From: Gibbula magus | Lineage: Eukaryota > Mollusca > Gastropoda > Trochida > Trochidae | Reading direction: 5' to 3' | Length of the DNA stretch: 64,000 bases | Assembly (NCBI GenBank): GCA_936450465.1 | Contig: OW388302.1 | Span: forward strand, 56,548,959-56,612,958 | Shown: one piece after another, positions 1 to 64,000 of the stretch | Layout: the number at the start of each line of letters is the position of its first letter | How positions within the stretch are numbered: the first letter of the stretch is position 1 | Made by a program: the position numbers and the translations under genes | Notes under the pieces: generated by a model | Seen by the model: only the letters and a program-made list of their open reading frames with translations | What the model was told of the DNA's origin: nothing | The model's database searches: none

Positions 1-3000
1 CAGCGTGACCGTGATGGTGAGTGACTGATCAATGATTGTAATATTACCCTGCAGCGTGACCATGATGGTGGATGAGTGATCGATGAATGTAATATTACTC
101 TGCAGTGTGACTGGGATGGTGAATCAGTGATCGATGAATGTAATATTACTCTGCAGTGTGACCGCGATTGTGAATAAGTGATCGATGAATTTAATATTAC
201 TCTGCAATGTGACTTTGATGGTGAATGAGTGATCGATGAAAGTAATATTACTCTGCAGTGTGACCGTGATGGTGGATGAGTGATCGATGAATGTAATATT
301 ACTCTGCAGTGTGACTAGGATGGTGAATGAGTGATCGATGAATGTAATATTACTATGCAGTGTGACTGTGATGGTGAATGAGTGATCGATGAATGTAATA
401 TTACTCTGCAGCGTTACCGTGATGGTGAGTGACTGATCAATGATTGTAATATTACCCTGCAGCGTGACCATGATGGTGGATGAGTGATCGATGAATGTAA
501 TATTACTCTGCAGTGTGACTGGGATGGTGAATGAGTGATCGATGAATGTAATATTACTATGCAGTGTGACTGTGATGGTGAATGAGTGATCGATCAATAT
601 TATATTACCCTGCAGCGTGACCATGATGGTGGATGAGTGATCGATGAATGTAATATTACTCTGCAGCGTGACCATGATGGTGAGTGACTGATCAATGATT
701 GTAATATTACTATGCAGTGTGACTCTGATGGTGAATGAGTGATCGATTATTGTAATATTAGTCTGCAGTGTGACTGTGATGGTGAATGAGTGATCGATGA
801 ATGTAATATTACTCTGCAGTGTGACCGTGATGGTGAGTGACTGATCAATTATTGTAATATTAGTCTGCAGTGTAACCATGATGGTTGATGAGTGATCGAT
901 TAATGAAATATTACTATAAAGTGTGACCGTATTGGTGGTTGAGTGATCAATGAATGTAATATTACTCTGCAGTGTGACCATGATGGTGGATGAGTGATTG
1001 ATTAATGAAATAATACTATAAAGTGTGACTGTATTGGTGGTTGAGTGATCAATGAATGAAATATAACTCTGCAGTGTGACCGTGATGGTTGATGAGTGAC
1101 CGATTAATGAAATATTACCATAAAGTGTGACCGTATTGGTGGATGAGTGATCAATGAATGTAATATTACTCTGCAGTGTGCCCGTGATGGTGGATGAGTG
1201 ATCGATGAATGTAATATTACTCTGCAGTGTGACTGTGATGGTGGATGAGTGATCGATCAATATATTATTACTCTGCGACGTGACCATGATGGTGAATGAG
1301 TAATTGATGAATATAATATTACTCTGCAGTGTGACCGTGATGGTGTATGAGTGATCGATGAATGTAATATTACTCTGCAGTGTGACCGTGATGGTGAATG
1401 AGTGATCATTGAATGTAATATTACTTTGCAGTGTGACCGTGATGGTGAATGAGTGATCAATGAATGTAATATAACTCTGCAATGTGACTTTGATGGTGAA
1501 TGAGTGATCGACGAATGTAATATTACTCTGCAGTGTGACCGTGATGGTGGATGAGTGATCATTGAATGTAATATTACTCTGCAGTGTGACCGTGATGGTG
1601 GATGAGTGATCGATGAATGTAATATTACTCTGCAGTGTGACCGTGATGGTGGATGAGTGATCATTGAATGTAATATTATTCTGCAGTGTGACCGTGATGG
1701 TGAATGAGTGATCGATGAATGTAATATTACTCTGCAGTGTGACCGTGATGGTGGATGAGTGATCGATGAATGTTATATTACTCTGCAGTGACCGTGATGG
1801 TGGATGAGTAATCGATTAATGTAATATTACTCTGCAGTGTGACCGTCATGGTGGATGAGTGATTGATGAATGTAATATTACTCTGCAGTGTGACTGTGAT
1901 TTTGAATGAGTGTTCGATGAATGTAATATTACTCTGCAGTGTGATTGGGATAGTGAATGAGTGATCGATAAATGTAATATTACTCTGCAGTGTGACTGTG
2001 ATGGTGAATGAGTGATCGATGAATGTAATATTACTCTGCAGTGTGACCGTGATGGCGGATGTGTGTTTGCTGAATGTAATATTACTCTGCAGTGTGACCG
2101 TGATGGCGGATGTGTGTTTGCTGAATGTAATATTACTCTGCAGTGTGACTGTGATGGTGAATGAGCGATCAATGAATATAGTTTTACTATAAAGTGTGAC
2201 CGTGATGGTGAATTAGTGATCAATGAATGTAATATTACTATAAAGTGAGACTGTGATGGTGAATTAGTGATCAATGAATGTAATATTACTTTGCAATTTG
2301 ACCGTGATGGTGAATGAGTGATTGATGAATGTAATATTACTCTGCAGTGTGACCATGATGGTGGATGAGTGATTGATGAATGTAATATTACTCTGCAGTG
2401 TGATCGTGATGATGGATGAGTGATCGATTAATGAAATATTACCATAAAGTGTGACCGTGATGGTGGATGAGTGATCGATGAAGGTAATATTACTCTGCAG
2501 TGTGACTGGGATGGTGGATGAGTGATCGATGAATGTAATATTACTCTGCAGTGTGACCGTGATGGTGGATGAGTGATCGATGAACGTAAAAGTACTCTTC
2601 AATGTGACTGTGATTGTGAATGAGTAATCATTGAATGTAATATTACTCTGCAGTGTGAGTCACCTTGATGGTGGATGAGTGATTGATGAATGTAATATTA
2701 TTCTGCAGTGTGACCATGATGGTGGATGAGTTATCGATGAATGTAATATTATTCTGCAGTGTGACCATGATGGTGGATGAGTAATCGATGAATGTTATAT
2801 TACTCTGCAGTGTGACCGTCATGGTGGATGAGTGATTAATGAATGTAATATTACTCTGCAGTGTGACTGTGATGGTGAATGAGTGTTCGATGAATGTAAT
2901 ATTACTCTGCAGTGTGATTGGGATAGTGAATGAGTGATCGATAAATGTAATATTACCCGCAGTGTGACTGTGATGGTGAATGAGTGATCGATGAATGTAA

Positions 3001-3321
3001 TATTACTCTGCAGTGTGACCGTGATGGCGGATGTGTGTTTGCTGAATGTAATATTACTCTACAGTGTAACTGTGATGGTGAATGAGTGATCAATGAATAT
3101 AGTTTTACTATAAAGTGTGACCGTGATGGTGAATTAGTGATCAATGAATGTAATATTACTATAAAGTGAGACTGTGATGGTGAATTAGTGATCAATGAAT
3201 GTAATATTACTTTGCAATTTGACCGTGATGGTGAATGAGTGATTGATGAATGTAATATTACTCTGCAGTGTGACCATGATGGTGGATGAGTGATTGATGA
3301 ATGTAATATTACTCTGCAGTG

Positions 3322-3446
3322 TGAGGTGAGGTGAGGTGAGTTGGGGTTTAACGCCGCTTTCAAGAGTATTTCACTTATATCGCGGCTGCTAGTATTATGG
3401 CAGGGAGAAAGCCCGCAACACCATGTGGCTATGCATTGCGGTGAAT
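3322..3446 (-). mobile_element. SINE 3' fragment inside the satellite, copy 1
   Basis: Reverse complement of the 3' half of the CTCA-tailed tRNA-SINE found at 7481, 10626, 10941 and 17530. It shows the GTGAGGTGAGG tail, GTTTAACGCCGCTTTC and the TATCGCGGCTGCTAG block. It is flanked on both sides by satellite units. Confidence 0.85.
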
Positions 3447-3557
3447 CTGCAGTGTGACCATGATGGTGGATGAGTGATCGATTAATGAAATATTAGTATA
3501 AAGTGTGACCGTGATGGTGGATGAGTGATCGATGAATGTAATATTACTCTGCAGTGT

Positions 3558-3682
3558 GAGGTGAGGTGAGGTGAGTTGGGGTTTAACGCCGCTTTCAAGA
3601 GTATTTCACTTATATCGCGGCTGCTAGTATTATGGCAGGGAGAAAGCCCGCAACACCATGTGGCTATGCATTGCGGTGAATC
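3558..3682 (-). mobile_element. SINE 3' fragment inside the satellite, copy 2
   Basis: Practically identical to the fragment 236 bp earlier, with the same junctions to the satellite. The two therefore arose by duplication of a satellite block that already contained the SINE, not by two insertions. Confidence 0.85.
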
Positions 3683-4436
3683 TGCAGTGTGACCATGATG
3701 GTGGATGTGTGATTGATGAATGTAATATTACTCTGCAGTGTGACCGTGATGGTGGATGAGTGATCGATTAATGAAATATTACTATAAAGTGTGACCGTAA
3801 TGGTGGATGAGTGATCGATGAATGTAATATTACTCTGCAGTGTGACTGGGATGGTGAATGAGTGATCGATGAACGTAATATTACTCTGCGGTGTGACTGT
3901 GATGGTGAATGAGTGATTGATGAATGTAATATTACCATGCAGTGTGACCATGATGGTGGATGAGTGCTCAGTGATTGTAATGTTAGTCTGCAGTGTGACC
4001 ATGATGCTGGATGACTGATTGATTAATGAAATATTACTCTGCAGTGTGACCATAATGGTGGATGAGTGATCGATTAATGAGATATTACTATAAAGTGTGA
4101 ACGTGATGGTGGTTGAGTGATCAATGAATGTAATATTACTCTGCAGTGTGGCCATGATGGTGGATGAGTGATCAATGAATGTAATATTACTCTGCAGTGT
4201 GACCGTGGTGGTGGTTGAGTGATCGATGAATGTAATATTAGTCTGCAGTGTGGCCATGATGCTGGATGACTGATTTGCAATTTGACCGTGAGCGTGAATG
4301 AGTGATTGATGAATGTAATATTATTCTTCAGTGTGACTGTGATTGTGAATGATCGATCAATGAATAGCATTTTACTATAAAGTGTGACCGTGATGGTGAA
4401 TTAGTGATCAATGAATGTAATATTACTATAAAGTTA

Positions 4437-4976
4437 AAAAATTTTTCCTAAAAAATTCATAATTGGCACTATTTTGTGACCCCACCTTTGAACTGACCTT
4501 TACCTTTGCGCACATCCGGGTCACTGCGCGCAGCCTTTCTCACTTGGTAGTTAAACCTCACATGAGGTAGTTGTTTTAACTTTCCCACCCACCCATCCCT
4601 TTGCAAATTAATTTCCCATTGTAATATGCCGCCTTCCTATTCGGGTCAGCATTAGGCTTTGCCTGCTGTAGGTATATATATTTTAACCTCATAAATTTAA
4701 TTTACAAAAACATAAGTTAATATATTGTTGCAATTTGCCTTTCTGAGGCCTTGCTACTTGCTGTATTGTATTGCAATTATTGTCTGTGTTTGTTGCTCGT
4801 GTTTTTAACTGGCAAAGTATATATTTCATGTAACTACCAATTTATCAACTTACAATATTCATACATATATACTCATTACAATATCATCGTAGGCACAATG
4901 TAACCAGGCCTACGATTTTGCCAATCTTCAATAAACATTTAAACCTTTATTGTGTTGTTCTTGAATAGGAGGCAAT
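4437..4976. mobile_element. Unclassified 0.54-kb insertion in the satellite
   Basis: AT-rich non-satellite DNA with satellite on both sides. It has TATATATTTTAA-type stretches, an AATAAA polyadenylation signal near 4930, and ends near TTGTGTTGTTCTTGAATAGG. No ORF, tRNA box or clear terminal repeat was seen. A solo LTR or a processed insertion would fit; neither is proved. Confidence 0.45.
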
Positions 4977-5340
4977 TGAGACTGTGTTGGTGAATGAGCG
5001 ATCATTGAATGTAATATTACTATAAAGTGAGACTGTGATGGTGAATTAGTGATCAATGAATGTAATATTACTTTGCAATTTGACTGTGATGGTGAATGAG
5101 TGATCGATGAATGTAATATTACTCTGCAGTGTGACCGTGATGGTGAATCGGTGATCGATGAATGTAATATTACTCTGCAGTGTGACCTTGATGGTGGATG
5201 AGTGATCGATGAATGTAATATTACTCTGCAGTGTGACTGTGATGGTGAATGAGTGATCGATGAATGTAAGATTACTCTGCAGTGTGACTGTGATGGTGGA
5301 TAAAGTGATCGATGAATGTAATGTTACTCTGCAGTGTCAC
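4977..5340. repeat. 51-bp satellite, distal block
   Basis: The same 51-bp unit resumes after the insertion and decays out near 5340. Confidence 0.9.
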
Positions 5341-5409
5341 TTTGATGGCCATTGCTAAAGTATCAATTATTGTCATGTATAAATAGCCTATGTTGTACAG
5401 TATAGTGAG

Positions 5410-5464
5410 TGAGTGAGTGAATTATTGCTTTACACCGCTTCGGCAGTATTAGCGGCGAGTGAAG
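5410..5464 (-). mobile_element. Minimal LINE-tail insertion (55 bp)
   Basis: Contains GTGAGTGAGTG, then an ACGCCGCTTCGGCAGTATT-like core and AGCGGCGA: the reverse complement of the 3' end of the LINE at 34806-40642. It is flanked by an 11-bp duplication, AGTATAGTGAG, at 5399-5409 and 5465-5475, so it is a genuine retroposed insertion of only the LINE tail. Confidence 0.8.
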
Positions 5465-5475
5465 AGTATAGTGAG

Positions 5476-6454
5476 TTGTAGTAATTTATATAGAATAATT
5501 CATCCCTTACTGAGTTATGGTCATAGCTTTCAGTGTGTGAGATATTTACCTATTGCTTGACTTTCAGTTAAGTAAGTAGTTTATATAGCTTTCATGTTAT
5601 TCGAAACGTAGTATTACCTTAAGTATAAATATTATTTAATTAAGCAAAACGTTAAGTTCACATATCATTATTTCTCAATGCAATAATGCCACCATCTTTT
5701 TTGTTATCATTACCATAAGTGAATATGTGTGTGTGAATGCATGACATGTTCTCTATTCGCCTACATCCCCATTCACCTATATGTCATTGACTGTTGATAA
5801 CTAATTGCGCAATGATAAATTGGCATCACCCCCCATGATTTCAAAACTAATAAACAATATATGCTGTTATGCAGTAGCGAGGTTTTTCCCGCTCGTAGCG
5901 CCGATGAATGGCTTCACTTCTCATTTTTTTTTTTTTCAACACACGAGCGCTTGTCTTTATTACATTGTCAAATATAAAGTCATAAAAATGTAATCTTCAT
6001 TAATGTAGTTTTTTTTTTATTGAAATGTGTTTTAATATGTTTATAGGATATATGTGTAAACCCGAATAAAATACCCGATAGAACCGTCCTATTAAAAGCA
6101 TATATCAGGCAATTTACTTTGCATGGTTTAAACATATTTTATTCATGTAATGTAATGAATTCGGATTGGTGAACAAGCTGTGTAGCTTATATTAATACCG
6201 CTCCCATACAACATATGATACACAAAATATGATAAAAAATATGAAATACAAAGTGACGTCAATGATAAAGATTGTTGTAATTGAGAGAATGTATACATGT
6301 TCCAATTAGGTTAACATTAATAATATCTATTTATCAGTCATAACATAAGTGTTTGGAATGATTTATCAACCCATCTGAAGAAATACAAAGATTTAATAAT
6401 GTAGCAGGGTACACTTTGTCAATGAAGAACAAAGGCTGCTTGGGTTCGGTTGGA
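5476..6454. other. AT-rich intergenic DNA, no gene seen
   Basis: No coding signature, tRNA or terminal repeat stands out; only homopolymer T runs and short AT stretches. Confidence 0.6.
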
Positions 6455-6465
6455 GAGTTTATTCA

Positions 6466-6528
6466 GTGAGTGAGTGAGTGAGTTATTGTTTAACGCCGCT
6501 TCGGCAGTATCACAGCCATTAGCGGCGA
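6466..6528 (-). mobile_element. Minimal LINE-tail insertion (63 bp)
   Basis: (GTGA)n, GTTTAACGCCGCTTCGGCAG, ATCACAGCCATTAGCGGCGA. A perfect 11-bp duplication GAGTTTATTCA lies at 6455-6465 and 6529-6539. Same type as the insertion at 5410. Confidence 0.85.
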
Positions 6529-6778
6529 GAGTTTATTCACATGTCGATAATATATGGTGATACCATCGTACGGTGGTAGGTAACAATAACAGTAATTCAC
6601 CCTGAAACAATACATAAAATACATTAAGGATATATATATACAAATGAAACACATGGTACATCATCATACATTACATGCATATATGAGATTGGATATTTAG
6701 GTAATTGCATATATTTCAGTATCACAGATATACTTACTTCTGTGTCATAATTGATAGCATACCAATACAGTACAATAT

Positions 6779-6781
<3 letters not shown>

Positions 6782-6847
<66 letters not shown>
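6782..6847. repeat. (TA)n microsatellite
   Basis: About 33 uninterrupted TA dinucleotides. Confidence 0.98.
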
Positions 6848-6850
<3 letters not shown>

Positions 6851-6879
6851 GAATGAAGATAATACAATACGAGTAGCTG

Positions 6880-7400
6880 TCACTAAGGTGACATGATCTC
6901 CCGCCGCAAATTAACACTTCAAAATTTAAAAATAATGTCAAGGTCACTAAAATCTAATCAGCCCTTTGTCTTCCCTAGGAGGTGCTTTGTGTAAGATATG
7001 ATTAAATTCCGGGGAATGGTTCTCGAGATATCTCGTTGACAAGCTTTACATGTACATTAACATGTCAAAAAATTAAAAGTTCCACTGTGAGAATAATGTC
7101 AAGGTCACCAAAATCGAATCAGTCCGTCATCTTTCCTCGGAGAAGCTATGTGTAAGATATGAAGAGAATCCAGGGATTGTTAATGAGATATCCCGCTGAC
7201 AAGGATAAAATGACGAAGTCTCGTTGTGACCTTGAAATGAAGGTCAAGGTCACAAATCTCTGTGGGAACATTGCTCTCCCTATGATGAACCCACATGCAA
7301 AATATGAAAAGAATCCAGTGAATATTATTTGAGTTATTCCATTGCATTTCGTACGGGCGGACGCAGCCGAAAAATATATCCCCGCGGCGGGGGATAATCA
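6880..7400. repeat. Dispersed repeat with TCAAGGTCA motifs
   Basis: Two to three degenerate units of roughly 150 bp. Each has (A)ATGTCAAGGTCAC, a block like AAATC(T/G)AATCAG, GTGTAAGATATGA and (A)GAGATATC(T/C)CG(T/C)TGACAAG. Such AAGGTCA-containing repeats are widespread in molluscs; no protein is encoded. Confidence 0.6.
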
Positions 7401-7480
7401 TACAACATACCATATATATGGTACTCAGGTGTCCACTACCATAAGTGCATATGACGTCACGTCGTCACATCATGAGTGAG

Positions 7481-7748
7481 GGGGCGGGATAGCGCAGTGG
7501 TTAGCGCGTTCGGCTTCGGATCAAGAAGTCCGGGGTTCCAATATCTCTGCAGTAGATAACTGCTCTACACGCAGTAAGGTTTGGGTGCAACACCCATGGT
7601 TCGCTAGTTCCAGCCGCTGCTCGCAGGTTTCACCGCAGTGCATAGCCACATGGCGTTGCGGGCTTTCTCCCTGCCATAATACTAGCAGCCGCGATATAAG
7701 TGAAATACTCTTGAAAGCGGCGTTAAACCCCAACTCACTCACTCACTC
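7481..7748 (+). mobile_element. tRNA-derived SINE with CTCA tail
   Basis: The head GGGATAGCGCAGTGGTTAGC is a pol III A box inside a tRNA-like arm. The B box region is damaged (GGGGTTCCAATAT instead of GGGGTTCGAATCCC). The body contains CCCATGGTTCGCTAG and CATGGCGTTGCGGGC. It ends in AAAGCGGCGTTAAACCCC and (ACTC)n, which resembles the tail of the LINE at 34806-40642. Confidence 0.9.
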
Positions 7749-7749
7749 T

Positions 7750-8399
7750 GTTGGTCATGATTAAATTAATTTATTTAGTGTATTGCCGCACCCCCAATGT
7801 GTTTATACATGTATATCTAAAATGTCTGTGTTTAAAGTCTGGTATAACATTTTTGATTTTGTATCTGTAAATATACATATACAATATACATTTTATGTAT
7901 TAGAATTATATGCCGTTTAGATAGTGTACAAATTTAACAATGTTGTCTCAACATACAGAACAGTCGGGACAGTGTGTCCTCGATATTGTTGACTGTTAGG
8001 TAATGATATTGTGAGTTCAACTCACACACGGGACTGAACCCGATGTTAGTACAATAATCTGTGCTATTGCAGATAATTCTATCTCAAATACAACGTTAAT
8101 AATAACAACAATATAACCATTTTTAAAAAAAAATAAATGTAAATAACATATCTGCAAACGTCACGTGAATTCAACCTCATTACAAATCACATTATGTTGT
8201 TTGATTCAAATGATATGAATCGTGATGTTATCCGTAAGATACTTTGTTAACAAATGTGTAAGAATTCTTTCATACGCTTTAAATACACACAAAAATCCCT
8301 CAAACGAATTGAATCAAAATATTATTACAACATAGTGAAAACATTTTCCACTGGGGCAAACATTCCTGTTCCCATTATGAAGTCGGCTCAACCGAACGT
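7750..8399. other. AT-rich non-coding DNA, no gene seen
   Basis: No feature supported apart from short AT tracts. Confidence 0.6.
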
Positions 8400-8767
8400 A
8401 ACATGCTTCGCGGAAAAATTTAAACCGCCATTTTGAGTACCGTTGCGCTTGCTTGGTTCGTAGATGTTAAAATTAGAAATACTTGCCTAATTATCCAAAC
8501 TTTACGGTTTATGTTGACATTGTTTTGAAATAGATTGCAAATACATATTTCTTCTTGAATAACTTATCATCTCTCATTAAACTGAAGAAGATAATAATCT
8601 CACGATTAACATTTGCTGTGTTGATTGGAAATCCCGTGTTCATAGACCTAGGAACATATCGCTCGAACGCTCTCTGCTTCGCGGAAACCACAAATACCGC
8701 CATTTTGACGCTCTGACTTCACAGTCAGCTCGGCTGAATAGTAGAAATACGTTTAAAGCAAAGTATC
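8400..8767 (+). promoter_or_regulatory. Probable promoter region with duplicated YY1-like motif
   Basis: The motif CCGCCATTTTG occurs at 8425-8435 and again at 8697-8707. Each time it lies about 10 bp after CTTCGCGGAAA, just upstream of the intact gene at 8768. CCGCCATNTTG is the established YY1-type core promoter element of animals. No TATA box is obvious. The promoter role is inferred from motif and position. Confidence 0.45.
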
Positions 8768-10177
8768 ATGAGTGATTTAGATGATGATTTACCACTCAAA
8801 CTTGAGTTAGATGATGAATTGGACGTATGGGCATTGTCTAATACTGTATATAATAAGCGCAGGAAGTTAAGAAATGAGCTATCATTAGCGGAGAAGCTTG
8901 ATGTCATACGTCAACATGACGAGGGTACCAACACGCTTGACCTGGGGCGAAAATACAGAGTGTCTAGGTCTGTTGTAACTCGCATCATTCAACGCAAACG
9001 GGAAGTTATTGCAGGGTCGCTGCGAGATATTGGCCAAATACGACAAAGGTCGGGGAAATATTACGACGTAAAGCGATGTCTGGTCGACTGGTTCTCCATG
9101 GCCAGCAGTCACGGGCTGTACATCAGCAATTCTGTGTTGCGGACGAAGGCGAGAGATTTCTCCCTTCTCCTTGGGTATAACACATTTAATGTAAATTGCG
9201 AATGGTTTAAGAAGTTTAAGGATAAAAATGTCATCATTAGCGAAAGGTTGCTTGACTTGAGAAAAGTAAGGTTCGGCTACACTGAACCAGCACAACCCTC
9301 TGTTGATGACTTCTCTCCTGAAGATATATATGCAGTTGCGGAGGTAGGACTGTTTCCAGAAAATTCATCGACCAGCAAATGCTCAAAATCACAGCTAACT
9401 GTTGTATTAGCCTGCAATCAAACGGGGTCTGACAAGCGTCCGTTACTCGTTCTAGGAGAATCTGCATGGTCTAATGACGGTATCTTCCCGTTCAATTACA
9501 TCCCAAACTGCCACAAGTCGTGGATAACAAGCAATGTGTTTGTTGACTGGCTTGTTACTCTTGATGCGGACATGAAATTAAACAATCGCCATATCTTGCT
9601 TGTCCTAGACAAATCTCCTGTGCACCCGAAAGAAGTGCAGTGTGATTTGACGAATATCAAGCTACGCTTCCTGGCCAGGAACTCCAATCAAAACCCTTGC
9701 AAAAAAATATCAAGTTATTTCAAGCAGAATTTCTTATCTGAAAACATGTGGGTGTTGAATGTTAAAGAAACCAGCTTGGATCTACATGACCAACTTCACT
9801 TGTTGGCAAAATCTTGGTCCAATGTCAACGTTGATATGATAAGGCACTCGTTTTACAAGACTGGCCTGAGAGGTCTTCAAACATCTCTACCAGTTGCATC
9901 AAAAAAAGACTTTACTGAAAATGATCGGTTCATTGATCAAAATGAATGCCTGCAATGCTTCGGCATGTTCAGTGACCAGCAGATCTGTAGGTACATCAAA
10001 CCCACCCAGAGAACAGACACAGACGTTCAAACGGATACGGAGAAGGTCACATGTGACAAAGTCTTAGCAAGTGTTGATGTTCTCCGCAAGTTTCTGCAAA
10101 CAAATGGAGTTGCAGATTTCAGCAAGTTGATCAATGTGCATTCTACAATACTTGAAAAGGTTCAGGATGTCACCTAA
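8768..10177 (+). CDS. pogo/Tigger-derived (TIGD/CENP-B-like) protein, probably domesticated
   Basis: An uninterrupted 469-residue single exon with the architecture of pogo-superfamily transposases. Residues about 38-82 form a CENP-B/psq-type helix-turn-helix (LSLAEKLDVIRQHDEG). Residues 100-152 form the second, Tc5-type HTH ending in WFKKFKDKN. A DDE_1 fold covers about 180-330, with TVVLACNQTGSDKRPLLVLG and ILLVLDK. Of the three catalytic acidic positions, only the second (D281) is visible. The first, usually DETG, is AEVG near 191-194, and the third, usually in a QPxDxG motif, reads NPCKKIS near 309-315. DNA binding is therefore plausible and transposition is not. No terminal inverted repeats were found nearby, and a YY1-like promoter region precedes it. 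An acidic N-terminus and a variable C-terminus are typical of TIGD proteins. The alternative is an old transposase that kept its frame by chance. Confidence 0.75.
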   Translation: MSDLDDDLPLKLELDDELDVWALSNTVYNKRRKLRNELSLAEKLDVIRQHDEGTNTLDLGRKYRVSRSVVTRIIQRKREVIAGSLRDIGQIRQRSGKYYDVKRCLVDWFSMASSHGLYISNSVLRTKARDFSLLLGYNTFNVNCEWFKKFKDKNVIISERLLDLRKVRFGYTEPAQPSVDDFSPEDIYAVAEVGLFPENSSTSKCSKSQLTVVLACNQTGSDKRPLLVLGESAWSNDGIFPFNYIPNCHKSWITSNVFVDWLVTLDADMKLNNRHILLVLDKSPVHPKEVQCDLTNIKLRFLARNSNQNPCKKISSYFKQNFLSENMWVLNVKETSLDLHDQLHLLAKSWSNVNVDMIRHSFYKTGLRGLQTSLPVASKKDFTENDRFIDQNECLQCFGMFSDQQICRYIKPTQRTDTDVQTDTEKVTCDKVLASVDVLRKFLQTNGVADFSKLINVHSTILEKVQDVT

Positions 10178-10240
10178 ATGCAGTAATATGTCCGTCAAGG
10201 ATGTTCTGTTCCTATTAGAACATTATGTTCTTGAGAGTCT

Positions 10241-10556
10241 AAAGGCCGGGATAGTGCATTGGTTGGTGTGTTTGGATCCAAAGGTCTGCAGTTCGAATCT
10301 CGCCAACTTCATTGTGGAGAACTGTTAAACCTGCAGTAAGGTTGAGTGCAATGCTACATTCAATTTCAACTTGGTACCACCCATGGTTCTTTACTTCCAA
10401 GCCACAAATGGTACTGCCGTTCAACAATAACTCACTCCCTCTTTAGTTCAAGACGATGGTCGCGTGTTTGCATAGCCGCCATGGACTTTCTACCTGCAAT
10501 AGTACTGGCAGCAGTGATATAATTAAAACACAATTGGAAGTGGTGTTTAACCTCAA
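10241..10556 (+). mobile_element. Old, diverged tRNA-SINE
   Basis: Recognisable A box (GGGATAGTGCATTGGTTGG), B box (GCAGTTCGAATCTCGCC) and a decayed 3' part ending GTGTTTAACCTCAACTCCC. It is clearly more diverged than its neighbours. Confidence 0.7.
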
Positions 10557-10625
10557 CTCCCAAATATATGTTACCATGATTTCAAGGTAAAACAAGACTT
10601 GATTCTGAAATCCGAATGCTATGAG

Positions 10626-10919
10626 GGGCGGGTTAACGCGTTGGGCTTCGGTTCAAGAGGTCCGGGGTTGGAGACCCGCCATGGGGACGGCAACTTTCTC
10701 TGCAGTAGAGAACATGCAGTCAGGTTTGGGTGCAATGCTACACTGAATCTCAGCGTAGTACCACCCATGGTTCGCTAGTTCCAGCCGTTGCTCGCAGGTT
10801 TCACCGCAATGCATAGCCACATGGCGTTGCGGGCTTTCTCCCTGCTGTAATACTAGCAGCCGCGATATAAGTGAAATACTCTTGAAAGCGGCGTAAAACA
10901 ACTCACTCACTCACTCACT
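10626..10919 (+). mobile_element. tRNA-SINE with 21-bp target duplication
   Basis: The head has lost part of the A box and reads GGCGGGTTAACGCG; the tail is (ACTC)n. The flanks are a perfect 21-bp direct repeat at 10605-10625 and 10920-10940, beginning CTGAAATCCG and ending CTATGAG. Confidence 0.9.
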
Positions 10920-10940
10920 CTGAAATCCGAATGCTATGAG

Positions 10941-11275
10941 GGGGCGGGATAGCGCAGAGGGGGCGGGATAGCGCAGTGGTTAACGCGTTCGGCTTCGGAT
11001 CAAGAGGTCCGGGGTTGGAGACCCGCCATGGGGGCGGCAACTTTCTCTGCAGTAGAGAACTGTTCTACATGCAGCAAGGTTTTGGTGCAATGCTACACTG
11101 AATTTCAGCGTAGTATCACCCATGGTTCGCTAGTTCCAGCCGCTGCTCACGGGTTTCACCACAATACATAGCCACATGGCGTTGCGGGCTTTCTCCCTGC
11201 CTTAATACTAGCAGCCGCGATATAAGTGAAATACTCTTGAAAGCAGCGTTAAACCCTAACTCACCTCACCTCACC
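10941..11275 (+). mobile_element. tRNA-SINE inserted directly behind the previous one
   Basis: It begins exactly at the end of the previous copy's target duplication. The first bases of the head are duplicated (GCGGGATAGCGCAG twice within about 20 bp). Full A box, a damaged B box (GGGGTTGGAGACCC), and a tail ending TAACTCACCTCACC. Confidence 0.85.
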
Positions 11276-11482
11276 TAACCGTGCATATGCCTCCTCTGCT
11301 AGGTTCAGGAGCCGTTCAGCAAATATTTGAACGCTTTCACCTGGACGTTGTTTAAGCGTCCCAAGCAGCATGAAAGCATGCTGGGGGTCAGTGATTTCAG
11401 CGAAATGCCTTGCCAGTTCATTCTTCAACTCGTCCCAGGTAGCCTGGTTATGGTCGTGCATGTAACGCTGAAAAAAATTTCT
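11276..11482 (-). pseudogene. Ty3/gypsy-type gag fragment
   Basis: The minus-strand peptide contains ATWDELKNELARHFAEI and LKQRPGESVQIFAERLLNLA, the W..L...L...F / L..L.Q...ESV..F..R...L pattern of the retrotransposon Gag domain. About 70 residues remain. The frame appears to continue for a few residues beyond the LINE-tail insertion at 11492-11548, so that insertion split it. No protease, RT or LTR was seen. Confidence 0.65.
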
Positions 11483-11491
11483 GACTGTGCC

Positions 11492-11548
11492 CGCCGCTAA
11501 TGGCTGCAATACTGCCGAAGCGGCGTTAAACAATAATTCACTCACTCA
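11492..11548 (+). mobile_element. Minimal LINE-tail insertion inside the gag fragment
   Basis: CGCCGCTAATGGCTGCAATA, GCCGAAGCGGCGTTAAACAA and a CTCA tail. The 9-bp duplication GACTGTGCC lies at 11483-11491 and 11549-11557. Confidence 0.85.
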
Positions 11549-11557
11549 GACTGTGCC

Positions 11558-12397
11558 ACTACTACTTTGGTATGCAATTAATTTCTTTTGATTTCCATTA
11601 GTATTGTTCAAAATTGAGTATTTCTCGATACTCTTACCCATGTTTTGAAGTTCTTAGGATCCCCCCTCAAAAGTACGGACAATATTTGAAATTCCATACG
11701 CGCTTAAAATTTGCAAACTGGTTTGTTATCTGCCCTGCTATACCCTGCAGAAAGTCGCCCAACTCCTGACTTGAGAGTACTAACAAAACACCTTTAGTTA
11801 CTTACGCATCTTATCTCCAGGCGCTTCTCATCCAAATGTCTGTCTTTGAGGATCCGGGTCACAGCACCATTTGGGGTCACATCCTTAAAAAGCTATTTTC
11901 ATATTCTTCATCGCCGCTAATGGCTGCAATACTGACGAAGCGGCGTTAAACAATAACTCCCTCACTCACTCTTCTTCTCCAGTTCCAAAAGGTCTAGAGA
12001 GCTGAAAAGTTGGCAAGTGACCCATTTTCTACTGTATACCCACATATTTCTTGAAAAACCAGTTTTCAGATTAAGTATAAATAACCTTGAAATTTTGGTA
12101 TTACTTAAGTCCTTTCTTCATTGCCATTGAAAAAGGTATGATCCAGCAGACAGCTAACCTCAGACCGATTATTGTGAGACATTTCATCTAAGAAAAGTAA
12201 TCAATTTATTATCATGAAAATACTTAAACATGTTTTAACCAAAGGGACCTTTGTTCTTTTTACTTTTATGATACACTTCACAACATGATGACAGTGAAGT
12301 GTTTCAGTCTGGTGATGATAGCTAGGAACTACAAGTAACCATTAAAATTGAGTCGATAAATCAATTGAAAATCGACTTTAAAAATTTGGGCTCCATT
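11558..12397. repeat. R2-family dispersed repeat and unassigned DNA
   Basis: From about 12029 onward the sequence matches 15369-15775 and partly 26815-26915. Shared landmarks are GACCCATTTTCTA, CAGTTTTCAGATT, GGTATGATCCA and ATTGAGTCGATAAATCA. The earlier part has no recognisable gene. Confidence 0.6.
11911..11970 (+). mobile_element. Minimal LINE-tail insertion (60 bp)
   Basis: Same core as the other tail insertions (CGCCGCTAATGGCTGC, AAGCGGCGTTAAACAA, CTCACTCACT). ATTCTTC before and CTTCTTC after suggest a short target duplication. Confidence 0.75.
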
Positions 12398-14280
12398 CAT
12401 CAGGCCTAAAAGGCCCGATGGGCTTATGGCATGGGATGTCGTCCGTCCGTAAACTTTTCAGTTTTTCGACTTCTTCTCCAGAACCAATGACTCCAGAGAG
12501 CTGAAATTTTATGTACAGACTCCTTGGCCAATGAGGATTCTAAATTGTAGATTTGGTGACCCTGTGACCCCAAATAAGGGCCACAGGGGTCATAACCTAA
12601 AAAGCTATTTTCATCTTCTCCAGAACCAATGACTCCAGAGAGCTGAAATTATATGTACAGACTCCTTGGCCAATGGGGATTCTAAATTGTAGATTTGGTG
12701 ACCCTGTGACCCCAAGTAAGGGCCTCACAGGCCATTACCTAAAATCCTGTTTTCATCTTTTTCTCCGGAACAAAAAGATCTAGAAGGCTGTAATATTGTA
12801 TGCAAACTCTTTAGCCAATGGGGATTCTAACTTGTAAATTTGGTGAACCTGTGACCCCAAATATGGGCCACAGCCTAAAAAACCTTTGAAAATGAATTTT
12901 GAACTGATATTTTATGTGCACTTCATTCACTTTAATTGAAATGTATGTCGACTGAGATAACAATCTACATTGTGGACATGTTTGTCAAATTGATGTAATC
13001 AATGTGATATGAGAACTATTGAATAGCCTATGAACTGAAAATTGTGACAAGGCATAAAGGACTAAATTGAAGAGGAGTTAATAATTCTTTTATTTTACAT
13101 GAAATATGTGAACTGCATATGACTGGTGATGAAATGATAAGATAAGATTATGTTCATCTTCTTCTCCAGAATGAAAAGACCTAGAAGGTTGTCATGTTGT
13201 GTAATGAGTCTTTAGCCAATGGAGATTCTAAATGTAGATTTGGTGACCATACGGCCCCAAATAAGGGCCACAGGGATCATAACCTAAAATCCTGTTTCAT
13301 CTTTTTCTCCGGATGAAAAAGACATAAAAGGCTGTAATATTGTATGCAAAATCTTTAGCTAATGGGGATTCTAACTTGTAAATTTGGTGACCCTGTGACT
13401 CCCTATGGGCCACAGCCTTAAAAACCTTTAAAAATGAATTTTGAACTGATATTTTATGGCACTTCCAATCACTATTTATTTGATCCCTAATAAAATCATC
13501 ATTTAGATATACGAGTCCTAACTTAGGTTTAAGAAATGCAGAATTGTAAACAAAAAGTAACTTTGCAGTTAATCTTAATCAGCAGGAATGTGAAATATAT
13601 GTCGACTTTAGATAACAATATACATTATGGACATGTTTGTCAAATTGATGTAATCAATGTGAAATGAGAACTATTGAATGGCCTATGAACTGAAAATTGT
13701 GACAAGGCATAAAGGACTAAATTGAAGAGGAGTTAAGAATTTCTTTTATTTTACATGAGATATGTGAACTGCATATGACTGGTTATGAAATGATAAGATA
13801 AGATTATTTTCATCTTTTCCTCCAGAACGAAAAGACCTAGAAGGTTGTCATGTTGTGTAAAGAGTCTTTAGCCAATGGAGATTCTAAATTGTAGATTTGG
13901 TGACCCAGTGGCCCCAAATAAGGGCCTCACAGGCCATTACCTAAAATCATCTTTTCATCCAGAACAAACTAGAAGAAATATTTTGTTCAGAATGTTTAGA
14001 TGTTTGGATGACAAGGCTTAGAACCGAGATTGTTTAGCCAAGGTGATTCTAATTTGTACTATTACCATGAGATTCATCACATTGCCTGTTCTATTTAAGC
14101 CTTATACAGTTAGATCAGTGCTGCCAGTGTTTAGTGCAAGCAAGAGTCTATTACATAATTTGGCGGAAAAACACAACTGGCTTGTAACCAGAGCCAAGGG
14201 GTCAGAACTGTTTAAGCAACTGTTTAAGCTCTCATGCTTTGTCACAATGCTGTCACAATAAATGTCAGTCACAATTTTGT
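12398..14280. repeat. R1-family interspersed element, copy 1
   Basis: About 1.9 kb, closely matching 29131-30900. It starts with a CATCAGGCC..AAAGGCCCGATGG hairpin and CGTCCGTCCGT. It then has several units of roughly 120-150 bp containing CCAGAGAGCTGAAAT, GGGGATTCTAA, TAGATTTGGTGACCC and CATCTTTTTCTCC. The canonical 3' hairpin is missing, so this copy looks truncated. No credible protein. Confidence 0.75.
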
Positions 14281-14589
14281 GGTAATATTCTTTTCCTTAA
14301 GGGTTTTAAACATTAAAATCCTCTCATACTTTGCCGAAATCGTAGTTTAACAGAAGGACCAATAGGTCTACCGGTATTGTATTCTTTAAAAAAGTCATGA
14401 CACTTCCTACTACACTCATAGTCTCTGCTATTCTTAGGTTAATTTGTCTGAAACCACTAGGAGTAAACATTCTCTTATCAAAGGTGGTATCTTGAGCTAC
14501 ATTTGTTACCACTGTAAGTTGTCTAAAGTTTGATGGCTGATTTATACCATTAGTCTTTCATTTATATTAAATGCTAGTTATGTCGTCGG

Positions 14590-14900
14590 CGTTCCCATGT
14601 CGTTTCCGGAGCAGATCTCTAAAACTATGTGACCAATCATCACCAAACTTGGTATTCTGTCTCTCCACATCATGTAGATGTGCCTTTTGGGGGTAAGAGA
14701 TTTTTTAAAATTTTATTTTTTTTATTTATTTCCACTTCATCGATTTGGACTTAGTCTTTTTCAAGGGTGTATTCGTTTCCGGAGCAGATCTCTAAAACTA
14801 TGCGACCAATCATCACCAAACTTGGCATGCTGCCTCTCCATACCATGCAGATGTGCCTTTTGGGGGTTAGAGATAATTTTTAAAAAATTTTTTTTTTATT
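14590..14900. repeat. Two-copy tandem repeat (about 178 bp)
   Basis: The block starting CGTTTCCGGAGCAGATCTCT occurs near 14594 and again near 14772, each followed by ACCAATCATCACCAAACTTG and TGCAGATGTGCCTTTTGGGG-like text. Non-coding. Confidence 0.8.
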
Positions 14901-15180
14901 TCAATGCAACAATTTGAATTATACAGAGAACATTAATGGTGCTTTATGATAGTATTGTTTAGAGGTTTGGAGCATTTGAGGAAGGGGGAGACATCTGTTT
15001 TTATGGGTAAAAACACTTTCTAGTTTTCTGTTAGAATGATCTCTCTTTACAATTCTTTGTCTTTTCAAATACATCTCTTTAATTATTTTATAATGGTTGA
15101 ACACAAATAATGTATAATAATTGTATATTTGCAAGTAAATAATTAAAAAAATTAATGAATGAGACACTGGCTTTGTCTTT
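14901..15180. other. AT-rich DNA, no gene seen
   Basis: No supported feature. Confidence 0.5.
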
Positions 15181-15780
15181 AATCTTCAAACAGGAAAAAA
15201 AAGGGATCAGTGATTAGTTATGAAAACAACCAACCCAGTCAATTAACCCTATTATGAACATATTTAGGTCAACTGGCCTATTTTCATTTCCCACATGTGC
15301 TAAAAATGATGTCATGATCTATTTTTAGGTAACATCAAAGCTGTTGCTAAGGAATGAACATAATTAGGGTGACCCATTTTCTATTGTATACCTCCTATTT
15401 CTTGAAACAAACCAGTTTAAACCAGTTTTCAGATTTAGTATAAATAATCTTGAAATTATAATGTTACTTAAATCCTTTCTTCATTACCATTGGAAAAGGT
15501 ATGATCCAACAGACAGCTAATCTCAGGCCGATTATTGTGAGACATCTTATCTAAGAAAAAATTAGTAATTATTTTATCATTGTGAAAATGTTTTAACTTT
15601 TAACCCTAAGTTCTTCAGATTTGTTAATACTTTTTTTTATTATTCACAATATGATGACAGTGAAGTGTTTCAGTCTGGCAAGGAACTACAAGTAACCATT
15701 AAAATTGAGTCGATAAATCATTTGAAAACCGACTTAAAAAATAATAGTCATTTGGGCTCCAATTTCATTTGTTCATGGCC
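15181..15780. repeat. R2-family dispersed repeat, copy 2
   Basis: Matches 26625-26910 over its 5' half (CAGTGATTAGTTATGAAAAC, CAACCCAGTCAATTAACCC, GATGTCATGATCTATTTTTA) and 12029-12385 over its 3' half. Non-coding. Confidence 0.75.
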
Positions 15781-16279
15781 CCATTTTTTTTGCGTGATTA
15801 ATTTGGATTTAATTGATCCAGGTTAAATGCCGGGATCAGGAACAGGTACTCAATTCTGAAATGAACATAACGCAAACATAAGCTTTAGTATAGGACATTA
15901 TGTGTAATAAACTATTAAAAACAACTATTCTGATAATTTTCATATTGAGATGAGATGCAGCTAAGCAAAATTAAATAAATTTATATGTGACAACATAATA
16001 ATAATGAATTATATATATACATGTAAGCAAGTTGTTCCTTCAGGTAGGCCACCTCCGCTTTTAGGCAGTTAAGCTCCTCCTGTAGGGGTCTGACTAGTGG
16101 GGCTGGTTTGGACATTAGTAATAATAATAATAATAATAATAATAATGGGCATTTATAAAGCGCTATATCCATACACAAGGTTCTATTACCAAAAGTTGTG
16201 ACATAGGTAAAATACTCTGTATTTCCACATCTAAAACATCAAATACATTATAGTCAGTTAAGAGAAAACATCAACTTAC
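15781..16279. other. Unassigned DNA with (ATT)n tract
   Basis: A (TAA)n run at about 16116-16145 is followed by GGGCATTTATAAAGCGC, a short motif common in invertebrate dispersed repeats. A minus-strand peptide of about 30 residues next to it (LQEELNCLKAEVAYLKEQL) looks like coiled coil, but no gene model can be supported. Confidence 0.4.
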
Positions 16280-16939
16280 AAGGGTGAGGCAGGTCTATAA
16301 GGTGCAGGTGGGGCAGAGGGTTGTTGCTGCATCTGCTGTTGCTGTTATAAAACATGAAAACAATTTAGTAGTTCATTAACCTTCCGTTTTTTATGTGTCT
16401 TCCTTTTGTTTCTTAATCAGTGCAGCAGGGAAAATAAACCCTAGTTGTTTCACTGTTAACACAATAAAAAAAGAAAATCAAAAATAGGAATACTTACAGC
16501 ATCCAATTCCTCCAAGAAGTGGATGATTTCTTGATCATCCCTGTAACCAATAGATTCCTATGTTTTACAGTACAAGTTAACTCATTATCAAGGGTCTTTT
16601 AATAAATCTATCTAATTTTATAGTCATACATATAATACAACTTTATAAAAAAAACGCATCCATTTCTTAAAACTGAAGAAGTTTAACAAATGGAGATTAA
16701 CAAAATCTTATAAATCTTAGGGGATACACTTTAGCAGTACTGAACAAAAATAAATAGCAGAAAATAACTTACATAGTAGAGATGGTTTGGTTGAACCAAT
16801 CTTGTGCATTTTCATCACTGAAAAAAATAACCAAAAAAGTTATAGTAAGGAATAGTAACATGTATGTATGATAAATACTAGAAATGTAAATTCATATTAA
16901 AAACAAATATTGGAAATAACTCACAAGTTTTCCATACTG
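16280..16939 (-). CDS. Candidate host gene: four consecutive micro-exons
   Basis: On the minus strand, four short segments each have an AG acceptor and a GT donor: 16925-16939 (15 nt, donor GTGAGT), 16773-16817 (45 nt, acceptor TTTTTTTCAG, donor GTAAGT), 16498-16540 (43 nt, donor GTAAGT) and 16280-16341 (62 nt, donor GTAAGT). The junction phases are compatible and the frame stays open across all four. The 45-nt exon encodes DENAQDWFNQTIST, the 43-nt exon DDQEIIHFLEELDA, and the last a Gln/Pro-rich piece QQQMQQQPSAPPAPYRPASP. The peptide is acidic, then low-complexity, and I recognise no family. Related exons lie on the plus strand at 34100 and 44414-44689. The start and end of the gene are not visible. 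Confidence 0.5.
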
Positions 16940-17529
16940 CTGTACAGATCTCAGGATGTATGGTAGAAAATGGAATGTACATAGACCTATATACTGGGGA
17001 TGGGAAGCAATAATCATTTATCCTCAGGATGCTATGCATACATTCATGGCTAATAAATGAACATAGAGCCCTTGATAAGTATATATAATGAATGTTTGAA
17101 TGGTCAATCATGCCAAATTTGTCACACTGAGATGCAAATGACCGCTACAAACATGCTCACTGACATGCAGTGTAAGTAACAACTATTTTAGGACAATAAC
17201 ATGTCAGATGTGTATAGAGTAAATGAGATATGGGTATATACGCATTACGTGTTCGTGGAATCGACTACTACTATTTTAGTGCAAAGTGTTACATACGCAT
17301 TGGGTACTACGCATTACGCAGTACGCACCCCATACACATGGAATCCCGGCCTTATTGAGAAATTATGGAAATGCTAACGTTGACAAATTGGACGGTTAGG
17401 TTCCTGAAAAAGCTGACACTTTTTTTTTCATTGAATGATTGAAAATATTTAACAATGATAAATTTAGAAATATAATAGTCAGGGACTAGCTACCAGAGTC
17501 CCAGCAGATGTAAGTGAGTGATGTAAGTG
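16940..17529. other. No gene seen
   Basis: AT-rich DNA, possibly intron of the micro-exon gene. The stretch around 17345-17430 resembles 27200-27290, another dispersed repeat. Confidence 0.5.
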
Positions 17530-17828
17530 TATGTGAATCGCAGTGGTTAGCGCGTTCGGCTTCGGATCAAGAGGTTTGGAGTTCGAATCCCGCCAGGGGC
17601 ACGTCAACTTTGTCTGCAGAGGTTTGGGTGCAATGCTACACTGAATTTCAGCGTAGTACCACCCATGGTTTGCTAGGTCCAGCCGATGCTCGCAGGTTTC
17701 ACCACAATGCATAGCCACATGGCATTGCGGGCTTTCTCCCTGCCATAATACTAACAGCTGCGATATAAGTGAAATACTCTTGAAAGCGGCGTTAAACCCC
17801 AACTCACTCACTCACTACTCACTCACTC
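17530..17828 (+). mobile_element. tRNA-SINE
   Basis: ATCGCAGTGGTTAGCGCG (A box), GGAGTTCGAATCCCGCC (intact B box), the family body, then GCGGCGTTAAACCCCAACTC and (ACTC)n. Confidence 0.9.
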
Positions 17829-18368
17829 AAAACTTCATGCTTGAGTGAACGCATGGTTTTACAAGGTGTATATCCTTAGGGCAGAAGCAATTTCAAGGTC
17901 AACTGAACAAAGTAGCCACAAGGCCTTCTTCTGAAACTGTTCATGCTTGAGTGAACTTTAGACAACCAGAAGCCTGGAGGTCAAGTTAAGAGATAATAAG
18001 CTGGTGTACTGGGCTAGTCAGACTGGCCACTTGTTTGGTTTTCACGGTCAACTAGTTTTCTAAAACACATGCGAAAATGATCTTATAATATTGACATTAT
18101 TTTCTCCCTGAATTTTTTTTTTTCAAGAAAACAAGGTTTTGGAAGACAAATATTTTTTTCTTATTCCATACATCTCTCATTCATCATACAGTTAATTTGT
18201 TCAGTTATTTTAATGTTGTAAAATAAAATAAAAAATAATTACTAACGTAAAGCTTCACTGGAATGTCGACACTTAGAATAAACTTAACTGTATATATGAG
18301 ACGCTGACTTCTCTTATGTCTTAAACAGGTGTAGTAAACCTATACTATCGTGATCACTTTACCATTAA
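17829..18368. other. No gene seen
   Basis: AT-rich, with no supported feature. Confidence 0.55.
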
Positions 18369-18659
18369 TATAAACTAACGGGCAAAAGAAACGATACCAC
18401 GTATAATTGACCAATAAATGACAAATACAAAATGATACAAATTTTATTTCATTTCTCATCTGTAAACAACTGAATAGTTTATCAAACAATCAAATATTGA
18501 TGTCTTTCCGATCAATGTGTTAACAAGTACAGCTTGTTAAAGTACAGACATGAAATTGTCCTGAATTCGATCAGCACCTTCGAAAACAGAATCCACACCA
18601 ACACGTCCTCAGTATCTTGCATGGCCACAACGGGCCTCGGTGCATGCCCCAACAAGTTC

Positions 18660-19621
18660 TCAGTATCGCGTATGGCCACCACGGGCCTCGATGCATGCAT
18701 GAACTCGACGTCGTGCTGAGAATATGAGACGGATGATAACACGGTCTGGTATTCTCTGCCATTCCTCTCTCAGGGCTCGAGCGAGCTCTTGTCGGTTTCC
18801 TGGAACCACAGCTCTTTGGCGGATTTGACGTCCCAAATGGTCCCATAAATGTTCAATAGGTGAAAGGTCAGGTGATCTGGCAGGCCATGGCAACACATTG
18901 ACGTTGTTTCTTTGGAGAAACTCCCTGGTTATACGGGCTGTATGGGGACGGGCGTTATCCTGCTGGAAGAGCGTTCTGTTGTTGTGCTGCTGCAGGAATG
19001 GTAGGAGAACTGGGCGGAGAATCTGATCAATGTACCTCTGTGCGTTGAGATTCCCATCCACGACAACAAGATCAGTCTTCCCTTGTCCGCTAATTCCTCC
19101 CCACACCATGACGCTGCCACCGCCAAATGGTACAACAGTCTGAATACAACAACGTCGAAAACGTTCACCCCGACGTCGATACACCCGCGTTCTTCCATCA
19201 TTCTTGTACAGTTGGAACCGACTCTCATCCGAAAAGATTACCCTTCGCCAGTTCCGAGCCTGCCATTGCCGAACGTTACGTGCCCATTGGAGACGTTGAC
19301 GTCGATGTTGACGCGTCAGGTGCACGCCCCGGTTGGGTCTGTAGGCGCGGATACCATGCTGTCTGAGACGTCTGGCCGCTGTTCTTCGACTGATAGCGTG
19401 TCCAAGCCCAGTCGTCGCTGATTCCGTCACTGTCAGGAACCGGTTCCTCAAATGCAGAATTCTTAAATGGCGGTCCTCGTTGGCGGTCGTTACACGGGGT
19501 CTTCCACTCCTTGGCATGTCCACTGTTCTCCCCGTCTGCCTGTAGCGTCTCATCAGTCTGGTGATGGTAATGCGTGCACAGCCCAGCGTCGTAGCCACGT
19601 GTGCATGCGTTGCACCCATCT
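18660..19621 (-). pseudogene. Tc1 transposase, main part (DD34E)
   Basis: About 320 residues. The N-terminal part has the end of an HTH (TTLGCARITITRLMRRYRQT) and the GRPR-type motif SGRPRVTT. The catalytic core shows FSDESRF (first D), LFQQDNARPHTA (second D) and SPDLSPIEHLW (E), with exactly 34 residues between the second D and the E. All three acidic residues are intact. The first residues are separated from this part by the 4.5-kb nested element and lie at 24166-24218, so the gene is inactivated by insertion, not by point decay. Confidence 0.92.
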
Positions 19622-20072
19622 GGACATAGCCCACAATTCCATGCGCTAACTTTTACCTCAACCCGGAAACAATTCAGAGCCAATGTAGTCCCTAGTGTAG
19701 GGGCTGTTTCTCGTACTTGTAAAGATTATTTTGTGACATGTGATGGTTCAAATGAAAGGTCTGATACTGTAGTATGTGTGTGATTTTTTCTGGGTCTTAG
19801 ATTTACTGCTATAGTGTTGGTGTGAGCAGGCAAAGTGACCCCAAATTGAAGGTCGAGGGTCACGGACCAACCTTGAAGGCAAGGTCACATTTGTTTACCC
19901 TGGCTACCGGCCAAAAATGCCACGAAACCTATGCTCAATTTTTGACTGAAAAGTGGTCTATGGCAGGTAAGTCAGTATGCAAAAGCTGAATGCCCAACGA
20001 GATATAGGGAATTGGCTGTATTAGAAAGACAATGATGATAGAACTACTTGAAATTAATTGTGGGCTGTGGCC
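19622..20072 (+). repeat. 451-bp direct repeat, left copy
   Basis: Begins GGACATAGCCCACAATT, ends AATTGTGGGCTGTGGCC, so each copy carries its own inverted termini and could be a unit in its own right. Contains GGTCGAGGGTCAC and CAAGGTCACA half-site-like motifs. Non-coding. Confidence 0.9.
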
Positions 20073-20382
20073 TGATATGGACAGCACTGAGAATGTTGGG
20101 TTGTTGTGTTTGATGTGCAATAACTTTGTCAGTTTGCTATCTTTTTGCTTGAAATTTGGTACACTAATACATTACACTTATAGAAATCAGGGAATTTATG
20201 CAGTTTCATTGGATATTATTTTTTTGATTTTTTAAAAATTTTACTGTAGAAATATTTATATTTTCTATAGTTATATTGTAATATGATTTTCCTAGCATGT
20301 CAAATAAGTCATGTAAAATCTAAATATTGAATATTTGTGTATTACTACACTCAATAGAGCAGAGTAAGCACATGTCAGCAAG

Positions 20383-20751
20383 ATGGAAGCTTTTTTCAAG
20401 AAATACCAGGCTAAAATTCAGGAACACAGCCTGAAAGAAGATAGGTGTATGATATGGCAAAGAGCTCTGAAGCCAGCTGGCTATGGTGTCATTAGATATT
20501 CATCTCCTGTCACAAATAAATGGCATACAATAAATGCTCACAGACTGAGCTACATTGTTTTCAATGAAAAGTTCATTGATGATGACCTTCATGTCAGCCA
20601 TTTATGTCATAATAAGAGATGTGTTTTGGTTGCGCATCTATCCGCAGAACCAGCCAGTGTCAATGCCGATAGGTGCAAATGTTTAAACCGACAGACTTGC
20701 AGTGGCCATAATCCATATCAGGATTGTCTACTTGCATACTATGAAGAATAA
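20383..20751 (+). CDS. His-Me finger (zinc-loop) endonuclease-like protein
   Basis: 122 residues. The core resembles the zinc-binding loop region of His-Me homing endonucleases. Residues 46-60 (KWHTINAHRLSYIVF) provide the substrate-binding strand. HVSHLCHNKRCV (70-81) gives the catalytic His and first zinc ligands. The C-terminal RCKCLNRQTCSGHNPYQDC (97-115) supplies further Cys/His ligands. The asparagine usually seen in VNxxHL is replaced here (VLVAHL). Enzymes of this fold nick or cut DNA; a role in mobilising the host element is inference. A polyadenylation signal AATAAA follows near 20923. The start at 20383 is the first ATG of the frame and gives a family-typical length. Confidence 0.65.
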   Translation: MEAFFKKYQAKIQEHSLKEDRCMIWQRALKPAGYGVIRYSSPVTNKWHTINAHRLSYIVFNEKFIDDDLHVSHLCHNKRCVLVAHLSAEPASVNADRCKCLNRQTCSGHNPYQDCLLAYYEE

Positions 20752-21006
20752 CAGACACATAATATCATGTTAGGTTTGTTTTAATTGCATATATATTATT
20801 ATCTGTAAGAACATTCATCACATGTGATCTCATTTCAATAATATTGGGATAACACAATGACAATTTGCCAATATGGATATGAAATAATCATAAATCAATC
20901 AGTATATTGTACAAATCATGAAATAAAATCAATTTTCTGTCATGCTAAGACAGTACAGTTGCATTCAAATCCTAAATTCACAATATAACATTGCTCCGCA
21001 GAATTG

Positions 21007-23059
21007 TCACTTTGAATAGGAATGATCCCAGTCAGTACTGGTGGATGGTTTAGGATCCAGCTGACCCTTTCTGTAATCACACTTGTCCTTCATGGATGTT
21101 TTGGCCTCAATGAAGTCAGAAATCTGCTGTCCTTGCTGTAATAACCTTCTCTTAACAACACCACTGTTCTTATTGTACATCTTTTGATAGTCTGCATCCT
21201 CATCCATTCTGCGCAAAGATCGAACTGATCCCGCAGATAGATGTACACCTAGGCACTGTGTTTTCGCAATGGCTGAAGTCCCAGGTCCATTATTCAGCCT
21301 GTGGATTGTTGACGATGCCCGGCCGATGTAATTTCTTGAGAAGTTGACATTTTTGGGTAGAGATACACTCAGAGATCTGTTTGCTGCTTCACATTTTTGA
21401 GTGTCAGTATAAAATTTCATGTGTTCCACCACTTCAACACTTAGTTTCATCTTCAAGATTTCATGTAGGAGATGTTTGTCACTGTCATTCATATTGAAAC
21501 TTGATATCTTGTTCTTGCAGAGATGCATCGACCGAGTCCACCAGCTACGGGAAACTCCACCACTGCAGACCACAGAGTGTCGGGCACATCGCGAACAGTC
21601 TCCAGTATAACACAGAAGCGTCGCCTCGAGGACTCTAGGTAAGATACTCCACAGTGTCTTCATGTCGCCAGCATGAGTTTTCATCAGTTCCTTAAGAATA
21701 AGACTGCAGCGTGCCTTTACATCTTGACTAAGCACTCTCTGTTGCTGCTTCCTCCGCTCACGGGTGGTGCCCGCAAACATCTCAGCACTGAAGTTAGCCT
21801 TGTAGCATTTACGGAATTGTCCTTGAGCTAGATGAGTAGGGTCAGCAAGTCGTTCGACCTTCCACATGGGATCAATGATCTTCATAGCTCTGTCTACACC
21901 CCGCTGACCTTGAGTCACCATCCGTTGTGACATACTTGATCAGCATTCCCTGTAAGGCCAGTTGATCACCAATGTCCTTCCCCATACCCATTTCTGAAAA
22001 TGGAGCAAATGTTGACATATTTGCTGTGCAATCGGCATGTCCTCCTGGACAGGTCACTTCCAGCCCCTTCCCTCTCAGCCAGGCTCCAGTCCAGCATAGC
22101 TTGTTTTGAAAGGATGCACCAATGATATATTTCTTATCAGTCACAGTTTCACAAGCGAGGCCGATGGCTAGAGAGGCATTTTGACCTGGCTTCTTCCTAC
22201 TAGCTATAGTCGTGGAATTGTAGCGGCCGTCCATGGCGATGTTCACTTCATTCAACTCCACACCTCTCTCGCTGTTGACTTGCTTTATGAGTTGAACCTT
22301 GTCGCCCATATCTTTAGTGTTCAGTTCAGTCACAGCACTTCCAACTCGATTAGCTGTTCTTTGCATGCTGCTTCTAGCCGGGGGAACCATGTCCATTGTA
22401 GCCATGAGAAGCCTTGCTCTGGTGGTGCTGATCGGTGTGTCTTGTAGTCCAACAGCCAGGGATAAGTTTGCTGCTGCTGGGTTTGGTCCTGGCTTATCTT
22501 GTTTCACCTCCTTGTACAGCTTCATCTCAGGTGTTTCAAAGTCACATGTCACACATTTTAGCACTATCCTCCAGCAGACACCCCATTTTCTCTCCCGATG
22601 TATCACAAGGTGGGTGTCAGTGCAGTCGGGAGACGTCAAACGGTGAAGGCGGTTACCCTCATTCCAGCAATTGGCCATTTCGGCACTGTCAACCAGTCGC
22701 ATTCCTTCACCGTCAGGAGAACTGCGTTCGTCTTGCGACTTGGGCTTGTCAGCTGGCAACGGACGAAGGAGACGGACTGAGCTGGAGATACCCTCACAGT
22801 CTGGTGTAGAAAGAACAGATCCATCAGACCTTGACTTTGCAACCAGTTTGAACTGCTCAGCACTCATCCTGGTGACAGACTTCTGTTGTGTTTGATGTGA
22901 GAGGTCTAGTCCATCTTCAGCATCAAAAGTCAGACCTTGATTCCATGGAATATTGCCCTTCTGAAAGCCTTGAGTGCGCCGCTGTCTGTCTCCTTTCATG
23001 TTCGAACGTAAAGTTGAAATGATACAGCACAGGTAGAGGCTGCACATTTTATACACCAT
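21007..23059 (-). pseudogene. Mutator-like transposase, frameshifted
   Basis: Two overlapping minus-strand frames (395 then 308 residues) form one transposase of the Mutator-like domain type. The first carries EVNIAMDGRYN, GQNASLAIG, CPGGHADCTA and KYVTTDGDSRS near its end. The second starts around VDRAMKIIDPMWKVERLADP and continues with QGQFRKCYKANFSAEMF and a Cys-rich stretch LCYTGDCSRC. The shift falls at the run of four C at about 21899-21902, so a one-base indel is the likely cause. The gene converges on the His-Me endonuclease. It is probably inactive here, although the 451-bp flanks are near-identical, so the indel is recent or a sequencing error. Confidence 0.75.
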
Positions 23060-23714
23060 ACCTGTGATTTGTCAATGCGCTGACAACTTATTGTATAGAC
23101 GGTCACTAAGAATTGACCAATCACACCATGCATATGTTTATTGGCTGGCAAGACAGTTTACCTACTTGACACCGTTATGCGTATTGATCAGCTGTCAGGT
23201 GTGAGGTGTGCCACTTAACTGCATGTAGCAATCAGCAGCCAATTAGCATTCAATAAAAAGTGGACTCATTGTGGCCAGTAATAAAATGTCTTTCTAGCAC
23301 TATCAAATTTAGCAGTTTCAATTTTTAATTTCATACTGAAATTTGATGAAAATTAAAAAAAATAGTGGCTAAAATTGATAAAAATTTTAAAAAATTATAA
23401 AAAAAAAAAAATCAGCTTTAATTTTATCAAATATTGTTTATTTGAAGGTATTTGATTAACATTTGCAGGTAAAGGTCACTTTTTGATGATACCCTGTCTC
23501 ATTTCAGAGTTTGAAGACTTGCGCTACCCTGCAGATGAAAAATCCACCAGATGAACTGGCCTTGGAGAGCAGATGACAGAGCCTGATGCAAGTCCCCTGT
23601 AGATTTGCTTGTGTCTGCACCAGAGACTTCAACTTTTGTGATCTAATTGGTAATTGAATGTACTTACTACCTGTGAAGTTTTATTAAATTTAGACAAAAA
23701 AAGGTGGTCTGATA
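23060..23714. other. Non-coding part of the nested element
   Basis: Upstream region of the transposase; very AT-rich around 23280-23450. No ORF. Presumably holds the promoter, but no clear TATA box was pinned down. Confidence 0.5.
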
Positions 23715-24165
23715 GGACATAGCCCACAATTCCATGCGCTAACTTTTACCTCAACCCGGAAACAATTCAGAGCCAATGTAGTCCCTAGTGTAGGGGCTGT
23801 TTCTCGTACTTGTAAAGATTATTTTGTGACATGTGATGGTTCAAATGAAAGGTCTGATACTGTAGTATGTGTGTGATTTTTTCTGGGTCTTAGATTTACT
23901 GCTATAGTGTTGGTGTGAGCAGGCAAAGTGACCCCAAATTGAAGGTCGAGGGTCACGGACCAACCTTGAAGGCAAGGTCACATTTGTTTACCCTGGCTAC
24001 CGGCCAAAAATGCCACGAAACCTATGCTCAATTTTTGACTGAAAAGTGGTCTATGGCAGGTAAGTCAGTATGCAAAAGCTGAATGCCAAACGAGATATAG
24101 GGAATTGGCTGTATTAGAAAGACAATGATGATAGAACTACTTGAAATTAATTGTGGGCTGTGGCC
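23715..24165 (+). repeat. 451-bp direct repeat, right copy
   Basis: Same orientation as 19622-20072, with one visible substitution (GCCAAACG versus GCCCAACG). Confidence 0.9.
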
Positions 24166-24218
24166 ATCTGCACCATTCCGACGGCTCTCCATCTTTCTTC
24201 AGGTGATAATCTTGCCAT
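24166..24218 (-). pseudogene. Tc1 transposase, displaced N-terminus
   Basis: The minus-strand ATG at 24216-24218 begins MARLSPEERWRAVGMVQM and meets the nested element exactly where the main part (18660-19621) picks up. This fixes the insertion point within codons of the HTH. Confidence 0.88.
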
Positions 24219-24654
24219 GTTTCTCGATGCAGTTGAAGTAGTGGTATGTCGTTGAGTGATTCGACACATCTTTTATACGCAAATAATGCACGTGCAGCAC
24301 GTGCTTTTGATGCAAAAAAATCACACTTTAATACAATTTGCCGGAAACGGATCGCCAAAACACAACAATTTTCGTGACACATATGACTACTGAAATAGGG
24401 AAATCATTTCAATGTCGTGCATTTAAAATTTTAACATTCTGCTAACAAAATATTAAATTTCAAAGTTTGGTATCGTTTCTTTTGCCCGTTAGTTTATATA
24501 ACCAATAAGCGCTTATTAGCTGCGATAAGCGCCACAGAACAAGTAGGAGACGAAGGCTCAACTTACAAGCTCAATGGCGGATCAACAACTGTCGGTGAAC
24601 CTCGGCTGATTCCGGCAGCTTCCGGTGGGTCGTGCCCCGGCCTTGACCTTGGTT

Positions 24655-26624
24655 CAGCCTCGGTTCACCACATCCTTCCCTGTTTTCTGGATCCCCCTCC
24701 GCTCTGCCGTCTTGATCGGTCGTTGAGGGTCGGGCTTCCGGGGGTGGGGACTCCCTCTCTGGCGTGTTGCTGTTGGGCCGTGGCCCCTTCTTCCGGCGTG
24801 GCGTGGCACCCTTTGGCAGGTGTCCTTCCCGTACCTGGCAGGGTCCTGTCTCGTCTGCCAGGTCTTCAGGGCCCGCGTGAACCCACGCGCGCCCCTCCAG
24901 TCAACGCACCCATTCAGGTGCGCTTGCGCTACCGGGCGCTTACCCGGAGTACATGGCCCACGCGTTGTCCAGCGTGTAGGCCGCCACTTCATCGGCTCCC
25001 TCTCTTCGGGACCTGGCCACTTCCTCAATGACGTAGCCCAGGAGAGTTGGTGTGAAAACCAGGCGGTGGGAAGTAAGGTGAGTCTGTATCCACCAGGATT
25101 TGGGTCTGGTCCAGATTTTGGAGGGCCTGGTGCTGGCGGGCGTCAAAGCCCCTGACTTTCCCGGTAAATCCAAACATCACGTTGGGGAAGCTTCGGGTCC
25201 AACTGTCCGCGGCCTTGGTCGTTCCCCTGAAGCAGTGCACGTGCACGCGGGTTGTCCTCGCTAGGACTGGACGGAGGAGCTCTACGCACTTCGCGTGCAC
25301 GTCAGACGCGTAGGGGTCATTTGGATAGCCCCGGACATGTACCACGACGGCCTTCCCCTGGGGCACTGCCCGAGCCTGTTGGATCAACACTTCCTCCTGC
25401 CTGTCCCACTGGTCGGAAGGGGCGGTCCGGTCCAGGCCCATCTCCCCGTCAACTATTAGGGGCTGGTGCCACAGGTTGACCATGCGGCCCAGGATCCGGT
25501 CGGTCATCTGGCTGGCCTTTTTTGGGTGGACCCCGACAGCTCTTATCACTCCCTCCTCCTGGGACGGTCCTGTTGGATGGGATTCCGGGACGCAATATAC
25601 TTCTACCTCCCTTGGCGCGGTTGCGGGCCCCTCTCCATCAGTTCTTCCAGGGACCCCCTCTGCCGGTGGGCCCCGAAATGGTCCGCTCGGGTCCTGTCCA
25701 GGTGGGCGTGGGAGTCGATGGCCTTTATCTTCCTGGGCCATTGGGCGGGCCGTTCCCTGGAAGGCGTAGGTCTGGCCTCCGCTCCTGCCGTCGATTTGTA
25801 GGTTTGTAGGCGTCACTCTCCCAGTGGACGTGGTTCCCTCCTGGCGCTCCTTCCCTCTGTTGGGAACTGGGTATGGGCCGAGGCCCTTCGGCTTTCCCCT
25901 GCATCTTGTCCAGGGCACATTTGCTCTCTCCCGTGTGGGGGTCTGGTCCTGCATCCTTCGGAATTCGGTCCGTTCTTCGGGCCGGAGCCTTCCCAGAAGG
26001 TAGAGGATTGCCCTCCAATGACAGAGGGCTGCTGGGGAGTTGATGGGGTAGAGCTCAAACTGCCGGGGCTGCTCCCACCCTTCCAGGTAGCAGAGTCTCT
26101 GCAGCTTGGGGACGGAGAACTGCTGGACGCAGCTCTGGTCTGGGATGTCATGCCCCGACCTGACTCTTCTCCATAAGTCCTCGATGGAAGCTTCAGGCCC
26201 CACGATCCATCTAGCCAGCGGACGCAAGGCTTGCCATATCCGATTCGTATTATCGTGCCTTTCCTCCGGCGTGGCGCTGGTTCTGTCGCCGAAGAATGCT
26301 GGGATGTGCTGCTCCATGGCATGATCCTTCAGCTTCCTGGTCACGGCGGTGCATCCTGGCACGGGGCATCGGGAGATCCCTCTCCCCTGGGGTGTTTTCA
26401 GTCCTCTTGGCGGCAGTGGTGGACTGGCCCTTCTGTTCTCCCTGGGCTCCTCTCCCTTGATGACGACCAACCGCAACTCTCCGTGACCCTCCTTCTGCAC
26501 TAATTGCAGTGGCTGCTCCCTGCGTCGCTCTAGTTGGGCTCCTGCCCCTTCCCCCTCATTCCGAGGTCGCTTCGCGATAGCTCCTTGGCGCATAGCCCCT
26601 GTAGGCCAGCCTCGGTTCACCACA
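24655..26624 (-). mobile_element. GC-rich inserted island with 18-bp flanking direct repeats
   Basis: CAGCCTCGGTTCACCACA occurs at 24655-24672 and 26607-26624. Between them the DNA is strikingly GC-rich compared with the AT-rich surroundings, and it encodes a TatD-like protein on the minus strand. The right flank continues directly into an R2 repeat. Mobility is inferred from the repeat-bounded compositional island; the element class is unknown. Confidence 0.5.
24940..26623 (-). pseudogene. Zinc-finger plus TatD-like DNase protein, frameshifted
   Basis: A minus-strand frame of 532 residues. It starts with a basic region, then a C2H2-like finger (CPVPGCTAVTRKLKDHAMEQH, in two parts: CPVPGC and HAMEQH), a helical domain (PLARWIVGPEASIEDLW), a low-complexity stretch, and a metal-dependent hydrolase domain with TatD signatures: AVGVHPKKA, GEMGLD, VVVHVRG, VHVHCFRG and DTDSPYF. 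The natural C-terminus (YVIEEVARSRREGADEV) is found in another frame down to 24940, so the reading frame breaks near 25028. TatD proteins are Mg-dependent nucleases. The gene sits in a mobile-looking GC island rather than resembling a host TATDN gene with introns. Confidence 0.6.
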
Positions 26625-26925
26625 CAGGAAAAAAGGGGTCAGTGATTAGTTATGAAAACAACCAACCCAGTCAATTAACCCCATTATGAACATTATTAGG
26701 TCAACTGACCTATTTCATTTCCCACAGGTGATGAAAATGATGTCATGATCTATTTTTAGGTGACCTCATATCTGTTGCTGATGTTGTTACAAGTCATTAT
26801 GAACATAATTAGGGCAATGACCCATTTTCTACTGTATACCCACATATTTCTTGAAAAACCAGTTTAAACCAGTTTTCAGATTTAGTGTGAATAACCTTGA
26901 AATTTTGATATACAAAAATAAGAAA
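26625..26925. repeat. R2-family dispersed repeat, copy 3
   Basis: CAGTGATTAGTTATGAAAAC through ACCAGTTTTCAGATTTAGTG, matching 15190-15470. Confidence 0.75.
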
Positions 26926-27349
26926 TTTAATCAAACAAAATATGATTTCATTTGAATAAAGGTAAATAAAAACGAAAACGAATACTTTTCCGTTTTTAAA
27001 GTTCTCTCACATATCATAAATGATAATGATAAATTAATCTACAATTTTTTCCTAAAAGAACATAACATATTTTTGGAAAATATTCTTTTTCCGTATTTAA
27101 TTCAAATCCAAGTTTTTAAATTAACCATATAGTAAATGTTTTCAGTTCTGTGAGCAATGGACATATTTTGAGAGTTTCAATCGCTCTTTTAAAGGTCTTA
27201 TTGTGAAATTATGGAATACTAACGTTGACAAATAGCACAGGTAGGTTCCCTGAAAAAGATAACAGACATATGTTTTCTTTGAATGATTGGAAATGTTTAC
27301 TATAATATTTTTCCAGGATGCGAAGTTTTGATGAATCTACTGCAGAACT
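26926..27349. other. AT-rich DNA, no gene seen
   Basis: The stretch 27200-27290 resembles 17345-17430 (GAAATTATGGAA, CTAACGTTGACAAAT, AGGTTCC). No coding signal. Confidence 0.5.
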
Positions 27350-27790
27350 TCAAGACATTGTAACTTTTAATGTTTCTTCTAGGAACTCCAATTTTTCTCT
27401 GGTCAAATAATTGTTTTCCAACCATTCAATGGACTTGTAGCGATCAAAATTTCCATCATCGAGGTCAAAGGGATTGAAGTCTTTAAAGTACTGAAGACAT
27501 GTTTCTATGATGTCTTCGTGCTTCAGCGATTGTATCACATCGCTAAAGAACCACCTCACTCGCTCGATTGCCCCAAAAGTTAAACAGGGGTGTTGATGTT
27601 GTGAGAGATGGTTAATTTTACACCCCTCACATTCCCTTGTTTTCTGCTCCTCTTTTATTAACTGTTTTAAACTTTTCAAGTAGAATCCATCCAGTACTAT
27701 TTCAAAGTTCCGGTTTCTTTTTTCTTCCCTAACCTCTTTGGGGAGAGGTAGTCTGTAGTGATGCTGGTTTACTTAAGAGAAGACATCTTC
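27350..27790 (-). pseudogene. Small zinc-finger protein remnant
   Basis: The longest minus-strand frame is 109 residues, with CEGCKINHLSQHQHPCL, a Cys/His cluster. Upstream in the same frame, a single stop separates it from a C2H2-like CMYCEDVFS segment near 27770, so the gene was longer. The following IETCLQYFKDFNPFDLDDGNF is not a family I can name. It lies near a Polinton polymerase relic on the same strand, which suggests, but does not prove, a common origin. Confidence 0.45.
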
Positions 27791-27799
27791 ACAGTACAT

Positions 27800-28600
27800 G
27801 CAGCGAAAAGAGCCTTTTGCTCTGTGGGATAAAGCCCTGTTGATTAGTACAGGACTTTCTTTCCTCTCCCCTTGAGAATGAAGTGGAAGGCGGCGATTCC
27901 GGTCCCGTTTTTACGAAATATACCGCATCTACATGGCGAATAAGGACTATATACGTGTGTTCAATACAAATTCAAGTAGCGACACCCGTACACAAATGGC
28001 TAATTCACACCCGAAACTTTGAATGAATTTTCTATGTTTTTTCGTTTTGATTCTATTACTTTCGAAAGATTGTCTTTAATTCGGGCCTCGTAACATCATA
28101 AATACGAAACGAAAAAAATGTATATACGGAATTGAAGACAAGATGTCTAGCTTCACAATGATATAAAAATTATTAGAATGCGACCTTTGGTTTCTATAGC
28201 TATGTAAAGTTTGTCTTTATTTCCACCTATAAAATCGTAAATACTTACAACATGTATGCGGCATTGCGAACGGTCGTTCATCGCACTTTTCCAAGAAATC
28301 ATAATCTCGAACCAGTTGACAAATAAGCACATGTCAACCCTAATATGCTCATGTTGTTTGACCTTTCAAATTAAAAGCTAACCTCGAACCATAACTGATG
28401 AAAATATGTTGATTAGTTTGTGTGCCGTTTGGTTTCACATGTCTCTCAGAAAGGTAAAATTGTATCTTTATTTCTGTGAATAAATATGCGCATTTTTATA
28501 TAGAATAAAAGATTATTCTTTTCGGTTTATTGTGATATAAAAATCTTGAAAATGCATTCAGTAGTTACTTCATCTTGACTGCATTTAAAGTCAAACATGA
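27800..28600. other. No gene seen
   Basis: AT-rich DNA without supported features. Confidence 0.5.
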
Positions 28601-28730
28601 TGAATTTTTTATCTTATGTTTGTTATCTATTTGAAGGGGAATGTGATAACAGAGATGATCGAAATCAACCATCTTTTGACAAGGTTGACACTTGTATTGA
28701 TTGCAGTCATGCTCTGCTTTTGTCCCTCGA

Positions 28731-29047
28731 GTTTGGACACTGCACATATCAGGGAAACTTTTTATCCTTCTATTTCAATCAATCAAGTTTTTACTCATTT
28801 CGGTGAGCATCGTGTTTTAGATTTTTTGAAGGCTATACACCTTATTGACAAATTGTAAATTTTAACTTTTCATTATCAGCTTTTATTCAACTTGTGATAA
28901 TACGCTGATGTTTTTACGACCTTCGTGCCGTGTTCTGTTTTTCAATAGCAATTTTCTTTTTTAAATTAGGCTAATAAATTAAATATCTCGCCGCTAATGG
29001 CTGCAATACTGCCGAAGCTGCGTTAAACAATAACTCACTCACTCAGA
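28731..29047 (+). mobile_element. 5'-truncated LINE insertion (about 0.32 kb)
   Basis: Matches the last 28 or so codons and 3' UTR of the LINE at 34806-40642, ending in the CGCCGCTAATGGCTGC core and CTCACTCA tail. Perfect 12-bp duplication TTTGTCCCTCGA at 28719-28730 and 29048-29059. It lies inside the Polinton polymerase relic. Confidence 0.92.
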
Positions 29048-29130
29048 TTTGTCCCTCGATTCAAAACTTTGAAACATTGTGGACATCGCCAATAGGTCTG
29101 ACATTCTGAAGGAAGATTATCTTTTTAGCT

Positions 29131-31000
29131 CATCAGGCCTGAAAGGCCCGATGGGATGGCGTCCGTCCATCCGTCCGTCCGTCCGTAAACATCCACTTTT
29201 TCGACTTCTTCTCCAGAACCAATAACTCTAGAGAGCTGAAATTTTATGTACAGACTCCTTGGCCAATGGGGATTCTAAATTGTAGATTTGGTGACGCTGT
29301 GACCCCAAATAAGGGCCCCAGGGGTCATAACCTTAAAAGCTATTTTCACCTTTTTCTCAAGAACCAATGACTCCAGAGAGCTGAAATTTTATGTACAGAC
29401 TCCTTGGCCAATGGGGATTCTAAATTGTAGATTTGGTGACCCTATGACCCCAAATAAGGGCCTCACAGGCCATTACCTAAAATCCTGTTTTCATCTTTTT
29501 CTCCGGAACAAAAACATCTAGAAGGCTGTGATATTGTATGCAAACTCTTTAGCCAATGGGGATTCTAACTTGTAAATTTGGTGACCCTGTGATCCCAAAT
29601 ATGAGCCACAGCCTAAAAAACCTTTGAAAATGAATTTTGAACTGATATTTTATGTGCACTTCATTCACTTTAATTGAAATGTATGTCGACTGAGATAACA
29701 ATCTACATTGTGGACATGTTTGTCAAATTGATGTAATCAATGTGAAATGAGAACTATTGAATAGCCTATGAACTGAAAATTTTGACAAGTCATAAAGGAC
29801 TAAATTGAAGAGGAGTTAAGAATTCTTTTATTTTACATGAGATATGTGAACTGCATATGACTGGTGATGAAATGATAAGATAAGATTATTTTCATCTTCT
29901 TCTCCAGAACGAAAAGACCTAGAAGGTTGTCATGTTGTGTAATGAGTCTTTAGCCAATGGAGATTCTAAATTGTAGATTTGGTGAAGCTGTGGCCCCAAA
30001 TAAGGGCCTCACAGGCCATTACCTAAAATCCTGTTTTCATCTTTTTCTCCGGAACAAAAATATCTAGAAGGCTGTAATATTGTATGCAAACTCTTTAGCC
30101 AATGGGGATTCAAACTTGTAAATTTGGTGACCCTGTGACCCCAAATATGGGCCACAGCTTAAAAAAAACCTTTGAAAATGAATTTTGAACTGATATTTTA
30201 TGACACTTCAATCACAATGATTTGAAATATATGTCGACTTTAGATAACAATCTACATTGTGGACATGTTTGTCAAATTGATGTAATCAATGTGAAATGAG
30301 AACTATGAACTGAAAATTGTGACAGGGCATAAAGGACTAAATTGAAGAGGAGTTAAGAATTCTTTTATTTTACATGAGATATGTGAACTGCATATGACTG
30401 GTGATGAAATGATAAGATTATTTTCATCTTCTTTTTCAGAACGAAAAGACCTAGAAGGTTGTCATGTTGGGTAAAGAGTCTTTAGCCAATGGAGATTCTA
30501 AATTATAGATTTGGTGACCCAGTGGCCCCAAATAAGGGCCTCACAGGCCATTACCTAAAATCATCTTTTCATCCAGAACAAACTAGAAGAAATATTTTGT
30601 TCAGAATGTTTAGATGTTTGGATGACAAGGCTTAGAACCGAGATTGTTTAGCCAAGGTGATTCTAAATTGTACTATGTACCATGAGATTCATCACATTGC
30701 CTGTTCTATTTAAGCCTTATACAGTTAGATCAGTGCTGCCAGTGTTTAGTGCAAGCAAGAGTCTATTACATAATTTGGCGGTAAAATACAAAAAACACAA
30801 CTGGCTTATAACCAGAGCCAAGGGGTCAGAATATTGCATAATCTCCTGTGTGTTGACCTTGCTGAGTGCTCTCTCTCAATTTCAAGAATAAGATTTGTCA
30901 GGGTTAGGGATCGTACATTATATTGAGACAACATATTTCTGTCTTTATCATCAAACAAAATAAACTCTGATGAGCTACAGAGCCCAAGGCTCTATTTTTC
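29131..31000. mobile_element. R1-family element, copy 2, essentially complete
   Basis: Starts TTTTTAGCTCATCAGG with a GGCC-TGAAA-GGCC hairpin and (CGTC)n. Ends CTGATGAGCTACAGAGCC with an AGAGCC/GGCTCT hairpin and TATTTTT. The TAGCTCATCAG start and CTGATGAGCTA near the end are inverted copies. Its boundaries are fixed because the polymerase coding sequence stops and resumes on either side. No protein, so it is non-autonomous. Confidence 0.75.
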
Positions 31001-32879
31001 TTTTCTTATGGGCCTTAAAACATGCTTCTGACCGGCACTGTATGTGACAGTCTGGACAGTTGACTGGATTATCCAATTTTTTACAAGATGGTCTTTTACA
31101 AACCCTGCAATAATTTTCACAAGAATGTTTCTCTTTACTTTGGGATGGAGTGAGACAGTGTTTGCAGAAATAGCTTTGCGAGAAAAAGCCTGAAATGTTT
31201 GGAATGGCATTAAAATGCTCATCTACCAAGTACACAAACAACTGCTTTCTGCCATCATTGTAACCTTTTGTCATAAGCTTATTGCCCAATTCTGCACTGA
31301 CCACTAGAATTTGACATCCTAACACTTTTTCAAATTTAGGTATATCAGATAAACTAGCAGCCCTGTCTTTTGAAAAACCTGCTTTGTCAGAAAGAATGGT
31401 AGCAAAGATGGTTTGTTGCTTTGCACACTTACGTAAATTGGTATACAGATTTCTTGAGCCATATGGGATACTTTCTGATCAGGTAAAAGTGTGCATGTGA
31501 ACACTGACATTTGTCTAAAGGATGTGACTTGAGAAGATCCTCCCAATCAGATTTTGAGGTCATGTGACTTTTTGCAAAACAAACAGCTAAAGATCGTGCC
31601 GAACACAAACTGTCTGTATTTTTGATTTCCACAATAGAGCATTTTTCTTTTACACTTTCTTTCAAATTACTGATTTTATGATGGCTTCCGTGACCCTTAG
31701 GAATATTAATCATGCCAATGTCTACATTAAAACTGTCATTTAACAGTAGGGTTTGATGACTTTTCATGACATTTTCTATGTGTGTCAACACTAAATCGGA
31801 ATTCATTTCTTTCAGAGGTCGGATGGGAATGATTATGGGTGTTTCCAAATTCTCGTGTCTAAGGACCATCCTTGCTAAATCATTATCTTGTAAATCCCCT
31901 CTAGCTTCCTGGATTACATCATCAAACATGTCATGAAGACTATATGTAAGGTGCTTAAGTTTTTTCCCTTTCATTGATCATTAAATCTGACATTATAGAT
32001 CTTTTCTACAGCAGCATGTTTGGCAAATCGTCTTTCCCTTCTCAGTTTAAACTCATAAGGTTGTTTATCATTATCTCCCTCTTTGTCAGTAACTTTATCT
32101 GTATTATGATTTTTCTCTGCCTGGTTTGATTCCCCACCATTTCCTCCCCCTTCTTGATTGTCATCCAACAAATCAAAATCCCTTACAACTTCTTCCCAAT
32201 GCTCAGGAAGACTGCCCCCAGGTTGGAAAAACTCATTAATTACCTCATCTATCTCAACATCTGAGAGTCGTTTGGAAGAAGATGACATTTCTGGTGGTGA
32301 ATTGAACCGTCTCTTCTTTGAAGGTTCTTTGATAGGTGATCGAAAAAGATCATCCAATCTTGCCATTTTACTCCTCAGAGGACCTGGTAAAGCCTGAGAC
32401 TCTGGCTCCTTTGATGTTGATTGTTGGATAACAGGTGGTGGACGTTTGAGACACTGCTGACGATGTCTAGCCAGTTGAGGGACGCGACGAAATGTTTCTC
32501 CACAAAATTGACATTGCAACCCTTTACCCTTGTCTGACCATTCTCCATCAGAGACACAGATCATAGTAAGATCATTAATTTCTTCTTGGCATATGTCCAT
32601 ATCTATTGGTAAGGTGTCTATGGGTGAATTGTCATTTTCCGTTCCTTCCTTCTTAGACCGAAACTCTCCATCCTCACACAGGGTGCGTTCTGTTTCCATG
32701 TCTTCATTGGCTGTTTGTTCATTTTCAGGTAAACCCTCTTGACACAACAGCTCAATCAGTTTTAAATTCACTGCTTCATATTTTACCAGGCCTAAGTACT
32801 GTACCCAGAACATTAACTCATTACTGGTGGTGAATGAATCCAGTTTGGCCAAAACAGCTTCTCTAAAAATATGGTCCAT

Positions 32880-34099
32880 CTGAAATGGAAAATAAATAAA
32901 TAAGTAAATAAATAAATAAATAAATACATTCACTTAAGAGACAAATCTGATCATTTTCAACATAACACAAAATTAAATTATAAATAAAGGGAGACAACTC
33001 TTGCAGCCTTAGTGACATCTAATTCCACTTTTATCCATCAAATGACAATATTGTTGAAGGGAGACAACTCTTGCAGCCTTGTGTGTACAACACTTCACTT
33101 AATTGTCATATGTGTTTTCTATTGTTCAAAATTTAAGAATGATCTGATCAAAGAAGCTTACTCATGTGTTTATAAAAAACAGTACATATGTTCATTAGTA
33201 AGATTTAGATATTGATCTTATGATTTTATTTATTGCAAATGTCAGGTAATGAAAATGTTTTTTTTGTTTTTGTTTTTAAAAGAGAAGGTTTAGATTATGT
33301 ACATGTAAGAATGAAGTTAATGATGAATACAATTTTATGGTGCAAGTAAATTAAAACAATACTACAATGTCTGTCAGAGTATGATTGATTTCATAATCTA
33401 ATGAACGGTACAAATTATTTACACATTTACAAAACCTTACTATTTATGTTCATGAAGCTATGATTATTAGAAAACATACTTGTTGCACTACTTAACATAA
33501 TGACAAATACAAATATTTTCTATACTTCCTGTCAAAAGTTTAGACATACTAGTGTTAATTTGGTCATTCACTTTACCCAACTATTCTGAACTACATAATG
33601 TTCAGTTTCCTATATATATGTTTTGATCACATAATGTCAAACATGACCTGATGTACCCTATCAACATGAGACACTGAAAATGTTAGATTTTGTTTTGACT
33701 GGTTGATTCAAAATTAGTGTAATTGTGTGAATTTGGAAGAAAAACCTCCCAGCATACGCTGCTTTTCACATGTATGATAACACACAAACTTTTGCAGCAA
33801 TTTGACAAGTGAATCTGAACTTTTGACACTGAGCATACAACAAGTCCTTAGGATGTTTATTTGATATGCCTAAAACAAATCCATAAAGAGGGGGGGGGGG
33901 GGGCATATCCTGTGTATAAATAACCCTCGATACTTGAAAAACATGCCAATCTTCTTTTTTGAGTGACACCAAGACCATAACTTAATAACATGAACAACTT
34001 GTGAGTATATTATTTCCTCTTCTATAATTGCCAAAATTTCTCGCATTATCCTACACATATATGTTTATTCATTACCATCACTTTATTTGTTATTTTCAG
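32880..34099. other. Mostly unassigned DNA
   Basis: An (AAAT)n tract lies near 32890-32925, and GGGAGACAACTCTTGCAGCC occurs twice (near 32989 and 33059). There is a G run at about 33891-33903. No gene. Confidence 0.6.
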
Positions 34100-34135
34100 C
34101 AATGAAAATGCCATGGACAGTTTTATTGAGGATGT
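34100..34135 (+). CDS. Candidate micro-exon, paralogue of the 45-nt exon at 16773
   Basis: A 36-nt segment between a strong acceptor (TATTTTCAG) and donor (GTAAGT). In the same phase as its minus-strand counterpart it encodes NENAMDSFIEDV, comparable with DENAQDWFNQTIST. The next matching exon lies 10 kb away at 44414, with nested transposons between. Confidence 0.45.
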
Positions 34136-34226
34136 GTAAGTTATATTCTAATGTTTTTATTATCAGTACTTAAAGTGTTATAGTGTTATCATAATATTTC
34201 ATGAGGAATGTAAAGGAATGTAGTAC

Positions 34227-34362
34227 GGCCTTCGTGCCGTGTTCTGTTTTTCAATTGCAATTTTCTTTTTTAAATTAGGCAAATAAATTAAATATCTCGC
34301 TGCAAATGGCTGCAATACTGCCGAAGCGGCGTTAAACAATAACTCACTCACTCACTCACTCA
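34227..34362 (+). mobile_element. LINE 3'-UTR insertion
   Basis: CGGCCTTCGTGCCGTGTTCT through the CGCTGCAAATGGCTGCAATA core to (ACTC)n. It is the last ~130 bp of the LINE; no clear target duplication. Confidence 0.85.
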
Positions 34363-35424
34363 CTTTATTACAATAAGAATAGTCAGATTTTTAGCTCATC
34401 AGGCCTGAAAGGCCCTATGGGCTTATGGCATGGGATGTCGTCCGTCCATCCATCCGTCCGTCAGTAAACTTTTCACTTTTTCGACTTCTTCTCCAGAATC
34501 AATGACTCTAGAGAGCTGAAATTTTATGTACAAACTCCTTGACTGATGGGAATTCTAAATTGTAGATTAAGTAACCCTGTGATCCCAAATAAGGTCCACA
34601 GGGGTCACAATCTAAAAATCATTTTCATCTTTTTCTCCAGTCCCAAAAGCTCTAGAAAGCTGAAATGTTATGTACAGACTATTTGGTCAATGGGGATTCT
34701 AAATTGTAGATTTAGTAACCCTGTGATCCCAAATAAGGTCCACAGGGGTCACAATCAAAAAATCATTTTCATCTTTTTCTCCAGTCCCAAAAGCTCTAGA
34801 AAGCTAACCCGTGGGGTGCCCGGGTTAGAATAGGCCCTCAGTTCCTCCTGCTTGTCGTAAGAGGCGACTAAAAGGGGGCAGTCAGTTTGCCGTGGACTGC
34901 GACCTGTACGGGTGGAGGAAGGATGCCTGGTGGTTGAGGGATGTGTTTAGCTTAAAGCTAACACTGAACAATACACTGCTTCGGCCCTGACTTCATCTAG
35001 ACAGGTGGCCAGATGGGCCCGGTCTGGTCAATCGGCTGGTCATGCCAAGCACTTGGTTGCGCACATCTTTGCTATCCTTCTTCTTACTCTGCTACCTCTC
35101 TTTACAATTATTTTCTTTCCTTTCTTGGTGCTCACTTGCATACCTTCACCACCATTCCACAATGCTGTCCTTCCTGATGTACTATCCCTATTCCCTGCAA
35201 TCTTTCTTAGTGCTCTCTTGCACACATTCATCCACTTTACTCGGCTTCCAAGATAGCGGTGGCCAATGGGTCAATCCAGTGAAGAATTGGCAACTCTTTA
35301 ATGGAGTATGTCATCCTGGTATCCCCGGTGCTGTCGGCAGGAGACCCGCTGACATACAGCATTGCCCTTGTTGGTGCTCCGTGGTGGGTGGGGATCCAGG
35401 TTGATGAACCTTTTTCTACCGAAC

Positions 35425-36747
35425 ATGGGTCGTACAGGCAAAAAAAAAAGAACTTCATCTATGGATGATAGTCTCTCTTCCGAGGAAGAGATAACTCCAT
35501 TAAAAAAAACAATTTCAAAATCCAAATCAACTTCAATTTCAATAACCTCAAACAACTGGCCGCGTTTTTTGGTTATATCATCGACTGATGATAAACCTTT
35601 ACGTTTAAATCCCTTTGCCACCGCCAAGACCATCCAAGGGTTGGCCGGTGATGTGAAGGATGTGAAGAAGATCAGGAATGGGTACCTTCTTGTGGAAGTT
35701 AAAACACAACAACAAGCCAAATCTCTTTTAACCTTAAAAACCATTGTTGATAAACCTGTTCAGGTTTCCCCTCATACAACTCTAAACAGCAGCAAAGCCA
35801 TCATCCGGGACAAGGATCGCTGTCTCGATGATTCATCAGAACAGGAGCTCCTTGACAACCTCAAGAGCCAGGCAGTGACTGCTGTGAAGCGGTTCACTAT
35901 AAAAAAAGAAGGCAATATCATCAAGACGCACACGTACCTTTTAACGTTCTCAACTCCACAAGCTCCAAAAACAGTTTATGCAGGGTATTACAAGCTCCCT
36001 ACAGAACTCTACATTCCCAAACCCCTCCGTTGCTACCGGTGCCAGAAGTTTGGCCATGGAAGCAACTCTTGCAAAGCGGATGAGCGTGTTTGTCCTCAGT
36101 GTGGCAAACTCGAGGATGACAGCCATCCAGAGAAATGCAAAGAGTTGCCGAAATGCGCCAACTGTGCTGGCGAACACATGGCTTCCTCCAAGGAGTGCCC
36201 TCGGTGGCAACAGGAATCTAAAATCCTTAAACTTAAATTTACGCAAAATATCTCTTTTCCCGAAGCCAAACGCCTGGTTCTTGAGGGTCCTAAACCCTCA
36301 TACTCCACCATTGTATCTTCAGCGAGTGTCACTAAACGCTCCGTCTCCACTCAGACAGACATTGAGTGGGTCAGTGACCCACCAACTCAGCACAAACTGC
36401 GCAATGCTACATCTTCCACAATAGGTACCATGACATTCCCTCTTCTATCCGTCAAAGAGCCTGTCAAACCGACAGGTTCCCAAAAAAATCCAAAAGAAAA
36501 TCAAAAACCAAAGGCAAATCAAAACTCCAAAACTGCAAGCAAATCAAAAAACAACTCATCAAACCGCACTCCCAAAGGCCAAAGGAATGCGGTCGAGATC
36601 CACAACAAGTATGGATCTCTCGACCTTGAGTCTGATGACGTCCTTATGGACGCATCAGACACAGCGTCCCTTAACAACTCGCCCAAAAAGGGGCACAGGG
36701 CTCGGTCCAAGGACCGTCGGCTTTCTCCAGTAAAACCTCCACCATGA
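35425..36747 (+). CDS. LINE ORF1, Gag-like nucleic-acid-binding protein
   Basis: About 440 residues if translation starts at MGRTGKKKRTSSMDD (35425); an in-frame ATG at 35362 adds 21 residues that look like translated UTR. An RRM-like or divergent N-terminal domain is followed by CCHC/CCHC-type zinc knuckles: CYRCQKFGHGSNSCK, CPQCGKLEDDSHPEKC and CANCAGEHMASSKECP. The C-terminus is basic and Ser/Asn-rich. It should coat the LINE RNA in the ribonucleoprotein particle. Its stop codon TGA overlaps the ORF2 start. Confidence 0.9.
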   Translation: MGRTGKKKRTSSMDDSLSSEEEITPLKKTISKSKSTSISITSNNWPRFLVISSTDDKPLRLNPFATAKTIQGLAGDVKDVKKIRNGYLLVEVKTQQQAKSLLTLKTIVDKPVQVSPHTTLNSSKAIIRDKDRCLDDSSEQELLDNLKSQAVTAVKRFTIKKEGNIIKTHTYLLTFSTPQAPKTVYAGYYKLPTELYIPKPLRCYRCQKFGHGSNSCKADERVCPQCGKLEDDSHPEKCKELPKCANCAGEHMASSKECPRWQQESKILKLKFTQNISFPEAKRLVLEGPKPSYSTIVSSASVTKRSVSTQTDIEWVSDPPTQHKLRNATSSTIGTMTFPLLSVKEPVKPTGSQKNPKENQKPKANQNSKTASKSKNNSSNRTPKGQRNAVEIHNKYGSLDLESDDVLMDASDTASLNNSPKKGHRARSKDRRLSPVKPPP

Positions 36748-39700
36748 GGCTTTTAATATTGTATTTTATCCTAGCATCCATGGCGATTCTGCAGTGGAAT
36801 TGTCGAGGCTTTAAGGTAAATTTAAATGAATTGGGATTGTTGGCCCAACAATACAATCCCCAAGCTATTTGTCTTCAAGAAACTCATCTTAAAGAATCTG
36901 ATAAAGTTGCAATGAGACCATTCACTTTTTATAATTCTTTCTCCCCTTCTGCTGACAGGGCAAAAGGGGGTGCATCAATTTTAGTACGTGATGGAATTAT
37001 CCACAGAGAAATTCCATTAAAAACACAATTGCAAGCTGTAGCTGTCAGCTTATCATTATTTAAAACTTTAACTCTTTGTTCTTTATATATTCCACCATCT
37101 CAAGATCTTACTATAAAAGATCTTGATCATCTTGTTACCCAATTACCTAAACCTTTTATTATCATGGGTGACTTCAACGGTCACAATCCCCTCTGGGGTA
37201 GTAATACCCTAGACTCTAGGGGTAAAATACTTGAAAATTTCCTCACTCATAATGATTTATGTCTATTTAACGATGGTTCAAACACATATCTACATCCTGC
37301 TACAGGATCTTATACAGCTATAGATTTATCAGTAACTGATGCATCCCTATTACATGACTTTTCATGGTCAGTCCATGAGGATACATGTGGAAGTGACCAC
37401 TTCCCCATTGTATTAGAACCCTCATCACCTATTCCCGAGGAGCACAATCCTCGATGGAAATTTTCCAAGGCTGATTGGGGTACATTTTCTACCCTCTGCC
37501 GTGAACATATTATATATGATGAAATAATCAATGCAACTGATCCTGTTGAGGCCTTTTCTAAAGGTCTCATTGATATAGCAACTGAAACTATCCCTAAAAC
37601 CTCGGCAAATCCACGCATTCACAAGCCATGGTTTAATGAAACCTGCGATACTGCCATTAAGGCACGTAAAAAAGCTGAACGCAAGCTCAGTAAACGACCT
37701 ACAAGAATTAATTTAGATAACTGTCGCAAAGCACGAGCTAAAGCTCGACGCACAGTCAACCAACAAAAACGCGAATCTTGGAGAGGCTATGTCTCTAAGA
37801 TCAATTCCAGAACACCTATCAGCAAGGTCTGGAATATGATTAGTAGAATTAAAGGCAAAGGTTCTAAATCTACAATAAAACATCTTAAGGTCAATGATGA
37901 CCTTCTCACATCAAAATCTGATATTGCCAATAAGTTGGCTGAAACAATCTCTAAAAATTCTTCATCTGCAAATTATGTCCCTGCTTTCCAAAAGTACCAA
38001 AAGGTACAGGAAAAACGACCACTTAATTTCAAATCGGACAATGGAGAAGATTATAATGAACACTTCTCCTTGTCGGAGCTCAAAACTGCACTTTCTAAAG
38101 CTCATGATACAGCTACCGGCCCTGATGAAATCCATTATCAACTTCTAAAACATTTACCGGAACCTTGCCTTGAAGTTCTACTTCAGGTATTTAATCATAT
38201 ATGGGAATCAGGTGAATTTCCATCTTGTTGGCACACTGCTACTATTGTGCCTATCCCAAAACCTGGGAAGGATCACACAGACCCTTCCAACTACCGTCCT
38301 ATAGCCTTAACAAGTTGTGTATGTAAAACTATGGAACGGATGATCAATGATCGTCTAGTTTGGTACTTGGAAACTAATAAATTACTAACTGATATTCAAT
38401 GTGGTTTCCGCAAACAACGCAGTACCACTGATCATCTTGTTCGTTTAGAATCATTTATTCGTGATGCATTTATTAACAAACAACATGCTGTGTCTATCTT
38501 TTTCGATTTAGAAAAAGCTTACGACACTACATGGAAGCATGGCATCCTAAAAGATTTATTTGAATTTGGCTTGCGAGGTCGTATGCCTCATTTTATATCC
38601 AATTTTTTACATGATCGCCAATTTAAAGTGCGCGTGGGTTCCACCCTTTCTGATTTCTTTGATCAAGAAATGGGTGTCCCACAAGGTAGCATTTTATCTG
38701 TCACATTATTTAGCATTAAAATCAACAGCTTGGCTAAAGTCTTAAATGATCATACAGATGGTTCACTTTTTGTGGACGATTTTGGAGTTTCCTGCAGAGG
38801 CAAAAATATGCCATCAATCGAGCGCCAATTGCAACTCTGCCTCAATAAAATCCATCAATGGTCGTTGGAAAACGGCTTCAAATTTTCCAAAGCTAAAACA
38901 TCTTGTGTGCATTTTTGCAATATGCGCAAAATGCACAAAGATCCAGAATTATTCCTTGATAAAACTCCAATTAAAGTCGTTCCTGAGGCCAAGTTTCTTG
39001 GTCTCACTTTTGATAGTAAACTTTCTTTTATTCCTCATCTTAAAAATCTAAAAGCTAAATGCTTAAAGGCATTAGACCTTTTAAAGGTCGTTTCAAACAA
39101 TAAATGGGGTGGAGATGAAGAAACTCTTCTTCATCTCTATCGATCACTCATCCGCTCCAAACTGGATTATGGATCCATAATATATGGATCTGCCCGCCCC
39201 TCATATATCAAAATGCTAGATACAATCCACCATCAGGGTCTCAGGCTTTGTCTTGGGGCCTTCAGAACTTCACCAGTTGAAAGCCTTTACGTTGAAGCTG
39301 ATGAGCCATCTCTTGAAGATCGGCGCATCAAGCTAGCACTTCAATATATAACCAAATTAAAATCAAACCCTTCAAATCCTGCATACAACTGCGTATTCAA
39401 TCCTGAATACCAGCAGTTGTATAACTCAAAACCTAAAGCAATTCCACCACTCGGTATCAGACTTCAACAACATGTTGAAGATTGTGATATCGACCTAACA
39501 ACAATAGCAGAGCACGGTCTGCTTGCCACTCCGCCATGGCAGCTGGTGAGGCCCCGTGTCAACCTCTCTTTATCTACTCATAAAAAATCAAATACAGACC
39601 AATTAATATTTCGACAGTCATTTTTTGAACTTCGTAATTTTTTCGCAGATTATAAACCAATTTACACTGACGGTTCTAAAGATGGACCCACAGTTGCAGC

Positions 39701-40448
39701 AGCAACTGTGACTCCTTCAACAACATATGCTACAAGGCTGCATGATGGCAGCAGCATCTTTACTGCAGAAGCTAAGGCCATCCTTAAGGCCGTCCATCAC
39801 ATTAAAAACTCAACCCCTAATAATTACATTATTTTTTCTGATTCACTTTCTTGCCTACAAGCAATTAAAAACTGTAAGAGTGATCATCCAATTATCAGGG
39901 ATATTTTATTACTTCATAATTCGTGTCTCCAATGCGACATCGTCTTCTGCTGGCTTCCTAGCCATATGGGTATAAGAGGTAATAGCAAAGCTGACTCAGC
40001 AGCTAAATCAGCATTAAACCTCAAACATATTTCTCCCACTAAAGTTCCATATACGGATTCTAAACCTGCTATTAAATCTTACATTAAAGAACGTTGGAAG
40101 TCCCAATGGGACCAACAACATCATAACAAACTTCACACTATTCAACCTCATTTAGGATACAAATCTCTATCATCTTTTACCCGGCAGGAAGCTTGTGTCC
40201 TACGACGATGTCGTATTGGACACTCTCATCTTACACACTCATATCTTTTAAAGGGGGAAGATCCCCCAGTATGTATACCCTGTCAGTGTCCTCTCACAAT
40301 CAAACACATTCTATGTGAGTGTTGGGACACTGCACATATCAGGGAAACTTTTTATCCTTCTATTTCAATCAATCAAGTTTTTACTCATTTCGGTGAGCAT
40401 CGTGTTTTAGATTTTTTAAAGGCTGTACACCTTATTGACAAATTGTGA
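36744..40448 (+). CDS. LINE ORF2: endonuclease, reverse transcriptase, RNase H
   Basis: 1234 residues, uninterrupted. The ATG overlaps the ORF1 stop as ATGA, suggesting termination-reinitiation; an alternative start is M13 (MAILQWNCRG). The APE endonuclease spans about 14-225: N19, E46 (QETH), D143/N145 (GDFNGHN) and SDH 217-219. Reverse transcriptase spans about 480-760: PSNYRPIAL, FFDLEKAYD, MGVPQGSILS, and the catalytic box FVDD near 676-679 instead of the common FADD. RNase H spans about 970-1100: YTDGSKDG, FTAEAKAI, IFSDSLS, WLPSHMGIRGN. A C-terminal H..H / C..C zinc-like motif follows. All catalytic residues are present. It performs target-primed reverse transcription in the nucleus. 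Confidence 0.95.
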   Translation: MRLLILYFILASMAILQWNCRGFKVNLNELGLLAQQYNPQAICLQETHLKESDKVAMRPFTFYNSFSPSADRAKGGASILVRDGIIHREIPLKTQLQAVAVSLSLFKTLTLCSLYIPPSQDLTIKDLDHLVTQLPKPFIIMGDFNGHNPLWGSNTLDSRGKILENFLTHNDLCLFNDGSNTYLHPATGSYTAIDLSVTDASLLHDFSWSVHEDTCGSDHFPIVLEPSSPIPEEHNPRWKFSKADWGTFSTLCREHIIYDEIINATDPVEAFSKGLIDIATETIPKTSANPRIHKPWFNETCDTAIKARKKAERKLSKRPTRINLDNCRKARAKARRTVNQQKRESWRGYVSKINSRTPISKVWNMISRIKGKGSKSTIKHLKVNDDLLTSKSDIANKLAETISKNSSSANYVPAFQKYQKVQEKRPLNFKSDNGEDYNEHFSLSELKTALSKAHDTATGPDEIHYQLLKHLPEPCLEVLLQVFNHIWESGEFPSCWHTATIVPIPKPGKDHTDPSNYRPIALTSCVCKTMERMINDRLVWYLETNKLLTDIQCGFRKQRSTTDHLVRLESFIRDAFINKQHAVSIFFDLEKAYDTTWKHGILKDLFEFGLRGRMPHFISNFLHDRQFKVRVGSTLSDFFDQEMGVPQGSILSVTLFSIKINSLAKVLNDHTDGSLFVDDFGVSCRGKNMPSIERQLQLCLNKIHQWSLENGFKFSKAKTSCVHFCNMRKMHKDPELFLDKTPIKVVPEAKFLGLTFDSKLSFIPHLKNLKAKCLKALDLLKVVSNNKWGGDEETLLHLYRSLIRSKLDYGSIIYGSARPSYIKMLDTIHHQGLRLCLGAFRTSPVESLYVEADEPSLEDRRIKLALQYITKLKSNPSNPAYNCVFNPEYQQLYNSKPKAIPPLGIRLQQHVEDCDIDLTTIAEHGLLATPPWQLVRPRVNLSLSTHKKSNTDQLIFRQSFFELRNFFADYKPIYTDGSKDGPTVAAATVTPSTTYATRLHDGSSIFTAEAKAILKAVHHIKNSTPNNYIIFSDSLSCLQAIKNCKSDHPIIRDILLLHNSCLQCDIVFCWLPSHMGIRGNSKADSAAKSALNLKHISPTKVPYTDSKPAIKSYIKERWKSQWDQQHHNKLHTIQPHLGYKSLSSFTRQEACVLRRCRIGHSHLTHSYLLKGEDPPVCIPCQCPLTIKHILCECWDTAHIRETFYPSISINQVFTHFGEHRVLDFLKAVHLIDKL

Positions 40449-42231
40449 ATTTTAACTTTTCATTATCAGCTTTTATTCAACTTGTGATAATATGCTGATG
40501 TTTTTGCGGCCTTCGTGCCGTGTTCTGTTTTTCAATTGCAATTTTCTTTTATAAATTAGGCTAATAAATTAAATATCTCGCCGCTAATGGCTGCAATACT
40601 GCCGAAGCGGCGTTAAACAATAACTCACTCACTCCCCACTCACTCTAGAAAGCTGAAATGTTATGTACAGACTCTTTGGTCAATGGGAATTCTAAATTGT
40701 AGATTTAGTAACCCTGTGATCCCAAATAAGGTCCACAGGGGTCACAATCTAAAAATCATTTTCATCTTTTTCTCCAGTCCCAAAAGCTCTAGAAAGCTGA
40801 AATGTTATGTTCAGACTCTTTGGTCAATGGTGATTCTAAATTGTAGATTTGGTGATATTGTGACCCCAAATATGGATCACAGGGGTAATCACTTAAAACA
40901 GCTGTTTTACTGAACTGTGAAGATAATGAGATTTTATGTGCACTTCATATGTCAGCTTAAGAGTAATACTACATTATGGACATGTTTGATGTAATCAATG
41001 TGAAATTAGAACTATTGAATAGCCTGTGAACTGAATATTGTGACAGAATGCATAGGAAAACATTTAAAAAGGGTTAACAAATGTTTTATTTTACATTAGA
41101 TATGTGAACTAAATGTGACTGGTGATGAAGTAAGATAAGACTATTAAAACTAGCTACATGAGTTTGTGATACCACATCTTCTTTTCCAATAAAGAAAAAT
41201 AAATAAAGATGGGGAAAACAAAATTTAAAATATATAATTTACTGGCTGTGAGTCCAGGGTCTGCATGTTGCATAATTGCAGGTGTTGACCTGGGGAGTGA
41301 CCACTCCCTGGCAGAGATGCAAACAGCAGCTTGCTAATACACGGAGGTTTCAGGTTACTTCTCTGCTGTGTTACTGTTTATGTCTTACACTCAGATGCAC
41401 AATAGAATTTATTAATTAAATATTGAAAAGGACCCTATGAAACTATGAGCCTTTGAGAAACAGGATTTTTAGAAACAAATAGGGGCTCTTTTTCATTATG
41501 TAATAAATGTTGATAATTCCAGGATAAAAATAGGAAGTAAACCATAATAAACTGCAAAGGTCTACATTATTTATAATGAATATCGATTAATGTGTGACCA
41601 ATTTTGATAATAAATTTGATGACTGAGCAATGACTTATTATGTGATATCTTAAAGGAGAATATTTGTAAAGATTTATATTCTGTTATAGTAAAATATACT
41701 TTAAAAAACATATTCCCCCGAAAATAATATGGAAAGCCGTGTTTAATTACTAATTGCGCGATATAACAACCGCGCCTACTGTTGCCTGTGCGCGTATGCA
41801 TATTTGCCGGTAGCCTTCGGCAGGTTTAGGCTGTGACGTCAGAGTTGCTCTACGGCCAGCCTTGGTCCTAAGCGCAGTGAAACTTAAAGCATATGTAGTG
41901 ATGAAGAATCGGTTGAATACGTAGAATTCGGGTAGTTTCGGACTTGATATGGTATATTGTGCAGCGTTGGTGTGCAGTAATTCATCAAAGTCTGGACAGA
42001 AGTTTACATATTTTTAATTTTCAAGTGAAAAGACGGATGCAGCGCGGCGAAAGGTTTGGATAGTGTCAAAGAGGAAAGAAGGACAGAAAACCGTCGGAAT
42101 CTGTCTCACTATGCATTTTGATCCTTTACATTATAACAGTTTTATAAATAAGTGATAGTTAGTCTTAGAGTACTCGTAATTAACAGTCCTTTATAAGGAT
42201 ATAACTTATAATGCCTCTTTATGGGATGTGT

Positions 42232-42314
42232 CATCCTCGGTTACCCAGAGTTTTATATATGCTCCAGCGGAGAGTAACGGAGCATATATAAAACCTTGGG
42301 TACCACCGAGGATG
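42232..42314. mobile_element. 83-bp snap-back (foldback) element with 9-bp target duplication
   Basis: Arms 42232-42265 and 42279-42314 are inverted copies (CATCCTCGGT, TTTTATATATGCTCC) with a 2-nt bulge and two mismatches, and a 13-nt loop. The 9-bp direct repeat GGGATGTGT flanks it exactly at 42223-42231 and 42315-42323. It consists of little more than the two inverted repeats. Confidence 0.8.
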
Positions 42315-42784
42315 GGGATGTGTAGGCCGTGCTCTGACTGTGAAACTTGGTACACAGTTGTATAATTATTTGTCATTGACTAATAACTGTATTAGATTAA
42401 TTTCAATTTTAATATGGTCAACGTGGCAGCTCAAATGGCATTGTCAGACGCACAAAAAATATGTCCTGGTTATAGATCATTTGAAAACTATAGTGATGTT
42501 CAACGCTAAAATGATATATGTCGCTTATATTACACCCAACCACCCCCACTTACTAAATTCTAAATCTTGTCCCAACTTTTGGACCCTTCCTACGTCTATG
42601 TTGGATCCCGTTTTTTTAATATATTTACTAAAAATGCATTTCCACTGATTGTATATGTTCACAATATCACAACAAATGATTAATGCAAAAAAAAATAAGT
42701 TTCAGTGTTCAATCCTCGTGGGTGCTTGGTTTGTGTACTTGTGATAGAACACGTAACTGTCTAGCAACACAAGTTCAAATAATT

Positions 42785-42785
<1 letters not shown>

Positions 42786-42824
<39 letters not shown>
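42786..42824. repeat. Poly(C) tract, 39 nt
   Basis: An uninterrupted run of 39 cytosines, a likely assembly or polymerase slippage site. Confidence 0.97.
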
Positions 42825-42827
<3 letters not shown>

Positions 42828-44264
42828 AACTCTGTTAATAGTAAGCCCTGTTTATACGGCAAGCGTTTGCATTTGACTAAATCATTACACATTTGAACAT
42901 TTGCTCACATAAGCAAAATTCGCCGTATGGACGCATTTGCAAAAATGTATATTTTACTACCGTAAACAAATTTTCACCTAGGCAGCGACGATTGCAATTG
43001 TTTACTACCGTAAGTGAATATGGTATTTTAACTATTCTAGTAACAGTTCATCGTTTACAGACATAGTGACTTCACATCGGTTGAGAAAATATATTAGAGA
43101 CCTTAAGAAATTCTTAATATTGTTTTTCAAATTCTCTCCTCCTTGCACGCGATGAACTTCTATCTGACTTTTTGATGTTCATTATAATTAGGTCGACAAA
43201 GTCAAACCAATGTTGACAGATTTAAATTAATGTCATTTATTTAGTTTACATCTAATACATATCAATTGACATATTTTAGAAATTCTCTATTCATATATTA
43301 AAAGAGTTGGAATCCAATTTTCTTAGGCAGAAATTTAACACGCATGAACGCATAGTAATTTACCTTTACTAACATGCGTATATACTATCATAAGCAATAC
43401 TGCATATGTGCAAAATTCGCCGTATAAACAGGGTTTTACACTATGTTATTAGGCTTCTAATATCGCGAGTTCCTTATTATCGTGTTAGTCCGGTTTTCGT
43501 GACTACAAAATCTCTCACATAGCTATGTGTAGATCTTACTATCTTACTTGATTAGGATTGAACAGTGGTTTGTACTGTACGTTAGATTTAAATAATAATA
43601 ATATTTAATATCAATACCTTTTTAAAGCAAACATGATTTGAATAATCGAGAATCAAGATGGTTCATTTTGTCCTGTGCAACTGGTTACTTCAGCGGAACA
43701 GTATATATACGAATACGGCAGTATAATTTGTAGTAACATATTTTAATTAACTACATATAAGTTGTTGACACCCATGTTATCTACATGTAGACAATAATTA
43801 TTTAATGAACGGCACTACTTATTGTGAAATTGTAACGTTAGAGTTTGACAGTCCCTACGTACGAATCTGTATTTCCAACTCTCTTACTGTTTACTTCTGA
43901 AAGCTCATCCTCACTTGATTCCTGGTATTCAACTCAATGTTGATTCACAATAGGTTCATACTGATAAGGACGGATGTTATTTATGTCAGATGGTTGAAAT
44001 TCAACGCTGCAATCGCTATCCGAGAAAGCAAAAACAACAATACGAACGTAGAAAATACACTGCCTCAGCGCGCGGGAGAGCATCTTTGACATCATATCAC
44101 GTGACTGCTGTCAGCCTGATTAACTCTCGGGGATTTCCGGAAAACGACTCGCACCGAAAACGTTTTTTCAACGTTTCTACATAAAATGTCGCATTTTAAT
44201 AATTTTGTTGACACACTTTGTCTAAAACAATACTGTTGAACATGTTAAAACAAAGTTTTTCTCT
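42825..44264. other. Interior of the TTAA-flanked element, no gene seen
   Basis: AT-rich. GCCGTATAAACAGGGTTTTAC near 43418 partly mirrors GTAAGCCCTGTTTATACGGC near 42841, which suggests another decayed inverted-repeat insertion (about 42841-43440). No ORF of interest. Confidence 0.5.
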
Positions 44265-44413
44265 AATATTCTCCTTTAACCTTTTCCTTATGGATAATTA
44301 ATAACATGATTCCTGATTAGCTTCAGAGCCAGTGGCTCTATTTTTTTACAAAGTAATTGTTTTCATATTGTGTTAACTGTTACTGTAAAATATACCCCAT
44401 GTATTTGTTACAG

Positions 44414-44689
44414 AAATGATCAAGAATTAATCTAATGGATGGATGTTATGGAAGGGGTAAGTATGAATACATGTATATTTTTTTCTTTTTTTTATACATT
44501 TTTTTGAATTGAATAGGTGTTTTCATTTTATTACCTAACTAATTAAAAATTTTAAAACGGACTGAAATTTTATGAAATATGTAATTGTTTGTTTGTTTGT
44601 TTGTTTTTTAACAGCAGCAACAACTAATGACAGGATCAGCTGCAGCAGCATCTGGAACAGTACCCGCCCAAATGACTATTATTTTTTAA
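44414..44689 (+). CDS. Candidate micro-exons, paralogues of those at 16280-16540
   Basis: Exon 44414-44456 (43 nt, acceptor TTGTTACAG, donor GTAAGT) has the same length and phase as 16498-16540 and begins NDQELI, like DDQEII. In that frame it then meets TAA, so this paralogue would end here or is dead. A further segment from 44615 behind TTTTTTAACAG encodes QQQLMTGSAAAASGTVPAQM and then a stop, matching the Gln-rich exon at 16280. No family recognised. Confidence 0.42.
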
Positions 44690-45534
44690 ACCCGCACTTC
44701 TTCATCCAGGATGATAATTTTCTATAGCCCTTGTGAGAAGGCACAGACCTTATTTAGTTGACACATTGATGACAGACCAGAGATAAGGAGATATGCTATT
44801 TATTAGGCCGGGTCTGTATGTTGACATTCACTATAAACATATCTTGTCATGTATAGGCACACAATATTGTGCCAGCATAGGTGTGACAGTACATGAACAA
44901 CGGTTTTGAAACATTCTCGCAAAATAAAATAGTTTATTAATATATTAAAACTAATGTCCGATTGCGATTTTGTGTTTTTTGGTACTTTTTTTACCACATA
45001 GCTGTTTCCATGGTGTGTTGATTCAATGTCGTTACTGGTTGACAGACCCTGTGTGCTGCTGACCCAATGCTCTCAGTGGTCTCAGCTAATAGCCATGCGG
45101 AGAGTGATACACTAAATATATGCGACAGTTCAAGACGCCTTATCAGGAACTACAGGAGATACAAAAGTTTTAGCCAAATATGTTTATTGTACTGTTTCAT
45201 GCAAAACAGCTACATATTGGCTTTATTATTGAATTTTTTATGGCTGCATTCTAGGATCATGGTATGGGTTATCTCCCTTTGACTTCCAGGGCATTCTGTT
45301 TTCGGTTTCGGGTTCTTGGTTTTCAGTTCAACATGGCGTCTATGCACGTTTTCGGCATTGCAGATCATGCACCATTTAGGAAATTCATAGGTACCAAAGT
45401 GTATGTATTCCTTTATTCATCGACAAAATATGTTTACAACACTTCTATCATGTAATGATTACACAAACTCGTGTAAATTTTGGTAAATCTTTGTTTTTAT
45501 AAATTTGGCATAGTACCACGTGGTTTCGCGCTCA
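44690..45534. other. No gene seen; possible 5' LTR of the BEL/Pao relic
   Basis: This stretch precedes a primer-binding-site-like sequence and ends in GCGCTCA, compatible with an LTR ending in CA. No second LTR is present to confirm it. Confidence 0.3.
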
Positions 45535-45551
45535 TGGCGCCCAGTGATGGG
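45535..45551 (+). other. Putative retrotransposon primer-binding site
   Basis: TGGCGCCCAGTGATGGG resembles tRNA-complementary primer sites, which begin TGGCGCCC. It lies directly after a CA dinucleotide and 320 bp before the gag-like frame at 45872. Confidence 0.4.
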
Positions 45552-45871
45552 TATATTTCCTTTTTTTTATAATTTTAACCATCCTTGTACACTATCTTTA
45601 TGATATCTAATTTTGGATTAACAAATGTGAAGCGGCAGTAAAATATTAATCTGCATTGTCCATACAGCTTTCTTTGAAAATTGATATGTAAGCAAACGTG
45701 TTTTTGAATTGACATTGTGCTCTAAAAACATACTGAATTTACCTTCTTTGTATTTTTATAAATAGAAAATAAAAGAATGAAGTGGAACATGACTTATTTC
45801 TCGTGTTACCCAGGGAGGCCGGGGTTATCTGCATATAAAACAGAACAGTAAAAGAACTTTGAGCATCAAAG

Positions 45872-48574
45872 ATGGCAGGCGAGGATTCACAGGAGGAGGC
45901 ATTTCATCTAGATTCAGATAATATAGAGGAAGTTGTGTTGTCAGGACAACGTGTTAGAAAATTAACTTTAAAGGGTCAGGCACTCTTTGATGAAAATAAT
46001 GCTAAGTACATTAACAAACTTACAAAACAGACTGAGTATATTGCACAGACATTTAGTCTGACAAACATTCGTTCATGTGACAAAAAGGAACAGTTAGAGT
46101 GCTATATGAGTGATCTTCAAAGGTGTCGTAGTGCTTTTTGTGACATAGCCTCTAATTATGTTGTCTACTTACAACGTGTGAACACGGTAGAAAGCCTCCA
46201 GGCAGAACAACAACATAACTTGGCCAGAAGTAAAACCTTAACAATTGTTAATGAAACTGATGAACTATTAAAGAATATGATTTCTAATGTAGATGAAACA
46301 CACTCCAGAAAATCTTGAAAGTCTGGAAAATCTACGAAGTCAGGGTCTGAACGATCCCAAAGTAGCAGGCACAGTAGTTTCGCAACAATACTTGCAAAGA
46401 AGAGGGCAGAAGCAGAGTCTGCTAAAGTCGGCCTAGCGTATGCACAGAAAGAGGCGGACATCTTGAAGGAAGAAGCCTCGTTGAATGAACGAATGAAGAC
46501 TCAACAAGCCGTGGTTGATAGGAAAAAGACAGAGATGGAGGCCAAGTTACACATCCTGAAGCAAGAAAAAGAAGTTGCTATGACCGAGGCAGAAATTAAG
46601 GTGTTAGAAGAGGCGTGTTCGGAAGAGTCGTGCAGTGACTTTCATTCACTTGATAAATCACTTCCACAAGAATCGGCGAGAGACAGGACAGAGAGATACA
46701 TTTCTGACCATCTTGCTCATGTGACAATTTCAAATGATCATGGTGACACACATGTTAAACATGAACACTTAGAATTAGGTCATTCAGGCAATATTAATTC
46801 AGGTCACACGACCACAGGTCGGGTGATCACAGATCAGGTTGTTACTAATCATACAAATGATCATGGTGACACACATGTTGACAATAATGTGAAGTTTTCA
46901 CATGTTGAGCAGGAACATTCAGAACTAGGTCATTCGGGAATTATTAATTCAGGTCACATGACCACAGGTCGGGTGATCACAGATCAGGTTGTTACTAATC
47001 ATGCATATGATCAGGCTTCAGAACCCTCAAAGTTCTTGTTGAAGAAAGATTTGTTGTTAACCAGGTTCAGCAATTTTAACGATAGACCAGAATCATATGC
47101 CATGTGGAAATCTAGTTTCTTTAGTGTGATTAGTGAGTTGAATGTGTCTGCTATTGAGGAGCTTGATTTTCTGCTCAAGTGGCTCGGCCCCGAGTCTAGG
47201 AAATCTGCGCAGAGTCTACGCTCAGCAAATTTTCATGACCCAGTAAAAGGTTTGATTCAGGTGTGGAATAGAATTGAGTAACGATATGGTGTCCCTGTCA
47301 TGGTGGAGGCCTCATTGAATAGGAGAATTGCTAATTTTCCAAAAATTGGCTACAAAGATCACACGAGGCTGTATGAACTGTCTGATCTATTATCAGAGAT
47401 TGAGTGCACAAAAAGTGATCCCAATTACCAAGCTGTTTTGGCATATTTCGACTCTTCCTCAGGTGTTAACCCGATTGTTAACAAATTGCCAAACAACATT
47501 ATTGACAGGTGGACAAATCATGCATTCAGATATAAGGAGAAATGGTCTGTTCCATTTCCTCCCTTTTCAGAATGTGTGCAGTTTGTACGTGACATCAGTA
47601 GGCTACGAAACGATCCATGTTTCATGTATGAATCTCACCAACAGCAACTGGGCCCTCAAAGGAACCACAAACCCGCATCAGTGAACACCCGGAAAACTGA
47701 CGTCTCAACTTCTTCGAAAAAACCACAGTGGAACTCTAGGAATGATGGAGAGTTTTGCCCTCTGCATCTAAACTTGCGTCACACACTGAATGACTGTAGA
47801 ACTTTCACATCTATGCCTTTTCAGGAAAGAAAAGATTTTCTCATGAGACGGGGAATGTGTTTTAGGTGCTGTTTATCCAGACATCTTGCCAGTGAATGCA
47901 CTGAAAATTGTCAGTGCCAAGAGTGTGGAAGTAGGAGACATGCAACAGCTTTGCATATTGAACAAGGTAATGAACCCTCAAGAAATATCGGAACTTCGTC
48001 AGGTCCAAATACCAACCCCAAACCACAGACAGACAAGAAGGTTGAGAACTCTAACAAGAATTCAGTAGCATCTTTGTCAACTAAGTGCACTCAGGTGTGT
48101 AACGGTTCATTTCAAGGGAGGTCATGTGCGAAACATATCCTCGTACGGGTGTATCCTAAGGGTCAATCTGAAAGGGCAGTGCTCATGTATGCTTCCATTG
48201 ATGATCAAAGCAATGCATCTTTGTGTAAGACAACATTCTTTGAAACATTTGACATTGAGGGAAATACAGTACCGTATACATTGTCTTCATGTGGCGGTCG
48301 TGTGGAGACTTTAGGTCGACGTGCATACGGATTCACCATTGAATCTATGGATGGAAATCAGGCGTTTGAACTCCCAACACTGATTGAGTGTAACGATATC
48401 CCAGATCACAATGATGAGATTCCAACCCCAGAGGTGGCACTCAATCACTCTCACCTACAACCCATAGCTAGATGTATAGCGCCATTGGACACAACTGCTA
48501 CTATCCAGATTCTGATCGGACGTGACCTTCCAGAGGTACATCACGTGTTGGATCAGATCACAGGACCTTCCTAA
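45872..48574 (+). pseudogene. BEL/Pao retrotransposon gag-protease region with in-frame stops
   Basis: One continuous reading frame broken only by TGA at 46316-46318 and TAA at 47279-47281, ending at TAA 48572-48574; frame similarity continues to about 48745. The order is an N-terminal helical Gag region, a coiled coil (AEAESAKVGLAYAQKEADIL), a His-rich stretch in which about 42 residues are tandemly duplicated (46736-47005), the DUF1759-type capsid region (LLTRFSNFNDRPESYAMWKS), a knuckle CFRCCLSRHLASEC, and the aspartic protease region of Pao elements (MYASIDDQSNASL, with the D residues replacing the usual DTGS-type site). No RT or integrase follows, so the element is 3'-truncated and inactive. 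Confidence 0.8.
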
Positions 48575-48749
48575 TCCCCTTACGCACAGAGACTCCCGTT
48601 AGGCTGGGTGATAGTGGGTGAAGTATGTCTTGGCAGGATCCATCCCCCCTCATCAGTGTATGTGAGCAAGACTCATGTTCTGGACAATGGACGGACATCA
48701 ATTTGTGAGCCATGCCCTAACCGTTTACAACTGAAGGACAGTTAAAACT

Positions 48750-49612
48750 CTACATGGCTACCCGACATTCATGATAGAATCTTCACAGTCACCCGTGAAG
48801 ATGATATGCCTGGCCTTGATCAAATAATCCAACGGAGGTACTGCACCTTGATAATGCGAACAAAACTATTACCTGTAACTCACTCGACTGATGTACGATA
48901 CCTCAATTATCTTTGTATTTAATCATTATTCTTCGTAATGAAAAGTAAGAGGGGATTTTCTGAAGTGTGAATACAAAAATGTAAAAAACGTAACTCTGTA
49001 GCCCTGAATATGAAATTCATTCAAATGACGTCACCAAAGTCGACTTATATCATTTGGAGAAGTATCGCAAGCGTTGTTCTCGAAATTGGGTTCAGGATTT
49101 CCCTGTTTTGCAGTTTCTTGGTTATTGGTGACACTAGCTACTCACTATACTATTCTTCAATATCATAGTGAAAAGTAATAGAGATAATTAATTCCGATGA
49201 ATAAATTAGAAAAACGGTTCTTACGTACGGAAAGTTCCGAGAATTGACGAAGCTTGAAAACAGTAGCAATGGCAGTCGTACAATACTGAACAGGCCGCGC
49301 AATATGGAATTTGTAGAAATTGTTTTACAATCCTAAATTTACAAGCGTATATATATGATAACTATACAACTAGGAGAACGGCAGGTGTCTGGTCGCCATC
49401 AAGAGCATTTCTATTGTATTGCAGTAGTGAACAAAGTCATTTCAATTCTAATAGACATATTTGCTTTAAGTAACCTTAATCTAACGGTAACCTCTAAAGA
49501 CATTCGGTGTTAAAGGAGGCAGTAGTATGTTTTATTTAATATACATATTATTACAAAACCATAATTAATTGAAACCGTTCGAAAAATAATGCTATTTTGC
49601 CCAAATACTTAC
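48750..49612. other. No gene seen
   Basis: The end of BEL/Pao similarity, then unassigned AT-rich DNA; it may hold the first intron of the gene beginning at 49964 (minus strand). Confidence 0.5.
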
Positions 49613-49964
49613 CACATATTGCCCCGTTAACTTCAATACTCCGGTTTCCAGTATCATGTATAGAGGTGCATTCTGCATTTCCGCCTAGAATCAGCTTTAG
49701 TTCTGGGAAATCATTGGCAGAAATACGGAGATTGTCTCTTTTCCCGTCGAGCAGGATAACGTTCACAGATGGGTAAAATTTTCTGTAGTTCTCCCATTTC
49801 GTACAAACTTTTACGATTTTTCTACATAAAATTTTAGTAACTGGATAGCTCCAGCGTGGATAGGGCTTACACCCGTAGGAAAATACAAGTGTAACGCGTT
49901 TGCAGCTTTCGGAGAGTACACAGTGGATACATCCCAAAATTAACATGTAATGATGATATCTCAT
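49613..49964 (-). CDS. Probable first coding exon of a secreted protein
   Basis: The minus-strand ATG at 49964 opens a signal-peptide-like start (MRYHHYMLILGCIHCVLSES). A Cys-containing ectodomain follows with KPYPRWSYPVTKILCRKIV, VNVILLDGKRDNLRIS and FPELKLILGGNAECTS. The frame runs into a consensus donor GTAAGT at 49612, so the exon ends at 49613 in phase 1. A TATTTAAAT box lies about 65 bp upstream of the ATG (near 50025), as expected for a TATA promoter. No family recognised; the hydrophobic ladder is vaguely leucine-rich-repeat-like. The rest of the gene should lie at lower coordinates and was not found. Confidence 0.45.
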
Positions 49965-50049
49965 TGTTCTGTGCCTAAACGTAGTTGTGCGAATAAAATT
50001 CTCAATGAGCCCTCATTTAAATACTATTTCAGTCAATAAAGGCGAAGAC

Positions 50050-51177
50050 GAAAATAATTTCGTTTCCCGTTACATCACAACGCAGTTTGAACATAGTTAG
50101 AGATGTCATTCCAGCACTCGTTTGGCTTATGCAACATGAAATAACCTAAACTTAGCCTTATTAACAAGTGCGATGATGATAAAACTTGAATAATGACCGA
50201 TGACAGCTCAACATCCTGTTGTGACAGTTCAACTTTATTAATTGCTTCTGACCATGCAGATTTGATGTACATAGGGCCTATGCACAATTCGCATAACTAA
50301 TAGTTTAATTACTTTAAAATATCTTAATATTAGAAATATAACATTTTGTATGTTTGTGTTTATGATAATAATAAGCAACTTAAGTAACGAGATCACACAT
50401 GTTGATGATCTAAATGGCAAGTTAGATTATACTTGTATGATAATTAAATAAACCTTTTAAACAATATTACGTCAAGAAAGATCTTTTTATTTGGTGTTTT
50501 AATGTCCAAAACTGCTTTTGCGTATAAGGCGGGCACTGATGTCCGTTAATCGTTGCTTTCTAGCAAATAGCGTTGCGCAGTTTTTATTCGTTTTTGCATT
50601 TATGAATTAGTCAATAACTCATGGACACATTAACAGCATTTTTAACAATATATGTTACAACTCCGACAATGTATCGTTAAAACAACAATTCTACCACAGA
50701 CAATGGCTTTTCTAATATGAGTTTTGTTTATCTTTAAAGTTACATAATAGTTATCAAATTGTAGATTACTTGCTTTTCGCGGCATGTCTTGATATTCTAC
50801 ATAAACGTTTCAAGGCAACACCTAACTAAAGAAAATTTACTCATCCACCTTTGTTGTTCAGGTAATTGAAGATGAATTCAAAGAAATGCCATATTCTTAT
50901 CAGCATATATTTGCTTGTAAATTAATAATAATGAAACTTTCGATATTTTGTTTAGAAATATTTATATTTTTTTGCATAATTTCATCTCATATGTCAACAG
51001 GGGACACTTGGTGAGACAAAGAACACACTCCTACAAACTGGAGTTGTTTCTTTAGATGAAACGCACATAGTGTGCATTGTTCAAATATGCATGGTTTATA
51101 CATTTAGTCTAAACATGTGTTAGTGGGTTAATGGTAGTAACGATTGTATCTTATTTCCTGCGTGTGTTTAAGTGGCT
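50050..51177. other. AT-rich DNA, no gene seen
   Basis: No supported feature beyond the promoter-like TATTTAAAT at its left edge. Confidence 0.5.
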
Positions 51178-51420
51178 ACCGGGAACATTCATATGTATAC
51201 ACACCCATCAACCGGGAACATTCATATGTATACACACTTATCAACCGGGGACATTCATATATACACACACACCTATCAACCGGGGACATGTGGTAAATAA
51301 GAACCCGGTACGTACGGGTTATGGAAAATAATGACGCGAAGGCGTAGCCCGAGCAGAGGTATTTTTTTAAAAAGACAAGCAATCGGGTTATTATTTGGGT
51401 TACACTCCCGCGAAACACTC
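51178..51420. repeat. ACCGGGGACATTCATAT repeat module, copy 1
   Basis: Three or four short units ending in (A)CCGGGGACATTCATAT with ACACAC spacers. A palindrome CCCGGTACGTACGGG follows, then GACGCGAAGGCGTAGCCCGA and TACACTCCCGCGAAACACTC. The same module recurs at 52137. Confidence 0.8.
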
Positions 51421-52136
51421 CTGCAATTGTTTCAACTTAATTTGTTTATAAATAATTAAGTTATAAACGTTTTAGTGATTTATTCTGCGATTTTCATATT
51501 TTTTATAAGAGTAAACATTCAGACGATTTCCAATAAAATCCTGCTTCGAGGCAATCGTTTTATCATTTTGCTTTCACTCCCGTGAAACACTCCTGCGGTG
51601 ATTTAAACTAAAACATTATGTATAGATTTATCTATAAACGTTTCATATTTTGCGGATTTATTATGTCTGAATAATAACAAGTATTTAGACTGCTTACAAT
51701 ACCCAAATGATTAGGGTTTTTAGATCAAATGACTTGAAACCTTACATTAAGAACTAGTTTAAAACAATATGGATATAAATTCATAGGTAAAATACAAACA
51801 AGACACAACAAAATTTTCATCAATTGGCATGGATGCTCGGTAGCGCAACGGGTAATGCGCTGCTTGTCATCATCGGGTTCGATTCCCACTTACGGTGCTC
51901 ATCACTTTCAACTTTCTTGTTTGATTTCATTTCCAAATTTTACAAGTCCAATTGTTTGCCTTTGTTTACAATGTCATAACCAACATGAGTTATGAGATAA
52001 CCAACCTACGCAGTTCGAGCTCAGGGCTTATAACATACAACTTAAATGAAGAAGTGAATAGGGTAAACACCTGAAGCAAGGTAGTTAGCGCGAGTTAAAA
52101 CCAATTAAAAAGAAGGCATATAACCGCCCAAGGGGT
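51421..52136. other. Non-coding DNA between the two repeat modules
   Basis: It has a second CACTCCCGTGAAACACTCCTG motif near 51577 and a tRNA-like sequence at 51838. No gene otherwise. Confidence 0.5.
51838..51905 (+). other. tRNA-like sequence with A and B boxes
   Basis: TCGGTAGCGCAACGGGTAAT (A-box-like, D-arm stem GCGC/GCGC) and CGGGTTCGATTCCCA (B box) are spaced as in a tRNA. The acceptor arms do not pair and the T stem is only three pairs, so it is a tRNA pseudogene or a SINE head rather than a functional tRNA. Confidence 0.45.
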
Positions 52137-52395
52137 TTAATCATATGAATACACACCTATCAACCGGGGACGTTCACATGTATACACACTTATCAACCGG
52201 GGACATTCATATATACACACACACCTATCAACCGGGGACATGTAGTAAATAATAACCCGGTACGTACGGGTTATGGAAAATAACGACGCGAGGGCGTAGC
52301 CCGACCAGAGGTTATTTAAAAACAACGAGGCAATCGGGTTATCATTTGGCTTACACTCCCGCGAAACACTCCTGCAGTGTTTTTTGTAGTTTGGC
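52137..52395. repeat. ACCGGGGACATTCATAT repeat module, copy 2
   Basis: Nearly the same order of blocks as at 51178: CAACCGGGGAC units, GGTACGTACGGGTTATGG, GACGCGAGGGCGTAGCCCGA, CTCCCGCGAAACACTCCTGC. Confidence 0.8.
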
Positions 52396-53119
52396 ATTGT
52401 AAAGGTTTGGTAGAGTGCTCAACATTTGAGGATGGAGCGGGATAGATAGAAATCTGAAAGTCTATTTTATCCTTTAAAATGCACCAGCATGAAACAGAGC
52501 TGTAGTGATAGAGAAATATGATTATGTAGATAAAATAGACTTTCAGACTTCAGAAATAAAATACTTCAGATGACACTCGTTGTAGATATCATTTTAATGA
52601 AGAAGAAAAGAAGAAGAAATGTTTATTAAAATAATTTTTAGTTACAATTTATGTACATTATGTGACACTTTAATCAACATTTTAATGATGACTGGAGGAA
52701 TGGTTCATTGTGAGCTAATCAACTTGACCACTTGTCACATGTCAATTCATCAACGTCTATTATGCATTGTTACATTGTTAAACATGTACCTATATATTAT
52801 ATATATTATTATATATTATATATATATATATATATATACCTATCAACCGGTGACATTCATATGATGAATAACAGAAGAGGAAAATTATTTTATTTAAGTG
52901 TCACATGTTACAATACCAAATAAATACAGATATAAGCATTGTTTATAAGTAATATCCGGCCAATAGGCCTACGAGACACTACATTTTCATTTAAAACGAT
53001 ATATGATAAAATATATTATATAAATATTAAAATACATTGTATAATCATATGTGTACAAAAAATCCACTCATTTTAGAACATTCGTATATTTGTATATTCG
53101 TATATTCGTATTCGAACAT
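52396..53119. other. AT-rich DNA, no gene seen
   Basis: An (AT)n tract lies near 52795-52840, followed by a single CTATCAACCGGTGACATTCA unit. Confidence 0.55.
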
Positions 53120-53282
53120 ATGTTTACACACCTAGCAACCGGGGACATTCATATATATGTAAACACACCTAGCAACCGGGGACATTCATATGTATACACA
53201 CCTAGCAACCGGGGACATTCATATGCATATACACCTAGCAACCGGGGACATTCATATGTATATACACACCTATCAACCGGGG
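53120..53282. repeat. Tandem array, five units of about 33-37 bp
   Basis: Units ACACACCTAGCAACCGGGGA plus CATTCATATGTAT. The last is cut within CAACCGGGG by the truncated LINE copy. Confidence 0.9.
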
Positions 53283-55839
53283 AGTAAACGACCTACAAGA
53301 ATTAACTTAGATAACTGTCGCAAGGCACGAGCTAAAGCTCGACGCACAGTCAACCAACAAAAACGCGAATCTTGGAGAGGCTATGTCTCTAAGATCAATT
53401 CCAGAACACCTATCAGCAAAGTCTGGAATATGATTAGTAGAATTAAAGGTAAAGGTTCCAAATCTACAATAAAACATCTTAAGGTCAATGAGGACCTTCT
53501 TACATCAAAATCTGACATTGCCAATAAGTTGGCTGAAACAATCTCTAAAAATTCTTCATCTGCAAATTATGTCCCTGCTTTCCAAAAGTACCAAAAGGTA
53601 CAGGAAAAACGACCACTTAATTTCAAATCTGACAATGGAGAAGATTATAATGAACACTTCTCCTTGTCAGAGCTGAAAACTGCACTTTCTAAAGCTCATG
53701 ATACAGCAACTGGCCCTGATGAAATCCATTATCAGCTTTTAAAACATTTACCGGAACCTTGCCTTGAGGTTCTACTTCAGGTATTTAATCATATATGGGA
53801 AACAGGTGAATTTCCATCTTGTTGGCACAATGCTACTATTGTGCCAATCCCAAAACCTGGGAAGGATCATACAGACCCTTCCAACTACCGTCCTATAGCC
53901 TTAACAAGTTGCGTATGTAAAACTATGGAACGGATGATCAATGATCGTCTAGTTTGGTACTTGGAAACTAATAAATTACTAACTGATATTCAATGTGGTT
54001 TCCGCAAACAACGTAGTACCACTGATCATCTTGTTCGTTTAGAATCATTTATTCGTGATGCATTTATTAACAAACAACATGCTGTGTCTATCTTTTTCGA
54101 CTTAGAAAAAGCTTATGACACTACATGGAAGCATGGCATCCTAAAAGATTTATTTGAATTTGGCTTGCGAGGTCGTATGCCTCATTTTATTTCCAATTTT
54201 TTACATGATCGCCAATTTAAAGTGCGCGTGGGCTCCACTCTTTCTGATTTCTTTGATCAAGAAATGGGTGTCCCACAAGGTAGCATTTTATCTGTCACAT
54301 TATTTAGCATTAAAATCAACAGCTTGGCTAAAGTCTTAAATGATCATACAGATGGTTCACTTTTTGTGGACGATTTTGGAGTTTCCTGCAGAGGCAAAAA
54401 TATGCCATCAATCGAGCGCCAATTGCAACTCTGCCTCAATAAAATCCATCAATGGTCGTTAGAAAACGGCTTCAAATTTTCCAAAGCTAAAACATCTTGC
54501 GTGCATTTTTGCAATATGCGCAAAATGCACCAAGATCCAGAACTATTTCTGGATAAAACTCCAATCAAAGTCGTTCCTGAGGCCAAGTTTCTTGGTCTTA
54601 CTTTTGACAGTAAATTATCATTTATCCCTCATATCAAAAACCTCAAAGCTAAATGCTTAAAGGCATTAGACCTTTTAAAGGTCGTTTCAAATAATAAATG
54701 GGGTGGAGATGAAGAAACTCTTCTTCATCTCTATCGATCACTCATCCGCTCCAAACTTGATTATGGATCCATAATATATGGATCTGCCCGCCCCTCATAT
54801 ATCAAAATGCTAGATACAATCCACCATCAAGGTCTCAGGCTTTGTCTTGGGGCCTTCAGGACTTCACCTGTTGAAAGCCTATACGTTGAAGCTGATGAGC
54901 CATCTCTTGAAGATCGGCGCATCAAGCTAGCACTTCAATATATAACTAAACTTAAAGCCAACCCTTGTAATCCTGCATACAACTGCGTATTCAACCCTGA
55001 ATACCAGCAGTTGTATAACTCAAAACCTAAAGCAATTCCACCACTCGGTATCAGACTTCAACAAAATGTTGAAGATTGTGATATCGACCTAACAACAATA
55101 GCAGAGCACGGTCTGCTTGCCACTCCGCCATGGCAGCTGGTGAGGCCCCGTGTCAACCTCTCTCTATCTACTCATAAAAAATCAAATACAGACCAATTAA
55201 TATTTCGACAGGCATTTTTTGAACTTCGTAATTTTTTCGCAGATTATAAACCAATTTACACTGACGGTTCTAAAGATGGACCCACAGTTGCAGCAGCAAC
55301 TGTGACTCCTTCAACAACATATGCTTCAAGGCTGCATGATGGCAGCAGCATCTTTACTGCAGAAGCTAAGGCCATCCTTAAGGCCGTCCATCACATTAAA
55401 AACTCAACCCCTAATAATTACATTATTTTTTCCGATTCCCTTTCTTGCCTACAAGCAATTAAAAACTGTAAGAGTGATCACCCAATTATCAGGGATATTT
55501 TATTACTTCATAATTCTTGTCTCCAATGCGACATCGTCTTCTGCTGGCTTCCTAGCCATATGGGTATAAGAGGTAATAACAAAGCTGACTCGGCAGCTAA
55601 ATCAGCATTAAACCTCAAACATATTTCTCCCACTAAAGTTCCATATACGGATTCTAAACCTGCTATTAAATCTTACATTAAAGAACGTTGGAAGTCCCAA
55701 TGGGACCAACAACATAATAACAAACTTCACACTATTCAACCTCATTTAGGATACAAATCTCTATCATCTTTCACCCGGCAGGAAGCTTGTGTCCTACGAC
55801 GATGTCGTATTGGACACTCTCATCTTACACACTCATATC
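53283..55839 (+). pseudogene. 5'-truncated LINE copy, interrupted by the Polinton-like element
   Basis: Matches 37689-40235 of the full-length LINE with only scattered differences (for example GEFPSCWHN versus GEFPSCWHT). It begins in the ORF2 linker after the endonuclease and contains all of the RT and RNase H, including the same FVDD box. It stops abruptly after ACTCATATC at 55839, where the inverted repeat of the next element begins. The remaining 3' end should lie beyond the window. Truncation and interruption make it non-functional. Confidence 0.93.
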
Positions 55840-55842
55840 AGT

Positions 55843-56045
55843 AGTTAGGGCAAATTGCTCGATGAGCGCACACCGAAAAAAAAATTTCCCCAGGGTGGGG
55901 GTAGTAGGGGGGTATGGGGAAAAGGGTAAAATAAAAAAATTATAGGATCTGTAATCGAGATGTTTCTAGGATTTGGGGTGAGAGAAAAAAAAGTTAAATT
56001 TTGAGGGTGTATTTTACAAGGTTAAGAGTGAAATTTACAAGGTTA
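55843..56045. repeat. Left terminal inverted repeat
   Basis: Starts AGTTAGGGCAAATTGCTCGA and matches the reverse complement of 63797-64000 almost perfectly for the first 165 bp, then with a few differences. It carries two copies of TTTACAAGGTTAA near its inner end and a G-rich block at 55893-55919. Confidence 0.95.
55893..55919 (+). other. G-quadruplex-type motif in the terminal repeat
   Basis: Four G tracts of 3, 5, 6 and 4 separated by 1-5 nt (GGGTGGGGG, TAGTA, GGGGGG, TAT, GGGG). The inverted copy is at 63924-63950. Confidence 0.85.
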
Positions 56046-56376
56046 AAAAGTAAAAAATAAAAACAGAAGAAATCGGGAATCGAGATAATTAAGGATTTAG
56101 AATTAGAAATAAGAACACTTTATAACGTACGGGCGATATGCATAGAAACCTGTTAGACTAGCGAGTATAATGCTAAAACCATTGATTTTCTATAGCCATT
56201 GTGCTGTGTACTTGAATGACTCAATGTACTGTGTTGTCACCCAGACTTGTTTACTGGTTACTAGGCATGTTGTTGATCGTTTCCAATGGTGAATGTCATG
56301 TGATATCCCTATGTTACAGTAAACACACGGCCATTTCTATTCAGACTGTCAAGGATAGCAGACGTATATTTCACTT

Positions 56377-57252
56377 ATGTCACAGGATAGTGTTGATACC
56401 GTGGACTTTTCCAGTCTAGAAAGAGAAACTGAGGAAGAAGCTGCCTGGGCAGATGATCAGAACACTCAGGAGTGCATAGACGATATTGATAGCTGTCTTG
56501 AAGAGAAAAGAGCTAGTGACGGAAAATCACAAATGGATCCTACTTTAAGAGAAGCTGCGGTCACCCCATTTACCAGTGAGCAGTTAGAAACAATAATGAC
56601 TCATAAACAATACCATACGAACATGTTGATGGTTCTGGATTCCATAGAAAAGACAGGGAAAAGTTTAGATAGTCTACCAAGAATGCCTAAAAAGCCGAGA
56701 GTGCACCTGGAATCATTATTGAAGTGTAAAAAACAAAAGGTGGGACTTACGTCAAAGGAGCTACATGACTATCTTGTGTCCCAGGTTGCAAAAGTAGCAA
56801 CAAAAATCGCTATTGAAGCCTTTACTGATGCAGAGCTTCTAGGCGAAATTATCTCAGAGCAGGACGCTATTACCAAACTTAATAGGGGTTTTAGTAATCT
56901 GAAAAAGTGTTCTGCTCAAAATTTGGTGTTGAGCTTACAGTTTGGAAAATATTTGATCAAGGCTAAGTTATGGCATAAAGAGCAATACAAAAAGGGAACT
57001 ATCCAAGAAAACTGGGCAACCTGGTTGAAAAGAACAACCGGTTACTCAGACCAACACTGCCGGAAACTAAGGGAGATGGCCAGTATAATGGGAGGATTTC
57101 CACATTTCTTCTATATCGGCGTTAGTTTCAATTATATCTACAGCAAGAAACATGACATAAAACTAATGCTGCAGATCCCGGAATTCCGCGACTTTTGGAA
57201 TAAGGATTATACCGGACCTACAACAAATGTCAATTTACCTCAATCACAGTGA
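56377..57252 (+). CDS. Unrecognised 291-residue protein, possible cargo gene
   Basis: A clean frame with an acidic N-terminus (LERETEEEAAWADDQ), a central helical part and a C-terminal region that looks like a helix-rich DNA-binding or winged domain (NWATWLKRTTGYSDQHCRKL then REMASIMGGFPHFFYIGVSF). Codon choice is clearly more GC-rich than that of the six AT-rich genes downstream, so it may have been acquired separately. It lies between the left inverted repeat and the hammerhead ribozyme. I cannot assign a family. It is neither a retroviral-type integrase (no DDE pattern) nor obviously a tyrosine recombinase. The start at 56377 is the first ATG of the frame. Confidence 0.6.
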   Translation: MSQDSVDTVDFSSLERETEEEAAWADDQNTQECIDDIDSCLEEKRASDGKSQMDPTLREAAVTPFTSEQLETIMTHKQYHTNMLMVLDSIEKTGKSLDSLPRMPKKPRVHLESLLKCKKQKVGLTSKELHDYLVSQVAKVATKIAIEAFTDAELLGEIISEQDAITKLNRGFSNLKKCSAQNLVLSLQFGKYLIKAKLWHKEQYKKGTIQENWATWLKRTTGYSDQHCRKLREMASIMGGFPHFFYIGVSFNYIYSKKHDIKLMLQIPEFRDFWNKDYTGPTTNVNLPQSQ

Positions 57253-57381
57253 AGTGTGTGGGCGTGGCATAGCCATATAAGGAGCGCTCATGCCATGAGC
57301 GGTAGGACTGGGTCGATAAACTGGTGCAATAAATTCTGGGTCAACACTAAATGACATGTTTGTTTAGAACTTTAAAAAAAA

Positions 57382-57453
57382 ACATGTCCACAGTTTTCCA
57401 ATTAATATTGGAAACCAAGCTGTGCTGATGAGCTGTGAGACAGCGAAACATGT
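57382..57453 (+). ncRNA. Hammerhead ribozyme, stem III open (type III topology)
   Basis: All conserved core positions are present. ACATGT (57382-57387) ends in U16.1 and is followed by cleavage base C17 (57388). Stem I pairs CACAG (57389-57393) with CTGTG (57420-57424) and is extended by an inner hairpin TTTCCAAT/ATTGGAAA with an asymmetric internal loop. CTGATGA lies at 57425-57431. Stem II is GCTGT/ACAGC with loop GAG. Then GAA (57445-57447) and ACATGT (57448-57453), which closes stem III with six pairs. Cleavage is predicted after 57388. It lies 66 nt before the ATPase start codon, sense to both neighbouring genes. Confidence 0.88.
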
Positions 57454-57509
57454 TATCCCCTAAATTACATAACACGGCCTCCCCTTAACACAACACAAAA
57501 CAAATTTAT

Positions 57510-57522
57510 TCTATAAAAAATG
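57510..57522 (+). promoter_or_regulatory. Start-proximal TCTATAAAAAATG motif (ATPase gene)
   Basis: The same motif recurs as TCTATAAAAATG at 59678-59689 and TTTATAAAAATG at 61254-61265, each ending in the start codon. Looser versions (CTGATAAAATG, CTTAAAAATG) precede the genes at 60361 and 59098. A TATA-like motif fused to the ATG is typical of late promoters in some large and satellite DNA viruses; function here is inferred. Confidence 0.5.
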
Positions 57523-58302
57523 GAAAACAATTTAGATTGGGAATGCGCATCAAACAGAAACAATTCACTAATTTTACCTAGATCAATCAGAGGATTAATT
57601 GTAGGTAAGTCGGGTTGTGGTAAAACAAACTTATTATTAAATTTATTATTAGAAAAAGATTTATTAGATTATAATAATTTAATTGTCTATGGAAAATCTT
57701 TATTTCAACCAAAATATAAAATAATGAAATTTGGCTTCGATAATAATTTAGACAAAGAAACAATTTGTAACCTATTTAAAAATAGAGAGAATCTAATAAA
57801 ACAAGATATTTCACCATATGAAGTAATAAAAGAAATTGGTGGTTCGATTACAAACAATAGTCCAATTAAATGTGAATTCTATGAAAAGGGTAATGACATT
57901 ATTGATCCAAAAGAGTTAAATTCAACTGATAAAAACTTAATGATCTTTGATGATGTCCTTTTAGAAAAACAAAACAAATGCAATGATTATTACACAAGGG
58001 GACGACATTCAAATGTTGATTGTTTCTATTTATCTCAAAATTACTTCCGTTTACCAAGACAGACAATTCGGGAAAACAGTAATTTCATTTGCTTATTTAA
58101 ACAAGATAACAAAAACATCCATCATATTTTCCAAGACCATGTGAGTCATGATATGGACTATGATGAATTCAAATCTTTATGTAACATCTGTTGGAGTAAA
58201 CCATATAATTTTTTAGTTATAGATAATTCTTCACCTATTGAAAATGGGAAATATAGAAATAATTTAGATGACTTTTATTTTCCTAAAAAGTTAAATAATT
58301 AA
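57520..58302 (+). CDS. A32/FtsK-HerA-type DNA packaging ATPase
   Basis: 260 residues. Walker A GKSGCGKT at 29-36, Walker B MIFDD at 141-145, and a downstream sensor-like segment YLSQNYFRLPRQTIREN (170-186), the pattern of viral genome-packaging ATPases of Polintons, adintoviruses and virophages. The length fits the family. It would power DNA entry into preformed capsids. It is the first of six closely spaced AT-rich genes; its stop codon is directly followed by the next ATG. No frame damage. Confidence 0.85.
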   Translation: MENNLDWECASNRNNSLILPRSIRGLIVGKSGCGKTNLLLNLLLEKDLLDYNNLIVYGKSLFQPKYKIMKFGFDNNLDKETICNLFKNRENLIKQDISPYEVIKEIGGSITNNSPIKCEFYEKGNDIIDPKELNSTDKNLMIFDDVLLEKQNKCNDYYTRGRHSNVDCFYLSQNYFRLPRQTIRENSNFICLFKQDNKNIHHIFQDHVSHDMDYDEFKSLCNICWSKPYNFLVIDNSSPIENGKYRNNLDDFYFPKKLNN

Positions 58303-59088
58303 ATGGACAATGAATTTTCCAAAAAGATGTTAGAAACACTTCAGGAGATAGCAAGAAATACATATCCAAAAGAGAGTAAACAATTTATCGTTAGTGAAAA
58401 TAAATCCGATTTCAATACAACATTTAATCCACCAATAACTTTAGATACAAATAAAAAATATGAGATTGCATTAGTTGATTTAGAAACGTATTACTCCATT
58501 CCTAATATTACAAGCGAAAATAATATCATTAGATATTATAAAAGAGAATTACATAATGATTCAATAAAAACGATTGAAATACCAGTTGGATCTTATGAAA
58601 TTAATGGTTTAAATAAAGAGATACAAAGACAATTAAGAAAGAATGGAGATAAAAATGCATTTAAAATAATTCCCAATTTAAATACTTTTAAAACAATATT
58701 AGAAATAAAATCTCCATATAATGTTTTATTTAACTATGATAACAGTATAAGACATATTTTAGGTTTTACTGAACTTTCCTATGGGCCAGGAGGATCACAC
58801 ATTTCAGAAAATATTGTGTCAATATTAGCAGTTAATTCGATTTTTATCCATATTAATATTATAAATGGTTCTATAGTAAATGGTGTACAAGAACCAGTTA
58901 TATATTCATTTTTCCCAAAGGTAAGTCCAGGTTATAAAATTGTTGAAAAACCAATTAATCCAATTTATTTACCAATAACATTAAATAATATACGAAATCT
59001 TCATATCAAAGTAACAGATCAAAATGGTATTCCCTTAGATTTTAGAGGAGAGGAAATCACGATCAGGTTTCATATAAGGCAAATTTAA
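58303..59088 (+). CDS. Probable minor capsid (penton-like) protein
   Basis: 261 residues. Beta-rich, with alternating hydrophobic strands, starting QFIVSENKSDFNTTFNPPI and continuing YEIALVDLETYYSIP, GSYEINGLNKEIQRQL, ILGFTELSYGPG, FFPKVSPGYKI and ending LDFRGEEITIRFHI. I recognise this as a recurrent protein of Polinton-like elements in invertebrate genomes; its length and strand-rich character fit a single-jelly-roll penton, but no fold can be proved by eye. The ATG directly abuts the ATPase stop (TAA-ATG). Confidence 0.5.
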   Translation: MDNEFSKKMLETLQEIARNTYPKESKQFIVSENKSDFNTTFNPPITLDTNKKYEIALVDLETYYSIPNITSENNIIRYYKRELHNDSIKTIEIPVGSYEINGLNKEIQRQLRKNGDKNAFKIIPNLNTFKTILEIKSPYNVLFNYDNSIRHILGFTELSYGPGGSHISENIVSILAVNSIFIHINIINGSIVNGVQEPVIYSFFPKVSPGYKIVEKPINPIYLPITLNNIRNLHIKVTDQNGIPLDFRGEEITIRFHIRQI

Positions 59089-59097
59089 TACTTAAAA

Positions 59098-59670
59098 ATG
59101 AAGACAAATTATATTGAACAAAGATTGGACATTTCAGAAAATCAAAAGGAGAAGGTAAAGCGTGCTATGCAAAACAATGAGGCAGTTACTATTAGAGTAG
59201 AAAATATTGGTAATGACATAATAGCTCTTACTGAAACACAAATTAACAAGATAAATAAGGCTTTTGAACAAAATAAGGGAGTTAACATTAAATTAAGTAA
59301 GCAACAATTAAAATATAATAAAGAACATGTAACTGGTGGTTTTATTGGAGCACTACTAGCTGGTTTATCTCAATTTGCTCTACCATTACTTTCAAAAGCA
59401 CTACCAGCTCTCGGAGTAGGTGCACTTTCTGGAGTAGCAAGTAATTTAGTAAATAAGGTTATGGGAAATGGATTGTACATGAAGCGAGGGGATCACATTG
59501 TTAAAGTAAAGGAATTTGGAAATGGAATCTATCTTAAACCACAACAAACAAACGAATTACAAACATATGGCAATGGGGTTTACTTAAAAAGAGATGGGGA
59601 ATTATTTGAGGGTTCTGGTGTCATTCATGAATTGGCTAAAAATATCCCCATATTAAATTTATTATTTTAA
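59098..59670 (+). CDS. Virion-associated amphipathic protein, adenovirus pVI-like in layout
   Basis: 190 residues. A charged N-terminus (residues 1-75), a glycine/alanine-rich hydrophobic helix at 79-120 (GGFIGALLAGLSQFALPLL and ALPALGVGALSGVAS), then three repeats of the GNG-[LIV]-Y-[LM]-K type near 123, 142 and 158, and a C-terminal IPILNLLF. The same layout recurs in other Polinton-like elements. A membrane-active or core-associated role is inferred from the amphipathic segment only. Confidence 0.5.
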   Translation: MKTNYIEQRLDISENQKEKVKRAMQNNEAVTIRVENIGNDIIALTETQINKINKAFEQNKGVNIKLSKQQLKYNKEHVTGGFIGALLAGLSQFALPLLSKALPALGVGALSGVASNLVNKVMGNGLYMKRGDHIVKVKEFGNGIYLKPQQTNELQTYGNGVYLKRDGELFEGSGVIHELAKNIPILNLLF

Positions 59671-59686
59671 TTTTTTTTCTATAAAA

Positions 59687-60331
59687 ATGGACATGGACAA
59701 TTATAAAGAGAAAATATATCCTAGATTAGATATTTTAAACCCGAGTGCACCACCTCACGCTGAAATTCCACTACCACCGTATGGTAGTAATTATCGCTTG
59801 CAATATATACAAGATATTAAAAAATACTTAGAGAAAAATAGTGAACAAAGACGTCAATTAAGTAAAAAATATAGTAAAGTATATAATTCATTACATTATA
59901 CAAATTATTTATTAAACTTAGTTTCCACAGGAGCTGCAATTGGCAGTGTTTCAACTTTATCAACAGTTGTCTTAATTCCAGTTTCAGTTATATTAGGTAG
60001 CGTTTCTATTGGCTGTGGTGCATTTAGTATTGTAATAAATAAACTTAGCAAAAAGATAAAACATAAACAAGATAAACATAGAGATATTTATAATTTAGCT
60101 GAAACCAAAATTAATTCAATTGAATCACTGATATCAAGAAGTTTACAAAATAATGATATTTCACACGATGAGTTCAATCTAATTTTAGAAGAGGAAAAGA
60201 AGTTCAATCAGTTAAAGGAAAATATTAGGTCAGCTAAAAATAAAAAGTTTTTCAAAGAAGATGAAATGAAACAAAAGGGAAGGAATGAAATTAAGGAGTC
60301 AATAAAAAAACTTATTGAAGTAAATAATTGA
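59687..60331 (+). CDS. Two-helix membrane protein of the virion block
   Basis: 214 residues. A proline-rich N-terminus (APPHAEIPLPPYG), two hydrophobic helices at about 72-118 (LLNLVSTGAAIGSVST and VVLIPVSVILGSVSIGCG) and a long charged coiled-coil-like C-terminus (SLISRSLQNNDISHDEFNLI). Preceded by a good TCTATAAAAATG motif. Function unknown; similar proteins accompany Polinton-like capsid genes in other invertebrates. Confidence 0.5.
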   Translation: MDMDNYKEKIYPRLDILNPSAPPHAEIPLPPYGSNYRLQYIQDIKKYLEKNSEQRRQLSKKYSKVYNSLHYTNYLLNLVSTGAAIGSVSTLSTVVLIPVSVILGSVSIGCGAFSIVINKLSKKIKHKQDKHRDIYNLAETKINSIESLISRSLQNNDISHDEFNLILEEEKKFNQLKENIRSAKNKKFFKEDEMKQKGRNEIKESIKKLIEVNN

Positions 60332-60360
60332 TTATCTTTAGTTAAAATAAGTCTGATAAA

Positions 60361-61260
60361 ATGCCTTTTGAAAAAATAAAAGATTTTAATAGACGCAATG
60401 AACTAGTAAAAGAATATTTAAGTTTAAGAAATCAATTAAAAGATAGATTTATATCAGAACGTATTGATACTGTTTATAGAAAAGAACAAATAAAAGAACA
60501 AAGTAAACCCGTAATTGATATGATAGGGAAACAATCTGAACAAAATAGATTATTAGCTATAAAACAAGATGAACAAAATAAGGCATTAAATAATACGTTA
60601 TTGATGTTAAAAGGAAATCTGCCAGCATATGAGGTCCCAACCCCACAAATAGAACATAAAGAGAGTATTTTAGATTTAAAAACTAGTCCATTAGCAGGAG
60701 AATATTTACAGAGTGGAATAAACAAAGCTGGTTATGATTCAACTTATGGAATTAAAGTAGGTCAGAATGGATTTGTTTTAGGTGATAAAAATATAAATAT
60801 CGAAGATGACTATATTAAAATTGGTAATGAGAGTTTTCGTGGTACAAGAGGTTTATACGAATTAATTACAAAAACTAATCCTAACAAAAATATTTTTGAT
60901 GATGATGATATTTCTAATTATATGGAGATAATGATGTTAACGAATAATATTTTAGATGAAAGGGGGCATCTAAAAAAGTCAACAAGTAAAAAATATAAGG
61001 AAATTTTAAGACCTTTAATTGATCATATGTATTTTGATAAAACAAGAAAGAAGAAAACTTCTGTTTCAGGAGAAGGCTTAAGAACAATAACTCTTTCTGA
61101 TGATCCAAATGCATTATTGGAGAGAATGGATTTATTATTTGCAAGTAAGGGAGCAGGTAATACTGGAGTGAATGATGAATTGAAAGCAATTATTAAAAGT
61201 TTATACAAGAAAAAAGTTATTGATAAAAATATTTTGAAAAATCTTATTTCTTCTTTATAA
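60361..61260 (+). CDS. Virion-block protein, uncharacterised, 299 residues
   Basis: A basic coiled-coil-rich first third (KDRFISERIDTVYRKEQIKE), then a compact conserved-looking domain at about 129-175 (YGIKVGQNGFVLGDKNI and FRGTRGLYELITKTNP), and a basic Gly/Ser-containing tail (RKKKTSVSGEGLRTI). The central domain recurs in many Polinton-like loci, but its biochemical role is unknown to me. The frame is intact. Confidence 0.5.
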   Translation: MPFEKIKDFNRRNELVKEYLSLRNQLKDRFISERIDTVYRKEQIKEQSKPVIDMIGKQSEQNRLLAIKQDEQNKALNNTLLMLKGNLPAYEVPTPQIEHKESILDLKTSPLAGEYLQSGINKAGYDSTYGIKVGQNGFVLGDKNINIEDDYIKIGNESFRGTRGLYELITKTNPNKNIFDDDDISNYMEIMMLTNNILDERGHLKKSTSKKYKEILRPLIDHMYFDKTRKKKTSVSGEGLRTITLSDDPNALLERMDLLFASKGAGNTGVNDELKAIIKSLYKKKVIDKNILKNLISSL

Positions 61261-61262
61261 AA

Positions 61263-61475
61263 ATGTATTATTATAATAAGAAAAAGAAAAGTCTGCTGCC
61301 TAAAAGAAGTGGAGGTGGGTTAATTGATTCAATAATTGGAGCTGTGACCAGCCAAGTAGCGAAAGATGCAGCAAAAGAAGTAACTAAAAAAGCAATTACA
61401 GAAATAGGAAATAGAGGTGCACAAAAAATAGTTGACAGAATTATTCCACCACCCTTACGTGAAGCAACAAGATAA
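61263..61475 (+). CDS. Small basic core-like protein, probably C-terminally truncated
   Basis: 70 residues: MYYYNKKKKSLLPKRSGGG, then a helical segment (VTSQVAKDAAKEVTKKAI) and IIPPPLREATR. The basic, Gly-containing start resembles small virion core proteins. It ends at the point where antisense polymerase sequence begins, so its natural C-terminus was probably lost in the internal deletion. Confidence 0.5.
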   Translation: MYYYNKKKKSLLPKRSGGGLIDSIIGAVTSQVAKDAAKEVTKKAITEIGNRGAQKIVDRIIPPPLREATR

Positions 61476-63628
61476 CAAGGATCTATTTCATGATGTTCTA
61501 AAAATACATTTCTGAATTTTTCAAATGAATCAGCTAAGATAAGGACATCAGTTTTTAGATAAAGGTTATGATAATCTTTTATTGTTTTACATTTGAATTT
61601 TTTCCATATATCTAAAGCGTGTTCTTTTTCCCTTTCGGTTATATCTTTATCAGCTAAGGTTGAATACCAATTGGAAACTTTTATACTAGTATTTTCAAAC
61701 CATTTAATTAAATATTTAGCTTGTAATTGTGTTTCTTTGTTAGGTAAGTATTTGTTAATGTTTTGTTTAAAATTTTGAATATCTTTCTGACTTCGATCTT
61801 TTTTTATTGTCTTATCAAATGAAGGTAATTTTGTTTCTTTTAATCTATTAAGATGATCAATGTATTCATAAGGAAAAATTCCTTTAAAACTTCTATTTGT
61901 CATATCAGAACCTTCAATAAATTTTAAGTTTTCAAATTGTTCATTCGTAAAATTTTCCTTCATTATGTTGAAATCAGAATCTTTAATTCCTTTTGAAATA
62001 TTACCTAAAGAACCTTGGAGAAATCTATAACTATCGAGAAATCTTAATTTATAACTTCTGTTCCCATAATCTATTGAGATATAATCTTCTGAATTTTTAG
62101 CTAAAACTGAAACTTTATTAAATTGATCTTCGTGTTTCATTAATTCTTCAATTATGAAATGAAAATCATATCCAGAACCATTATGAAATAATACTGGAAT
62201 GATTTTTGTTGCCTTTCCTTCTTTAGTATTACAAGATTGACAAGCAGCACCTCTGTATTTTCCATTAAAATGATTGTGTTCAATTATCTTTTTTGATTTA
62301 TCATTTTTTGAGTAATCATCAAATTCTTTATTACATATATAACAATTAGTAGCTTCATCAAAATCAAATTGTTCTCTTTTATTAAGGTTACTCTTATTTT
62401 TTTTGTATTTATGTGTTCTCTTACTTATAGCAATAAAATAGTCTACAATTGTTTCTATAAACTTTTCATTTGCATCTTCTCCAATATAAGAAGTATATTC
62501 ACTTTCAACTATGTTATTATACATTGATTTTAAATAAATACCATAACTTATTACTTCTTGTTTAAAAATAGGTTGTGTATAAGAGGTTTTTGGATTTAGA
62601 GTAGTTGTATGTATTTTCTTATTTGCTGCTTCAAAGTCACAGTATAAAACGAAAGGAAGTTTCGATTTATAATGAGGATTTTTAAATTCTAAATAAGTAT
62701 TTGGTTTTGGCATAATAGGTTTTGATAAAGATATTTTACAACAATCTTCTAAATGATTATCTAAAGCTTGTTGTGATGAATATAATTAAAAACATCTCCT
62801 ACATAAATATTTTTTATGATTACTTTTGTTATCATACATAATTGATTCAAGATTTTTTATCAAACAATAATGAGTAGTTCCATCTTGTTCTACATATAGT
62901 AAATCTATAGTATGTTGTCTTTGTTCCAATGAAATTCTTAATGGATAAATAGTTTTTAAATCATTGTTGTTTGATAAACCAAAAACATTTATACTAATTT
63001 CTTCATAATTATTTTCAAAAATATCTATATCTTTTATTTTAACTGGATATTGTATTTCATATCTATCAAACTCATGTTCATATGGTTTGTATTTACCTAC
63101 TCTTTGTGGATCTTTTCGGGGTTTAGTAAAATAAGATATAATACACCAAAGAAAACATTTATTATCATCGTTTTGTATATTAACTATACTATTAGATCTA
63201 AAAGTAAATTTAAAATAAGAACTACCTTTCAATGATCTTGTTTTTACAATGTTTAACTTAGTTTGATTTATTTCATCAAATACAAAACCACTTCCTCTTT
63301 CTTGATACCTGTCTAACCATGCGATAAAATCATGTTTAGTTTGATTTAAAAAAGAGGATAAGTGATTTTTAGAATTTAGTTGTTTATATATAGACCTATA
63401 ATAAGTTGTTATATTATATCTAGAATCAAAACTCATGGGAATATACATATTAACATGAAGTACTAATTGAATTTTATGAGTTCCTTCTGGTATTTCATGT
63501 GTAATTAATGGTTCTAACTCATTGAAATATTCATCAATATTTTCTCCACTTATTTCAAATGTATGACTTATAGTACCAACACTTTTTGTGGAATAGTAAT
63601 CTTTATTACTTGTTTTTTTCTTTGTCAT
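61476..63628 (-). pseudogene. Protein-primed-type DNA polymerase B, one stop codon, palm missing
   Basis: Leftward. A 280-residue N-terminal frame (63628-62786) ends at TAA 62786-62788 inside a C2H2-like finger. The same frame continues without a shift. The 62713 ATG frame then contains Exo I (LYCDFEA, residues 23-29), a zinc treble-clef endonuclease-VII-like module (CYICNKEF, IIEHNHFNGKYRG, CQSCN), Exo II (LFHNGSGYDFHF) and Exo III (YLKTDVLILAD). It breaks off near DPCYL; the residues after it are merely the antisense of the small gene at 61263. The polymerase palm motifs are absent, so replication activity is lost. This polymerase normally copies linear genomes from terminal protein. Confidence 0.85.
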
Positions 63629-63796
63629 TTTTTAAGGGATAGATTTAATAACCTTTTTTTGTTATATATTATTTTTCTACTTTTCTCTCACTTTTTACAT
63701 TTTTCCAGTATCTCGGACACCTAGGACAACTTTTTTACTTTCGCCCCCAAACCCAGAAACCTTTACAATTCCCCATAATAAATTTTTTTTCCATTT
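63629..63796. other. Short non-coding stretch upstream of the polymerase
   Basis: AT-rich, with TTATATATTA; presumably the leftward promoter. It ends at the right inverted repeat. Confidence 0.5.
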
Positions 63797-64000
63797 TTAA
63801 CCTTGTAAAATACAACCTTAACCTTGTAAAATACAAGGATAAAATTTAACTTTTTTTTCTCTCACCCCAAATCCTAGAAACATCTCGATTCCCCATCCTA
63901 TAATTTTTTTATTTTACCCTTTTCCCCATACCCCCCTACTACCCCCACCCTGGGGAAATTTTTTTTTCGGTGTGCGCTCATCGAGCAATTTGCCCTAACT
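63797..64000. repeat. Right terminal inverted repeat, reaching the window end
   Basis: Reverse complement of 55843-56045, including the C-rich complement of the G-quadruplex motif (63924-63950) and the terminal TTTGCCCTAACT. If the element starts at 55840, three further bases of the repeat lie outside the window. Confidence 0.95.

Follow-up and report, generated by a model that had tools for sequence, protein, structure and literature searches.

What would a self-cleaving RNA do between two genes of a virus-like DNA transposon? The question is raised by 72 nt of plus strand at 57382..57453 of the window, as we call the whole 64,000-nt stretch of Gibbula magus DNA analyzed here. Judged by its fold, by a covariance model of its relatives (R3), and by its sister loci, this segment is a complete type III hammerhead ribozyme for which self-cleavage is predicted. 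Stem III, at which the motif is open, pairs 57382-57387 with 57448-57453, and the GUC cleavage triplet at 57386..57388 places the predicted cut, as read from the sequence, between 57388 and 57389. Stem I together with its capping hairpin occupies 57389..57424; it has 5 bp (57389-57393/57420-57424) and an internal loop whose 3′ side is ACCAAG (57414-57419). The remaining plus-strand segment, 57425..57448, holds the CUGAUGA of the hammerhead core (57425-57431), stem II (57432-57436/57440-57444) closed by a GAG loop, and the GAAA of the core (57445-57448). When 57382-57453 is folded alone, the minimum free energy (MFE) structure has the hammerhead shape (-22.1 kcal/mol, z -3.49). The core bases, three stems, coordinates, strand, and predicted cut after 57388 given in the initial annotation are confirmed by the sequence and by this fold, which also upholds its assignment of a topology open at stem III. 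The three features of the extended type III form, namely a 5-bp stem I, an internal loop, and a capping hairpin, are all present in the Polinton ribozyme.

The Rfam models gave no gathering-score match for a hammerhead in the window, and a permissive local scan of the window returned a partial HH9 match alone (13.2 bits, E 1.5), so the Rfam check proposed in the initial annotation came out negative. We attribute this miss to the shape of stem I, a short helix with a bulge and a second hairpin as its cap; the gathering score is a detection aid and no defining feature of type III hammerheads. Model R3, trained on 12 hammerheads of the same genome that all lie outside Polinton copies, gives the window motif 72.7 bits (E about 2e-17), and its scores for nine sister copies range over 70.6-73.3 bits. 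The lack of a covariance-model hit, which the initial annotation would have counted against a hammerhead, therefore holds for the Rfam models but not for the relatives' own model. Chance resemblance was gauged with a descriptor slightly looser than the motif's own stems (III at least 5, I at least 5, II at least 4), which found 1 match in 4000 random 64-kb sequences with the dinucleotide make-up of the window; a looser descriptor found 7 in the same 4000. The whole window contains a single copy according to model R2, and the model search found no second such ribozyme at the other gene ends of the window.

The DNA around the ribozyme is a Polinton-type element of about 8.2 kb (55840..64000, with an apparent end at 64003, just past the window), as had been proposed. 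It is bounded by terminal inverted repeats (TIRs) of 218 nt that are 93% identical (55843-56060 and 63783-64000) and end in AGTAGTTAGGG, and by an apparent 6-bp target site duplication (TSD), CATATC, lying where a LINE-type reading frame ends; these junctions were read by eye. The first gene (56377..57252, plus strand, 291 aa) differs in sequence between copies; it matches no Pfam or PHROG family, and a protein search gave no homologue at E 0.001. The ribozyme begins 129 nt past its stop codon on the same strand, outside the TIRs and in single copy, and the ATG of an A32-type packaging ATPase (57520..58302, plus strand; Pox_A32 4.9e-8) follows 66 nt after the ribozyme ends. This ATPase is 59% identical to the FtsK of a Hydra adintovirus and has closer unnamed relatives at up to 79%; IMG/VR yielded no relative of it, whether the query was the single sequence or an alignment. 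Four further plus-strand open reading frames (ORFs) complete the ATPase-led block (58303..61260, starting at 58303, 59098, 59687, and 60361). The two minus-strand ORFs beyond it (61271..63628) contain Endonuclease_7 (7.1e-9), with an endonuclease-VII-like zinc motif, as their sole recognized domain; from polymerase motifs seen by eye, they appear to encode the N-terminal region of a protein-primed DNA polymerase, the rest of which is absent from the window copy. An rve integrase, also absent here, is encoded in the ribozyme-bearing sister L016. We take the window copy to be a Polinton-type element with an internal deletion, and no capsid gene was identified in it. Together, TIRs, apparent TSD, A32-type ATPase, and the integrase of the sister place the family with Polintons and adintoviruses.

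Several further observations were made on this element and its surroundings. A TCTATAAAAATG / TTTATAAAAATG motif stands on the plus strand of the Polinton at 57510, 59678, and 61254 and may be the promoter type of the element. The TCTATAAAAA-type motif lies directly at the ATPase ATG, and it recurs where the 59687 ORF starts and at an ATG at 61263 that opens an ORF in sister copies. Three IMG/VR matches to the ribozyme pattern were rejected, as they lack the ribozyme fold; their ORFs look phage-like by eye. The window also holds other mobile elements (8768-10177, 18660-19634, 21007-23059, 36744-40448, and 53190-55844), with transposases of DDE_1/Tc5, DDE_3/Tc3, and Mutator type and two reverse-transcriptase ORFs with RNase H, one of which also has an endonuclease.

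The 1.47-Gb genome contains 11 loci with the ATPase of this family at an identity of at least 84%, and at 10 of these the ribozyme occupies the matching place before the ATPase. It was not found at the eleventh (L027, C17), where the ATPase match begins at residue 30, or within about 1.5 kb on either side of 16 more distant ATPase-like loci (L032-L047). The initial annotation would have counted absence of the motif from all sister elements, with random substitutions in the core, as a refutation, and this is not what was seen. The position it gave for the ribozyme, with the first gene (variable, as found here) on one side and the ATPase-led block on the other, is borne out and kept in the sister copies. 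Across the 10 Polinton copies, 6 of 72 columns vary in the ribozyme, compared with 21 of 42 upstream and 27 of 68 downstream (Fisher 1e-6 and 2e-5, respectively); these values are indicative only, as gaps count as changes, columns are not independent, and the upstream stretch lies partly beyond the point where the copies cease to align. The pair L016 and L017 has no ribozyme difference in 72 positions against 6 in 41 upstream and 26 in 68 downstream (Fisher 3e-10 for the downstream comparison). Changes within the ribozyme are confined to the free core position (CUGAYGA), the first base of the internal loop, and the hairpin tip. At L009 and L012 the tip of the stem I hairpin is exactly inverted, AATATTAATT for AATTAATATT, as if the loop had been flipped. 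Conservation of this kind amid diverging flanks is, at the level of sequence comparison, the pattern of a selected RNA, and gene conversion limited to the ribozyme stretch may also give it. Identity between copies rises abruptly at 57348-57353. Before this point, the first gene of several copies has diverged or cannot be aligned; after it, starting with the ribozyme hairpin, the element copies share 91-99% identity. Gene swapping or fast evolution may underlie the divergence of the first gene.

The Polinton copies are not the only carriers. At least 66 related non-Polinton places, some of them decayed, were found in the same genome; this number is the union of several genome searches and excludes three type-I-like loci. 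A genome-wide search with RF00008 gave at least three relatives, all below the cut-off (68 of 187607 candidates scored). The suggestion that the motif might be a relic of another mobile RNA is therefore half right: the kinship is real, and the word relic is unfit because the motif is conserved while its flanks diverge. Alignment A4 gathers 17 distinct ribozymes and leaves out L048 (CAAA replacing GAAA), L054/L061 (decayed, same locus), and L062, L065, and L073 (bases missing in stem III). All 17 rows have the CUGANGA and GAAA core, an NUH cleavage triplet, and three stems, and in all 17 the triplet is GUC. Both sides change in 8 of 18 tested pairs, which belong to stems I, II, and III and to a contact between loop I and loop II; lower stem I covaries as well. 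None of 500 shuffles reached the A4 covariation score or percentage paired, scores that kinship among sequences can inflate, and in slid controls the pairing drops to 22.5-45.2%. Two cruder measures were less telling: the count of pairs with both-side changes was reached by 13 of 500 shuffles in A4 and by 243 of 500 in the smaller A2, and the number of pair types in A4 was matched by all 500. In the loop-loop contact, most Merlin-type and solo copies pair GCC to GGC or GGU, and ISL2EU-like copies pair CCC to GGG. Pairs 58-81 and 59-80 are intact in the 12 non-Polinton A4 rows, and 57-82 is intact in all but one of them; the Polinton rows of A4 are without Watson-Crick pairing between loops I and II, with four breaking two of the three pairs and the fifth breaking one.

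Some members of the wider collection stand apart. L053, L055, and L056, the three loci excluded above, are hammerhead-like around 1500 with a very short stem III and look by eye like minimal type I hammerheads such as Penelope elements carry; the type III model gives L053 and L056 about 13 bits each, and L055 is not among its listed matches. L067 and L068 belong to a repeat family with at least eight equal-scoring ribozyme matches, and about 1 kb downstream of the L068 ribozyme lies a THAP-like ORF (by eye; no Pfam match). Further copies such as L064, L067, and L075 have no gene linked to them.

Where genes are linked, the same ribozyme family accompanies Merlin-like, ISL2EU-like, and Harbinger-like elements besides the Polinton, by the evidence of sequence and position, and every gene-linked ribozyme found is in the sense strand of its gene. 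Among the best 22 of 109 Merlin-like transposase matches, four have a ribozyme within 4 kb, always in the orientation of the gene and close behind its 3′ end, at 71, 75, and 75 nt from the stop in the three measured. Three Merlin-like loci were assigned through PF12762, the ISXO2/IS1595-type DDE transposase domain that we take to be a Merlin marker (L048, 1.1e-14; L059, 2e-15; L060, 2e-12); no TIR was recognized at them. In the 2.4-kb piece L072, a YqaJ/PHD gene (YqaJ 1.8e-16) faces a DDE_Tnp_4 gene (5.4e-52), and downstream of each of these convergent genes, 130 and 219 nt past the stop, lies a ribozyme on the strand of that gene. L072 thereby has the two genes, for a YqaJ protein and a DDE transposase, by which ISL2EU elements are defined in the available text of PMC4482050. 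The convergent ribozyme pair, 287 nt apart, recurs in all seven copies of this first ISL2EU-like family, whose gene order was read in L072 only. In a second family, whose YqaJ protein shares 48% identity with that of the first, a ribozyme lies 127 nt past the stop and has no convergent partner within the next 1.9 kb; among the best 120 listed relatives of this protein, the top named are from Haliotis and Saccostrea, with Priapulus close behind. When the best 24 of 142 YqaJ rows (23 distinct loci) were compared against the 66 places, 10 loci had a ribozyme, one of them decayed, always on the same strand and 3′, and seven of the 10 also carry an opposite-strand ribozyme. The same comparison for 29 of 157 Harbinger-like rows (L066, for example, has DDE_Tnp_4 at 3.1e-21) found a ribozyme in seven, in each of which it shares the strand of the transposase match and precedes that match by 434-1101 nt. 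A general rule confining these ribozymes to 3′ untranslated regions (UTRs) is thereby rejected.

From the structure, covariation, conservation, and placement described above, we infer that the Polinton motif belongs to a transposon-borne family of selected ribozymes and that it cuts the mRNA of the upstream gene 129 nt past the stop codon to make its 3′ end, a reading whose chances we put at about even. The initial annotation had suggested self-cleavage separating two parts of one transcript, which is plausible from the position of the motif; the ISL2EU-like and Merlin-like cases favor the 3′ end of the upstream gene. Under this proposal, the first-gene transcript would cut itself after 57388, and its upstream product would end in an A-rich run and ...AAACAUGUC. 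The AAACAUGUC segment would then fold back on GACAUGUUU, up to the last base, to give a 3′-terminal hairpin. An mRNA 3′ end would thus be made without the host cleavage and polyadenylation machinery, and cutting would keep the first-gene transcript out of the ATPase-led block. The argument for applying this reading to the Polinton draws on the convergence of the L072 genes, which leaves each ribozyme only in the 3′ part of the transcript of its own gene, on the 3′ placement in Merlin-like loci, on the spacing of 129 nt from the first gene and 66 nt to the ATPase, and on the TCTATAAAAA-type motif at the ATPase start.

Several features speak against making the Polinton ribozyme a 3′-end former, including its lack of the loop-loop pairing of its relatives, the absence of such a ribozyme from the other gene ends of the window, and the Harbinger-like copies, whose upstream position means that 3′ placement is no universal rule. 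The upstream arm is a further difficulty. On the plus strand, GACAUGUUU (57353-57361) can pair with AAACAUGUC (57380-57388), forming a hairpin (57353..57388) that ends exactly at the predicted cut, includes the A-rich run, and competes with stem III. With this arm present, the active fold has -22.8 kcal/mol compared with -28.9 for the A1-A2 hairpin state and -30.4 for the MFE structure, energies that reflect secondary structure alone and ignore tertiary contacts. Since inactive folds are better by 6-8 kcal/mol, the ribozyme may be slow, gated, or active only co-transcriptionally. The arm is weakened in L016 (GACATTTTTG), and reading of the ISL2EU-like L072 revealed no comparable one. Signals of poly(A) type also count against the proposal: AATAAA, a possible host signal, stands at 57328..57333 on the plus strand, 54 nt before the ribozyme, and AATAAA or ATTAAA occurs within 110 nt upstream of the ribozyme in 7 of 10 Polinton copies, so host polyadenylation of the first gene is possible. 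The A-rich run itself is modest in the Polinton. The 30 nt before the three ISL2EU-like ribozymes measured contain 18-22 A, as against 0.29-0.30 further up, and the weaker Polinton run has 12-15 A in 30 nt in the seven copies measured; at four of six Merlin-type loci the figure is 11-12, nothing notable. The longest A runs at the Polinton and ISL2EU-like loci measured are 5-10.

Two other readings would also give the ribozyme a function in gene expression. It could lie in the 5′ leader of the ATPase-led transcript, where cleavage would drop the cap-proximal part and leave a virion-block message with a 5′-OH. HDV-like ribozymes at the 5′ ends of R2, RTE, and other LINEs, as described in the accessible part of PMC7936874, provide a parallel for such leader processing, the ATPase ATG is only 66 nt away, and the Harbinger-like ribozymes lie upstream of the transposase match on its strand in all seven cases found. 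We nevertheless consider it rather unlikely, given that the TCTATAAAAA-type motifs at the ATPase ATG, at 59687, and at the ATG at 61263 hint at transcript starts downstream of the ribozyme and that the convergent genes of L072 leave only a 3′ reading for each ribozyme. Cleavage in the 3′ UTR could instead lower expression of the first gene or shift its poly(A) site, with the upstream arm acting as a switch. That arm can block the ribozyme in two ways, the upstream poly(A)-type signal is kept in 7 of 10 copies, and a role in poly(A)-site control has been suggested for the type III hammerhead in the 3′ UTR of Clec2 (PMC6155905, in the portion available). Weakening of the arm in L016 and the lack of a visible one in L072 weigh on the other side, and a constant brake would presumably gain a mobile element little; we judge control of this kind unlikely.

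The remaining readings would assign the ribozyme no function in the expression of these genes. A mobile ribozyme unit might have inserted into transposons without taking on any role there, as the 66 related places, the many pairs of relatives whose alignment is limited to the roughly 75-nt unit, and the isolated motifs of similar kind in termite and fly genomes (PMC7936874, from the text available) would allow. No ribozyme was found in 22 of the 29 Harbinger-like rows compared, in 18 of the 22 Merlin-like ones, and in 13 of the 23 YqaJ loci, which this reading would also accommodate; these counts may include diverged ribozymes because the genome searches tolerate few mismatches or are limited in the number of matches reported. 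Several observations count against simple hitchhiking, which we regard as quite improbable: the ribozyme is conserved while its flanks diverge, every gene-linked copy found lies on the strand of its gene, and the ribozyme occupies equivalent positions behind YqaJ genes that encode proteins of just 48% identity. Least probable by far is that a DNA-level palindrome, serving as a signal for replication, packaging, or recombination, merely resembles a ribozyme. The self-complementary ACATGT does occur three times in 57354-57453, and the jump in identity between copies falls at 57348-57353, but the unpaired core is invariant save for its free position and the loop-loop contact covaries in the relatives, neither of which a DNA palindrome requires.

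In terms of known systems, the family shares its 5-bp stem I, internal loop, and capping hairpin with the extended type III hammerheads described from toad and termite HDV-like RNAs and from the genomes of termites and flies (PMC7936874, cited here and below from its available passages). The internal loop of that class is GCCR, and GCCA is found here in 8 of 17 A4 rows, two of them from Polintons; several solo relatives here also carry UGGC in loop II. The termite genomic copies are isolated motifs (PMC7936874), whereas those described here lie beside Polinton and other DNA-transposon genes, and the Polinton version is without the Watson-Crick loop-loop pairing. According to the accessible portions of PMC7229834 and PMC7761336, animal hammerheads are mostly type I and reside in retrozymes and Penelope-like elements, and plant LTR retrozymes have type III. 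These systems share with the present family the spread of hammerheads by mobile elements; unlike it, they are retroelements with ribozymes in repeated units, and here single sense copies occur in class II elements. A retrozyme or Penelope-like element at our locus was rejected on the grounds of a single copy in the window that lies outside the TIRs and of sisters that have the Polinton block in common. An excerpt of PMC6431247 ties hammerheads to Terminons and Penelope-like elements, and one of PMC11071296 mentions ribozymes in the context of anelloviruses. Schistosome W-elements are likewise repeated, putatively mobile, and equipped with hammerheads, but they are satellite-like repeats that, in the available text, lack genes flanking the ribozyme (PMC8490949).

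The discontinuous hammerhead of Clec2 shares the type III topology and the 3′ UTR location; it belongs to a host gene and has 150-1500 nt in helix I, in contrast to the compact 72-nt transposon motif, and the same source, as far as accessible, notes that natural hammerheads are sped up by loop-loop contacts (PMC6155905). An artificial counterpart to the proposed 3′ end also exists. The available part of PMC2680333 reports that engineered hammerhead-ended mRNA was untranslated and that a run of 60 A before the cut gave partial rescue in cells. That GFP-A60-hammerhead construct resembles the present arrangement in having a templated A run and then a hammerhead as the mRNA 3′ end, and differs in being artificial and in its 60 A, against longest runs of 5-10 here. 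As for Polintons and adintoviruses, the element shares their A32-type ATPase, TIRs, apparent 6-bp TSD, and rve integrase (in a sister copy) and departs from them in its hammerhead. The initial annotation knew of no described hammerhead in an animal Polinton, and none is reported in Polintons or in gene-bearing DNA transposons in the accessible parts of the open-access literature searched, most subscription papers lying outside it.

Animal hammerheads have so far been linked mainly to retroelements and RNA circles, where cutting serves the RNA replication cycle. For a conserved family beside class II and virus-like genes some other function has to be sought, and the formation of mRNA ends is the simplest candidate. 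A broader version of this idea, which we offer tentatively and hold to be doubtful rather than probable, is that an A-rich run plus a hammerhead constitutes a portable, host-independent mRNA 3′ end common to unrelated DNA transposons and the Polinton, with the ISL2EU-like pair ending convergent transcripts before they overlap. If that is true, the pair would also avoid double-stranded RNA and silencing. These loci would let poly(A)-independent mRNA ends be studied in a natural setting, and they hint that RNA parts are exchanged between unrelated mobile elements. The isolated type III hammerheads of animal genomes, in turn, gain a possible home.
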